A stretch of DNA of 64,000 bases. Origin: Ehretia macrophylla. Taxonomy: Eukaryota; Streptophyta; Magnoliopsida; Boraginales; Ehretiaceae. Each line of letters opens with the position of its first letter. Position 1 is the stretch's first letter. The position numbers and the translations under genes were made by a program. Under the pieces are notes generated by a model that saw only the letters and a list, made by a program, of their open reading frames with translations, was not told the origin of the DNA and ran no database searches. The stretch is from assembly GCA_037974665.1 (NCBI GenBank), contig CM075769.1:24925139-24989138 (forward strand), written 5' to 3'. Below, one piece after another: positions 1 through 64,000 of this stretch.

Positions 1-2637
1 CAAGTCACGATTAAGAACAAATACTCCTTGCCGTTGATTGAAGAATTGTTTGACCAGTTGCAGGGTGCGAGTGTTTACTCCAAATTTGACTTGAGGCAGG
101 GTTACTATCAACTTAGGATTCGTAGTGACGATATACCAAAGACGGCATTCAGGACTAGATATGGCCACTATGAGTTTGTTGTTTTGCCGTTTGGATTGAC
201 GAATGCACCAGCCGCATTCATGGACTTGATGCAGAGGGTCTTTTGGCCTTACCTTGATCAGTTTGTCGTGATCTTTATTGACGACATTTTAGTGTATTCG
301 AAGAACGAGGCTGATCATGAGCAACACTTGAGGATTGTGCTTCAGACTTTGTAGGAAAACAAGCTTTTTGCTAAATTCAGCAAGTGTGAGTTCTGGTTGA
401 ATCAGATATCTTTTCTAGGCCATATCATTTCAGATCGAGGAATTTCAGTGGACCCAGCTAAGATTGAAGTTGTTTCATCTTGGAAGAGACCTGAGACGGT
501 GCTAGAGATTCGGAGTTTTCTTGGATTGGCAGGTTACTACCGGAGATTTGTTAAAGACTTTTCCAAAATTTCTGGACCTTTGAGCCAGTTGACTCGGAAG
601 AAAGTTGCTTATAATTGGGATGCCAAGTGTCAATCCAGTTTCCAAGAATTGAAGAAGAGACTAATTACAGCTCCTATACTAGCTTTACCTGAGGGAACAG
701 AGAACTTTGTTGTCTACAGTGATGCATCTAAGGAAGGATTGGGCTGTGTTTTAATGCAGAATGGTAAGGTGATTGCCTATGCTTCTAGGAAATTGAAACC
801 TTATGAAGTCAATTACCCTACACATGATCTTGAGTTAGCTGCAGTTGTGTTTGCATTGAAGAAGTGGCGTCACTACTTGTGGGGTTGCATATTTGAAATA
901 TTTACTGACCACAAGAGTCTCAAGTATTTGTTTTCACAGAAGGATCTGAATATGAGACAGCGGAGATGGCTAGAGCTATTGGGTGGTTATAACTGTTCTA
1001 TTAACTATGTGCCAGGTAAGGCAAATGTTGTTGCTGATGCTTTGAGCTGAAAGGCTACTGTTGCAAGCTTGATAATCAAGGACTGGGAGACTTTGGAAGA
1101 AATTTGTTCATGGAAGCCAGAAGCTACTGAGGTAGGGATTCGATTTGCTAGTTTACAGATTCAGTCAGGATTGCTAGCACAGATCAGAGAGACTCAGAAG
1201 ACTGATCCTCATATCTTGAAGATCCAAGAAAAATCAAAAGGGGGAGAGTCGGAGTTTAAATTACATGCAGATGGCATCTTCAGATTCAGGGATAGAGTAT
1301 GTGTTCCTGATGATCCGACTTTGAAGAATGAGATCCTGTCCGAGGCACATAATTCGAGGTATACGATTTACCCGGGCAGTACGAAAATGTATAGAGATTT
1401 GAAACAACACTTCTGGTGGAACAATATGAAGAGGGAGATTGCTGGGTTTGTATCCAGATGTTTGACTTGTCAGAGGGTTAAAGTTGAGCATCAGAGGCCA
1501 GCCGGACTTCTACAGCCATTGTCGATTCCGCAGTGGAAGTGGGTACATATTACAATGGACCTTGTGACCGATCTTCCTAGATCTCCGAGAGGATGTGATT
1601 CTGTTTGGGTTGTTGTGGACCGCTTGACTAAAGTTACGTATTTTATTTCCGTGAACAAACAGGATAGCCTTGATAAGCTAGTTGAACTGTATGTTGCTAA
1701 TATAGTGAGATTGCATGGAGTACCACAGAGTATAGTGTCAGATAGGGATCCCAGATTCAGATCTCGTTTTTGGCAGAAGTTGCAAGAGGCCATGGGAACT
1801 AAGTTGAGCTTCAGTACTGCTTATCATCCGCAAACTGATGGCCAGTCTGAGAGAACCATCAGGATCTTGGAAGACATGCTTCGAGCATGTGTGCTTGACT
1901 TTGGGAAGAATTGGGAGAAGTTTTTGCCTTTAGCGGAGTTCGCCTACAACAATAGTTATCAATCTACTATAGGTATGGCTCCCTACGAGGCGTTGCATGG
2001 TCGTAAATGTAGATCCCCGTTATATTGGGAAGAGGTTGGAGAGATGAGAACAGTTGATCCGACTGTGTTACCTGAGATGATTAAGATGGTAGATAATGTT
2101 CACCTTATTCACCAGCGTATGCTTACAGCTCAGAGTCGTCAGAAGAGTTATGCAGATAAGCACCGTCGGGATCTTGAGTTTGATTTGGGAGATTGGGTGT
2201 TTCTTAAGATTTCTCCACGGAAGGGATTGATTCGGCACGGTAAGAGCGGGAAGCTTAGTCCCAGGTACGTGGGTCTGTATGAGATTACCGAAAAGGTAGG
2301 TCCTTTGGCTTATCGATTAGCTTTGTCCCCGAGCTTGTCGAGACTGCACGATGTGTTCCACGTGTCTATGTTGAAGAAGTACCATCCAGACCCTTCACAT
2401 GTACTTGAACCAGAGCCTTTGCAGATTGAAGAAAAGTTGTCCTATGAAGAGAAACTGATTCGAATTGTGGATCGGAAAGTTCAGGAGCTTCGCAGAAAGA
2501 GTATTCCGTTAGTAAAGGTTCTGTGGAATCATCATGGGTTTGAGGAAGCGACTTGGGAAAGAGAGGACCAAGTTCGGGATCAGTATCCGGAGTTGTTTGT
2601 TGACTAGGTAAGAATTGCGTGGGCGCAATTGTTTTAA
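1..2637 (+). pseudogene. pol: Element A1 pol, 3' part (RT-RNase H-integrase-chromodomain), broken
   Basis: Ty3/Gypsy polyprotein entering the window inside reverse transcriptase and read in one frame from base 1. Visible in order: RT with FIDDIL (the YVDD-type catalytic box) near 274-291; RNase H from YSDASKEG near 715; integrase zinc finger (H-H then CLTC near 1461-1475); integrase core with MDLVTDLP (first Asp), SDRDPRF (second Asp) and GQSERT (Glu); and a C-terminal chromodomain-like stretch ending ATWERED near 2540-2570. The chromodomain places it among chromoviruses, most like Tekay/Del. Three stops break the frame: TAG 352-354, TGA 1048-1050 and TAG 2605-2607. Sister copies have CAG, CGA and CAG there, so each is a C-to-T change. 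The original end is probably TAA 2635-2637, as in A3. There is no frameshift. Confidence 0.95.
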
Positions 2638-2648
2638 GGGTGAGAGGG
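2613..2648 (+). other. Pre-PPT hairpin and polypurine tract of A1
   Basis: AATTGCG (2613-2619), a 4-nt loop, then CGCAATT (2624-2630) forms a perfect 7-bp stem over the last pol codons. The purine run ending GAGAGGG at 2648 abuts the LTR and is the expected plus-strand primer. The same layout recurs in A2, A3 and, with changed but complementary arms, in B1. Confidence 0.8.
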
Positions 2649-3157
2649 TGTAATACCCGAGCCCGGAATGTGAATTTTCTTTGTTTATTATTTTGAAAAT
2701 TATATTTCCTTAAATTCTTTGTGAATTAATTATTACTTTATCGTCGACGCAACGTGCATTGCATTTCAGGAGCGATAGCTAGATAACGATTTCTAGTCCT
2801 CAGCAAATAGTGAAACTAGTATTTAGATGACTTAAATTTTATATTTTAAATGTTGCTAGCTTTAATTGATCTTACCTTAGCTAAAATGGCTTTAAAACGC
2901 ACAAAATAGGGCCCTTTGACCAAGTCTTAAGTTGTTTGACCTAGCCCTTTGACTTGTTGACCATTTAACACTTAAATAAGCTAAAAACTAAGCAAAAAAA
3001 AAAAAAAAAACAGCAGCAAACAGACAGCTCTGGCCGTGAGCTTCTTTGAGGAAAAAAAAACCTTTCAACTTTCAATCGATCAATCTTCGCGAGAGCTCGT
3101 GCGGGGTGATTTCCGAGGCAACTAGCGTTGTTTTCCTAGCGACTAGGAGTACCTGAG

Positions 3158-4417
3158 GTGAGGGAAGCATGTTATTTGCGCATTTATACGTTGTGTATGT
3201 TAACTTTGTCAATTTTTAGATTTATCCGTAGATCGTTATTTAAAGCGATTTGATGCTTCTAGAATGTTCCTTGGCATTTGTAGAACATGTATTTATAGCT
3301 TTGTAACATTTTCTGTGGTTAAATGTTGTGATTGCAAATTAAATTGTTAATTGAATAGTGTTTTATGAATAGTAAAACCTTGAAATGTTGAAGTTACGCT
3401 GTTATGCTTTCTGTTGATGTAGAAATGTGCTAGGTACGCTAGAATGCTAAAATGTGTGGTTTGTTTGGGTTGTGTAGTGGAAAAAACGAGAATTAAGCCT
3501 TTGGGAAAGTCGGGGTCGTTTAGGTCGACTTTGGCATTTTCTCGTTTTGCGTGTTGGCATTACTTCGGGAAGCCATGGAAGCACTTTTGGTGCGATTATG
3601 GCATTGGTTGGGTGTTTGGTTGTTATAGTTGTAGTTCAAACGAGAAAGGGAGAAATCGGGGCTTTGCGCGAGTTCTAGGGTAAAGTAAGGTTTCGGGGTC
3701 TTTAGACGTGCCTTATGGTGACCTAGGAGGGTTGGCGAAGTCGGTTTCCAGAACTCGTGGCTCGTTTGAAAATGGTAGCGTTTTGATAGTTGGGGCCGAT
3801 TTGTGTTTTTGTGTGTTTTATTGTCTTTATGCTTATAGAATGCTTAGAATTACCTGAATTACTTGTTTGAGTTGTTTTGGATTGAATTGCTTATCCAATT
3901 GCTGCTATTGCGTGCGAGAGTAACCTACTTTGTTATTCTCCCACGTGTGGCTTTATCGCTTGTCTATCGCCTTGTATCGAGTCTTGCATTGCATAGTGTC
4001 TCGCGCGTGAGTGATGGGCCTCTCTGGGTAGCCTTGGGTTGCCAGTGTTGGTTGCTCTAGCTCCGCTGCTATTCCCTTTCTCGCTTGGGTTGCCTCCCAG
4101 GGAGATTTGGGTCGTAGGTTGATGGATACTTCCGGGGTATTCCAAACTGGTGTTATAAGGTGGTTTGGGCCGGCGCGTCGTCATCGAATTCGTGTTTGAA
4201 GGTTGCTCGTGAAAAGAGTATCGTATCCTTTGAATGAGTGTTTATAGCTTTAATGCTTGCCTTGCTTTGTTGATGGCTTTATTATATCTCTGTATGATAT
4301 ATGTATACATTGCTTGGCTAATTGCATTGCATACTCCTCTCATCTCTGTCCTTGAGACCAATTGCCCTCGCTGAGCAATAGTTTTTGCTCATTCCTCTCT
4401 ATACTATGTTTTTACAG
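3158..4417 (+). other. Possible intron inside the A1 LTR
   Basis: Bounded by CTGAG|GTGAGG at the left and a pyrimidine-rich TTTTTACAG|G at the right, giving 1260 nt. Equivalent pairs of sites occur at the same relative positions in LTRs of families A, B and C. The splice reading is inference from site conservation; no transcript evidence is available here. Confidence 0.4.
4372..4391 (+). other. Conserved LTR hairpin (family A)
   Basis: TGAGCAA and TTGCTCA form a perfect 7-bp stem with a 6-nt loop, 26 nt before the acceptor-like CAG. The A3 5' LTR has the same stem at 34170-34189. Other families have different arm sequences that still pair. Confidence 0.75.
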
Positions 4418-4482
4418 GAGTAGTTGAAGCAGACCCTCTCGAGGTAATAGAAGAGGAGGAGCAGGTGGAGGTGTTTCCGTGA
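4418..4482 (+). other. Short acidic reading frame after the LTR acceptor site (family A)
   Basis: After CAG the frame (two bases, then GTA GTT GAA) encodes VVEADPLEV, then IEEEEQVEVFP and TGA at 4480-4482. The A3 LTRs read almost the same, as does the A2 LTR. The phase and the opening V-x-E-x-D match the equivalent family B frame. No in-frame ATG precedes it, so it would need an upstream exon. Coding status is inferred. Confidence 0.35.
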
Positions 4483-4927
4483 TAGCACTTCTCTACTTTG
4501 CTGGTGGTTGGTTACCAGTTTTTGTGCGAACCTTGCTTGTTATGTATATTGCGTGGAGGTCGCTTAATTTTGAGGCTTGTAGCCTTGTATATATTTTCTA
4601 GTTTGAGGCCTCTATGGTCTTATGTTGTATAAGTTGAAAGAATGTAAAGTTGTAACTTATACTCTTGTGACTAGTAAGAAAATGCATGCTAATGGAATTG
4701 ATTAGTGGCATAAGTACTTGTGTAGTATGCATATAATTTTGGTTTTGAAAGTTGGTTAATAAGAGAATGTATATTTTAAAGGAAGTTAGCTTGTTTTGAT
4801 TATTTCATGGCTTTCGCAAGTATTATATTGATTTTAGGGTTTTCGGATCGTCCACGGTACAGAGGAGACTCCGTCCGTGTGTCGGGTCCGGGCTTGGCCT
4901 TTTGCGGGGTCGGGTCGGGGCGTGACA

Positions 4928-4973
4928 GCCAAGGTTTTCAGAATAAGGCTGCAGGTGCACATCCAGCATAGAG
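4928..4973 (+). pseudogene. gag: Element A2 gag scrap between two insertions
   Basis: These 46 bases match the end of A3 gag near 36057-36103 (GCCAAGGT...CAGAATAAGGCTGCAGGTGCA...CCAGCA). They are what remains between insertion of A1 on the left and the family B solo LTR on the right. The sequence resumes at 17036. In frame, the last codon before the junction is TAG at 4969-4971; the other TSD copy and A3 have CAG. The rest of A2 gag and its 5' LTR should lie upstream of the window. Confidence 0.85.
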
Positions 4974-5373
4974 TGTCACGCCCCAACACGACCTCTCCTA
5001 CGATCAGTCAGGACGCAACGGAATTTCGGCAGTATAACGACAGTAAATAGGACACCGAGGTTCCAAACCAACCTCATCAAACATCATACATCCAGCAACT
5101 CCTCAAATCAAATTTACAACATACAACACAATCATATTATACAATAAACCATCCTCGTTATACGCCTCCGTTCCAACATAACATACAATACCTCAACCTT
5201 ATCATACATTTCAAAAATAAGTTGAGACACATCTACAGCTTAACCATAGACAAAAGAAAACCTCTAAGTTAACATCATTTGGATCATCATCTTTTCAATA
5301 TCTATTACAATAAGAACCATAAAGCATATAAAAGTCTATTAAACTAATATACAATACATTAAACAACATAGAA

Positions 5374-5474
5374 TCATGGATAAGACTCAAGAACATATGA
5401 CTCGTCCACGTAAAGCACATTTTCCACATTCTCCTCTTCAGGAGGCACGTACCCGTAATCCGGCTCTGCAACAC
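5374..5474 (-). other. Short acidic reading frame after the LTR acceptor site (family B solo copy)
   Basis: On the minus strand, after TTACAG|G, a frame of 101 nt runs to TGA at 5374-5376. It reads VAEPDYGYVPP, then EEENVEN, then VLYVDESYVLESYP. The length equals that of the B1 copy (44928-45028). An in-frame ATG lies just upstream at 5482-5484. The hairpin arms TGAGCTTAT and ATAAGCCCA lie beyond it at about 5500-5522. Confidence 0.4.
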
Positions 5475-7778
5475 CTGTAAGCATGCATTAATAGAGAGTG
5501 AGCTTATATACATAAGCCCAGTGAGGATCCGATAGATCTCGAACAAGGTCTACTAAACTCTTTGGAATAATCCTTTGAGTCAGTAAACACACAATAACAC
5601 AAATAATACTATCATCACATAGCTATATAACCAATCAATAAAGGATACTCTATTTGGTGTAGCTCCAAACGCCATCACGATCTCAACCGTTCTTCTTATA
5701 ACTCCCCATTACTCACGCACCCGAGGTACCTCACTAGCCCCTCCCTCCATGACACCTCCGTCATGCGAGCTGGGGGTAGCCTATGGCAGTCATGCCATTA
5801 TCAATCCGACAGCCCGACGCTGCCCGAGAGGTGGCACACACATACCAAGACTCCATAATCATCATCAATCATCAATCAATCAATCAATTGGGAGATCAGC
5901 AACGAAAGTGCCTGTGACGCCCGAGATTTAGCCATGCATTCAATTACTGTTGCATCCTTTATTTGCGCATCTCTTTCTATGTCTTATTAACTGCCTTCTT
6001 AAGTTACTATTCACTTCATTTTTAAACTGCATTCTATTGGTTAATTAGCATTTTTATTAAATCATATTAATTGTTAAAGTAGTGGGAAAAATGTGCAATT
6101 GAGCTAGAGGCGATAGGAGAGCTCGTTTAGAAAATAATTTTTGTAGTTGAATGAATAGTGTTACGTAACTAACTTAGAGATTTAATTAGCTAGCTCACAT
6201 GTTTCACTTAAGGCTCGTTTTAAGCTTACTACGCTCATTATAATTGACCACTTAAACACCCAAACTTGACCCCACCCAACCATACACCTTAAATATCAAC
6301 TAAAGCTCATAAAATGCAAAAGAAAAAAAAATAAAAGCTGAAAAAAATAGGCAGAAACTCGACAGCACTTCTTGCACTTGGGATGAAATTTTTCTTCATC
6401 AACTCTTCAATCCAAGCCTAGCCAAGCCTTGAGCAACTAGTGTAGGGTGTTTGCAAGCTTCCTAGGTGCTCCTTCGCGCATTGGTGAGGGATTTCACGGC
6501 TTATTTTCACATTTCTAAATAGTTGCTATTTTCTTGATTTGTTGAAAATGTGTTCATATGCTATTGTATTGATGATCTATGCTATTATACCATGTATATG
6601 AATGCTAGGGAACACATTTAAGCCATCGTTTCACTTTTTAAACGGTTAGAATCGTGAGTTTGATTTTTAGGGTGAATAGTGACAGAAATTCTAGGGTTTT
6701 GTGAAATCGCGCATTTTAACTTGATTCAATACTTCTAATAGATGCCTTAGGTGCTAGTGAAGGTAGTCTAATAGCCCCGTGCACTTGCATTGTCCTAAAA
6801 TCGCATAAAATGTAAAATAGTCGACTTTAACAAAGGGCTTTCGGGGTTAATGCGAATCCGGGTGGATTCGGGCTTCACTTCTAGTATTCTTAGGCTACTT
6901 AGGTGCTATAGAAGCTTTGATATCCCTTGTTTGAAGCCCGGATAAGGTATGTGTAGTTTAAAGCCATAAGAGGAAATTTAGGGCTTTCGGGGTAATCGCG
7001 GGCGTTTGAATGAGTTAGAGGGTTGAGAGGGTACCTTGAAGGTTAGTTAGAAGGTTGGGAGAGTTTCCATCGAAAATGAAATCATTAACTTTGGTTTGGA
7101 AGAGAAATAGTTTGTAAAATAAAGGGGTTTAGGTGCAATTTCGGTTGTCTCACACTTCTAAACCCATGGCATGACTTCTTGAGTGTTTATATGTGGTTTC
7201 AAGTTGATTTGGAGCTTTTGGTATGATTCTATGCTTATTTTGTATATGTTCCTTTGTAAACTGCTTATTAGCTTATATAATTGCTTCTATTCTAATTGCA
7301 TCGAGGTCAACCTACTTTGTTGATCCTCTTACGTGTTAATGCTTATATTATTGCTATTAACTTGCCATTGTAAAGTGCATTGCATAGTGGTTGCGCAACC
7401 ATAGTGTCAGGGGCGGATGTGTTGAATATCGGCTGGGCGGCAGAGGGCTTGCCGGTGGATATTCAAACTCCGTACCCTATTCCCTCACTCGCCTGGTCCG
7501 GAGATTGCCAGGGGGTGTTGGGTCGTAGGATTATCGGGGTACATCCGGAGTACACCTACTGGAGTGTTTGGGGATTATGCCGGCTTATCGTGATCGTGCT
7601 CGTGGTTCGTGGATCGTGAATGAAGACCAGTGAAGATTGGTGTATAGGGGTTATGTGAAATGTATCCTTTCAAATGTGTGGTTATTTAAGCTATCATTGG
7701 TTCTTTAATTGTCTAATTGTTATTGTTGTTTAACTGTATTACCTGTTGCATTGCACGCCCCGGGACTTTATTCCTCAC

Positions 7779-7798
7779 TGGGCAACAGTGGTTGCTCA
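7779..7798 (+). other. Conserved LTR hairpin (family C)
   Basis: TGGGCAAC and GTTGCTCA pair over 8 positions (one G-T pair) around a 4-nt loop, 21 nt before the acceptor-like CAG. It is the positional equivalent of the family A and B hairpins with different arm sequence. Confidence 0.7.
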
Positions 7799-7883
7799 TA
7801 CCTCGCTAACATGTTTCAGGTGGCACAGTTGGTGGAGTTGCCTTAGCTGCTATGTGATATTTGTCTGAGGTGGATGTGCTTTC

Positions 7884-10800
7884 TGTAACGCCCCATTCCC
7901 TCACGGAAATAGGAGCTATATATTCCCACTAAACACAACCCGATCCAAAACCCAAGTCACGAAATACGAGGAGAAACGGACAGAGTTTCCCCTGTTTATA
8001 GGACAAACAGTTTACCTGCACACAACATATATATGGACCAGTACCGTGTCCAAACATACAACAACTCCATACATGCATTGAACTCAAACCTCATTAAACT
8101 ATTACATAAACTAGGTTATCAAAGCACTCTACGACCTGGTTAAACTTAAATACATTTATCTCCTACTTTGAGCATATACAATTCATGAAAGTAAAACTTT
8201 ACAACTTTTACAACTCAAGCCACATAACACGTAAGGCCACTCTTCAAGCACGAACTATCACGTGATCACGAACTACACTTCCTTTGGCTATAACCTGAAA
8301 GATTTATGATGAGGAGTGAGTATACCAATAATGTATACTCAGTGAGGGAGAGGGAAACGGGGACAGTATACCGGGTTCGTGCAATGCAGCAATTTAACAC
8401 AATTAACACAATAAATAAACAATGAATAACAATTCTAATACCATACTTTAAAAGGATACGATCGATAACCCTTATCACTCCAACTTTTGAACCACGATCA
8501 CGATCACGATCACAATCAATGTGCCGGCATAATCCCCAAACACTCCAGTGGGTGTACTCCGGATGTACCCCGAATATCCTACGACCCAACACCCCCTGGC
8601 AATCTCCGGACCAGGCGAGTGAGGGAATGGGGTACAGAGCTAGAGCACCAACCCTGGCAAGCCCGCTGCCGCCCAGAGAGGCCCATCGCATCCGTCCCGA
8701 TTATATGGTTGCGCAACCAAAGACTCGATAACACAAGAAACAATAATAATAATAACAATATAACAAAATAAGCCGATATACACACACGAAGGACAACAAA
8801 AGAGGTTGTCCTCACACATTAACTAGTTGACCATAATAGAAGCGAAATAACAAGCATTAACCATTAACTCATTCTATTAACTATAAAACTGACAAATCTT
8901 GTTAGAATACGCTAAATCACATTAATAGCATGAAAACTATTTAACATATTCGATATACAATAGAGAAATGCAAATAAGATGCAACTCCCTCACCTTGCAA
9001 AGCCAATCCTGTAAGAATTTAGTTAAGAACCCTTTCCATATTCTCCGAATGCACCAACTCCTTCCATTCTACTACATAATACAATCAACTAACTATATAA
9101 GAAGTTATACATTCATTCTCGGGTATTCCACTTAGCATGCATGGGGCTCTAAATCACATAGACTAACTAGACATTTAACATGCTAGAATTACCAAGTTAA
9201 TACATGTAGAACACTTAAAACACTTAACTAGAACATTTTCAAACTTCTACCATAAAATTCTTCATTCAAGCATAAACTCAAACACTTAGTTTTCAATATA
9301 TACATTATTAACTAATCCTTGATCTAACATGAAAATAACCATAAAAACCTTCTAAACTATCAAAAGAGTGCTCTTACTCACTTATGAACTCTAAAATACA
9401 AGATAGATATGGAATACAACACATAGCAAGTAGATCTTCATGAAAACATGCCCATTTACAAAACTTCTAACAGAACCTTAAATTTATCAAATTCATTACC
9501 TATGTTCTTGGACTCCAAATTCTCTGGTTTTTACATATAAATGTAGATCTTCGAGTGTAGTTGATTTTAGAATCAAACAGAGCTTAATTCCAGTTTAAAA
9601 TCAACAAGTTATGACCTTTCCCGTGCAACTACACAAACTGTCCAGTAGCAGCGATTTTCAGGACACATTTTGAAAATGGCTAAATCGGAGGCCTAAAACG
9701 TTAGAATTAGCCTTAGCTCTAGAAATCAACATTTGTTCTAAACTGTCTAATCTAGCTGCTATGTAAATTTAGTTAATTTTCGAGTACGTTTGCTATGTCA
9801 AAATAGCTTCGAAAGACAGGGGCAGTGCACTATTTCGAAATTCAGATTTTGCATACTTGAATTCTCTTGATGTTTTCTTGCATTTGAGCTATCTATGGGC
9901 ATTAATCTAGCATGTAACACATCCCTATACTTCACTTAGAACATTAAACAAACACATTGTCTACATTTATATTCATATATAGCAAAGTATCAACTACAAC
10001 TAAAATCAACTATACACAAGCTATAAAACAAGAAATGTGTTCTCTAGCATCTAAATAACAAGTATTAAGCATAGATTTAACAATATCTAACATAAATAAT
10101 GACTTTTGAAAAATGGATTAGAAAATGTCCTCACCTTTTTTCTGCAAAATAAATGAAAAATAAACCGCTAGAAAGATGCTACACGTCACCACGAACTCAA
10201 AAATGCTGAAATTGCGCCTTGGTTCTACTCCAAACTCAAGATATAAGCAAAAATATGCAAGGGTTTACTATTCATGGTCTTAGCTTGGTCACGGGTGGAA
10301 GGGAAGGAGAAAAGCTGATTTTGTGTTTTGTTTTGGCTTATTTAGTATTTAAGTGGAAAGTCAAAGGTCAAAGCTTCGGTCAACTCTCGCGTAGAAAAAT
10401 CAGCTCTGCGCCACCTTACGAAAACAGCCATAACTTCTTCTAGAAAACTCCAATTCACGAACGGTTTGAACCTATAGAAACTAGACTCGTAGAGCTTTCC
10501 AACCATATATAATTTGCTACCTAATTCTTTCCCAATTGGTTCAGATTTAATTCCAAAGTTGACCCAAAATTTGACTAACTTAACATTGCATTTTTATTTT
10601 TAATCCCAAGTTTACCCTTCATTAAACATTTCAAAAAAAATTCCCACCTTGTCCTAGTTGGTCAATGAAGGTGAAAAGTAGATAAGATGCAATTTAAATG
10701 AACTTTAAATGCAATTTTAAATTTTAAAACACTAAATAAGGCATGTATATGCACATATTATTTTTCAAATAATTATTAAAATAAATGAATGCACATGTAA

Positions 10801-10889
10801 TGAACGTTCGGGTCCTCGCAGCTAGCATTTAAGATAACACGTAATTAAATGCAATACTATTAAATACATGCCGAGTTCGGGGTATCACA
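7884..10889 (-). repeat. 3' LTR of the non-autonomous element
   Basis: Left copy of the 3006-bp direct repeat. The only difference I noticed from the right copy is 8018 (G) against 12123 (A), and the two have equal length. Minus-strand landmarks: donor-like AAG|GTGAGG at 10135/10134, acceptor-like TTTCAG|G at 8295/8294 and a 9-bp perfect hairpin at 8317-8341. Apparent open frames on both strands occur identically in both LTRs and are not taken as genes. Confidence 0.93.
8317..8341 (-). other. Conserved LTR hairpin (non-autonomous element)
   Basis: TGAGTATAC and GTATACTCA form a perfect 9-bp stem with a 7-nt loop; the right LTR has the same at 12422-12446. It is the positional equivalent of the family A hairpin, with unrelated inner arm sequence that still pairs. 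Confidence 0.75.
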
Positions 10890-10902
10890 TCCTTCCCCCC
10901 TT
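10890..10902 (-). other. Polypurine tract of the non-autonomous element
   Basis: The plus strand reads TCCTTCCCCCCTT, i.e. AAGGGGGGAAGGA in the element's direction, immediately before its 3' LTR. This is the expected site of plus-strand priming. Confidence 0.85.
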
Positions 10903-11974
10903 AAAACAATTACGTCCTCGCAATTCTTCTTCTGATAGAACTCGACATCAACTGAAGTCCAACTCTGGTTACTCTTCATCGATTGCTACAGTAAGAACAC
11001 TGAATAAGAATGCCCATAGGAAGACCCAAGAAGAAATCCCAATAGTACTGCTTAAGAGCTCTTAAGTAATAAGGCCAAATAAAGGCTCGAATGAGAATGT
11101 CAAAGAAAATACTGTGCATCTAATAAGATAGTCAAGTAGAATACCAAATGTAGAATCCCGACCGGACGAGAACTAAATGAGAATCTCAAGCGGATGCACC
11201 ATATATAAAACCAACCTTCGAGGCCCCATCACTGTTTGCTGAGTGAGAATTTTGTACAACAAGAAACACCAATAAGGAAATATCAGAAGAATGCCCAATA
11301 AGAAAATACCAAGGGAATGCTTCAGAGAACAGCCATGCAGAAACCCCAGAGAATCCATTCATCTAGGACTGCTGAGCATAGAAGAATGTCTTAGAGGAAA
11401 TCCCAATAACCAAGCTCCAACTATAAACACCAACTCCCAAATAAAGGGATGATCAAATGCTTCTCATTCCAGCTAATTCACATAACTTGAAGAGCCTACT
11501 ACTAATAACTTCTCTTCAGGGGAAAGAAGAAATCTTTCTTACTATTTCAACGGGACATGTATGAATGCCAAGATATCACATTTACACATATATGCTTTAA
11601 ACTATTATGCAAGCATGTTTATAAAAGAGTTTATAAAACAGTTTATTCATCAAAGTCATTCAAGCACGACAATCATAACACAACTTAATCCAAGACATTC
11701 AAATATACACATTACAAGTAACAATTCAAGTAATTAACAATTCACGAGGTCGATTCGATTCACAAGGTCAATTCAATGCACAACTAGCCACTCCACTTAA
11801 CTTAGCACACATTTAGCATATAACACATAACTATATCACATAGGTGCACACATTCTAGTCAAGGCACACAATCTCACATACAGGCACACACTTTCGAGAC
11901 ACACTTAACAAGCACACATTCAAGGTTTACTACCCAACAGACCGAGGACCCTGTCCCGGCTGAGAGCTAACTAA

Positions 11975-11986
11975 GCTCTGATACCA
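11975..11986 (-). other. Primer-binding site (tRNA-iMet) of the non-autonomous element
   Basis: GCTCTGATACCA on the plus strand is TGGTATCAGAGC on the element strand, matching the complement of the initiator tRNA-Met 3' end. It lies 2 nt from the 5' LTR and fixes the element's orientation. Confidence 0.92.
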
Positions 11987-11988
11987 CT

Positions 11989-14900
11989 TGTAACGCCCCA
12001 TTCCCTCACGGAAATAGGAGCTATATATTCCCACTAAACACAACCCGATCCAAAACCCAAGTCACGAAATACGAGGAGAAACGGACAGAGTTTCCCCTGT
12101 TTATAGGACAAACAGTTTACCTACACACAACATATATATGGACCAGTACCGTGTCCAAACATACAACAACTCCATACATGCATTGAACTCAAACCTCATT
12201 AAACTATTACATAAACTAGGTTATCAAAGCACTCTACGACCTGGTTAAACTTAAATACATTTATCTCCTACTTTGAGCATATACAATTCATGAAAGTAAA
12301 ACTTTACAACTTTTACAACTCAAGCCACATAACACGTAAGGCCACTCTTCAAGCACGAACTATCACGTGATCACGAACTACACTTCCTTTGGCTATAACC
12401 TGAAAGATTTATGATGAGGAGTGAGTATACCAATAATGTATACTCAGTGAGGGAGAGGGAAACGGGGACAGTATACCGGGTTCGTGCAATGCAGCAATTT
12501 AACACAATTAACACAATAAATAAACAATGAATAACAATTCTAATACCATACTTTAAAAGGATACGATCGATAACCCTTATCACTCCAACTTTTGAACCAC
12601 GATCACGATCACGATCACAATCAATGTGCCGGCATAATCCCCAAACACTCCAGTGGGTGTACTCCGGATGTACCCCGAATATCCTACGACCCAACACCCC
12701 CTGGCAATCTCCGGACCAGGCGAGTGAGGGAATGGGGTACAGAGCTAGAGCACCAACCCTGGCAAGCCCGCTGCCGCCCAGAGAGGCCCATCGCATCCGT
12801 CCCGATTATATGGTTGCGCAACCAAAGACTCGATAACACAAGAAACAATAATAATAATAACAATATAACAAAATAAGCCGATATACACACACGAAGGACA
12901 ACAAAAGAGGTTGTCCTCACACATTAACTAGTTGACCATAATAGAAGCGAAATAACAAGCATTAACCATTAACTCATTCTATTAACTATAAAACTGACAA
13001 ATCTTGTTAGAATACGCTAAATCACATTAATAGCATGAAAACTATTTAACATATTCGATATACAATAGAGAAATGCAAATAAGATGCAACTCCCTCACCT
13101 TGCAAAGCCAATCCTGTAAGAATTTAGTTAAGAACCCTTTCCATATTCTCCGAATGCACCAACTCCTTCCATTCTACTACATAATACAATCAACTAACTA
13201 TATAAGAAGTTATACATTCATTCTCGGGTATTCCACTTAGCATGCATGGGGCTCTAAATCACATAGACTAACTAGACATTTAACATGCTAGAATTACCAA
13301 GTTAATACATGTAGAACACTTAAAACACTTAACTAGAACATTTTCAAACTTCTACCATAAAATTCTTCATTCAAGCATAAACTCAAACACTTAGTTTTCA
13401 ATATATACATTATTAACTAATCCTTGATCTAACATGAAAATAACCATAAAAACCTTCTAAACTATCAAAAGAGTGCTCTTACTCACTTATGAACTCTAAA
13501 ATACAAGATAGATATGGAATACAACACATAGCAAGTAGATCTTCATGAAAACATGCCCATTTACAAAACTTCTAACAGAACCTTAAATTTATCAAATTCA
13601 TTACCTATGTTCTTGGACTCCAAATTCTCTGGTTTTTACATATAAATGTAGATCTTCGAGTGTAGTTGATTTTAGAATCAAACAGAGCTTAATTCCAGTT
13701 TAAAATCAACAAGTTATGACCTTTCCCGTGCAACTACACAAACTGTCCAGTAGCAGCGATTTTCAGGACACATTTTGAAAATGGCTAAATCGGAGGCCTA
13801 AAACGTTAGAATTAGCCTTAGCTCTAGAAATCAACATTTGTTCTAAACTGTCTAATCTAGCTGCTATGTAAATTTAGTTAATTTTCGAGTACGTTTGCTA
13901 TGTCAAAATAGCTTCGAAAGACAGGGGCAGTGCACTATTTCGAAATTCAGATTTTGCATACTTGAATTCTCTTGATGTTTTCTTGCATTTGAGCTATCTA
14001 TGGGCATTAATCTAGCATGTAACACATCCCTATACTTCACTTAGAACATTAAACAAACACATTGTCTACATTTATATTCATATATAGCAAAGTATCAACT
14101 ACAACTAAAATCAACTATACACAAGCTATAAAACAAGAAATGTGTTCTCTAGCATCTAAATAACAAGTATTAAGCATAGATTTAACAATATCTAACATAA
14201 ATAATGACTTTTGAAAAATGGATTAGAAAATGTCCTCACCTTTTTTCTGCAAAATAAATGAAAAATAAACCGCTAGAAAGATGCTACACGTCACCACGAA
14301 CTCAAAAATGCTGAAATTGCGCCTTGGTTCTACTCCAAACTCAAGATATAAGCAAAAATATGCAAGGGTTTACTATTCATGGTCTTAGCTTGGTCACGGG
14401 TGGAAGGGAAGGAGAAAAGCTGATTTTGTGTTTTGTTTTGGCTTATTTAGTATTTAAGTGGAAAGTCAAAGGTCAAAGCTTCGGTCAACTCTCGCGTAGA
14501 AAAATCAGCTCTGCGCCACCTTACGAAAACAGCCATAACTTCTTCTAGAAAACTCCAATTCACGAACGGTTTGAACCTATAGAAACTAGACTCGTAGAGC
14601 TTTCCAACCATATATAATTTGCTACCTAATTCTTTCCCAATTGGTTCAGATTTAATTCCAAAGTTGACCCAAAATTTGACTAACTTAACATTGCATTTTT
14701 ATTTTTAATCCCAAGTTTACCCTTCATTAAACATTTCAAAAAAAATTCCCACCTTGTCCTAGTTGGTCAATGAAGGTGAAAAGTAGATAAGATGCAATTT
14801 AAATGAACTTTAAATGCAATTTTAAATTTTAAAACACTAAATAAGGCATGTATATGCACATATTATTTTTCAAATAATTATTAAAATAAATGAATGCACA

Positions 14901-14994
14901 TGTAATGAACGTTCGGGTCCTCGCAGCTAGCATTTAAGATAACACGTAATTAAATGCAATACTATTAAATACATGCCGAGTTCGGGGTATCACA
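11989..14994 (-). repeat. 5' LTR of the non-autonomous element
   Basis: Right copy of the 3006-bp direct repeat, adjacent to the primer-binding site on its left and to the CTTTC TSD on its right. It is near-identical to 7884-10889. Confidence 0.93.
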
Positions 14995-15549
14995 CTTTCT
15001 GGTTACTATGTGAAGAATTTGTTGTTCTATGTATAATCTATTTTGGGGCCTTAAAGCTCATGTATATATTTTAGTAATATGTAAGCTGGAAGTCTGACAA
15101 TGTAGTAGCAGTGGTAATTCTATGGCTTGTAATAACTTATATTTCTAATTCTAGTTGCTTTGCATGCTTGGGAGTGAATGGCTTAATGTAGAATGTTTTA
15201 TCTTCTAAGTATGTTTTAATGTTATCCTAGGAGGTCATGACTATTAGATTATGTTGTAAACAATATTACTTGCATGCTTGTATGGTTTTGGAACTATTGT
15301 TTGCTTCAAGGCTCGGATGGCCTTGAATCTTTAAATATTTAGTTATGAAAAGTTCATTTATCTTGTGGTTATCTCATTTGAGAGTTTACAGGTTTTCAGA
15401 ATGTCCATAGTATAGGGGAAACTCTGTCCGTTTTTTCCCTAAAATTTTGAGACCGGGTTGGAATTGGGTTGTGATTAGATTGATTGATAGAACTCCCGGT
15501 CTCGAGAGGGATCGGGGTGTTACAGTGCCTGATTCCCGAATTCAATAAT

Positions 15550-15609
15550 AATCAATCAATCAATTGGGAGATCAGCAACGAAAGTGCCCGATTCCCGAAC
15601 TCAATAATA
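15550..15609 (+). repeat. About 60-bp tandem duplication at the family C insertion site
   Basis: AATCAATCAATCAATTGGGAG...AGTGCCCGATTCCCGAAC...AATAAT repeats a unit whose other copy is split by the family C LTR (left half near 5875-5912, right half near 15530-15549). A third partial unit follows at 15610-15627. It lies inside the family B solo LTR. Confidence 0.75.
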
Positions 15610-17035
15610 ATCAATCAATCAATTAACTTAGTTAGATGACAAAGTAGGCCATCTAACCGGACATGCATCATATACATAATTAAACTCTAAATTACTCATC
15701 AACAACTCACAATTCAACACTCAAACACTACCCAACCATCTAAAGGCATCGTTCAGGAAATTAAAGAATGACAACCTAAACTTCTAAAATTCATAACTTA
15801 CAATCTACTAATCCAAACATTGCCAAATCAATTCCTATCACTCACCCATTCAACCTACTACATTAGCCCTCTCGGAAATCCACCATAACACCTCCAAATC
15901 ATGCCCGATAACCCTAAAACCCTAGAATGTCATGGCTGGATTTTCCGGATTTCCACACGAACAATGTAATCAAAAATTCCGCATTACAACAGCGCTAACA
16001 CGTAATTATCAAGTATTTAGAAATCGACGGCAATCGATTTCGATCAACACAACTCATTTAATTCAACTTTGAACATTTTAATCAAAATTAAATACCCGGA
16101 AAATAAAAATTATGCTACATCCGACAGAAATTCGTAGTATTAGTATATAACAATCCCTAGCATGCAAGGAGCAATAATCTATCATCAGATTTCAATTCTA
16201 ACGGTTAAATTTTCATTTATGAGCAAAAGTATAAAAATGACATTTTGAGATCTAGAATTTTTCTCTCACCTTTGATGCGATATAAGCCTAGGAATGCGTG
16301 CTATGCGTGCCCAACAAGCAGAATCCAAGTCGGTGCGAAGTTCTACGGACAAAAACTAGGTTTTTCTTTGAAAAATTGATTGAAAAGCTTGAGTTTTTCT
16401 CTTTCTTTTTCTCCCTCCTTTCTCTCGGACTTGTGTGTGTTTGTGGTGGTGTTTTTGTGTTGTGTGAGTGTGTGTTGATGACAATAGCTTATAAGGTCAA
16501 TAATTTAATAAAGTCAAAGTTAATTTAAATTGATATCTTTGTGTTTTCTTGACTTTAATTGCATTTTCTTGATTACCAAAGTTCAAAACATTTATTCAAC
16601 ACCTAATCTAGCTCAAGTAAATTATTTTTAGGTGACAAGAAGTTTTACAATCAAACAATTTCACCCGAGTCGGCTTAAAACTCGATTTTCGCAAAAGTCG
16701 GTGTGAAAACCCTAATAAATTCGTAAGCCGATTTTAAAACCGTTTTCATCAAACACAGGTCTATTAAAGTCCGTGGACTAGGTCTAGAAGGGTTAAAAAG
16801 ACCAGTTTCAAAATTTTAGCGGACGTGTTTCGAAAATACTATTCATTAAAAATCGACGATAAAATTTCTGACTCCGTTTTTTATGAAAATTTCATGAATG
16901 CACATTTAGCACGTATTAGGAGTATTGATATCAAAATTATAACTTTCTAGGTCCTATAGCACATAAACAGATCATATGCACGCAAAACGAGGTATAGCAC
17001 GTAAAACGAGATAAGCAGGAAAGTGGGGTTTCACA

Positions 17036-20000
17036 CAGAGGGTTCAGGCTAGGGTCTTTGCACTAGATGTGGAGGAGCTGCCCGATACTACAGCTATAGT
17101 GGAAGGTACCTTTCTTCTCAATACTCAGCCAGTTAAAGTTTTGATTGATCCCGGAGCTACACATTCGTTTATAACTCCTGCATGTGCACGATCTGTGAAT
17201 GTTTGCATTGATAAATTGCTGCATGAAGTTGAAGTTAGTACGTCTTTGGGTGCAAAATTTGTTACTGAGTCTATTTGCAAATCTTGTGATATATGCATTG
17301 AGAACCGTAAATTTCCTGCTGATTTAATTATATTGCCATTCCGTGACTTTGAAATCATTTTGGGAATGGACTGGTTGAGGAAGTACTATGCTCAGTTGGA
17401 TTGTAGAACAAAGATTGTTTATCTTCAGGTTCCTGATCTACCAGTACTGGAGATTGTTGGGAATTGCAGGGCTGCCCGAATTCCTCTTTTATCAGCGATC
17501 AAGACTTCTAAGTTGTTGAATAAGGGTTGTGAAGCTTACTTAGCTTATTTGATCAATCAGCCTACTGATAAGTTGAGTTTGAATGAGGTTCCGATTGTTA
17601 GAGACTTCCCTGGTGTATTTCCCGAGGAATTACCGAGTTTACCACCGGATAGGGAGATTGAGTTCGTGATTGATCTTGTGCCAGGCACTGTGCCAATTTC
17701 TAGGAGTCCTTATAGAATGGCATCGGCTGAACTTCAGGAGTTAAAAATTCAGCTTCAGAACTTGCTTGAGAAAGGGTTTATACAACCTAGTTCTTCGCCG
17801 TGGGGTGAGCTTGTGTTGTTTGTGAGGAAGAAAGATGGCACGCTACGGTTATGTATTGATTACAGGGGACTTAATCAAGTCCTGATTAAGAACAAATACC
17901 CCTTGCCGTTGATTGAAGAATTGTTTGACCAGTTGCAGGGTGCGAGTGTTTACTCCAAATTTGATTTGAGGCAGGGTTACTATCAACTTAGGATTCAGAG
18001 TGACGATATACCAAAGACGGCATTCAGGACTAGATATGGCCACTATGAATTTGTTGTATTGCCGTTTGGATTGACGAATGCACCAGCCGCATTCATTGAC
18101 TTGATGCAGAGGGTTTTTCGACCTTATCTTGATCAGTTTGTCGTAATCTTTATTGATGACATTTTAGTGTACTCGAAGAACGAGGCTGAACATGAACAAC
18201 ACTTGAGGATTATGCTACAGACTTTGCAGGAAAACAAGCTTTTTGCTAAATTCAGCAAGTGCGAGTTCTGGTTGAATCAGATATCTTTTCTAGGTTATAT
18301 CATTTCAGATCAAGGAATTTCAGTGGACCCAGCTAAGATTGAAGTTGTTTCATCTTGGAAGAGACCTGAGACGGTGTCAGAGATTCGGAGTTTTCTTGGA
18401 TTGGCAGGTTACTACCGGAGGTTTGTTAAAGACTTTTTCCAAAATTTCTGGACCTTTGAGCCAGTTGACTCGAAAGAAAGTTACTTACAACTGGGATGCC
18501 AAATGTGAATCCAGTTTCCAAGAATTGAATAAGAGACTAACTACAGCTCCTATACTAGCTTTACCTGAAGGAGCAGAGAACTTCGTTGTCTACAGTGATG
18601 CATCTAAAGAAGGTTTGGGTTGTGTTTTAGTGCAGAATGGTAAGGTGATTGCCTATGCTTCTAGGAAGTCGAAACCTTATGAAGTCAATTACCCTACACA
18701 TGATCTGGAGTTAGCTGCAGTTGTGTTTGCTTTGAAGAAAGGGCGTCACTACTTGTGGGGTAGCAGATTTGAAATTTTTACTGACCACAAGAGTCTCAAG
18801 TATTTGTTTTCACAGAAGGATCTGAATATGAGGCAGCGGAGATGGCTAGAGCTATTGAGTGGTTACAACTATTCTATAAACTACGTGCCAGGTAAAGCCA
18901 ATGTTGTTGCTGATGCTTTGAGCCGAAAGGCTACTGTTGCAAGCTTAATTATCAAGGATTGGGAGACTTTGGAAGAAATTTGTTCATGGAAGCCAGAAGC
19001 TACTGAGGTAGGGATTCGATTTGCTAGTTTGCAGATTCAGTCAGGGTTGCTAGCACAGATCAGAGAGGCTCAGAAGACTAATCCTCACATCTTGAAAATC
19101 CAAGAAAAATCAAAAGGGGGAGAGTCGGAGTTTAAATTACATGCGGATGGTATCTTCAGATTCAGGGACAGGGTGTGTGTTCCTGGAGATCCGACTTTGA
19201 AGAATGAGATTCTATCTGAGGCATATAATTTGAGGTATACGATTCACCCGGGCAGTACTAAAATGTATAGAGACTTGAAACAACACTTCTGGTGGAACAA
19301 TATGAAGAAGGAGATTGCTGGGTATGTATCCAGATGTTTGACTTGTAAGAGAATTAAAGTTGAGCATTAGAGGCCAGCCGGGCTTCTACAGCCGTTGTCG
19401 ATTCCGCAATGGAAGTGGGTACATATAACAATGGACCTTGTGACCGATCTTCCTAGATCTCCGAGAGGATGTGATTCTGTTTGGGTTGTTGTGGACCGCT
19501 TGACTAAAGTTATACATTTTATTCCCGTGAACAAACAGGATAGCCTTGATAAGCTAGCTGAGCTTTATGTTGCAAATATTGTGAAATCGCATGGTGTGCC
19601 ACAGAGTATAGTGTCAGATAGAGATCCTAGATTCAGATCTCGTTTTTGGCAGAAGTTGCAAGAGGCCCTGGGAACTAAGTTGAGCTTCAGTACTGCATAT
19701 CATCCACAAACCGATGGACAATCTGAGAGAACTATCAAGATCTTGGAAGACATGCTTCGGGCATGTGTGCTAGACTTTCGAAAGAATTGGGAGAAGTTTT
19801 TGCCTTTAGCGAAGTTCGCCTACAATAATAGTTATCAATCTACTATAGGTATGGCTCCCTATGAAGCGTTGTATGGTCGGAAATGTAGATCCCCATTGTA
19901 TTGGGAAGAGGTTGGAGAGATGAGAACAGTTGATCCGACTGTGTTACTTGAGATGATTAAGATGGTAGATAATGTTCACCTTATTCACCAGCGTATGCTT

Positions 20001-20511
20001 ACAGCTTAGAGTCGTCTGAAGAGTTATGCGGATAAGCACCGTCGGGATCTTGAGTTTGATTTGGGAGATTGGGTGTTTCTTAAGATTTCTCCTCGGAAGG
20101 GATTGATTCGGCACGGTAAGAGCGGGAAACTTAGTCCCAGGTATGTGGGTCCGTATGAGATCACTGAAAAGGTAGGTCATTTGGCTTATCGGTTAGCTTT
20201 GCCTCCGAGCTTGTCGAGACTGCACAATGTGTTCCACGTGTCTATGTTAAAGAAATACAATCCAGACCCTTCACATGTACTTGAACCAAAGCCTTTGCAG
20301 ATTGAGGAAAAGTTGTCTTATGAAGAGAAACTGATTCGAATTGTGGATCGAAAAATTCAGGAGCTTCGCAGGAAGAGTATTCCGTTAGTAAAGGTTATGT
20401 GAAATCATCATGGGTTTGAGGAAGCAACTTGGGAAAGAGAGGACCAGGTTCGGAATCAGTATCCGGAGTTGTTTGTTGATCAGGTAAGAATTGCGTGGGC
20501 GCAATTGTTTT
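17036..20511 (+). pseudogene. pol: Element A2 protease-RT-RNase H-integrase-chromodomain, broken
   Basis: Continuation of A2 after the nested block. Order: gag tail; aspartic protease with [10 protein letters not shown] (the usual DSG is DPG) near 17143-17172; RT with [12 protein letters not shown] and FIDDIL; RNase H (YSDASKEG near 18591); integrase HHCC and D-D-E residues; chromodomain-like tail. Breaks: one extra T in the run at about 18432-18437 shifts the frame, so 17069-18508 and 18339-19370 overlap out of register. TAG 19368-19370, TAG 20007-20009 and TGA 20400-20402 follow; sister copies have CAG, CAG and TGG there. The original TAA terminator is changed to TCA (20511-20513), so the frame reads on into the LTR. 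The hairpin and polypurine tract occupy 20489-20525. Confidence 0.95.
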
Positions 20512-20525
20512 CAAGAGGGAGAGGG
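20489..20525 (+). other. Pre-PPT hairpin and polypurine tract of A2
   Basis: AATTGCG-TGGG-CGCAATT at 20489-20506, then a purine run to GAGAGGG at 20525, directly before the LTR. Same arrangement as in A1 and A3. Confidence 0.8.
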
Positions 20526-22812
20526 TGTAATACCCGAGCCCGGAATGTGAAAATTTCTTGTTTATTATTTTGAAAATTATATTTTCTTAGATTCTCTGAG
20601 ATTTAATTGTTACTTCCTTGCTGTCGCAACGTGCATTGCATTTAGGGAGCGATAGCTAGAAAACGGTTTCTAGTCCTTAGCAAATAGTGAAACTAGTATT
20701 TAGATGACTTAAATTGTATATTTTAATTGTTGCTAGCTAGGATTAATATTGGTGTTAGTTATTTTAGCTTAAAATGCATAAAAATAAGAAAATTTGACCA
20801 ATTTTAAGTTGTTTGACCAAGTAGCCTTGACCTTTGACCAAATAGTCACCTAAATAAGCTTAAAACATAACCAAAAAAAAAAAACAAAGTAAATCAGATC
20901 TTGAGCTGGCCGAAGCTATCAAGAGAAAAAAGAAAAACCTTTCAACCTTCCAATCGTTCAATCTTCGCGTGAGCTCGTGCGGGGTGGTTTCCGAGGCAAC
21001 TAGCGTTGTTTTCCTAGCGATTAGGAGTACCTAAGGTGAGGGAAGCATGTTATTTTTGCATTTAAATGTCAAGTATATCAACTTTGTGATTTTTAGATTT
21101 TATCCGTAGATTGTTGTTTAAAGCATTTTGATGCTTCTAGAATGTTCCTTGGAAATTGTAGAACGTGTATTTATAGCTTTTTAACATTTTCTGCGGTTAA
21201 ATGTTGAGATTGAAATTTAAATTGGTTGTTGAATAGTATTTTGTGAATAGTAAACCCTTGAAACGATGAAGTTGCTCCGTTATGCTGTCCGTTGATGTAG
21301 AAATGTGCTAGGTGTGCTAGAATGCCTAAATGCATGGTTCGTTTGGGTTGCGTAATGGAAAAAACAGGAATTATGCCTTGGTGAAAGTCGGGGTCGTTTA
21401 GGTCGAGTTTGGCGTTTTCTAGTTTTGCGTGTTGGCATTGTTTCGGGAGGCCATGGAAGCACTTTTGGTGTGATTATGGCATTGGTTGGGTGTTTAGTTG
21501 TTATAGTTGTAGTTCAAACGAGCAAATGAGGAAATCGGGGCTTTGCATGAATTCTAGGGTTAAGTAGGGTTTCGGGGTCTTTAGACGTGCCTTATGGTGA
21601 CCTAGGAGGATTGGCAAAGTCGATTTTCAGAACTCGTGGCTCGTTTGGAAATTGTAGTGTTTTGATAGTTGGGGCCGAGTTGTGATTTTGCTTGTTTTCT
21701 TGATATTATTCCTATAGAATGCTTAGGGTTGCTTGATATACTTGTTTGAATTGAATTTTATTGAAATGCTTATCAACTGTTGCTATTGCGTGCAAGAGTA
21801 ACCTACTTTGTTATTCTCCCACGTATGGCTTTATTGCTTGTTTATCGCCTTGTATCGAGTCTTGCATTGCATAGTGTCTCGCGTTTGAGTGATGGGCCTC
21901 TCTGGGTAGCCTCGGGTTGCCAGTGTTGGTTGCTCTAGCTCCGCTGCTATTCCCTCTTCTCGCTTGGGTTGCCTCCCAGGGAGATTTGGGTCGTAGATTG
22001 ATAGATACTTCCGGGGTATTCCAAACTGGTGTTATAAGGTGGTTTGGGCCGGCGCGTCGTCATCGAATTCGAGATTGAAAATTGCTCGTGGAAAGAGTAT
22101 CGTATCCTTTGATTGAGTGTTTATAGTATAGATGATTGCCTTGCTTTATTGATGGCTTTAATTGTTTATCTATATGATATTTGTATGAATTTCTTGACTA
22201 ATTGCATTGCATACTCCTTTCATCTCCGCCCTTGAGACCAATTGCCCTCGCTGAGCAATAGTTTTTGCTCATTCCTCTCTATACTATATTTTTACAAGAG
22301 TAGTTGAAGCAGACCCTATTGAGGTAATAAAGGAGGAGGAGCAGGTGGAGGTGTTTTTGTGATAGCACTTCTTTGCTTTGCTGGTGGTTGGTTACTAGAT
22401 TTTGTGCGAGCCTTGCTTGATATGTATATTCCTTGGATGACGCTTTATTTTGAGGCTTGTAGCCTTGTATGTATTTCCTAGTTTAGGCCTCTTTGGTCTT
22501 ATGTTGTATAAGTTGGAAGAATGTAAAGTTGTAAAAGTATACTCTGATGACTAGTAAAGAAATGCATGCTAATAGCTAACTGTTTAGTGGCATAAATACT
22601 TGTGTAGTATGCATGGCATTTTGGTTTGGAAAGTTGGTTAATAAGAGGATGTATGTTTTTAAAAGAAAGTCGGCTTGTTTTAATTGTTTTTATGGCTTTC
22701 GCAAGTATGATGTTGATTTTAAGGTTTTCGGATCGTCCGCGGTACAGAGGAGACTCCATCCGTGTGTCGGGTCCGGGCTTGGCCTTTTGCGGGGTCGGGT
22801 CGGGGCGTGACA
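20526..22812 (+). repeat. 3' LTR of element A2 (family A)
   Basis: A 2287-bp LTR from TGTAATACCCGAG to GGGGCGTGACA, colinear with the A1 and A3 LTRs. Donor-like TAAG|GTGAGG is at 21035/21036. The acceptor-like site has decayed from CAGG to CAAG near 22295. The acidic short frame remains readable after it (VVEADPIEV, then EEEQVEVF, with a TGA stop near 22362). The LTR is followed abruptly by B-like LTR sequence. Confidence 0.92.
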
Positions 22813-23988
22813 TATTGTCTTTGGGTGTTTGGGTGGTGTTGAGTGATTGAATTTTGTGTTGTTGGAGGTTATACTCGGGTTTGGTTGTGTGGTTTAATGC
22901 TTATTAGATTGGGTGGTCTACTTTGTCATCTAACCTAGTTGTTGGGTTGTTAATTGATTAAATGATATTATGTTGTTGAAATGTTATTAACTAATTGATT
23001 ATTGATGAAGCCGGGAGATAGGCAACCTACTTTGTTGTCCTCCTGTGATATGAATGATTATTATTATTGTCATGAGTCTTAGTATGTATGTACTACCTCT
23101 CAGGCAGCGTTGGGCTGTCGGGTTGATAATGGTATGACTATCATAGACTACTCCCAGCTCGCTTGGGCGGATGTGCCATGGAGGGAGGGGCTAGTGAGGT
23201 ACCTCGGGTGCATGAGTAATTGGGAGTTATAAGAAGATGATTGAGATCGTGATGGCATTTGGAGCTACACCAACCAGAGTATCCTTATTGATTGGTTATT
23301 ATTATTGTTGTGTTTATATTGTTATTAATGTTTATTATGTGTTTACTGCTCAAATGATGATTTCCAAGGAGTATAGTAAATACTTTTAAAAGATCTATCG
23401 AATCCTTACTGGACTTGTTTTATATAAGCTCACTCTCAATTGTTATATACATACAGGTGGTACTGAACTAGAATACAGGTATGTGCCTCAAGAAGATAAG
23501 AATGTGACTTTTGTTGAAGAGTCTTATGTGCCATAGTCATATCCTGATGCTTAGCTGGAATATTGTATACTATGTTGTAGTGTGACTTATGTTGTAGAGT
23601 TTCAAGTTTTTAAAGGTTGTATTGTATAAATTGATCTAAAGATAGTAAAAGTATTATGCTAATTTAGTTGTCTTACTTTTCGTTTTAAATAAGTTTCTAG
23701 GCTAGTATAATATGTTATGTATGTATATGAATTTACTTAGTGATGTATGATGTTGGAACGGAGGCGTATAACTTATGGATGAAATGGTGAAAGAATGTTT
23801 AAAGTATATTTTGGTTGCGTTGTATGTTGCTATCTTGATTGTGGAATTGATTGGTGATTTGTGGAGTTGGTTGTATGAGTTACAAAGAGGTTGGTTTAGA
23901 GCCTCGGAATCTAAGTTACTGTTGTTATATTGCCGAAATTCTGTTGCGTCCTGATTGATCGTAGGTGGGGTCGAGTTGGGGCGTTACA
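22813..23988 (+). repeat. Family B-like LTR, 3' half only
   Basis: Enters mid-LTR and runs to GGGGCGTTACA. Matches the second half of the B-like LTR at 27425-29968: CCTACTTTGTC near 22919, CAACCTACTTTGTTGTCC near 23029, the GGGCTGTCGGGTTGATAA module near 23112 and TATCCTT near 23280. A hairpin lies near 23409-23433, acceptor-like CATACAG|G at 23456/23457 and the short acidic frame at 23457-23536 (RYVPQE, then TFVEESYVP, cut by TAG). The missing first half is expected left of the window, on the other side of A2. Confidence 0.85.
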
Positions 23989-26864
23989 AAAACGGACAGA
24001 GTTTCTCATATTTCTAGGCCTATCCAGTTACTTGCATTCAGAAGAAATAGTCGCAACAATAATACACAAGCATTCATAACATCCACAACCTCCTTTAAAC
24101 ATAATTCTCCATGTCTCTAAGGTTATCCGAGCCTTTCCATTATAGCATAATATAACATACTAGCATGCACTTCATTAACTACTGAAATTCTATGTCATAA
24201 ATCCCTTATCTTACCACTCTAATCTTATCTATTTAACATTCTTATGTTTTAAGTCCTTCAACCATTCACCTTCCCAATCATACAAGCAAGCAAACTAGCT
24301 AAACAATAAAGTAAAGCAATAAAAGTTATTACAAACCCATTGCTATCTATCTAATCATACAAGACTCTAAACTCATTTACATTCCTCCAGAAAGCACAAA
24401 TACAAACAAGACCATAAGGTCTCAAAATAATATACAAGCCAAGCTTAACAATTACTTTACATTAATTCACATATGACACAACTAACCAAAGCTAACACCA
24501 CTCAAGATGACTCCTGAGCTTGCTTTTCTTAATCTCCAAAGGTACTGAACCTGAAATGGTTAGAAAAAGAGGAATAAGCAACCATTGTTGCCCAGTGAGG
24601 GAGGGAAACAGATAACCGAGGTGTTTGGAAAACTATTTCATGCAATGCAGCAATTAAACGCAAGTATAACAACTATACAAATAAAGAAGCAATTATACAA
24701 TAAAATACCACACATTTTTAAAAGGATATGATCGATAACCCTTATCACTCTAATCCTCGAATCACGAACCACAATCCTCAAACCACGAACTCAATCTCGA
24801 TATGCCGGCATCCATAACACCAATGGGTACTCCAGATGTACCCAATACTTACGACCTAGCACATTCGCCCAAAGAGGCTCATCACATCCGTGCGACGATA
24901 AGGTTGCGTAACCATCGATACAATACGGTAATATAATAAACCAATAACAATTATAAACACACAATGCAATAAGTACATATACCAATAAACACATAATGAG
25001 AACAACAAAAGAGGTTTTCCTCGCACATAAGCAATTCTAAACAATATAACTTTACACATATTCCAACCCAATAATATAGCTCAAACACATATGAACCACA
25101 CGATACTCATTATATACAAAGCAATAAATCAATGGAAATGCCAAGTAACATGAATCCCTCACCTCAAGAAGCCACGAACTCTCATACCTTCTCCCTTTGC
25201 ACCAAAACTAGCAAATCACATAAGATTCATAAATTTAGAAACGAACACAATATAATTAAACACCTTATAACAATTAACAATATAACATTGATATTAACAT
25301 AAGGTCACATATAAGCAACACACCAACACCCAAGCCACCCAATTATCAATTAACCACACCAATCACTTCCAAACAACTTATGACATCTCTCAACCACGTG
25401 AAACCACACTTTAACCCAAGTCTAACATTAAACTCCAAGTTACCCCCTTAGTCCAATTCAAGCTCACATTAAACCAAAACCATGTAAACCACAATCCCAC
25501 CATTCTATCATCCTAAGAATACTCTATGAACCCCTTTTTAACCAAGGAAATCCACTTTTAACCACCTCCACCTCAAATACCTTTTACACTCAAATCAACA
25601 GTTTCCAAGTCCTAGCCATATTCTAGCTATTACAAACATTAAACTGACCTTTCTAACACCTATGGCACCTACTACAAGCATCAAATGAACATTTGACCAT
25701 CAATTCAATAAAATACTATTTATTATGCCAACTTTCTTAAGCTACCCACTCCAGTCAAGATACAAGACTAGCAAACCAACTTTACCACTCATTTCTAGAC
25801 ACTTTATGGCACACCTCAGCTACACGAAATCACATTTTAGCCTACGTTTGCTATAAAATCCTGATTCAGCTCTTAGCCCGTTTGAACAATGGTTACTTCA
25901 ATCGGTAACCCATTCAATGCCATAATTGCATTTTAAGCACTTCCACACCTAATAAACACTAACCACATCACTCAAACACACTCAGTTGATCAAACTCCAC
26001 AAAGCCCCTTTTGAAATTAAGCCAATTTAATACCTCAACTCCAATTCCATTCAAACCAAACACATTTAATCACCAACCTAGGTACATTAGCACCCATAGC
26101 ACCATTAGGTATCATCAATTCAAGCTCATAACACAAAATCATCCCAAAATTCAAGAAAAATAATATTCATCTTCTTCTTTAATCATGCATTCACCATTTT
26201 CAACCATTCAAAATGCTATATAACCATAAAAGAATGTTCTATGACCCTAAATAAGACTAATTTAAGCATAAAAAAGCTATATTCCAACAAATCACAAAAA
26301 TAAAGTTTGTAGACAAACCATACAAATGCAAAAAATAAGGATGAAATCTCACCAAACAAAGAAATAGGAGGTTGAAGAAGGCTCAAAAGTTGCTCTAGAA
26401 TCCCTCAAGGCAAGCTCAAGATCAAGATTGAAGAATTTGGAGTTTTTTTTTGTTTTCTTTTCTTTTTCTTTGGCCGAATTGACCTAGGCCTTTTTTGGTG
26501 GTTTTTGCTTGTTTTATGTATGTATATATGTGTATGTAATATTATATGGGTTGGGTCATGGGTTTGGTTAAGAAAAATGAATAAAAGTTGATTATTTTGG
26601 TTTAAAAAGTTACTATTCATGTGTGTACAAATTATTTTTATAACTCACACACCAAATATGCTATGCATGAAATTCTATTTTTCTCATGCCTCCTAAATAA
26701 CAAGTGTTATGGAAAAAATGTAAAAATCAGAAAATAAAATAGTCGAAAATGCAAGTGAATAGTAACCTACCAAAAAAATATAAACTTAACATACACACTT
26801 TATTAAGCACATAATCATATGCAAACAGATGTTATGCACTATCTACTAAGTTCGGGGCGTCACA
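23989..26864 (-). repeat. Family C-like LTR (minus), lacking its outermost end
   Basis: Resumes at AAAACGGACAGAGTTTCTC, homologous to position about 60 of the minus family C LTRs at 42121 and 55499, and ends TTCGGGGCGTCACA at 26864 (minus-strand start TGTGACGCCCCGAA). Minus-strand landmarks: donor-like TTG|GTGAG near 26350, the hairpin TGGGCAAC/GTTGCTTA near 24575-24595 and acceptor-like TTTCAG|G near 24550. The first ~60 bp are presumably displaced upstream by the B-like LTR inserted at 23988. Confidence 0.8.
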
Positions 26865-27424
26865 ATCGGGTCGTTATAGTCACTCAAGAACTTTGAGGGT
26901 ATTTTGAAAATGACGGGATATATTCTCAAAATAGATTAAAACTGTTTAATATTCCCTCATTGTTATATGGCTGTGAATCACAGAAGGTCACACACAAATA
27001 AGCACTTGTGAGTGGTTTTCCTATTGAGCTTATAACTTGAACCTTATTACTTTAGAATTGTTAAAGTGTTAACAATTGCTTTAGTTTTTATTTGAATTAT
27101 TAAAGTGTTAACAAACATATTTTGTTTCTCTAGTATTGTTAAAGAGTTTACAATTGTTTAATTGACCATTAATAGTTAATTGGGCCAATATATAATTAAA
27201 TGTTAATTATGGGGTCAATGTATAATTTTGAATTAATGTTGGGGCCATAGTACAAATATGGAAAGATTGTTTCCATAATTAATTAAACTAATGGAGTAAG
27301 CTTAATTAATAAATTACTTAGTTGGAAGACTAATATGTCATGTATATGTTATGCATATATGCATGTATGTCTTCAATAAAGGAAAGAGCACTAAGGATGG
27401 ACAAGATGAAGCCACATTATCTTG

Positions 27425-29968
27425 TGTGAGACCCCGAATTTGTTCTTATTTGTAATTACGTATTTTGACCTGTTTATATGTTATTTGAATTAAAATTTGA
27501 TAATTATGTGATTATTACTTCTATTACATGATATGTGAGCATTCATGAAATTTTCATAAAAATTTGCATTGAAAATTTTATCGTCGAGTTTTGTAAATAG
27601 TATTTTTGAAACACGTCCGTTATAATTTTGAAATTGGTCTTTTTAACATTTGAAAACCTAGTCCTATGTTATTAATAGGGCCGTGTTTGATAAACATTGA
27701 TTCTGAAATGAAATAGAAATTTAAATAGACTTTTCGGGTGAAAAGTAGCATTTTTTAACCAAATAGTGATTTCTGCTAACCTCGATTCTTACATTGACTT
27801 TTGTTGACCTAGTATATATTATAAATGATATATATGTGAATTTATATGTGATATTAAGTGATTATATATTGGTTTTGCATTTAAAATACATTTGCAAAAC
27901 AAAAAGTGTGATTTTTCAACTTCTTTTGCAAAATTGGGTTTTATAGCTTACTTGTATGTATATGTATGTGTATATTAAATGTTGTCAACTAATTTTAGTC
28001 TATTAAATATAGTATAACTGTTAGAATATATATATATATCTATATATAAGCATATAGACTAGAAAAACTAACAAAAACAAATAAATTGTCAACTTTGACT
28101 TTTGTATCTTGCTTTGACTTTGCCTATAAAATTACTACACACATTAAAACAAAACAAAATTCCACAAACACACACACATTGCAACTGTGAGAGCTTAAGA
28201 GAATAAGGAAAATATTTTCAAGGTTTTCAAAGCATTTTTCAAAGGAAAAACTTCAATTCAAGTATGTTTGTTTCCGTTCGAAGCTTAAAATTGCTTGTTG
28301 GGCACCTATTCTACACATTTCTAACATTGCTTAGGATCAAAGGTGAGAAAAAAACTAGATTATAATTTTAAAGCTTATGTCAAATTTTTAATATTGAATA
28401 TTAAGTTGTTTTCTCGTTAAATTGTCTTTAGATTATTGCTAGTTAGGTGTTGTAGACTAACTTTGTGAGTTTATAGCAATTTTAAACGGTTGTAACATGT
28501 ATTTTTAGTTTCTGGATATTTAATTGATAATTTAGCTCATTTCTTGAATAATTGTAGTTGTAGTAGTTGAAATCGAGTTATAGTTGCTTCTATAGACTCG
28601 TTATTTATTGTGTAGTAATGTTGTAATGCCAAATTTTCAACTTGATAGCCGTAGAAAAAGTCAAAAATTCCAGCCATGGTGTATTGCCATTTTTGGGCTT
28701 TTTGGTCTTGTTTTAGATGGATTTTGGTTGGTTTAAGAGGGGACTAATGTACTTGCATTGATGGTTGAGTGATAGGAAGTGGTTTGTGGTTTGTTTGATT
28801 AGTAGATTGTAAGTTATGAATTTTAGAAGTTTGTGTAGTCTTTCTTTAAAATGTTTAAATGTTGTCTTTAGTTGTTTGGTAGTATTTGTGTAGTTGTTTT
28901 TTGGATTGTTGTTAAGTAGGTTCGGGATTGAATTTCAAATGTATGTTACGTTGGGTAGCCTACTTTGTCATCTAACTTAGTTGTTTAGTTGTTTAATTGA
29001 TGTTATGTTATTTTGAATATTGTTAATTGATTGATGATTGTTGTTGTACTGGAAGACAACCTACTTTGTTGTCTTCTCAAAAAATGAAATGTTTAATGTT
29101 ATTGTTGTGAGTCATGATAGTGTATGCCACTTCTAGGGCAATTTTAGGCTGTCGGGTTGAAAACGACATGACTATCATGTGCTATCCCCTATCTCGCATG
29201 GGCGGAGATGCCATGGAGTGTGATTCTAGAATGGGGTACTTCCAGAATGTAGCAATGGGCGTACAGGGTTAATTGTGATCGTGATGGCGTATGGAGCTAC
29301 ATCAACTAGAGTATCCTTTCACAATTGAATGGTTATTTATGTGGTTGAATTGAAATGTTGATGTTAATGAAGTTTATTGTTATTGTTGCTCATAAGATGA
29401 TTTCCCAAAGGGTAAAGTTAATGTTTTCAAAAGATCTTTCGAATCCTCACTGAGCTTTGTTATATATAAGCTCACCCTTATTCGTTTATTGTCATCAAGT
29501 GTAACTGAGCCAGACTTTAGGTACGTCCCTCAGGAAGCTGAGTATGTGCCTTTTGTGGAGGAGTCTTATGTGCCAGAGTCTTATCCATGAGTTATGTTTA
29601 ATTGCTCAGTGTTTTTGTCTTAGCTTTTATAGTATGTTGTATTGTATAACTTACTCAAAGATAATGGTTTACATATTATTAGTTTAGTAATCTTCCTTTT
29701 GAATATGATTAGGTTATGTATAGCATATCTTGTGCTATGTTGTTGAAATGGAGGCTTATGACTTATGTTTGAATGTCGTATGGATGTTAAATGAATGGCT
29801 TTGTATTTGTCGAATGGATGTTAGAGTTGTTGCTAAACTTGGAGTTGGTTGTGTTATGTTTTATAAAGGGTTGGATTAGAGCCCTGGTGTTCCTATTACA
29901 GATGTTATAATGCCGAAATTCCGTTGCGTTCTGACTGATTGTAAGTGGGGTCGAGTTGGGGTGTGACA
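27425..29968 (+). mobile_element. Family B-like solo LTR
   Basis: A 2544-bp solo LTR from TGTGAGACCCCGAATTTG to GTTGGGGTGTGACA with identical TCTTG TSDs (27420-27424 and 29969-29973), inserted in the Copia LTR. Features: TATA-like CCTATAAAA near 28123, donor-like AAAG|GTGAG near 28340, CCTACTTTGTC near 28960 and CCTACTTTGTTGTC near 29060, TATCCTTT near 29308 and the hairpin TGAGCTT/AAGCTCA at 29451-29474. The acceptor CAG is changed to CAA (29496-29498). A 92-nt short acidic frame ends at TGA 29588-29590. Confidence 0.92.
29499..29590 (+). other. Short acidic reading frame after the LTR acceptor site (B-like)
   Basis: Reads VTEPDFRYVPQEAEY, then VPFVEESYVPESYP and TGA. It is 92 nt against 101 nt in B1, an in-phase difference of three codons, and shares RYVP and ESYVPESYP with B1. 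No upstream in-frame ATG. Conservation of phase and ending suggests coding; this is inference. Confidence 0.4.
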
Positions 29969-30580
29969 TCTTGTCTACCAACTTAATTTGAATCAATGGC
30001 TAGATCTCAATACTACACATGATGGATATATTAGTATATGCCAACATATATGTATGTATTTGGAACATATAAAAATATCTTGGTCAAGAACTTGTTGGCC
30101 AAAGCTAGCCAATTACATAAAAACACAAGACAAACAAAACAAGAACTATTCACTCTCTTCTTCTTGAGAATCATGGCCAAATAGGGAAAAAAATAATAAG
30201 AGTTTTCTTCTTCAAATCTTCAAGTTCAAGCTCAAATCTTGTTAGTACAAAGGTTTAGGAAGATCTTAGGAGGTCATTTTTTGCTTATGTGGACTAACTT
30301 GATCTCTTGGTGTTCAAGAGGGGTAGTCTAGCTTCAAGTGCTTCAACCATGGCTTCCAAGGCTTATCTTCAAGAGGTAATATGTTATACTACCTCTTATC
30401 TACATATATGATTTATATTCTTGCAATATATGGTTTACTATGTTAATTACATGAATCCAAGTTAGGGTTTTGAATAGTATACAAGACTTTAATCATGAAT
30501 TTTTTTTGAAATTTCTTGTTGCTTCTGCATGGATTATAGCTTGTATATGATATTCATAACTCTATTTCAATCCCTTCAAG

Positions 30581-30592
30581 TGGTATCAAAGC
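30581..30592 (+). other. Copia primer-binding site
   Basis: TGGTATCAAAGC, one base from the initiator tRNA-Met complement, following the Copia LTR. It marks the start of the Copia internal region. Confidence 0.75.
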
Positions 30593-32448
30593 ATTGGCTT
30601 GAAGATTCATGTGATTACATGGTTGTTTGATTGTTAGTATGTTTTGAACACTAAAGAGACTTGGCATTAGTTTGTATACATGCATAGTTGATGCTTATGT
30701 TGCAAATAATATGAGATATAAGCTTTGTTTTGGCACCCATCTTGCATCTCTAAACTATATTTGATATGTGTTTGGAGTTTGGCAATTAGTTCCTAGCAAA
30801 ATAGTGTCAAAACATACTTTCTACAACTGACCCAGTCGAGGGGTCTAGTTAAGGCTCTCAACCGGATGCCTCAACTGGGCAATGGTCAGTGAGGGGATCT
30901 GGTTGAGGGGTTCAGTTGAGGCTTTCCACCGGATGCCTCGACTGGACCAAGGTTAGAACTTCATCTAGATGCAATGCAATTTGCATATTTGATGTTTCTT
31001 GTTATGCAAAGGCTATAAAAGGTTATTTTATTGCTTTTAGCATAAGTAAAGTGCTCTTAAGTAGTTAAACATTGGATGTTTAATGGTTCTTAGTATGAAA
31101 CTAGAAGCAAACATAGTTATACTATTTATGTATATGATACATATGTGTGCTAGCATCTATGACTTGATGTATATGTGATACATGTGAATATGTTTGTTGT
31201 GTTCTTGTCATTTGATGATTCTTTACATATTGCATGTTCTATGTCATTTATGTATTAGATACATGGCTTGTGCTAAGTAGCTTGTTTAGCTTTTGATAGA
31301 TTATGTATATGATATTTTTCTATGCTTTATGAGTTTTATCTTACATAGAAATGTTGGATGTTGGTTTGGTCATGGACTTGGTTTATGAATGGTTGAATGG
31401 TTTCAAATTCATTTGATGACTTTGTAATCTTAATTTATTCATTCATATGGTTGTAAGTGAGGCATAAGTCTCATTTTAGTTTTGCAAGTGAGTGGACCTT
31501 TGTAGTGAAACATTTCATATAATTTCTACAAAGTGGCTTTAAAAGCAAGTTGAAGACATTCAAGGAGTTAATGGTCTTCGGATTGTTGAAAATCAAGTAG
31601 CCGAGACTTTGAAGACATATTGGATGTGCTTTTCTTGATTGTGATAGATTAGTTTCTGTAGGTTTGATTTATCAACAACTAAGTCCATAATCCACCATGT
31701 ATGTATGATTCTTGCATATGTGTTTATTTGTTTGCGTATATGTAATGTTTGTTTATAAATGAACTAATGTGCAAAGTGAGACCTTAAAGACCAAAATCTT
31801 CCTATGTGCAATTCAAATTTAGATTGTCATGCAGTAAAATGTTTGTTGTTGCCCTCCACTGTCCTAGGCTACATGTACTTGTCTAGAAATGTCTTTTGGT
31901 TACCCAAAGGTAGGAGGGGCATGTTTCATTATAAGTACAATGTTTTACCTAGCAAGCATGGTGATGTTATGTAACTTATAATATCTTGTAGCCAATGTAG
32001 CACCAAAGTGTTGTGGTTCGGGATTCAAATCGTTGGATTACACTGATGGTGGTAGAAATCTAAACTAGATCACGTAGCCAATAATGCACCAAAGCTGAGG
32101 TTATGTTGATTTAGGGGCAAAATGACCATATCCTATAGATTGATATAGATAGCAATAGTTGTTAACTCTTTTTATGTATACTTCAATCATGCACCAAAGC
32201 TGAGGTATATTCATATTAAAGAGAACATGGTCACCTACTATTGAGTCTTTAATTAGATTCACGTTTCTCATTTAGGAAGTGTGAAATTCGATAAAATTAG
32301 TGGGAGGTATCATTTAATTAAAGACCAAGTTAAAGGATTAAACAAGTTAAAGTTAACTAGCAATCTTATTTTTTTGCATGTTTATGGCAACAAGTATGAA
32401 CCCTAGTTTTATTTTGTATACTAGACTTTACATTGCATAAGCAGACCA
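30593..32448 (+). other. Copia leader region, no coding content seen
   Basis: 1.86 kb of AT-rich sequence downstream of the Copia primer site with no gag or pol motif. It contains direct repeats: GTCGAGGGGTCTAGTTAAGGC near 30836 is echoed near 30908, and GCACCAAAGCTGAGGT occurs near 32088 and 32190. It continues at 41881-42120 beyond element A3, again without coding, and is then cut by a family C LTR. Whether gag and pol were lost or lie outside the window is not decidable. Confidence 0.6.
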
Positions 32449-34641
32449 TGTAATACCCGAGCCCGGAATGTGAAATTTTCTTGTTATTTATTTTGAAAAT
32501 TATATTTTCTTAGGTTCTTAGAAATCAAATTGTTACTTCTTTATTGTCGCAAAGTGCATTGCATTTCGAGAGAGATAGTTAGAGGGTGTTTTCTAGTCCT
32601 CAACAAATAGTGCAACTAGTATTTTGGTGTCTTAAATTTTATATTTTATTTGTTGTTAGCTAGAATTAATTTGTTGATGGTTATTATAGCTTTAAAATGC
32701 ATAAAAATAGGCAATTTGACCAAATTAAGTTAGGTTGACCAAGTGCTTTGACCATTGACCAAGCTTTTCACCTTATAAGCTTAAAACAATGCAAAATAAA
32801 AAAAAAACAAAAGCTGAAAAACAGAAAGGTGCAGGCCAAAACATAGAGAGAAAAAAAAATTTCAACCTTCTAAACTTCCAATCTTCGCGTGAGCTCGTGC
32901 GGGGTTGTTACCGAGGCATCCATCAAGGTTTTCTTAGCGACTAGGAGTGTCCAAGGTAAGGGAAGCACGTTATTTGCGCATTTGAATAACATGTATATCA
33001 ACTTTATGATTTTTGGATTTTATCCGTAGTTTGTTGTTTTAATCATTTTGATGCTTCAAGAATGTTCCTTGACAATTGTAGAACATGTATTTATAGCTTT
33101 TTAACATTTTCTGCGGTTGAATGTTGAGATTATAAATTAAAATGTCAATTGAATAGTAAAACATGAATAGTAAACCCTCGAAACGTAGAAGTTGCGTTGT
33201 TATGCGTTCTGTTGATGTAGAAAGATGCTAGATATGCTAGAATGCCTAAATGCATAGTTTGTTTAGGTTGCGTAATGGAAAAAATGAGAAAAATGCATTG
33301 GTGAAAGTCGGGGTCGTTTAGGTTGAGTTTAGCGTTTCCTCATTTTGCGTGATGGCATTGTCTCGCCAGGCCATGGAAGCACTTTTGGTGCGGTTATGGT
33401 GTTGGTTGGGTGTTTGGTTAGAGTAGTTGTAATTCAAACGAGCAAAGGGGGAAATCGGGACTTTGCGTGAATTCTAGGGTAAAGTAGGGTTTCGGGGTCT
33501 TTAGATGTGCCTTATGGTGACCTAGGAGGATTGGTGAAGTCGGTTTCCAGAACTAGTGGCTCGTTTGGAAATAGTAGCGTTTTGATAGTTGGGGTCGATT
33601 TGTGATTTTGCTTGTTTTCTTAATGTTATGCATATAGAATGTTTAATATGCTTGTTAGAGTTGATTTTGATTGAAATGCTTATTCAACTATTGCTATTGC
33701 GTGCGAGAATAACCTACTTTGTTATTCTCCCATGTGTGGCTTTATTGCTGGATTGCTCGATTGTTGCATTGTATATTGTGTTACATTCATAGAGTCAGGG
33801 GCGGAGTGATGGGCCTCTCTGGGTAGCCTCAGGTTGCCAGTGTTGGTTGCCCTAGCTCCGTGTCCTATTCCCTTTCTCGCTTGGGTTGCCTCCCAGGGAG
33901 ATTTGGGTCGTAGAATTGATGGATACTTTTGGGGTATTCCAAACTGAAGTTATAAGGTGGTTTGGGCCGGCGCGTCGTCATCGAATTCGTGATTGAAAGT
34001 TTCTCGTGGAAAGAGTATTGTATCCTTTGAATGAGTGTTTATGGTTTTAAAGCTTGTCTTGTTTTATTGTTGGCTTTGCTTGTATCTCTATATGATATTT
34101 GTATGAATTGCTTGACTAATTGCATTGCATTCTCCTCTCATCTGCGTCCTTGAGACCAATTGCCCTCGCTGAGCAATAGTTTTTGCTCATTCCTTTATAT
34201 ACCATATTTTTACAAAAGTAGTTGAAGCTGATCCTGTTGAGGTAATTGAGGATGAGGAGCAAGTGGAGGTGTTTCCTTGATAGCACTTCTTTGCTTAGCT
34301 GGTGGTTGGTTGCCAGACTTTTGTGCGAGCCATGGTTGATGTGTTTAATGCCTGGTCGTCGCTTTATTTTGAGGCTTGTAGCCTTGTATGTAGTTCTAGT
34401 TTGACTGTTTAGTGGCATAAATACTTGTGTAGTATGCATGGCATTTTGGTTTGCAAAGTTGTTAATGAGAAAATGTATATTTTCTAAAAGAAACTTGTCT
34501 TGTTTCAAGTGTATATTATGGTTCGCAAGTATTATATTGATTGTAGAGTTTTCGGATTGTCTACGGTACAGAGGAGACTCCGTCCGTGTGTCGGGTCTGG
34601 GCTTGGCCTTTTGCGGGGTCGGGTCGGGTCGGGGCGTGACA
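32449..34641 (+). repeat. 5' LTR of A3
   Basis: 2193 bp, TGTAATACCCGAG to GGGGCGTGACA. It is 98 bp shorter than the 3' LTR, mostly through one deletion near 34400 that removes the GGCCTTTATGGTC to TAATGGTTAAC stretch. Donor-like AAG|GTAAGG at 32955/32956 is a stronger plant consensus than the GTGAG of the other copies. The acceptor has decayed to ACAAAAG near 34215. The hairpin is at 34170-34189. Confidence 0.94.
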
Positions 34642-34649
34642 TCTTTAGG

Positions 34650-34661
34650 TGGTATCAGAGC
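34650..34661 (+). other. Primer-binding site (tRNA-iMet) of A3
   Basis: TGGTATCAGAGC, 8 nt after the 5' LTR, complementary to the 3' end of initiator tRNA-Met. Confidence 0.93.
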
Positions 34662-34953
34662 ATGATAGTATTGCATGAGCCGGGATATGTTTCTCGGTCT
34701 GTGGGGTAAAGGTCTAAAATGCTAAAGTGTTATTGTATGATTGTTAAGTGAAAAGAAAATGTTATAGCATGACTATGTGAACTTGGAGTGCTTATATGTT
34801 TAAGTGAATTAGTTTGGCATGTCAATCTTGTGTTATGTGAATTGTGTGATAGGATATTTGATTGTTATTGACTTGAGTGTTATCTAATCTTATGTGCTAT
34901 ATTTCTGTCTATAAACTGCTTTTAAATGTTGCCAGCTATTGTGAGTTGTTACT

Positions 34954-37900
34954 ATGCTGCCACGTCGTGGTATTCAAGGTCAAGGGGCAGATGAAGAGGC
35001 AGCAGAACAGGGTCAGCAACCGTTGCCTGAACAGTTTATGGCTACTATGACCATAGCAGTTGACTGGATTACACAGGTACTGCATGAGCAGAGGCAGGAC
35101 AAGAATAATAATCCCCAGGGAAATCAAGCTAATCCTGGTGGACAGGGGCACAGGGCTGAGAATAACCAGTTAGAGAAATTCCTGAGGCACGAGCCGAGTA
35201 AGTTCTTTGTAGAGCCGGATGATGAGGCAGCTGAGAGATGGATTAATCATGTTGAGAAAATTTTCGCTACTTTGAGGTACACTGATGAGGCAAGAATGGA
35301 TTGTGCGGCATTCCTGTTTGAGGGTGATGTAGAGCAGTGGTGGAACACGGTTAGGTTGAGGTGGGATTATGAGGATGTTCCGCATTTATGGGATGATTTC
35401 GTGAGCGAGTTTCGGGATAAGTATATTCCCGAGATGGCTAGGGAAAGGCGGGAAGATGAATTTGTGGCCCTGAAGTAGGGAAACATGACTGTTGCACAGT
35501 ATGAGGCTAGGTTTGTTAGCCTGTCGAGGTATATGCCCGAGCTGGTACAGCCAGCTAGGAGGATGATTCATAGGTTTGTTCGTGGGCTGAAAATGGATAT
35601 TCAGCTACATTTGACTGGGCAGACCTACACTACTTTTCTCGAGGCATTCCAAGCAGCCTCGAAGTTTGAGAAACGGAAGGCTGAGATGATAGCTAAGAGT
35701 AGTCAGCCGAGTAAGAAACAGTATTTGGGCCAGAGCAGCCAGAGTCAGCCGAGGTAGTATCAGACTTCTGCGCAGGTTCCTCAGCAACGTCCGTATCAGC
35801 CTCAGTATTAGATTCAGGGGAGGCCAGCTATGACTAGACGCCAGCAGGGAGCTATAGTTCCTATTACTGCCAGAGCCCCTGCGCCTACGGGAAACACTGT
35901 TGTAAGACAAAATCAGCAGTGTAACTTTTGTAATCGATCGGGGCACGTTGAGGCTAATTGCTGGAGGAAGAGTGGTAAGTGCACTGGTTGTGGGAGTGAT
36001 GATCATAGGGTGAAAGATTGCCCTATGTATAAGAATGTTCAGGGCCGTACTGGAGGCCAAGGTGTGCAGAATAGGGCTGTAGGTGCAGGTCCAGCACAGA
36101 GGGTACATGCTAGGGTCTTTGCACTAGATGCGGAGGAGCTACCCGATACTACAGCTATAGTGGAAGGTACCTTTCTTCTCAATACTCAGCCAGTTAAAGT
36201 TTTGATTGATTCCAGAGCTACACATTCGTTTATAACTCCTGCATGTGCACGATCTGTGAATGTTTGCATTGATAAACTGCTACATGAAGTTGAAGTTAGT
36301 ACGCCTTTGGGTGCGAAATTTGTTACTGAGTCTATTTGCAAATCTTGTGATATATGCATCGAGAACCATAAATTTCCTGCTTATTTAATTATACTACCCT
36401 TCCATGACTTTGAAATCATTTTGGGAATGGATTGGTTGGGGAAATACTATGCTCAGTTGGATTGTAGAACAAAAATTGTTTATCTTCAGATTCCTGACCT
36501 ACCGGTACTGGAGATTGTTGGGAACTGCAAGGCTGCCCGAATACCTCTTTTATCATCAATCAAGGCTTCTAAGTTGTTGAATAAAGGTTGTGAAGCTTAC
36601 TTAGCTTATCTGATCAATCAACCTACTGATAAGTTGAATTTGAATGAGGTTCCGATTGTTAAAGACTTCCCTGGTGTATTTTCCGAGGAGTTACCAGGTT
36701 TACCACCGGATAGGGAGATTGAATTTGTGATTGACCTTATGCCAGGCACTGCGCCAATTTCTAGAAGTCCTTATAGAATGGCATCGGCTGAACTTCAAGA
36801 ATTGAAAATTCAGCTTCAGAACTTGCTTGAGAAAGGGTTTATACAACCTAGTTCTTCATCATGGGGTGCACCTATGTTGTTTGTGAGAAAGAAGGACGGC
36901 ACGCTTCGGTTATGTATTGATTATAGGGGACTTAATCAAGTCACGATTAAGAACAAATACCCCTTGCCGTTGATTGAAGAATTGTTTGACCAGTTGCAGG
37001 GTGCGAGTGTTTACTCCAAATTTGACTTGAGGCAGGGTTACTATCAACTCAGGATTCGGAGTGACGATATACCTAAGACGGCATTCAGGACTAGATATGG
37101 CCACTATGAATTTGTTGTGTTACCGTTTGGATTGACGAATGCACCAGCCGCATTCATGGACTTAATGTAGAGGGTTTTTCGACCTTATCTTGATCAGTTT
37201 GTCGTAATCTTTATTGACGACATTTTAGTGTACTCTAAGAATGAGGCTGAACATGAACAACATTTGAAGATTGTGCTACAGACTTTGCAAGAGAACAAGC
37301 TTTTTGCAAAATTCAGCAAGTGTGAATTCTGGTTGAATCAAATATCTTTTCTAGGCCATATCATTTCAGATCAAGGAATTTCTGTAGACCTAGCTAAGAT
37401 TGAAGTTGTTTCGTCTTGGAAGAGGCCTGAAACGGTGTCAGAGATTCGGAGTTTTCTAGGTTTGGCAAGTTACTATCGGAGGTTTGTTAAAGATTTTTCT
37501 AAAATTTCTGGACCTTTAAGCCAGTTGACCCGAAAGAAAGTTACTTACAACTGGGATGCTAAATGTGAATCCAGTTTCCAAGAACTGAAGAAGAGACTAA
37601 CTACAGCCCCTATACTAGCTTTACCTAAGGGTATAGAAAACTTTGTTGTCTACAGTGATGCATCTAAAGAAGGTTCGGGCTGTGTTTTAATGCAGAATGG
37701 TAAGGTGATTGCCTATGCTTCTAGGAAGTTGAAACCTTATGAAGTCAATTACCCTACACATGATCTTGAGTTAGCTGCAGTTGTGTTTGCTTTAAAGAAG
37801 TGGCGTCATTACTTGTGGGGTGGCAGATTTGAAATTTTTACTGACCACAAGAGTCTCAAATATTTATTTTCACAAAAGGATTTGAATATGAGGCAGTGAA

Positions 37901-39573
37901 GATGGCTTGAGCTATTAAGTGGCTACAATTGCTCTATAAACTACGTGCCAGGTAAGGCAAATGTTATTGCGGATGCTTTGAGCCGAAAGGCTACTGTTGC
38001 AAGTTTAATTATCAAGGATTGGGAGACTTTGGAAGAAATTTGTTCATGGAAGCCAGAAGTTACTGAGGTAGGGATTTGATTTGCTAGCTTACAAATTCAG
38101 TCGGGATTGCTAGCACAAATCAGGGAGGCACAGAAGACTGATCCTCACATCTTGAAAATCCAAGAAAAAGCAAAAGGGGGAGTGTCGGAGTTTAAATTAC
38201 ATGCATATGGTATCTTTAGATTCAGGGACAGAGTGTGTGTTCCTGGTGATCCGACTTTGAAGAATGAGATTATGTCCGAGGTACATAATTCAAGATATAC
38301 GATTCACCCGGGCAGTACTAAAATGTATAGAGATCTGAAACAACACTTCTGGTGGAACAATATGAAGAGGGAGATTGCTGGGTATGTATCCAGGTGTTTA
38401 ACTTGTCAGAGGGTTAAAGTTGAGCATCAGAGGCCAGCCGGGCTTCTGCAACCGTTGTCGATTCCGCAATGGAAATGGGTGCATATAACAATGGACCTTG
38501 TGACCGATCTTCCTAGATCTCCGAGAGGATGTGATTATGTTTGGGTTGTTGTGGACCGATTGACTAAGGTATCACACTTTATTCTCATGAACAAACAGGA
38601 TAGTCTTGATAAACTAGCTAAGCTTTATGTTGCTCATATTGTGAGACTTCATGGTGTGCCGTAGAGTATAGTGTCAGATAGAGATCCTAGATTTAGATCT
38701 CATTTTTGGCAGAAGTTGCAAGAGGCTATGGGAACTAAATTGAGCTTCAGTACTGCATACCATCCACAAACTGATGGCCAGTCTGAGAGAACTATCAGGA
38801 TCTTGAAAGACATGCTTCGGGAATATGTGTTAGACTTTGGGAAGAATTGGGAGAAGTTTTTTCCTTTAGCGGAGTTCGCCTATAATAATAGTTATCAATC
38901 TACTGTAGGTATGGCTCCCTACGAGGCGTTGTACGATCGTAAATGCAGATCCCCATTATATTGGGAAGAGGTTGGAGAGATGAGAACAGTTGATCCGACT
39001 GTGTTACCTGAGATGATTAAGATGATGGATAATGTTCATCTTATTCGCCAGCGTATGTTTACACCTCAGAGTCGTCAGAAGAGTTATGCAGATAAGTATC
39101 ATCGGGATCTTGAGTTTGATTTGGGAGATTGAGTGTTTCTTAAGATTTCTCCTCAAAAGGGATTGATTCAGCATGGTAAGAGCGGGAAACTTAGTCCCAG
39201 GTATGTGGGTCCGTATGAGATCACCGAAAAGGTAGGTCTTTTGGCTTATCGGTTAGCTTTACCTCTGAGCTTGTCAAGACTGCACGATGTTTTCCACGTA
39301 TCAATGTTGAGGAAATATCATCTAGATCCTTCACATGTACTTGAACCAGAGCCTTTGTAGATTGAGGAGAAGTTGACTTATGAGGAAAAACCGATTCGAA
39401 TTGTGGATCGAAAAGTTCAGGAACTTCGCAGGAAGAGAATTCCGCTAGTAAAGGTTATGTGGAATCATCATGGGTTTGAGGAAGCGACTTGGGAAAGAGA
39501 GGACCAGGTTCGGAATCAGTATCAGGAGTTGTTTGTTGACCAGGTAAGAATTGCGTGGGCGCAATTGTTTTAA
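34954..39573 (+). pseudogene. gag-pol: A3 gag-pol, one frame with nine premature stops
   Basis: A single register from ATG 34954 to TAA 39571-39573, about 1540 codons. Gag has the WW...DEF...TVAQYEARF pattern of the retrotransposon gag domain and two CCHC knuckles ([28 protein letters not shown]). The protease motif is [10 protein letters not shown], with the DSG glycine replaced by Arg. RT has [12 protein letters not shown] and FIDDIL. RNase H, the integrase HHCC finger, the integrase D-D-E residues and a chromodomain-like tail follow. Stops: TAG 35476, TAG 35755, TAG 35809, TAG 37168, TGA 37897, TGA 38077, TAG 38662, TGA 39130 and TAG 39358 (first bases). Comparison with sister copies or context suggests CAG, CGA, CGG or TGG originally. 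No frameshift. Confidence 0.95.
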
Positions 39574-39584
39574 GGGGGAGAGGG
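39549..39584 (+). other. Pre-PPT hairpin and polypurine tract of A3
   Basis: AATTGCG-TGGG-CGCAATT at 39549-39566 spans the final pol codons. AAGGGGGAGAGGG up to 39584 abuts the 3' LTR. Confidence 0.85.
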
Positions 39585-41875
39585 TGTAATACCTGAGCCC
39601 GGAATGTGGAATTTTCTTGTTATTTATTTTGAAAATTATATTTTCTTAAGTTCTTTGAAATCAAATTGTTATTTCTTTATTGTTGCAAAGTGCATTGCAT
39701 TTCGAGAGAGATAGTTAGAGGGTGTTTTTTAGTCCTCAACAAATAGTGAAACTAGTATTTTGGTGTCTTAAATTTTATATTTTATTTGTTGTTAGCTAGA
39801 ATTAATTTGTTGATGGTTATTATAGCTTTAAAATGCATAAAAATAGGCAATTTGACCAAATTAAGTTAGGTTGACCAAGTGCTTTGACCATTGACCAAGC
39901 TTGTCACCTTATAAGCTTAAAACAATTCAAAAAACAAAAAAAAACAAAAGCTGAAAAATAGAAAGGTGCAGGCCGAAACATAGAGAGAAAAAAAAATTTC
40001 AACCTTCCAAACTTCAAATCTTCGCGTGAGCACGTGCGGGGTTGTTACCGAGGCATCCAGCAAGGTTTTCTTAGCGACTAGGAGTGTCCAAGGTGAGGGA
40101 AGCATGTTATTTGCGCATTTGAATAACATGTATATCAACTTTATGATTTTTGGGTTTTATCTGTAGTTTGTTGTTTTAATCGTTTTGATGCTTCAAGAAT
40201 GTTCCTTGACAATTGTAGAACATGTATTTATAGCTTTTTAACATTTTCTGCGGTTGAATGTTGAGATTGTAAAATAAAATGTCAATTGAATAGTAAAACA
40301 TGAATAGTAAACCCTCGAAACGTAGAAGTTGCGTTGTTATGCGTTCTGTTGATGTAGAAAGATGCTAGATATGCTAGAATGCCTAAATGCATGGTTTGTT
40401 TAGGTTGCGTAATGGAAAAATGAGAAAAATGCATTGGTAAAAGTCGGGGTCGTTTAGGTCGAGTTTAGCGTTTTCTCGTTTTGCATGATGGCATTGTCTC
40501 GAGAGGCCATGGAAGCACTTTTGGTTCGGTTATGGTGTTGGTTGGGTGTTTGGTTAGAGTAGTTGTAGTTCAAACAAGCAAAGGGGAAAATCGGGGCTTT
40601 GCGTGAATTCTATGGTAAAGTAGGGTTTCGGGGTCTTTAGACGTGCCTTATGGTGACCTAGGAGGATTGGTGAAGTCGGTTTCCAGAACTCGTGGCTCGT
40701 TTGGAAATAGTAGCGTTTTGATAGTTGGGGTCGATTTGTGATTTTGCTTGTTTTCTTAATATTATGCATATAGAATGTTTAATATGCTTGTTAGAGTTGA
40801 TTTTGATTGAAATGCCTATTCAACTATTGCTATTGCGTGCGAGAGTAACCTACTTTGTTATTCTCCCACGTGTGGCTTTATTGCTCGATTGCTCGATTGC
40901 TCGATTGTTGCATTGTATATTGTATTGCATTCATAGAGTCAGGGGCGGAGTGATGGGCATCTCTGGGTAGCCTCAGGTTGCCAGTGTTGGTTGCCTTAGC
41001 TCCGTGTCCTATTCCATTTCTCACTTGGGTTGCCTCCCAGGGAGATTTGGGTCGTAGAATTGATGGATACTTCTGGGGTATTCCAAACTGAAGTTATAAG
41101 GTGGTTTAGGCCGGCGCGTCGTCATCGAATTCGTGATTGAAAGTTGCTCGTGGAAAGAGTATTGTATCCTTTGAATGAGTGTTTATGGTTTTAAAGCTTG
41201 TCTTGTTTTATTGTTGGCTTTGCTTGTATCTCTATATGATATTTGTATGAATTGCTTGACTAATTGCATTGCATTCTCCTCTCATCTCCGTCCTTGAGAC
41301 CAATTGCCCTCTCTGAGCAATAGTTTTTGCTCATTCCTTTCTATACCATATTTTTACAGGAGTAGTTGAAGCTGATCCTCTTGAGGTAATTGAGGAGGAG
41401 GAGCAAGTGGAGGTGTTTCCTTGATAGCACTTCTTTACTTAGCTGGTGGTTGGTTGCTAGACTTTTGTGCGAGCCATGCTTGATGTGTTTAATGCTTGGT
41501 CGTCACTTTATTTTAATGCTTGTAGCCTTGTATGTTGTTCTAGTTTGAGGCCTTTATGGTCTTTTGTTGTAAAAGTTTAAAGGATTGTAAAGTTGTAAAG
41601 TTATACTCACGTGACAAGTAAAGAATTGCATACTAATGGTTAACTGTTTAGTGGCATAAATACTTGTCTAGTATGCATGACTTTTTGGTTTGCAAAGTTG
41701 TTAATGAGAAGATGTATATTTTCTAAAAGAAACTTGTCTTGTTTCAAGTGTATATTATGGTTCGCAAGTATTATATTGATTGTAGGGTTTTCGGATCGTC
41801 CACGTTACAGAGGAGACTCCATCCGTGTGTCGGGTCTGGGCTTGGCCTTTTGCGGGGTTGGGTCGGGGCGTGACA
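39585..41875 (+). repeat. 3' LTR of A3
   Basis: 2291 bp ending GGGGCGTGACA, followed by the GACCA TSD. Both putative splice sites are intact: CCAAG|GTGAGG at 40092/40093 and TTTTTACAG|G at 41359/41360, a 1267-nt interval. The acidic short frame follows (VVEADPLEV, then EEEEQVEVFP and TGA near 41422). A small ATTGCTCG triplication lies near 40882-40905, where the 5' LTR has fewer units. Confidence 0.94.
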
Positions 41876-41880
41876 GACCA

Positions 41881-42120
41881 AATTTTTTTGACTAATGTTG
41901 TTGCCTAAGAATAGTTCTTAGAAACATAATTATGTTTTACATTTGTATGCTCTTTTGTTTTCTTCTTGATAATGTATTATAAGAAAGGTTGTGATACTTA
42001 TAGTTTGATAAGTAGAACAAGTTTAATATGTTCATGAGTTGTATGCTTTTAATGATTGCATAAGTGTATGCAAGATTTAAAAGAATGTAATTCTAAACTT
42101 ACAAATTGTTGTGTAGTAAG
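41881..42120 (+). other. Copia leader continuation
   Basis: 240 bp between the A3 TSD and the start of a minus family C LTR. AT-rich, no coding motif. It is the sequence displaced by A3 and then cut at 42121. Confidence 0.55.
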
Positions 42121-42997
42121 TGTAACAACCCGATCCTTCACAAGACCGGAGCCTCGATCCAAAAACCATGGTCACAAAAAATAAGGGAAAACGGACGAAG
42201 TCTGCTCTTTTTATAAGATTATCCAATTACCAATATTTAGAAGAAATAGCAACAAACTATAAACCATCATTCACAACCAACCCCAACTTTTAACATCGCA
42301 ACAACCTTCAATCCTCTTGGCCATCCGAGCCCTTCTATTTCCACAAACTATAACATACAGGCATGCATTCATTAACTGTTGAAGTTCTATGTTTATAATT
42401 TCATTTATCATACCACTCTAATATTTTCTATTTAACTTTCTTATAATTTAAGTCATCAACCATCTTTCTCTTAATCCCACACAAGCATGCAGGTTAAACT
42501 TAGACAACAAAGTAAAACATTAAAGTTATTACATATCCACTACAACTATTTAATCATACAAATCTTTCAGCTCATATTACATTCCCTCAGATAACATAAA
42601 TACATGCAATTTTGAAATATCAATATACTTTACATCACAACACATAAAAACACTCATCCACAGCTACAAGCATGCAATGAAGCCTCTGAACTCCCTCTAG
42701 GGATCCAGTTACTTGTATACCTGTAAAATATTAGAAAGGAAGGGTGAGCATACAATATATGTATACTCAATGAGGGAGGGAAACAGTCAACCGGGGAGAT
42801 TTTTTAAAACATTTTCGTGCAGTGAAACCAATAATCGCAAGTTTAACAATAATACAAGTCAACAAGTAAATAACCAACTATATTCAATTCAATAAAAAGA
42901 ATATCGATCGATAGCCCTTATCCCTCCAATTCCTTGAACCACGAACTTGATCTCAAACACGATATGCCGGCATCCTTTTACACTAATGGGTACTCCG
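42121..42997 (-). repeat. Family C LTR (minus), outer segment
   Basis: Starts TGTAACAACCCGATCC and runs to TACTCCG at 42997, where element B1 is inserted; it resumes at 52881. Minus-strand landmarks: the hairpin arms TGAGCATACA (42745-42754) and TGTATACTCA (42760-42769) and acceptor-like TTTACAG|G near 42720. At 53586 it is interrupted again by a B-like LTR, so its far end is not in view. Confidence 0.85.
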
Positions 42998-43764
42998 TGT
43001 GAAACCCCACTTTTCTGCTTTAACTTGATTTACGTGCTTTGTCTCGTTTTGCGTGCATATGACCTGTTTATGTGCTATAGGGCCTAGAATGTTATAATTT
43101 TGATATCAATACTCCTAATACATGCTAAATGTGCATTCATAAAATTTTCATCAAAAACGGAGTCAGAAATTTTATCGTCGATTTTCAATGAATAGTATTT
43201 TCGAAACACGTCCGCTAAAATTTTGAAACTAGTCTTTTTAACCATTCTAGACCTAGTCCACGGACTTTAATAGACCTGTGTTTGATGAAAACGGTTTTAA
43301 AATCGGCTTAAGAATTTATGAGGGTTTTTTTACTGACTTTTGCGAAAATCGAGTTTTAAGCCGACTCGGGTGAAATTGTTTGATTGTAAAACTTCTTGTC
43401 ACCTAAAAATAATTTACTTGAGCTAGCTTGGGTGTTGAATAATTGTTTTGAACTTTGGTGATCAAGAAAATGCATTTAAAGTCAAGAAAACACAAAAAAA
43501 TGCTAAGTTTCAACTTTGACTTTCATTTAAATGGTTGACCAACAAGCTTATATCACCAACACACACTCACAAAGCACAAACACACCCACAATTGCACACA
43601 CATTGCCGAGAGGGATAAGAGAGAAAAGAGAAAAGAGATTTCAAGGTTTTCAAAGCAATTTTTCAAAGAAAAAGCTAGTTTTTGTCCGTAGAATTTCGTG
43701 CCAACTTGGATTCCGCTTGTTGGGCACGCCTTGCACGCATTCCTAGGCTTTTATCGCATCAAAG

Positions 43765-44927
43765 GTGAGAGAAAAATTCTGGATCTCAAAAGTTGTCTTT
43801 TACATTTTTGCGTATAAATGAAAATCGAATCGTTAGAATTCTAATCTGATGTTAGATTATTTTTCCTTGCATGCTAGGGATCACTTAGCTGTAATACTGC
43901 GAGTTTTTATCGGTTGTAGCATAATTTTTATTTTTCGAGTATTTAAATTTGATTAATTTGTTCAATGTTGATTAAATTGAGTTGTGTTGATCGGAATCGA
44001 TTGCCGTCGATTTCTAAATGTTTGATAATTACGTGGTAGCGCCGTTGTAATGCCGAATTTTCGATTATGATGTTTGGGTGAAAATCCAAAAAATTCAGCC
44101 TTGACACCTTAGGGTTTTAGGGTTATCGGGCAAGCTTTGGAAGAATTATGATGGTTTTTCTAGGGGGTGATTAGTTGGTTGAATGGGTGAGTGATAGAAA
44201 CTGGTTTGGCGTTGTTTGGATTAGTAGAATGTAAGATATGATTATTTGAAGTTAGGTTGTCTTTCTTTAAAATGCTAGATCGAGCCTTAGTTGATTGGGT
44301 GTGGGTTGAGTGATTGAATGGTGAGTTGTTGACGGGTAAATTAGGGATTGATTGTGTGTTTAATGCATGTTCGGTTAGATGGCCTACTTTGTCATCTAAC
44401 TTAGTTATATGTTGTTTAATTGGTTATTGATGTTATTATGATGATAATATGATTATTGATGATTATTGATTGATGATTGATGCCGGGAGATAAACAGTTC
44501 TGATAGACTGTCCTCCTGTGAATGATTGATGTTTATTATTATTGCTGGGTCTCTGGTATATGTGTGCCACCTCTCGGGCAGCATTGGGTTGTCGGGTTGA
44601 TAACGGCATGACTATCAGAGATTGCCTCCAGCTCGCATGACGGAGGAGTCATGGAGGGCGAGGTTATTGGGGGTACCCCGGGTGCATGAGTTTATGGGAG
44701 TCACAAGAAGGCTGTTATGATCGTGATGGTGTTTGGAGCTACACCAACTAGAGTATCCTTTATTGAATGGTCATATAGTTATGTGATGATTTTATTATTG
44801 TTGTTATTGTGTGTTTACTGACTCAAAGGATTATTCCAAGGAGTTAAGTAGACCTTGCTCGAGATCTATCGGATCCTCACTGGGCTTATTTTCTATAAGC
44901 TCACTCTCTATTATTGCATGCATACAG
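43765..44927 (+). other. Possible intron inside the B1 5' LTR
   Basis: 1163 nt between CAAAG|GTGAGAG and CATACAG|G. The same pair of sites at equivalent positions is found in families A and C and in the non-autonomous element, with lengths of 1.2-1.8 kb. Splicing is inferred only. Confidence 0.4.
44881..44903 (+). other. Conserved LTR hairpin (family B)
   Basis: TGGGCTTAT and ATAAGCTCA pair over 9 positions (one G-T pair) with a 5-nt loop, 24 nt before the acceptor-like CAG. Confidence 0.75.
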
Positions 44928-45028
44928 GTGTACTTTTGCAGGATTACAGGTACGTGCCTCCTGAAGAGGAGAATGTAGAAAACGTGCCTTACGTGGATGA
45001 GTCCTATGTTCCAGAGTCTTATCCGTGA
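44918..45028 (+). CDS. Candidate 36-aa LTR peptide (family B)
   Basis: If read from ATG 44918, this is a 36-codon frame: MHTGVLLQDYRYVPP, then EEENVEN, then VPYVDESYVPESYP and TGA at 45026-45028. It is acidic and Tyr/Pro-rich, with no signal peptide or membrane segment. The part after acceptor-like CAG|G (44928 on) is conserved in four other B-type LTRs in this window, with third-position changes and an exact three-codon length difference. The ATG is also present in the solo copy (5482-5484) but not in the B-like copies, so the frame may instead be the last exon of a spliced message. Function unknown. Confidence 0.35.
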   Translation: MHTGVLLQDYRYVPPEEENVENVPYVDESYVPESYP

Positions 45029-45446
45029 TGTCGTACATGTTTTATTATCTTGTAAATTAACTTAGTAGACTTTTATCTGCTTTGTAGTTTATAATGTATA
45101 AGATGTTGATAAGTTAATGAATTAGTTGATGTTGTCTTAGTAGCCTTTATTTTGTTTATGATTAGGTTGCTAGATTGGCTCAATATGTTTTTGTATTGTA
45201 TATTAAGGTTTATGTATTATGTTGGAACGGAGGCGTATAACGAGAAATGGTTATTGTATAATATAGTTATGATGTATGTTGTATTTATTGAGGAGTTATT
45301 TGTTGTATGGTTGTGGAGTTGATGTATGTTGTTCTATTGAGGTTGGTTTAAGACCTCGGTATCCTATTTACTGTCGTTATACTGCTGAAATTCCGTTGCG
45401 TCCTGACTGATTATAGGAGGGGTCGAGTTGGGGCGTGACATTTAAG

Positions 45447-45458
45447 TGGTATCAGAGC
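45447..45458 (+). other. Primer-binding site (tRNA-iMet) of B1
   Basis: TGGTATCAGAGC, 6 nt after the 5' LTR, complementary to the initiator tRNA-Met 3' end. Confidence 0.93.
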
Positions 45459-45717
45459 TCATGTTAGTTGTCAACCGGGGTATTCTCGGAATGTGGGTAA
45501 TGGTCTTAGCATAAAAGTATGTATGAATTGAAAGAAAAGTGATCTAGGTATTAATATGATTAAATGATTAAGTGATTATGTGATTATGTGATTTAGTACT
45601 TATGTGATTATGTGATCAATTTGTTTATGTGTTTTATATGACTTTGTTGTTTATGTGCTAATAGTTGTTCATAACCTGTTTATATGCTATAACCTGTGCT
45701 AACTCTTTGATTAGTAG

Positions 45718-48700
45718 ATGGCCGGTCGATTGAGAACCAGAGGTAGGCCTGAGATGATTGATGATACTCCGAGTAACGCAGCACCGGGCCGTGATAGGGA
45801 TGATGACCGATTGGGGGCAGCTATGGAGAGGATTGCAGAGTTAGTGGCTAGTCAGGCACAGTTATTAGCAGGGCAGGCTGCCCAGAATCAGGTTATGCAG
45901 GCTCAGCTACTGAATATTCAGGGTGGTAATCACTGGCGTGGTACCCTGAAGGAGTTCTTGTGATATCATCCACCGAGATTTCAGGGGGAGCCGGACGATA
46001 GGAAGGCGGAGGTATGGATTATCAAGTTGGAGAAGATTTATGATCCACTTGGCTATACTGATGAGCAGAAAGTCTCTTTTGCCGTGTACTTGTTAGATGA
46101 TGAGGCAGAGGAGTGGTGGTGCACGGTAAGGACTAGCTGGGCGGCACAGGGTATTCCTTATGTTTAGGGTACCTTTCTGATGGCTTTCTGGGCAAAGTAT
46201 GTCCCGAGGATTGCGAGGGAACGGAGAGAGGCAGAGTTTCTAGCCTTGGTACAGGGAGATGCTACAGTGGCTCAATATGAGGCCACATTTACTCGATTGT
46301 CCCGGTATGCACCGGAGTATGTGGCAGACGAGGAGCAGAGGACTCGTAGGTTCATGTTGGGGTTGAGGCCCGAGATTCAGGATGTGATGGCTCTAAATCG
46401 GTATGATATTTTCACTGAGGCTTTTGAGGCAACTTCTAGACTAGAGAAGAGAAAAGGGGACTAGCTTGTGTCTAGTCAGCCTAGTAAGAAGCCGTATCAG
46501 CTGCAGTATTAGCAGGGTGTGTATAGGCCTCCCGTACAGCAGGTTAGGTTCAGGCCACCAGCACAGCAGGGTTCTTTTAGGCCACAGGGGCAGCAGAGTT
46601 ACTATCGGCCTCAGTTTCAGCAGGGGCCATATCAGGTTCAGTCCCAGTTTAGGCCAGCCCAGTCTCAGGGTCAGTACAGGCCTAGTTTGGTAAGGCCTCA
46701 GCAGTAGCAGGCTAGATCAGCTGTTTCTTCAGCTCCTGGTTCTTCTAGGGGCAGTGTTAGTGCATCATCATCGCAGTGTACACACTGCAACCGCACGGGG
46801 CATGTGGAGGCCGATTGCAGGGTGAAAGTAGGGACGTGGTTAGGTTGCAGTAGCAATTAGCATAGGGCGAGGGATTGCCCTAGGTATGCGAGGACTGAGG
46901 GTCGGACAGCGACTCAGGGTTATCAGGGCCGACCTGCAGCCAGTGCACCTCAGCAGCAGCAGCGGGTTCAGGCTCAGGCCTACGCAGTTGACTTAGAGGA
47001 GATGCCTGAGGAGACTGCAGTTGTGGAAGGTAACTTCCTTATACTTGATCAACTTGTTAAAGTGTTGATTGATTCTGGTGCTACGCATTCTTTCATTACT
47101 CCTGAAAGATTGCCTTATGTGGTTGAGATTAGTACCTCTTTGACTGATAAGTATGTGACTGGCCTAGTTTGTAAGGATTGTATAATACATGTTAAGGGGC
47201 ATAATTTTCCTTCGGACCTTATCTTATTTCCTATTCGGGGGTATGATGTTATCTTGGGTATGGATTGGCTTTCTAAGTATGATGCCCAGTTGAACTGTAG
47301 AACCAAGGTAGTACAGTTTCGTTTGCCAGATCAGCCAGTAGTTGAGGTAGTAGGGAATCGGGGTGCAAAGACGAGTTTTGTTATCTCAGTAACTAAAGCC
47401 GTTAAGTTGGTGAGTAAGGGGTGTTCGGGTTATCTAGCTTATTTGATCAACAAGCCATCTGATAAACTACAGCTAGAGGAAGTCCCTATTATTCAGGAAT
47501 ATCCCTATGTATTTCCCGAGGAGTTGCCAGGGTTACTGCCAGAGAGAGATGTGGAATTTGTGATCAATCTTATTCCCGGTACTCAACCTATTTCTAAATC
47601 AGCGTACCAGATGGCACCAGCTGAGTTGAAGGAGTTGAAGACTCAGTTACAGGAGTTATTGGAGAAGGGATTCATTCAGCAGAGTTCTTCACCTTGGGGA
47701 GCTCCTGTTTTGTTTGTGAAGAAGAATGATGGTACCTTGAGATTGTGTATTGATTACCGTGGTTTGAATCAGGTGACCATCAAGAACAAGTATCCTTTGC
47801 CACTGATTGAAGAGTTGTTCGATCAACTTCAGGGAGCCAAAGTATATTCTAAATTTGATTTGAGGCAGAGGTATTATCAGCTTCGGATTCGCACGGAGGA
47901 TGTTCCGAAGTCTGCCTTCAGGACTCGGTACGGGCATTATGAGTTTGTTGTTATGCCCTTTGGATTAACTAATGCACCAGCAGCATTCATGGATCTTATG
48001 CATCGGGTTTTTCAGCCGTATTTAGACCAGTTCATGGTAATCTTTATTGATGATATCTTGGTCTATTCTAAATCTGAATCGGAGCACGAGCAACATCTAC
48101 GGCTTGTATTAGAGAAGCTGCAGGAGCATCAGTTGTTTGCCAAGTTCAGCAAATGTGAATTTTGGCTGCAACGCATATCTTTTCTTGGCCATGTTATTAC
48201 ACAGAGCGGTATTTCTGTAGATCCCATTAAGATTGAATCGGTGATGTCTTGGAAACGGCCAGAGAATGTTTCTGAGGTCCGTAGCTTTCTTGGCTTGGCA
48301 GGTTATTACCGTAGGTTTGTCAAGGACTTTTCGAAGATTGCTGGGCCACTTTCTAAATTGACTCAGAAACGGACTATCTTTAATTGGGATGAGAAGTGTG
48401 AGAGTGGGTTTCAGGAGTTGAAAAAGAGGTTGACTACTGCTCCAGTACTTGCTCTACCAGAAGGGACCGATAATATGATTATTTACAGCGATGCATCCAA
48501 GGAGGGCTTGGGATGTGTTCTTATGTAGGATGGCCGAGTTATTGCTTATGCTTCCCGGAAGTTGAAGCCTTATGAGGTGAATTATCTGACTCATGATCTT
48601 GAGTTGGCAACAGTTGTCTTCACACTGAAGAAGTGGCGTCATTATCTGTAGGGCAGTAAGTTCGAGATTTTCACTAATCATAAGAGTCTGAAGTACTTGT

Positions 48701-50511
48701 TCTCACAGAAGGAGTTGAATATGCGCCAGCGGAGATGGATGGAGCTTCTTGGAGATTATAATTGTTCTATCAATTATCTGCCTGGCAAGGCAAATGTTGT
48801 AGCAGATGCTCTTAGTCAGAAGGCGAGTATCTCTTGTTTGGCTGTCAAGAAGTGGGAGATTCTTGAGGAATTCACTTATTGGAGACCGGAGTTGACTCAG
48901 GTTGGGGTGATGTGTTCACATCTCCGTATTCAACCTTTATTGTTGTCTCAGATCAGGGAAGCTCAGTAACTTGATGTTAAACTTCAGAAGATCAAGGATC
49001 AGATCACGGATGATCAGTCTGACTTTATACTGCATGAGGATGGTATTCTTCGATTTCGGAACAGGGTTTGTGTTCCCGATGAACCGGGCTTGAGGCAAGG
49101 TATTTTGGAGGAAGCTCATAATTCTAAATACACTATTCATCCCGGTGGAACAAAGATATATCGGGATTTGAAGCAACATTACTGGTGGAATAATATGAAG
49201 AGGGAGGTTGCTCAGTTTGTATCTAGATGTTTGACTTGTCAGATGGTGAAAGCTGAGCATCAACGACCAGCAGGTCTGCTTCAGCCGTTGGCTATACCAC
49301 AGTGGAAATGGGAGCATATTACGATGGACTTCGTCACTGGTTTACCTAGAACACCGAGGGGTAATGATGCAGTTTGAGTTGTCATGGATCGTTTGATAAA
49401 GACAGCTCATTTCATTTCGATGAGGATGGGAGATGAGGTTACAAAGTTGACGGGTCTTTATTTGGATCAAATTGTTAGACTTCACGGTCTTCCATCTAGT
49501 ATTGTCTCAGATCGAGATCCTCAATTTACTTCTCGTTTGTGGGAGAAACTTCAGGAGACCTTGGGTACTCAGTTGAACTTCAGTACCGCGTATCATCCGC
49601 AGACTGACGGTCAGTCAGAGCGGACTATTCAGATTCTGGAAGATATGCTTAGGGCTTGTGTTTTGGACTTCGGGAAGAACTGGGAGAAACATCTACCACT
49701 TGCCGAGTTTGCCTATAACAATAGTTATCAAGCTACTATTGGGATGACACCTTTCGCAGCTCTTTACAGTCGTAAGTGCCGTTCACCTTTATATTGGGAC
49801 GAGGTAGGAGAGATGAAGACTATTGATCCCACTATCATGCCAGAGCTTCTTGAGAAGATCGAGAATGTTCAGTTGATCAGGCAGAGAATGCTTACGGCGC
49901 AGAGTAGATTCAAGAGTTATGCTGATAAGCGTCGTCGGGATTTGGAGTTTGCAGTCGGAGATCGGGTTTTCTTGAGATTATCTCCTCGTAAGGGGTTTGT
50001 TCGTTATGGTAAATGTGGAAAGCTGAGTCCGAGATTTGTTGGGCCGTTTGAGATTACCGACAGGGTTGGTAAGTTGGCATATCGGTTGGCTTTACTGGAG
50101 AACTTCTCTAATGTCCACGATGTATTTCACGTGTCTAATTTGCGAAAATATAATCCAGATCCTTCTCATATTCTTGAGCCAGAGCCGTTACAACTTCGTG
50201 AGAATCTGACTTATGACGAGCATCCGATTCGTATTCTTGATCAGCTGGAACGAGAGTTGAGGTCGAAGAAGATTCCGATGGTTAAGGTGTTGTGGAAGCA
50301 TCACGGTATCGACGAAGCTACTTGGGAGAGACGGGATCAGATGCAGCAGCAGTACCCAGATCTGTTCAGTACATCAAGTAAGAATTTCGAGTGCGAAATT
50401 TCTTTAAGGGAGGGAGAATATGAAACCCCACTTTTCTACTTTAACTTGATTTACGTGCTTTGTCTCGTTTTGCATGCATATGACCTGTTTATGTGCTATA
50501 GGGTCGCCTAG
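45718..50511 (+). pseudogene. gag-pol: B1 gag-pol, one frame with ten premature stops
   Basis: A single register from ATG 45718. Gag has the EEWW...AEFLALVQGDATVAQYEATF pattern and a Gln-rich linker. CCHC knuckle CTHCNRTGHVEADC is intact; the second has lost one Cys (CSSN). Protease [10 protein letters not shown] is intact. RT has [12 protein letters not shown] and FIDDIL. RNase H, integrase (HHCC; D-D-E with MDFVTGLP, SDRDPQF, GQSERT) and a chromodomain-like tail (HHGIDEATWERRDQ) follow. Stops (first bases): 45961, 46165, 46462, 46510, 46705, 46858, 48526, 48649, 48967 and 49375, each one transition from CAG, CAA, CGA or TGG. No frameshift. The frame runs through the hairpin and polypurine tract into the 3' LTR, ending at 50511. 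Confidence 0.95.
50383..50418 (+). other. Pre-PPT hairpin and polypurine tract of B1
   Basis: AATTTCG (50383-50389), loop AGTG, CGAAATT (50394-50400): a perfect 7-bp stem. Family A has G and C where B1 has T and A at the fourth stem pair, so the pair is kept by compensatory change. AAGGGAGGGAGAA follows before the LTR. Confidence 0.85.
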
Positions 50512-52875
50512 AATGTTATAATTTTGATATCAATACTCCTAATACGTGCTAAATGTGCATTCATAAAATTTTCATAAAAAACGGAGTCAAAAATTTTATC
50601 GTCGATTTTCAGTGAATAGTATTTTCGAAATACGTCCGCTAAAATTTTGAAACTGGTCTTTTTAACCCTTCTAGACCTAGTCCATGGACTTTAATAGACC
50701 TGTGTTTGATGAAAACGGTTTTAAAATCGGCTTAAGAATTTATTAGTCTTTTTTCACCGACTTTTGCGAAAATCGAGTTTTAAGCCGACTCGGGTGAAAT
50801 TGTTTGATTGTAAAACTTCTTGTCACCTAAAAATAATTTACTTGAGCTAGCTTGGGTGTTGAATAATTGTTTTGAACTTTGGTGATCAAGAAAATGCATT
50901 TAAAGTCAAGAAAACACAAAAAAATGCTAAGTTTCGACTTTGACTTTCATTTAAATGGTTGACCAACAAGCTTATATCACCAACACACACTCACAAAGCA
51001 CAAACACACCCACAATTGCACACACATTGCCGAGAGGGAGAAGAAAGAAAAGAGAAAAGAGTTTTCAAGGTTTTCAAAGCAATTTTTCAAAGAAAAATCT
51101 AGTTTTTGTCCGTAGAATTTCGTGCCGACTTGGATTCCGCTTGTTGGGCACGCCTTGCACGCATTCCTAGGCTTTTATCGCATCAAAGGTGAGAGAAAAA
51201 TTCTGGATCTCAAAAGTTGTCTTTTACATTTTTGCGTATAAATGAAAATCGAACCGTTAGAATTCTAATTTGATGTTAGATTATTGTTCCATGCATGCTA
51301 GGGATCACTTAGCTGTAATACTATGAGTTTTTATCGGTTGTAGAATAATTTTTATTTTTCGGGTATTTAAATTTGATTAATTTGTTCAATGTTGATTAAA
51401 TTGAGTTGTGTTGATCGGAATCGATTGCCGTCGATTTCTAAATGTTTGATAATTACATGGTAGCGCCGTTGTAATGCCAAATTTTCGATTATGATGTTTG
51501 GGTGAAAATCCGGAAAATTCAGCCTTGACACCTTAGGGTTTTAGGGTTATCGGGCATGCTTTGGAAGTGTTATGGTGGTTTTCCGAGGGGGCTAATGTAG
51601 TTGGTTGAATGGGTGAGTGATAGAAACTTGTTTGGCGTTGTTTGGATTAGTAGAATGTAAGATATGATTATTTGAAGTTAGGTTGTCTTTCTTTAAAATG
51701 CTAGATCGAGCCTTAGTTGATTGGGTGTGGGTTGAGTGATTGAATGGTGAGTTGTTGACGGGTAAATTAGGGTTTGATTGTGTGTTTAATGCATGTTCGG
51801 TTAGATGGCCTACTTTGTCATCTAACTTAGTTATATGTTGTTAAATTGGTTATTGATGTTATTATGATGATAATATGATTATTGATGATTATTGATGATT
51901 ATTGATTGATGATTGATGCCGGGAGATAAACAGTTCTGCTAGACTGTCCTCCTGTGAATGATTGATGTTTATTATTATTGCTGGGTCTCTGGTATGTGTG
52001 TGCCACCTCTCGGGCAGCATTGGGCTGTCGGGTTGATAACGGCATGACTATCAAAGATTGCCTCCAGCTCGCATGATGGAGGTGTCATGGAGGGCGAGGT
52101 TATTGGGGGTACCCCGGGTGCGTGAGTTTATGGGAGTCACAAGAAGGCTGTTATGATCGTGATGGTGTTTAGAGCTACACCAACTAGAGTATCCTTTATT
52201 GAATGGTCATATAGTTATGTGATGATTTTATTATTGTTGTTATTGTGTGTTTACTGACTCAAAGGATTATTCCAAGGAGTTAAGTAGACCTTGCTCGAGA
52301 TCTATCGAATCCTCGCTGGGCTTATTTTATATAAGTTCACTCTCTATTATTGCATGCATACGAGTGTACTTTCGCAGGATTACGGTACGTGCCTCCTGAA
52401 GAGGAGAATGTGGAAAACGTGCCTTACGTGGATGAGTCCTATGTTCCAGAGTCTTATCCGTAATGTCGTACATGTTTTATTATCTTGTAAATTAACTTAG
52501 TAGACTTTTATCTGCTTTGTAGTTTATAATGTATAAGATGTTGATAAGTTAATGAATTAGTTGATGTTGTCTTAGTAGCCTTTCTTTTGTTTATGATTAG
52601 GTTGTTAGATTGGCTCAATATGTTTTTGTATTGTATATTAAGGTTTATGTATTATGTTGGAACGGAGGCGTATAACGAGAAATGGTTATTGTATAATATA
52701 GTTATGATGTATGTTGTATTTATTGAGGAGTTTTTTGTTGTATGGTTGGGGAGTTGATCTATGTGGTTCTATTGAGGTTGGTTTAAGACCTCGGTATCCT
52801 ATTTACTGTCGTTATACTGCTGAAATTCCGTTGCGTCCTGACTGATTATAGGAGGGGTCGAGTTGGGGCGTGACA
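50419..52875 (+). repeat. 3' LTR of B1
   Basis: 2457 bp, colinear with the 5' LTR. Its first dinucleotide is TA instead of TG. Differences from the 5' LTR include an extra ATTGATG-type unit near 51884-51910. The CAG|G acceptor is lost (CATACGAG near 52358), and a one-base loss in the short acidic frame (TACAGG to TACGG near 52382) destroys it. The 5' LTR keeps both intact. Confidence 0.95.
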
Positions 52876-52880
52876 CTCTG

Positions 52881-53585
52881 GATGTACCCGATGCCTACGA
52901 CCCACACCCTCTGGCATACTCCATATCAGGCGAGTGAGGGACAAGGGTACGGAGCTAGAGCAACCAACACTGGCAAGTCCGATGCCGCCTAGAGAGGCCC
53001 ATCGCATCCATCCCGAACGATGAGGTTATGCAACCATCAAGACAATAACACAAATAACACTAACCACAACAAGATAATTCAATAACCATATATTCAAAAC
53101 TAGTCAATTCAATTTATAAGCAATATAAGCAGTTTATAATCAATATATCTTTAAACTATTTCCTCCAATAAACTAGTTCTATTACTTATTAACCACACAA
53201 TGTCCTTTATAATACAAAGCGATAAATCAATTAAAATGTCAAGTAAGATGAATCCCTCACCTCTAGAAAGCCAAGCACACAAAAACTAGTCAAATACCAT
53301 TTCTAATCTTCTCCAATGGCATCAACTTCCTTCAATTCCTAGTTAGGCGGTTATGCAATAAAATCATGCTCCATAACATCCACACACATACAGAACCCAA
53401 TATCACCAAAAAGGCCCCTCTTGTTCAATCGACTTCCTACAAGTTCAAATCACATTCTAGCAATTCCAAGCATTAATCTAGTCATTTTAACAATTGTGGC
53501 ACCCATTACAAGCATCGAATCAAGCATTAACCATTAATTCAACAAAATACTATTCATTCCTCCAACTTTCCCAAGCCACCACCAC
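52881..53585 (-). repeat. Family C LTR (minus), continuation after B1
   Basis: Continues the LTR begun at 42121: TGTACCCGATGCCTACGACCC matches the minus C module (compare 24836-24857 and 8562-8590). It ends at CCACCAC before a B-like LTR at 53586. The remainder is not identified in the window. Confidence 0.8.
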
Positions 53586-55498
53586 TGTCACGCCCCAACT
53601 CGGCCCCATTTACGATCAGTCAGGACGCAATGAAATTTTGGTAATATAACGTTTGTAACATGGACAACTGGACTCTAAACCAATCCTTTAAATCATCACA
53701 CAACCAACTTTAAACTTCAGGAACCATTTCAACAACATACATACATTCACACCCCACATTATACAACCATACAACATCCTAACCACAAGTTATATGCCTC
53801 TATTTCAACAACATATCTCAAGCTATAATATACATATGCATAATAGATATAAAACTAGTCTAGCAACATATTCATTTCCAAAAGTAAGACTACTACACTA
53901 GCATTATACTTTTCACTATCTTTAAAGCATTTTATACGATACAACCTTTAAAACTTTAAACATTACAATATATTTCATATTATAGAACAACATAGAAGCA
54001 TTCCAGCAAAGGCATCAAGGACAAGACTCTTGCACATTTGACTTGTCCACATAAGGCTCGTACTCAGTCTCCTGAGGCACGTACCCTAAATCCAACTCGG
54101 TAACACCTGAAAGTCAGCAAAGAGGGTGAGCTTATATATAACAAAGCTCAGCGAGGGTTCAAAAGATGTTTTGGAAATATTTTCTCTTTACCACTTGAGA
54201 AATCATCCTAGATACAATAACAATCAATAAACTTCATCAACATCAACAATTCAATTCAAGCATCATAAATAACCATTCAGTTGAGAAATGATACTCTAAT
54301 TAGTGTAGCTCCATACGGCGTCATGATCTCAACCAACTTTTAATAACACCCAATAATACATTCCGAAAGTACCTCATCTAGCCCCTCCCTCCATGGCATC
54401 TCCGCCCATGTGAACTGGGGGTAGTACATGATAGTCATGTCATTTTCAACCCGACAGCCCGACGTTGCCCGAGAGGTGGCACACACTATCATGACTCATG
54501 ATAATAACATTAAACATTTCATATTCCGAGAAACAACAAAGTAGGTTGTTCCCCGGTACAACAACAATCACTAATCAATTAACAGTACTTCAATCAACAT
54601 AACATTAATTAAACAACTAAGACAACCAAGTTAGATGACAAAGTAGGCCACCCAACCTAACACACATTTCAACATGCTTCCAAACCCAAACCTACTTTCC
54701 AACAATTCATGAAACAACCACTCAAACACCACCCAACAACCAAAGACAACATTTTAGCATTTCAAAAAAAGAGTACAAAAACTTCTAAAATTCATAACTT
54801 ACAATCTACTAATCAAACAACCCCCGAACCTTTTCCTATCACTCCATCACACATGCAACTACATTAACCCCCTCGGAAACCAACTAAAAGCCATCCAAAA
54901 CAAGCCCAACAAACCTAATTTTGGCAATGCACATTGGCTGAATTTTTTGACCTTTTCCTATGGCATTCAAATTAAAAATTTGGCATTACAACATTACTAC
55001 ACAATAATTAACAAGCCTATAGAAGCAACAACCATTCAATTCTAACTACTACAACAACAATTATTCAAATATAAGCCAATAAATTAATTTAAATGCTCAA
55101 AAATTAGAAATACATGATACTACCGTTCAAAATGGCTATAAATGCATATAATTGGTCCTTGTCACCTTCTAAGCAATAATCTAACATCAATTTAACAAAA
55201 TAACAACTAACAATGCATCAACCAAAAACTCAACTCAACTTTGAAATAATGAACTATATTTTTTCCTCACTTTGATGCCAAATGATGTTAGGAATGTGTA
55301 GAATGGATGCCCAACAAGCTATTGCAAACTTTGAATGACAAGATTTGGCCTTGAAATGAAGATTTGCCTTGAAACTTTGCTTGAAAACCTAAGTAAAAAT
55401 TCTCTATTTTCTCTCCCAAGGCTTACGGCAATGTGTGTGAGTTTTTAGTATGTTTTATGTTTTTTTTTCATATAATATGTATGTATAAGGTATATATT
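53586..55498 (-). repeat. Family B-like LTR (minus), truncated
   Basis: Starts TGTCACGCCCCAACTCGG and matches the B-like solo LTR (27425-29968) on the opposite strand. Minus-strand landmarks: acceptor-like TTTCAG|G at 54107/54106, a 92-nt short frame to TGA 54015-54017, a hairpin near 54130-54153 and donor-like AAAG|GTGAG near 55268. The outer several hundred bases are missing where a family C LTR starts at 55499. Confidence 0.88.
54015..54106 (-). other. Short acidic reading frame after the LTR acceptor site (B-like, minus)
   Basis: On the minus strand, after TTTCAG|G, reads VTELDLGYVPQETEY, then EPYVDKSNVQESCP and TGA. Same 92-nt length as the copy at 29499-29590. A TGA three codons upstream in frame means it cannot extend leftward without splicing in this copy. 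Confidence 0.38.
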
Positions 55499-56137
55499 GT
55501 AACACCCCGATCCCTCACGAGACCGAGGTCCCGATCCCAAAACCCAAGGCACGAAAAATGAGAAAAAACGGACAGAGTCTCCCCTATTTATAGGACAATC
55601 TAAAACCTGTACAAGCAACTATAACCTCAAAACCAAAGTCCAACCTCCTCCTCAATTCCCAACTTCCACTATCACCACATGCAACAAACTCCTCAAGGTC
55701 ATTTGAGCCTTGGAACCCAACATTATAACACACAAGCATGCAAAGTTAAATCTATTGAAATTCTATCATTTTAATTCGCTTATCACACCACTCTATATTA
55801 TCAATCAAGCTTTCTTATAATTTATGTCCAACCAACTAGCTAGCCTCCAGTGACGATCCAACCATGCAACATTAAACACAAAAGCAAAGCATAAAAGTTT
55901 TACAATGCAACTAACTACTAACATCATACAATACTTTTAACTTCAATTTACATTCATCCAAGACAACTCAATTATACAAAATACCCATAGGACTCAAAAT
56001 AAATAATAATCACATCTTCGACCTATTCTTTACAAAGCTAGCATATAGGCACTCCAACCTCAGCGAGACAAGCAACACAACTAAACAGCACTCAAGGCAA
56101 TAACAATTGCTCTAACTGCTAAAAAGGACCATCTCAA
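55499..56137 (-). repeat. Family C LTR (minus), outer segment only
   Basis: Starts TGTAACACCCCGATCCCTCACGAG with ACGGACAGAGTCTCCCC at 55567, matching the C LTR end conserved in the other copies. It stops at 56137 where the Copia LTR begins. The rest is not seen in the window. Confidence 0.8.
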
Positions 56138-56276
56138 TGATTATAGAGATAACATAGCTAATAACCAAGTAAGATCTATGGCTAGTATTTCAAAAATTTC
56201 TATAACAAGGCTATGTATATCTATAAGCCATATTCTTGATTTCATATGATTAACATAGTACAAGCATATATAAACA

Positions 56277-56278
<2 letters not shown>

Positions 56279-56322
<44 letters not shown>
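56279..56322. repeat. (TA)n microsatellite
   Basis: About 22 uninterrupted TA units inside the Copia LTR. A short open frame encoding YIYIYI across it is an artefact. Confidence 0.95.
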
Positions 56323-56327
<5 letters not shown>

Positions 56328-56728
56328 AAGAGATAAACAAGGTATACCTCTTGTAGATCTTAGCAAATGAGATGAAGAATTCAAGTTCAAGCTTTGACGA
56401 AACCTCTCACAAGTACTTTTCCTTCCCCTTTTCTTATGCCTTGGTCGAAAATCACATAGTATAGTAAGAGAATATGATATCTTGCATATTATATCTTGCT
56501 CTTGTATATTGTATATGTGTATATAATGTATATTGTGTAATATCTTGGAGACAAGGCTTAGTAGAATATGACACATTTCACAAGAGCCAATCATCTTGTC
56601 TTGATTTAATCCTAGCTATTCAATCCACCAACCAAAAGTCAAGCTAGTGATGTGGAGCTCTCCTAGCCAAGCTTTTGGCATCTTACACTTTATGAGATTA
56701 ATACATATATATATTCATCTATATATAT

Positions 56729-56729
<1 letters not shown>

Positions 56730-56766
<37 letters not shown>
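56730..56766. repeat. (AT)n microsatellite
   Basis: Second long AT repeat in the same Copia LTR, preceded by imperfect ATATATA runs from 56703. Confidence 0.93.
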
Positions 56767-56767
<1 letters not shown>

Positions 56768-58032
56768 TCAATTAATCTTAAAGTAGTACAATTAATTCAA
56801 TTAATCACCATTAGTTTAAATTAAGGAAACAAGTTTTCATAATTGCACTTTGGCCCTAACACTTATAATAATTACACAATCGGCCCATTATAAATTAATG
56901 GCCCACATTAACAACATACCTCAACCAAATATAAGCTTATCTGAAACACATTCAATTATGCTTTATTGTGTGTGACTCTCTAGATCCACCGCCAAATAGC
57001 AATGAGAGAACATTTAAACGACTTTAATATATTTCGGGAATATCTCCGTTATTCCCAAAATACCCTCACGTTTTAGAGTGACGTCTAGCAACGTATCAAG
57101 ACAATTTATATGGCAATGACGTCAAACAGGTGAATCTATTTATAGTCGCAAATTAACATACAATCTAATCCTTCCATTAACATATCCCGATCGAGCAAAG
57201 ACCAAGAAATGATTAAGTCCATATACTCGATAACGATGCAAACATCTAATAGGTGGAATAAGAGATGACATCCATGGAAACACTTTTCCATCTTTCATGC
57301 CCTGGCAAGGACTTCCTTATTCTACAATCAAAATTAGATCACATAGGAGATCGCCTCACGACAGAGGTTAATAGATCATTTCTCGACAATTACTCGTCAA
57401 CTACTATACCGAAAATAGAATATACAAGTGGCCATATCTCATCCTGACAAATCAAAAACGAGCATTGTCCAAGTGCTAGTATTAAATTTTTTATATATGT
57501 TACAACTGTAATTTCTCATGTCTAAGGATAATGTGTACATTCGCAACAAATAACGAGCTATTAATCCGAAATCATGTAGCTTGTTATTCTCGTCACATTC
57601 AATGATCTATTCTACTAATAATCATTCACATGATTGTTAATTGCATCATATGTTGTTATAGCTTTTGGCTCACTATCCTTTATCATTAATATCCAATATC
57701 AATCAAAGGTAACAATCCATGTGATAGTCCATAATAGATTATTTTAGTCCCAGTCAAATAATCTAAGGACTTTGAATAACTTCAGATATTCTTCACAAAT
57801 AAAAGGAATATGCCAAGATATTCTAAACAACTTTTAGAGTATATTTACTTTATGAAGATATCAGGGGACACATTCATATAATTGAAAGCGGAGAATATGA
57901 ATATCATTAAAATGTCATTGATTGATAAAAACAAGTTTACATTAAAATGCCCAAGGTAGGTCATCAAACTACATAGCATTAGGGCATATCACTAACAATC
58001 TCCCACTTGCACTAATGACATAATATATAGTG

Positions 58033-61000
58033 CTAACGCATCATACTATGGTATTGCATCCCCATCTTCTCAAGATAATGATCCAGCTGTGACTGACTCA
58101 AAGCTTTAGTGAGTAGATCAACTACATTATCCAAAGTAAGTACTTTCTACAAGCTTATATCCTTACGAACAACAATCTCTCGGATGATATGAAACCTCCT
58201 TTCAATATGTTTGGATTTCTGGTAAGATCTTGGTTCCTTGGCTTGTGATATAGCCCCATTGTTATCACAATACAAAGGTATTAGAAACTCAATGGATGGA
58301 ACCATTTCAAGTTCTTTTAAGAACTTCTTGATCCAAACCGCTTCCTTTGCAGCATCGCATGCAGCAATATATTCGGCTTCTGTAATGGAATCTACAATCA
58401 CAGGTTGTTTGGAACTTTTCCAACTGACTGCTCCTCCATTACAAATAAATACAAACCCAGACGTAGACTTTCTATCATCTTTATCAGATTAAAAATCTGA
58501 ATCGATGTATCTATCCACACGGAGTTCACCGCCTTCATAGACTAAAACCAAATCCTTAGTTCTTCTCAAGTATTTAAGTATGTGTTTTACTGTTGTCCAA
58601 TGACCTTCACCTGGATCAAATTGATATATGCTCGTAACACTTACAACATAAACAAGATCAGGTTGTGTACATAGCATGGCATACATAAGACTACCTATGG
58701 CGGAAGCATAAGGTATTCTTTCCATGCGTTGACATTCAACATTAGTTCTTGGAGACATTTCTTTGGAAAGATACACATCGTGCCTCATAGGCAAGAGACC
58801 TTTCTTAGAACTCTCCATCTTGAATTTTTTCAAGATCCTATCTATGTATATGCTTTGGGATAATCCAATTAATCTCTTCATTTTATCCCTATAAACATGA
58901 ATTCTTAAGGTATAAGTGGCTTCTCCCAAATCTTTCATGGAGAATTTATTGCTCAACCAAACCTTTGCAGTCATCATATGACCCATGTCATTTCTTATGA
59001 TTAGTATATCGTCCACATACAAGATAAGGAAAGTGACTGCACTCCTACTAACCTTCTTGTATACATAGGGTTCATCATCATTTCTAATAAAATGAAACTT
59101 TTTGACCTCACTATTAAATTTAATGTTCTAAGATCTAGAAGCTTGTTTGAGACCATAGATCGATCTCTTAAGCTTGCATACTTTATGACCTTCAGATTCA
59201 AAACCTTTGGGCTGCTCCATATAAATATCTTCATCAAGATATCCATTAAGGAACGCAGTTTTGACATCCATCTGCCAAATATCATAATCATAGTATGCTG
59301 CGATTGTAAGCATTATGCGAATAGACTTAAGCATAGCTACTGGTGAAAAAGTCTCATCATAATCAATCCCTTGTTTCTGACCATATCCTTTAGCACCCAG
59401 TCTAGCTTTAAAAGTCTCTACTTTTCCATCAGCTCCTAGTTTTCTCTTGAACACCCATTTGCATCCTATAGGTATAATACCTTCAGGTGGGTCTACCAAG
59501 GTCCAAATGTCATTGGAGTACATGGAATCCATTTCTACCTACATCGCTTGTCTCTATTTCTCAGAGTCAATACCATGTATCGTATCATCATAGGCAATAG
59601 AATCATCAATATGATCATTATCCCCAACAATAAACAATTTTTGCATTTCCTCAAGAAGATAACCATATATTTCAGGAGGATGGGATATTCTACTAGTCCT
59701 ACGAGTAACCTGTGTTGTAATCTGCTCTAGATTCTATTGAACAGTTTCAGAATCTTGATTTGGGTCACCTTGTGGTTCGGAGGACAACTCATCTATTTCT
59801 ACTTTCCTCCCAATGCCTCCTTCTTGAATAAACTTTTTTTTCAAGAAAGACAGCATCATGGCTGATCAAAATTCTTTGATCACTAGGAAAATAAAAATAA
59901 TATCGTTTAGTTTCCTTAGGATATCCCACAAAACGTCCTTTATCAGATTTAGCTTCCAACTTATTCGTCTTGAGTTTCTTAACAAAAGAAGGACAACCTC
60001 ATATCTTAATATGATTAAGACTTGGTTTTCTACCAACCTATAACTCATATGGTGTAGTAGGAACATCTTTAGATAGAACTCTGTTCAATAGATATATGGC
60101 TGTAAGAAGGGCATAGCCCCACAATGAAATGGGGAGATCAGTGTAACTGATCATAGATCATACCATATCCATTAATGTACGATTCCTACGTTCAGACACC
60201 CCATTTAATTGTGGTGTGGCCAGTGGCATTGTTTCTAATATTATACCAGCCTCCATGAGATAATCAGAAAATTTGGTACTCAAGTATTCACCTCCAAAAT
60301 CTGATCGTAAGGTTTTAATCCTTTTTCCCAATTGGTTTTCTACTTCAGCCTTAAACTCTCTGAACTTTTTGAAAGCTTCAGACTTATACTTCATCAAGTA
60401 TACATAACCATACCGTGAATAATCATAAGTAAAAGTTATGGAGTAGTTGTAACCACATCGGGCCATTTCTCTAAACGGTCTACATACATCAGTACGTATT
60501 AATCCTAACAATTTTGTAGCTCTTACACCTTGTTCGATAAAAGATGATTTGGTCATCTTTCCAAGAATACAAGATTCGCAAGTAGGGTTGGGTTCAAATC
60601 TCAATGAACCAATAAGTTTATTTTGAGCCATCCATGCTAATCTTTTATCATTGATATGACCAAGTCTTAAGTGCCATAATTGTTTTGGATTAGTTTGGTT
60701 ATCTCGAGGACGTTTTCTTTTTGAAGTAATAGTTGATGTAGATATAATATGCATGCATTCATTGACATCAACATGATAAAGACCATTTACCAAAGTAGCA
60801 TTGCCAATATATTCATTACAATAACGAATATTACAACAATTGTTAACAAAGGAAAATTCATAATTTTCATTGACAAGCTTTGGAATAGACAATATATTCC
60901 TTACAGCTTTTGGTACATACAAGACATCATCAAGGTGCAAGACTCGCTCGGTAGGCATATATACATTCATACTACCCTTAGCCAAGGTAGCAACATTTTC

Positions 61001-61171
61001 TCCATTGTCAACCTTCAAAATCACTTCATGCTTCCTAAGCGCAATCCTGTCATTTAGATTCTGTACGGAAACACAAACATGAGTTGTAGTACCAGAATCC
61101 AAAATCCAAGAAGTATAACCTTGACTAATAGAAAGATTAGTCTCAATCACAAACATAAAAGAAATTATACC
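58033..61171 (-). pseudogene. pol: Copia protease-integrase-RT-RNase H, broken and 5'-truncated
   Basis: Minus-strand Ty1/Copia order. Protease (WILDSGTTTH, near 61110). Integrase with HHCC finger (WHLRLGH...CESC) and core residues (TDVCRP, LRSDFGGEY, GVSERRNRT). RT with WQMDVKTAFLNG and YVDDIL. RNase H with [10 protein letters not shown]. Ends at TAG 58033-58035. Stops at 60158, 60038, 59734, 59554, 59539, 59128, 58489 and 58147 (lowest plus-strand bases). Most match TGG, CAG, CAA or CGA by context. One frameshift from an 8-T plus-strand run (59834-59841) splits integrase and RT registers. Gag is absent: a forward Copia LTR cuts the frame at 61171/61172. The lineage looks Tork-like, a tentative reading. 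Confidence 0.92.
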
Positions 61172-62490
61172 TATTAGGGATATGCCCTAATGCTATAGTT
61201 TGAGATGATGTCTTTAGGGTTTAATGAGAATATGTCTATGTGTTTTATACACTATATTATTTGTAGGATATTCATATTCCCCGCTTCAATATGAATATGT
61301 CCCTAATGCTTATCCGAGAAAAGAAATGTTCTAAAAGGGTTTAAGATATTTCACATTTTTTCTTCGATATGATAATCATTAAGAATCAATTCATAGCCCT
61401 TCATATTATTCAACCGGGACTAGAATAATCGAGTACGGGTTATCATATGTTATTACCTTTGATTAACATAATGATGTTAAAGATAAAGGATGGCATGCGA
61501 AGTGCCAGAACAACATGATGATGTGGACTAATAAACATATAAGTGATCGTCTGTGTACGGATCATTGAATGTGACAATAAATAGTGAATTGCATGATTTT
61601 AGGTTAGTTTACTATTTAGTTGAGAATAGTGCAAATTAATCCTCAGACTTGAGAAATTACGACTGTCGGTTATATCAGGGGCTAATTACTGCGTTTGGAC
61701 AATGCCCGTCTTCTATAAGGTGGGTTATGGCCTTTCGCATTTTAGTGTTGTGGTATGAACCGATAGGTAATTGCCAAGATAGGATCTGTTAACCTCCAGC
61801 ATGAGGCGATGTCCTATGATATGTGAGATTGGTTGGTAAACGAGAAAGTCCTTGGCCAAGGCGAGTATGAAGTGATGGAAATGGGTTTTTCCATGGTAGT
61901 CATCTCTCGTTTCACTGATTCAGATTTATACATAGTATCGGATGTGGACTTAACCATTTCAAGGTCCTTTCTCGATCTGGACATTCTTAATAGAAGGATC
62001 GGCCTGCAGGCTAATTCTCAACGGTTAAATGGATTCATAAAAGACGTCGTCTTCACTATTGTTTACATTCTCATGGTACGTTTGTTGCTAGTGCGTCACT
62101 CATGAGCATGAGGGTATTTCCGTAAATGACGAAGACATTTCTGAAATAGATAAAGCGGTTTCTCTAGAAGGTCACACACTAATAAGTATCATGAATAAGT
62201 TCACCAAGAGCTAGTATGATGTGGTTGGTGGCTTTAAAGTGCTAAGAATCATCTATGTTGGTATTTGGGCCAAAAGTATAATTTTAAAAAGTTTTGGGGT
62301 CAAATTATAATTACTAAAACTTTTGGGGCCAAACTGCAATTATTGAATAATAGTTTCAGTATAATTATTCTAATAGAGATTAAAATGGGCAAAAATAATA
62401 TATATATATATATATGACTCTCCCAAAAAGCCAAAGGAAATCTAGAAACTTGTGGATCTTCTAGCCTGTATTTTATGTTGTATTTTGCTT
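61172..62490 (+). repeat. Forward Copia LTR fragment
   Basis: Starts TATTAGGGATATGCCCTAATGC, matching the Copia LTR start with TG changed to TA. Shared blocks with 56138-57997 include AAGTCCTTGGCCAAGG near 61848, GTCACTCATGAG near 62094 and GGTCACACAC near 62170. A TA repeat lies near 62396-62416. It lies head to head with the minus Copia pol it interrupts. The right end near 62490 is approximate. Confidence 0.75.
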
Positions 62491-62900
62491 AGTCAACTTA
62501 CCTTTAGCCAACTTACCTTTAGCAAACCTATTTCAAAACCCATGTAAGGTCACGGCGTTGAGGAGCAGAGGGCGTAAGACTCCGTGTTAGCCATGTGGCG
62601 ATTTGGTGAGAAATAGTTAGGCTTCGAAGATAGTAAGGCTTCGAAAATAGTAAGACTAAGTACGATGCAGGATAGATTATAGGGAAAATAGACTTGTTTA
62701 TTTATTTTCTTTGTATTGGTGGGAAATACACTTCGATCAAGTGTACTTGTATGTATTCTACAATTAGTCAGTATAATCCAGACTGAAGAAGTTCACTATG
62801 TCTTCAGCACAGAACCAGTCAGATTCAGAGACGATGAAGAAGATGAATCTACAGTCAAGATTCCACTTTCAAACAACATTATCACAAGACGACAATATTA
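62490..62900 (+). other. Left edge of the pararetrovirus-like segment, unassigned
   Basis: Begins with ACTTACCTTTAGCC repeated twice near 62498-62523 and holds TTCGAAGATAGTAAGG-type repeats near 62624-62655. These resemble wording in the leader at 63450-63610. Two short overlapping frames near 62716-62916 and 62798-63049 show no family motif. Could be intergenic sequence or the tail of a lost reading frame. Confidence 0.4.
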
Positions 62901-63035
62901 CTTTCGGTCACAGTGAAAGTAATCCAGTCAAAAGACAGAATTATTACGTCACGACAAGAAATCTTTCAGCCACAGTAAAAGGCAGAAATGATCATCAAGT
63001 CACGACAAAACAAGATTCGGCCACAGTAAAAGCCG
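62901..63035 (+). promoter_or_regulatory. Upstream repeats of a pararetrovirus-like promoter
   Basis: Three copies of a ~19-nt word, TTCRGYCACAGTRAAAG, at 62901-62919, 62963-62981 and 63015-63032. Two copies of a GTCACGACAA word lie between them near 62948 and 62999; the first reads TGACG on the minus strand, as in as-1-type elements. They lie 110-240 bp before a TATA box, the usual place for enhancer repeats in Caulimoviridae full-length-RNA promoters. The promoter role is inferred. Confidence 0.5.
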
Positions 63036-63142
63036 ACCACTATTCATGAATAGTAAAAATCACTTTTTACTGTTCACTTTAGGAAAAGTTACTTTTGACT
63101 TTTCTTTTTTAAATTTCACTTTTGCTTTTCAGATTCGATATC

Positions 63143-63151
63143 CTATATAAG
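63143..63151 (+). promoter_or_regulatory. TATA box of the pararetrovirus-like promoter
   Basis: CTATATAAG followed by ACAGAG, close to the plant pararetrovirus TATA form. Transcription would begin about 30 nt downstream, leaving about 240 nt before the primer site and about 455 nt before the first frame. Confidence 0.65.
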
Positions 63152-63179
63152 ACAGAGTCTGTATCATTAACATAGGATC

Positions 63180-63630
63180 CGAATTTTCTTTCTCTTCTAA
63201 ATTTTCATTTTAATTCGGTATCACTTTTGAACATTGTACTCCTGTACAACCAACAGTGTGGCACTCACTCATTCCATTTACAGTTAATAACAAGTAAGAG
63301 ACTTTGTCTCCTTTTATCTTCATCTTGCTTGAGTTTCATTTATTTATCAGTCTATTATCCTAGTTTATTCCGCTTTCTGTTATGGCTTTGATTATCTTGT
63401 CTTCCCTGGTTAGTTTCTAGTATCAGAGCCAGAGCAACTAGGTTGTTAGTTTTGTCCAACTTACCTGTATCTACAACTTACCTTTGCCGCGATAGGTCGT
63501 GATAGGGTTAGGGAGTAAGTAAGACCCGAGGAAGGGCAGTTGGCTCCAGGTTTCCCTTGTAGGCGTCGTTGGCTCGAAGATAGTAAGTAGGTTCGCAGAT
63601 AGTAAGGGCAGAACTAGTAACACAGTTGTA
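63180..63630 (+). other. Pararetrovirus-like leader
   Basis: A leader of about 450 nt with the primer site inside it. It has CAACTTACC words (near 63457 and 63476) and downstream GTAAGT/GTAAGG words (near 63515, 63583 and 63600) that could pair with them. Such leader folding is known for ribosome shunting in Caulimoviridae, but the fold here is only suggested. Confidence 0.45.
63418..63430 (+). other. Primer-binding site, pararetrovirus-like
   Basis: TAGTATCAGAGCC differs by one base (G to A) from TGGTATCAGAGCC, the initiator tRNA-Met complement used by Caulimoviridae and many plant LTR elements. No LTR precedes it, which supports a pararetrovirus rather than an LTR element. Confidence 0.7.
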
Positions 63631-64000
63631 ATGGCTTCTAGTAGCAGTAATGCTTCAGTAAGACCAGATAATAATACTATAGCAAAAACATAACAGACAT
63701 GGACAGTAGGTGAGTTAAGTAATTGGAAACCTCCTAAGATTGAGATAAAAGAGATTTATCATAAGGGTCTCATCGGCCTAAAATCTCTGCTTACTATTAA
63801 GTGTAAGGAAAAAGTAGTGCCACTAACCAGTGATCAACAGAGTATTAGAGTTTTCTCTCAGAAAAGTTTAGATAAAACCATTAGAAACGGCTATAGGTTT
63901 CTACATATTGGCCATGTGCAAGTTGCACTTAAGCCTTTAATCAGAGAAGGACTAGATACCAGTGTATATCTAGCTCTTAGAGATTGTAGGTTACTCAGAT
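63631..64000 (+). pseudogene. Endogenous pararetrovirus movement-protein region, partial
   Basis: A frame beginning at ATG 63631 after the leader and running off the window, with one in-frame TAA at 63691-63693. Beyond the stop the frame stays open to base 64000. The stretch near 63913-63998 (GHVQVALKPL, then VYLALRDCR) resembles the core of 30K-type movement proteins, in which a conserved Asp follows a hydrophobic strand. Its place as first product after promoter, leader and tRNA-Met site fits petuvirus- or florendovirus-like Caulimoviridae, where the movement domain leads the polyprotein. It is an old integrated copy, not intact. Genus assignment is not possible from this much. Confidence 0.6.

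Follow-up and report, generated by a model that had tools for sequence, protein, structure and literature searches.

Ty3/gypsy elements of the window

The window, a 64,000-nt stretch of Ehretia macrophylla contig CM075769.1, is a nest of Ty3/gypsy elements within a host genome of 1.58 Gb (20 contigs). LTR pairs, a primer-binding site (PBS), gag, protease and integrase in gypsy order and a polypurine-tract (PPT) hairpin are all present, as in plant Ty3/gypsy LTR retrotransposons, and TGGTATCAGAGC, after the LTR, is taken as the tRNA-Met PBS. Among Pfam profiles, RVP_2 (in two pieces) and SH3_Tf2-1 scored over their cut-offs and rve scored below its own. We take the clade to be, probably, that of the Tekay/Del chromoviruses, an assignment made from the pol end and the PPT rather than from a tree; the chromodomain profile had no match in 49378-50377.

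LTR families are designated by letters: A and B follow a previous sequence-only reading of this DNA, C is nested in the window, and D to H come from other parts of this genome. The full B1 element has its 5' LTR at 42996-45440 (+) and its 3' LTR, 96.7% identical, at 50417-52875 (+), with both sets of ends approximate. The family C element at 7884-14994 (-) is non-autonomous and very young, with 3006-nt LTRs of 99.97% identity, GAAAG flanks and a 1.1-kb internal part in which no gag or pol frame was seen. Across 42990-45445, which spans the B1 5' LTR, Rfam at gathering scores returned no match, and TATA-like words in the LTR were too numerous for a promoter to be chosen. Hairpin-like words (CCTCC..GGAGG) lie at 44540-44720, upstream of the word GTATCCTT, in an outline common to the B LTRs; this block, which has no Rfam match, is possibly a structured RNA.

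An acidic frame in one phase inside the LTRs

The B- and A-type LTRs contain an acidic stretch of open frame, in one phase, that begins two bases past CAG/G (the slash marks a splice-like boundary) and sits about 1.9 kb inside the LTR. The sequence-only reading had reported a common peptide ending in five B LTRs, and all five stretches read as it claimed. The B1a exon (44928-45028, +) reads (G)VLLQDYRYVPPEEENVENVPYVDESYVPESYP and a stop in phase 1, directly behind an acceptor-like CAG read at 44925-44927 (+). The B2 exon (5374-5474, -) reads (G)VAEPDYGYVPPEEENVENVLYVDESYVLESYP and a stop, the B3 exon (29499-29590, +) reads VTEPDFRYVPQEAEYVPFVEESYVPESYP and a stop behind CAA, the B4 exon (54015-54106, -) reads VTELDLGYVPQETEYEPYVDKSNVQESCP and a stop, and the B5 exon (23457-23536, +) is cut by a TAG. 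Most of 20 fetched B3 relatives have a CAG acceptor. The 9-nt difference between the 101-nt and 92-nt copies, three codons, was also recovered. A sixth B copy, absent from the earlier list, lies in the 3' LTR of the B1 element (B1b, about 52364-52463, +), with a 1-nt deletion and CGA as its acceptor.

Family A had been credited with an acidic frame in the same phase as B, and this holds at four A LTRs, whose exons lie at 4418-4482 (A1), 22298-22362 (A2, acceptor CAA), 34216-34280 (A3, acceptor CAA) and 41360-41424 (A4), all on the plus strand. Their frames, from 4420, 22300, 34218 and 41362, read VVEADP[L/I/V]EVI[E/K][E/D]EEQVEVF[P/L] and a stop; the A1 version is VVEADPLEVIEEEEQVEVFP and a stop. 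In several old copies (B3, 29496-29498; B1b, 52361-52363; A2; A3) the acceptor CAG has decayed, to CAA or to CGA, and CAA is the outcome expected of methylated CHG decay.

A search of the genome with RVP_2 (150 scored of 21584 candidates) led to three further exon-bearing LTR families, E, G and H. All three show the same layout: the GTATCCTT word, a hairpin, an acceptor-like site, a phase-1 acidic exon of 19-27 codons and a stop. Family E has TTTTTCATCACAG/GT and then EEEQVQVPEDNVSNDEPLE and a stop in both LTRs of one element. Family G has ACAATTTTTTAG/GA and then EAEVEPVIGTQVEGDAYLCDETDFCLL and a stop, downstream of a family G protease whose position suggests that LTR and protease belong to the same element. 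Family H has ATGTTTCAG/GA and then EAEVNPQLLEVEKEEEVHVDQNP and a stop, in an LTR with gag and pol downstream of it. One locus each represents G and H. The exon phase is identical in the five families A, B, E, G and H, and the tail sequences vary widely from family to family.

A loose scan for an acceptor-like site with a short acidic phase-1 frame returned, in about 26 kb around families D to H, six sites in addition to the three exons; in the window such sites occur at a rate of 0.13-0.19 per kb. The E, G and H exons differ from the six other sites by their position behind the GTATCCTT word and hairpin. The acidic exon has been lost from non-autonomous family C, whose LTR at 7884-10889 (-) retains the hairpin, the GTATCCTT word and the acceptor and reads GYSQRKCSS and a stop, and from family D, whose LTR is short (1.19 kb) and reads TTTACAG/GT TTT TAG at the matching place. 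For family F, no LTR exon was found within the 6.45 kb fetched downstream, where the PPT was not located either. Among genome copies taken as best matches, and for that reason biased to young ones, frame and stop are whole in 29/30 (B1), 16/21 (B3), 30/30 (A) and 19/21 (E).

Coding constraint within the LTR

The exon is under coding constraint. Over three independent pairs of copies (A1-A4, B1a-B2 and B3-B5), changes fall at the three codon positions as 8/10/27, so that the third position takes 27 of the 45 (P 2e-4), in line with the previous remark that several differences were at third positions. The corresponding pN/pS is 0.21 (Fisher P 3.6e-8), a constraint that ranks the segment with LTR-encoded protein; the dN/dS near 1 that had been proposed as evidence against a conserved peptide is thus not seen between families and subfamilies. 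Substituting B3-B4 for B3-B5 gives 8/10/26, 0.25 and P 9e-7. All 7 differences between A1 and A4 are synonymous; for the B pairs alone the third-position share gives P 0.011 or 0.018, and pairwise ratios across all B pairs range from 0.19 to 0.70.

LTR windows elsewhere were biased as much as the exon in 0/1761 cases for A1-A4, 5/740 for B3-B5 and 43/603 for B1a-B2, and the last pair by itself therefore carries little weight. An earlier window scan with other pairings gave 0/2008 for A and 0/841 and 0/854 for two B choices, and failed for one pairing, B1a-B2 plus B3-B4 (87/798). A codon-position scan of the A LTR detected, besides the exon, weak windows only (5/6 and 9/13 changes in one position). 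Within subfamilies the third position is not favoured (for B3, 6/4/5 in informative columns and 12/5/4 in singletons), a pattern that post-insertion decay of dead copies would produce.

A candidate donor at the Gag/protease boundary

GT dinucleotides were compared among families A, B and H, first in some 250 nt of gag and then from the gag end to about the RNase H/integrase border. This comparison, which stopped short of the H pol end, a place where a further phase-1 donor-like site is present in B and E, found GT in all three families at 57 of 177 alignable A GT sites. Among these 57, the site at the Gag/protease boundary, in phase 1, has a minimum score of 7.2 against 3.5 for the next best. 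It reads AAG/GTACCT in A, AAG/GTAACT in B and AAG/GTATTT in H, with the GT 41 nt upstream of the catalytic Asp codon. In the window it lies at 47027-47035 (+; GT at 47030) in the B element, at 36164-36172 (+; GT at 36167) in the A3/A4 element and at 17103-17111 (+; read directly) in the A2 copy. At the level of sequence, the elements thus have what shGAG-type RNAs require, a donor-like site near the gag end whose use would remove the protease, and AAG/GTA is the best conserved of the 57.

All 20 copies of a first fetch have AAG/GTA; in the pooled set (36 segments parsed of 40) GGT is present in 36/36 and the preceding GAA in 34/36, numbers that correspond to about six or seven independent families because many copies are closely related. 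Of nine four-fold codons compared among five family representatives, the donor GGT alone is invariant, and with another choice of five one valine codon is likewise invariant; the donor's conservation is partly forced by the encoded amino acids, E-G-T/I/N. Wherever the site is intact in A, B, E, G and H copies, joining donor and exon would make the split codon a glycine codon, GGT or GGA. In family D the donor AAG/GTATTT is present although the LTR has no acidic exon, and the donor word is thus able to persist without the exon. Genome searches for family A gave 0 matches both for a processed Gag/exon junction (up to 3 mismatches) and for an A exon without intron-like upstream sequence; family A thus offers no fossil of a spliced RNA, although such counts are lower bounds and retrocopies may be rare. 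A Gag search of a protein collection returned three matches, of which two are Salvia Gags, uninformative because they are distant and end unlike the tail.

The elements share the exon phase, conserved donor-like and acceptor-like sites and a covarying hairpin. From these sequences we infer that the LTR segment is probably a coding terminal exon, spliced in the 3' LTR part of the transcript onto Gag from a phase-1 donor. A fraction of the element RNA would be spliced from AAG/GTA, which splits a glycine codon at the Gag/protease boundary, to CAG/G in the 3' LTR, and protease, reverse transcriptase and integrase would be taken out. The resulting mRNA is predicted to encode a Gag ending ...VEG, then the acidic tail (VVEADPLEVIEEEEQVEVFP in A) and a stop. 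An element with a single gag-pol frame could in this way make Gag in excess of Gag-Pol, and the distinct acidic C-terminus would mark the Gag-only molecules. Family C, in which no gag or pol frame was seen, keeps hairpin and acceptor yet has lost the acidic frame, which we count in favour of a terminal exon.

The same coding exon might instead be joined to the end of pol, from CA[A/G]GTAAGA or a similar donor before the PPT hairpin, so that the tail would be carried by integrase/Pol and not by Gag, or by both; we regard this as unlikely. Four families, A, B, D and E, do have such a donor-like word, GTAAGA or GTAATA, after the end of pol, in phase 1 in B (CAA/GTAAGA, 50375-50383, +), D and E, and it is absent, like the acidic exon, from non-autonomous family C. 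In A, however, the site (CAG/GTAAGA, 39541-39549, +) is in phase 0 and would yield only QE and a stop, though the constraint on the A exon is in phase 1; because of this misfit the pol-end donor leaves the constraint in A unaccounted for. The elements may use it alongside the donor at the Gag/protease boundary. A further phase-1 candidate at the integrase C-terminus (B 50009, equivalent to A 39176; scores 8.5 and 9.2) was rejected, family E having GC for GT.

A covarying hairpin upstream of the putative acceptor

Six families (A, B, C, E, G and H) share a TGRG..CTCA hairpin whose end lies some 25 nt upstream of the acceptor. In the B1a LTR it occupies 44881-44903 (+), TGGGCTTAT..ATAAGCTCA, and its 3' arm contains CTCAC, a branch-point-like word; in general the 3' arm carries CTCAY, a fair branch-point word. 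Across seven representatives of the six families, 49 of 49 pairs form despite differing bases; when the arms were re-dealt 10000 times, 8 of the re-dealings did as well. One pair is broken in B5. The minimum-energy fold includes the hairpin in A1, A4, B1a, B2, B3, B4, C, E and G, and lacks it in B5 and H. With a branch-point-like word held in a stem so close to the acceptor, the hairpin may damp splicing, so that genomic RNA would survive. An alternative acceptor in B1a, TTTTGCAG/G (exon at 44942), was discarded: it is in the wrong phase and is not kept there in B2-B5.

Further upstream, GTATCCTTT lies at 44753-44761 (+) in the B1a LTR, 175 nt from the acceptor, and GTATCCTT is found 120-229 nt upstream of the acceptor-like site in seven families (A-E, G and H). 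U12-type introns have an RTATCCTTT donor and a TTCCTTRAY branch site near the acceptor, and we take GTATCCTT to resemble the U12-type 5' splice site. An intron entirely within the LTR, running from this word to CAG/G behind an upstream LTR exon, would account for the recurrence of the word at this distance and for the intervening stretch, which is T-rich to the eye. We nevertheless consider it very unlikely: a TAG stands directly before the word, in the required frame, in five of six B copies (B5 has CAG), neither the LTR translations nor the codon-position scan of A revealed a coding upstream exon, and C and D, which have no acidic exon, retain the word. By eye, no TTCCTTRAY-type branch word was found within 75 nt upstream of the acceptors, the donor-like word being present in seven families.

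Proposed entry into the exon by splicing

The exons are rich in GAA and GAG, as would befit a purine-rich splicing enhancer or another cis-acting sequence that is not translated. Such an element would need no reading frame, whereas the changes observed are synonymous and at third positions, and between A1 and A4 five of seven do not exchange one purine for another; this explanation is highly improbable.

The sequence-only reading had proposed either a mini-protein or a terminal exon. The second part of this proposal gains from a constraint that starts at the acceptor, a shared phase and a matching donor; the first part fails on its start, which is not conserved. A free mini-protein or upstream ORF translated from a leader ATG would fit B1a and B2, the only copies with an in-frame ATG a few codons upstream. 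In A1, A4, B3, B4 and B5, however, no in-frame ATG occurs between the last stop and the exon, the frame upstream of the acceptor is interrupted by stops in B2 and B4, and conservation begins only at CAG/G. With no conserved start codon, translation from an ATG was rejected, and its probability is in our estimate slight indeed. Because constraint begins at CAG/G and no start codon is shared, the exon would have to be entered via splicing, and its reading as a terminal exon is well supported by sequence comparison. That an open frame arose by chance and was retained through shared ancestry is barely credible: the LTR copies are related, B1a-B2 is weak alone and the loose scan turned up six more sites than the three exons in about 26 kb, but five families have the same phase and acidity right behind the same word and hairpin, such sites number only 0.13-0.19 per kb in the window, and pN/pS is 0.21.

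Relation to spliced Gag RNAs and LTR-encoded proteins

Gag must exceed Pol, and for plant gypsy elements that have a single gag-pol frame the means to this excess is, to our knowledge, largely unsettled. Protein-coding sequence lies within the 3' LTR in the cases of MMTV Sag and HIV Nef, which are animal-retrovirus proteins, in contrast to the short tail exon proposed here for a plant element. In CRM centromeric retrotransposons the coding end of pol extends into the 3' LTR; CRM reads through at the LTR start, whereas the present exon would be spliced and lies deep inside.

Spliced gag RNA is known for copia elements (excerpts of PMC3735527 and PMC12786077). In barley BARE1 (Ty1/copia), alternative splicing at the gag end yields an RNA encoding only Gag, similar to the message proposed here; the BARE1 intron differs in being 104 nt long and within the coding region, with a stop three residues past Gag, and the excerpts of PMC3735527 describe no LTR exon or conserved tail. 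The shGAG RNA of Arabidopsis EVD/EVADE, also of the copia superfamily, is likewise a Gag-only message with the protease domain spliced out and a stop shortly past the junction, which in EVD arises by frameshift in the coding region (excerpts of the review PMC12786077). The short RNA of Drosophila copia becomes a Gag message by removal of about 2.9 kb of pol, and an LTR-encoded tail is not mentioned in the excerpts of PMC3735527. The CERV of C. elegans Cer1 (Ty3/gypsy) has polyprotein-frame exons spliced to a downstream exon at a TTTCAG acceptor (excerpts of PMC10309623). Searches of an open-access library yielded excerpts of PMC7730604, PMC12786077, PMC3735527, PMC10309623, PMC6317226 and PMC9784723, and a coding exon inside a plant LTR is not described in them. 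What would be new relative to the Gag-only RNAs of BARE1, EVD and copia is an acceptor inside the LTR together with a conserved tail.

It seems to us an evenly balanced question whether a major plant gypsy lineage generally codes in its LTR, with a hairpin-controlled terminal exon giving spliced Gag an acidic C-terminus that is absent from Gag-Pol. If so, the Gag excess of single-frame gag-pol elements would be explained, and many LTRs regarded as non-coding would carry a selected protein segment. A selected LTR coding exon offers a concrete route to this excess, for which one exact junction should appear in RNA and the peptide should be detectable; it would also make LTRs unsafe as neutral clocks across their full length.

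A hairpin at the polypurine tract

Immediately 5' of the polypurine tract, A, B and C have a hairpin of the form AATTNCG..CGNAATT whose bases covary (50383-50400, 39549-39566, 2613-2630 and, on the minus strand, 10898-10925). A search of viral contigs for the PPT pattern gave 0 matches. The GTAAGA word adjoins this hairpin in A and B, and C has the hairpin without GTAAGA.
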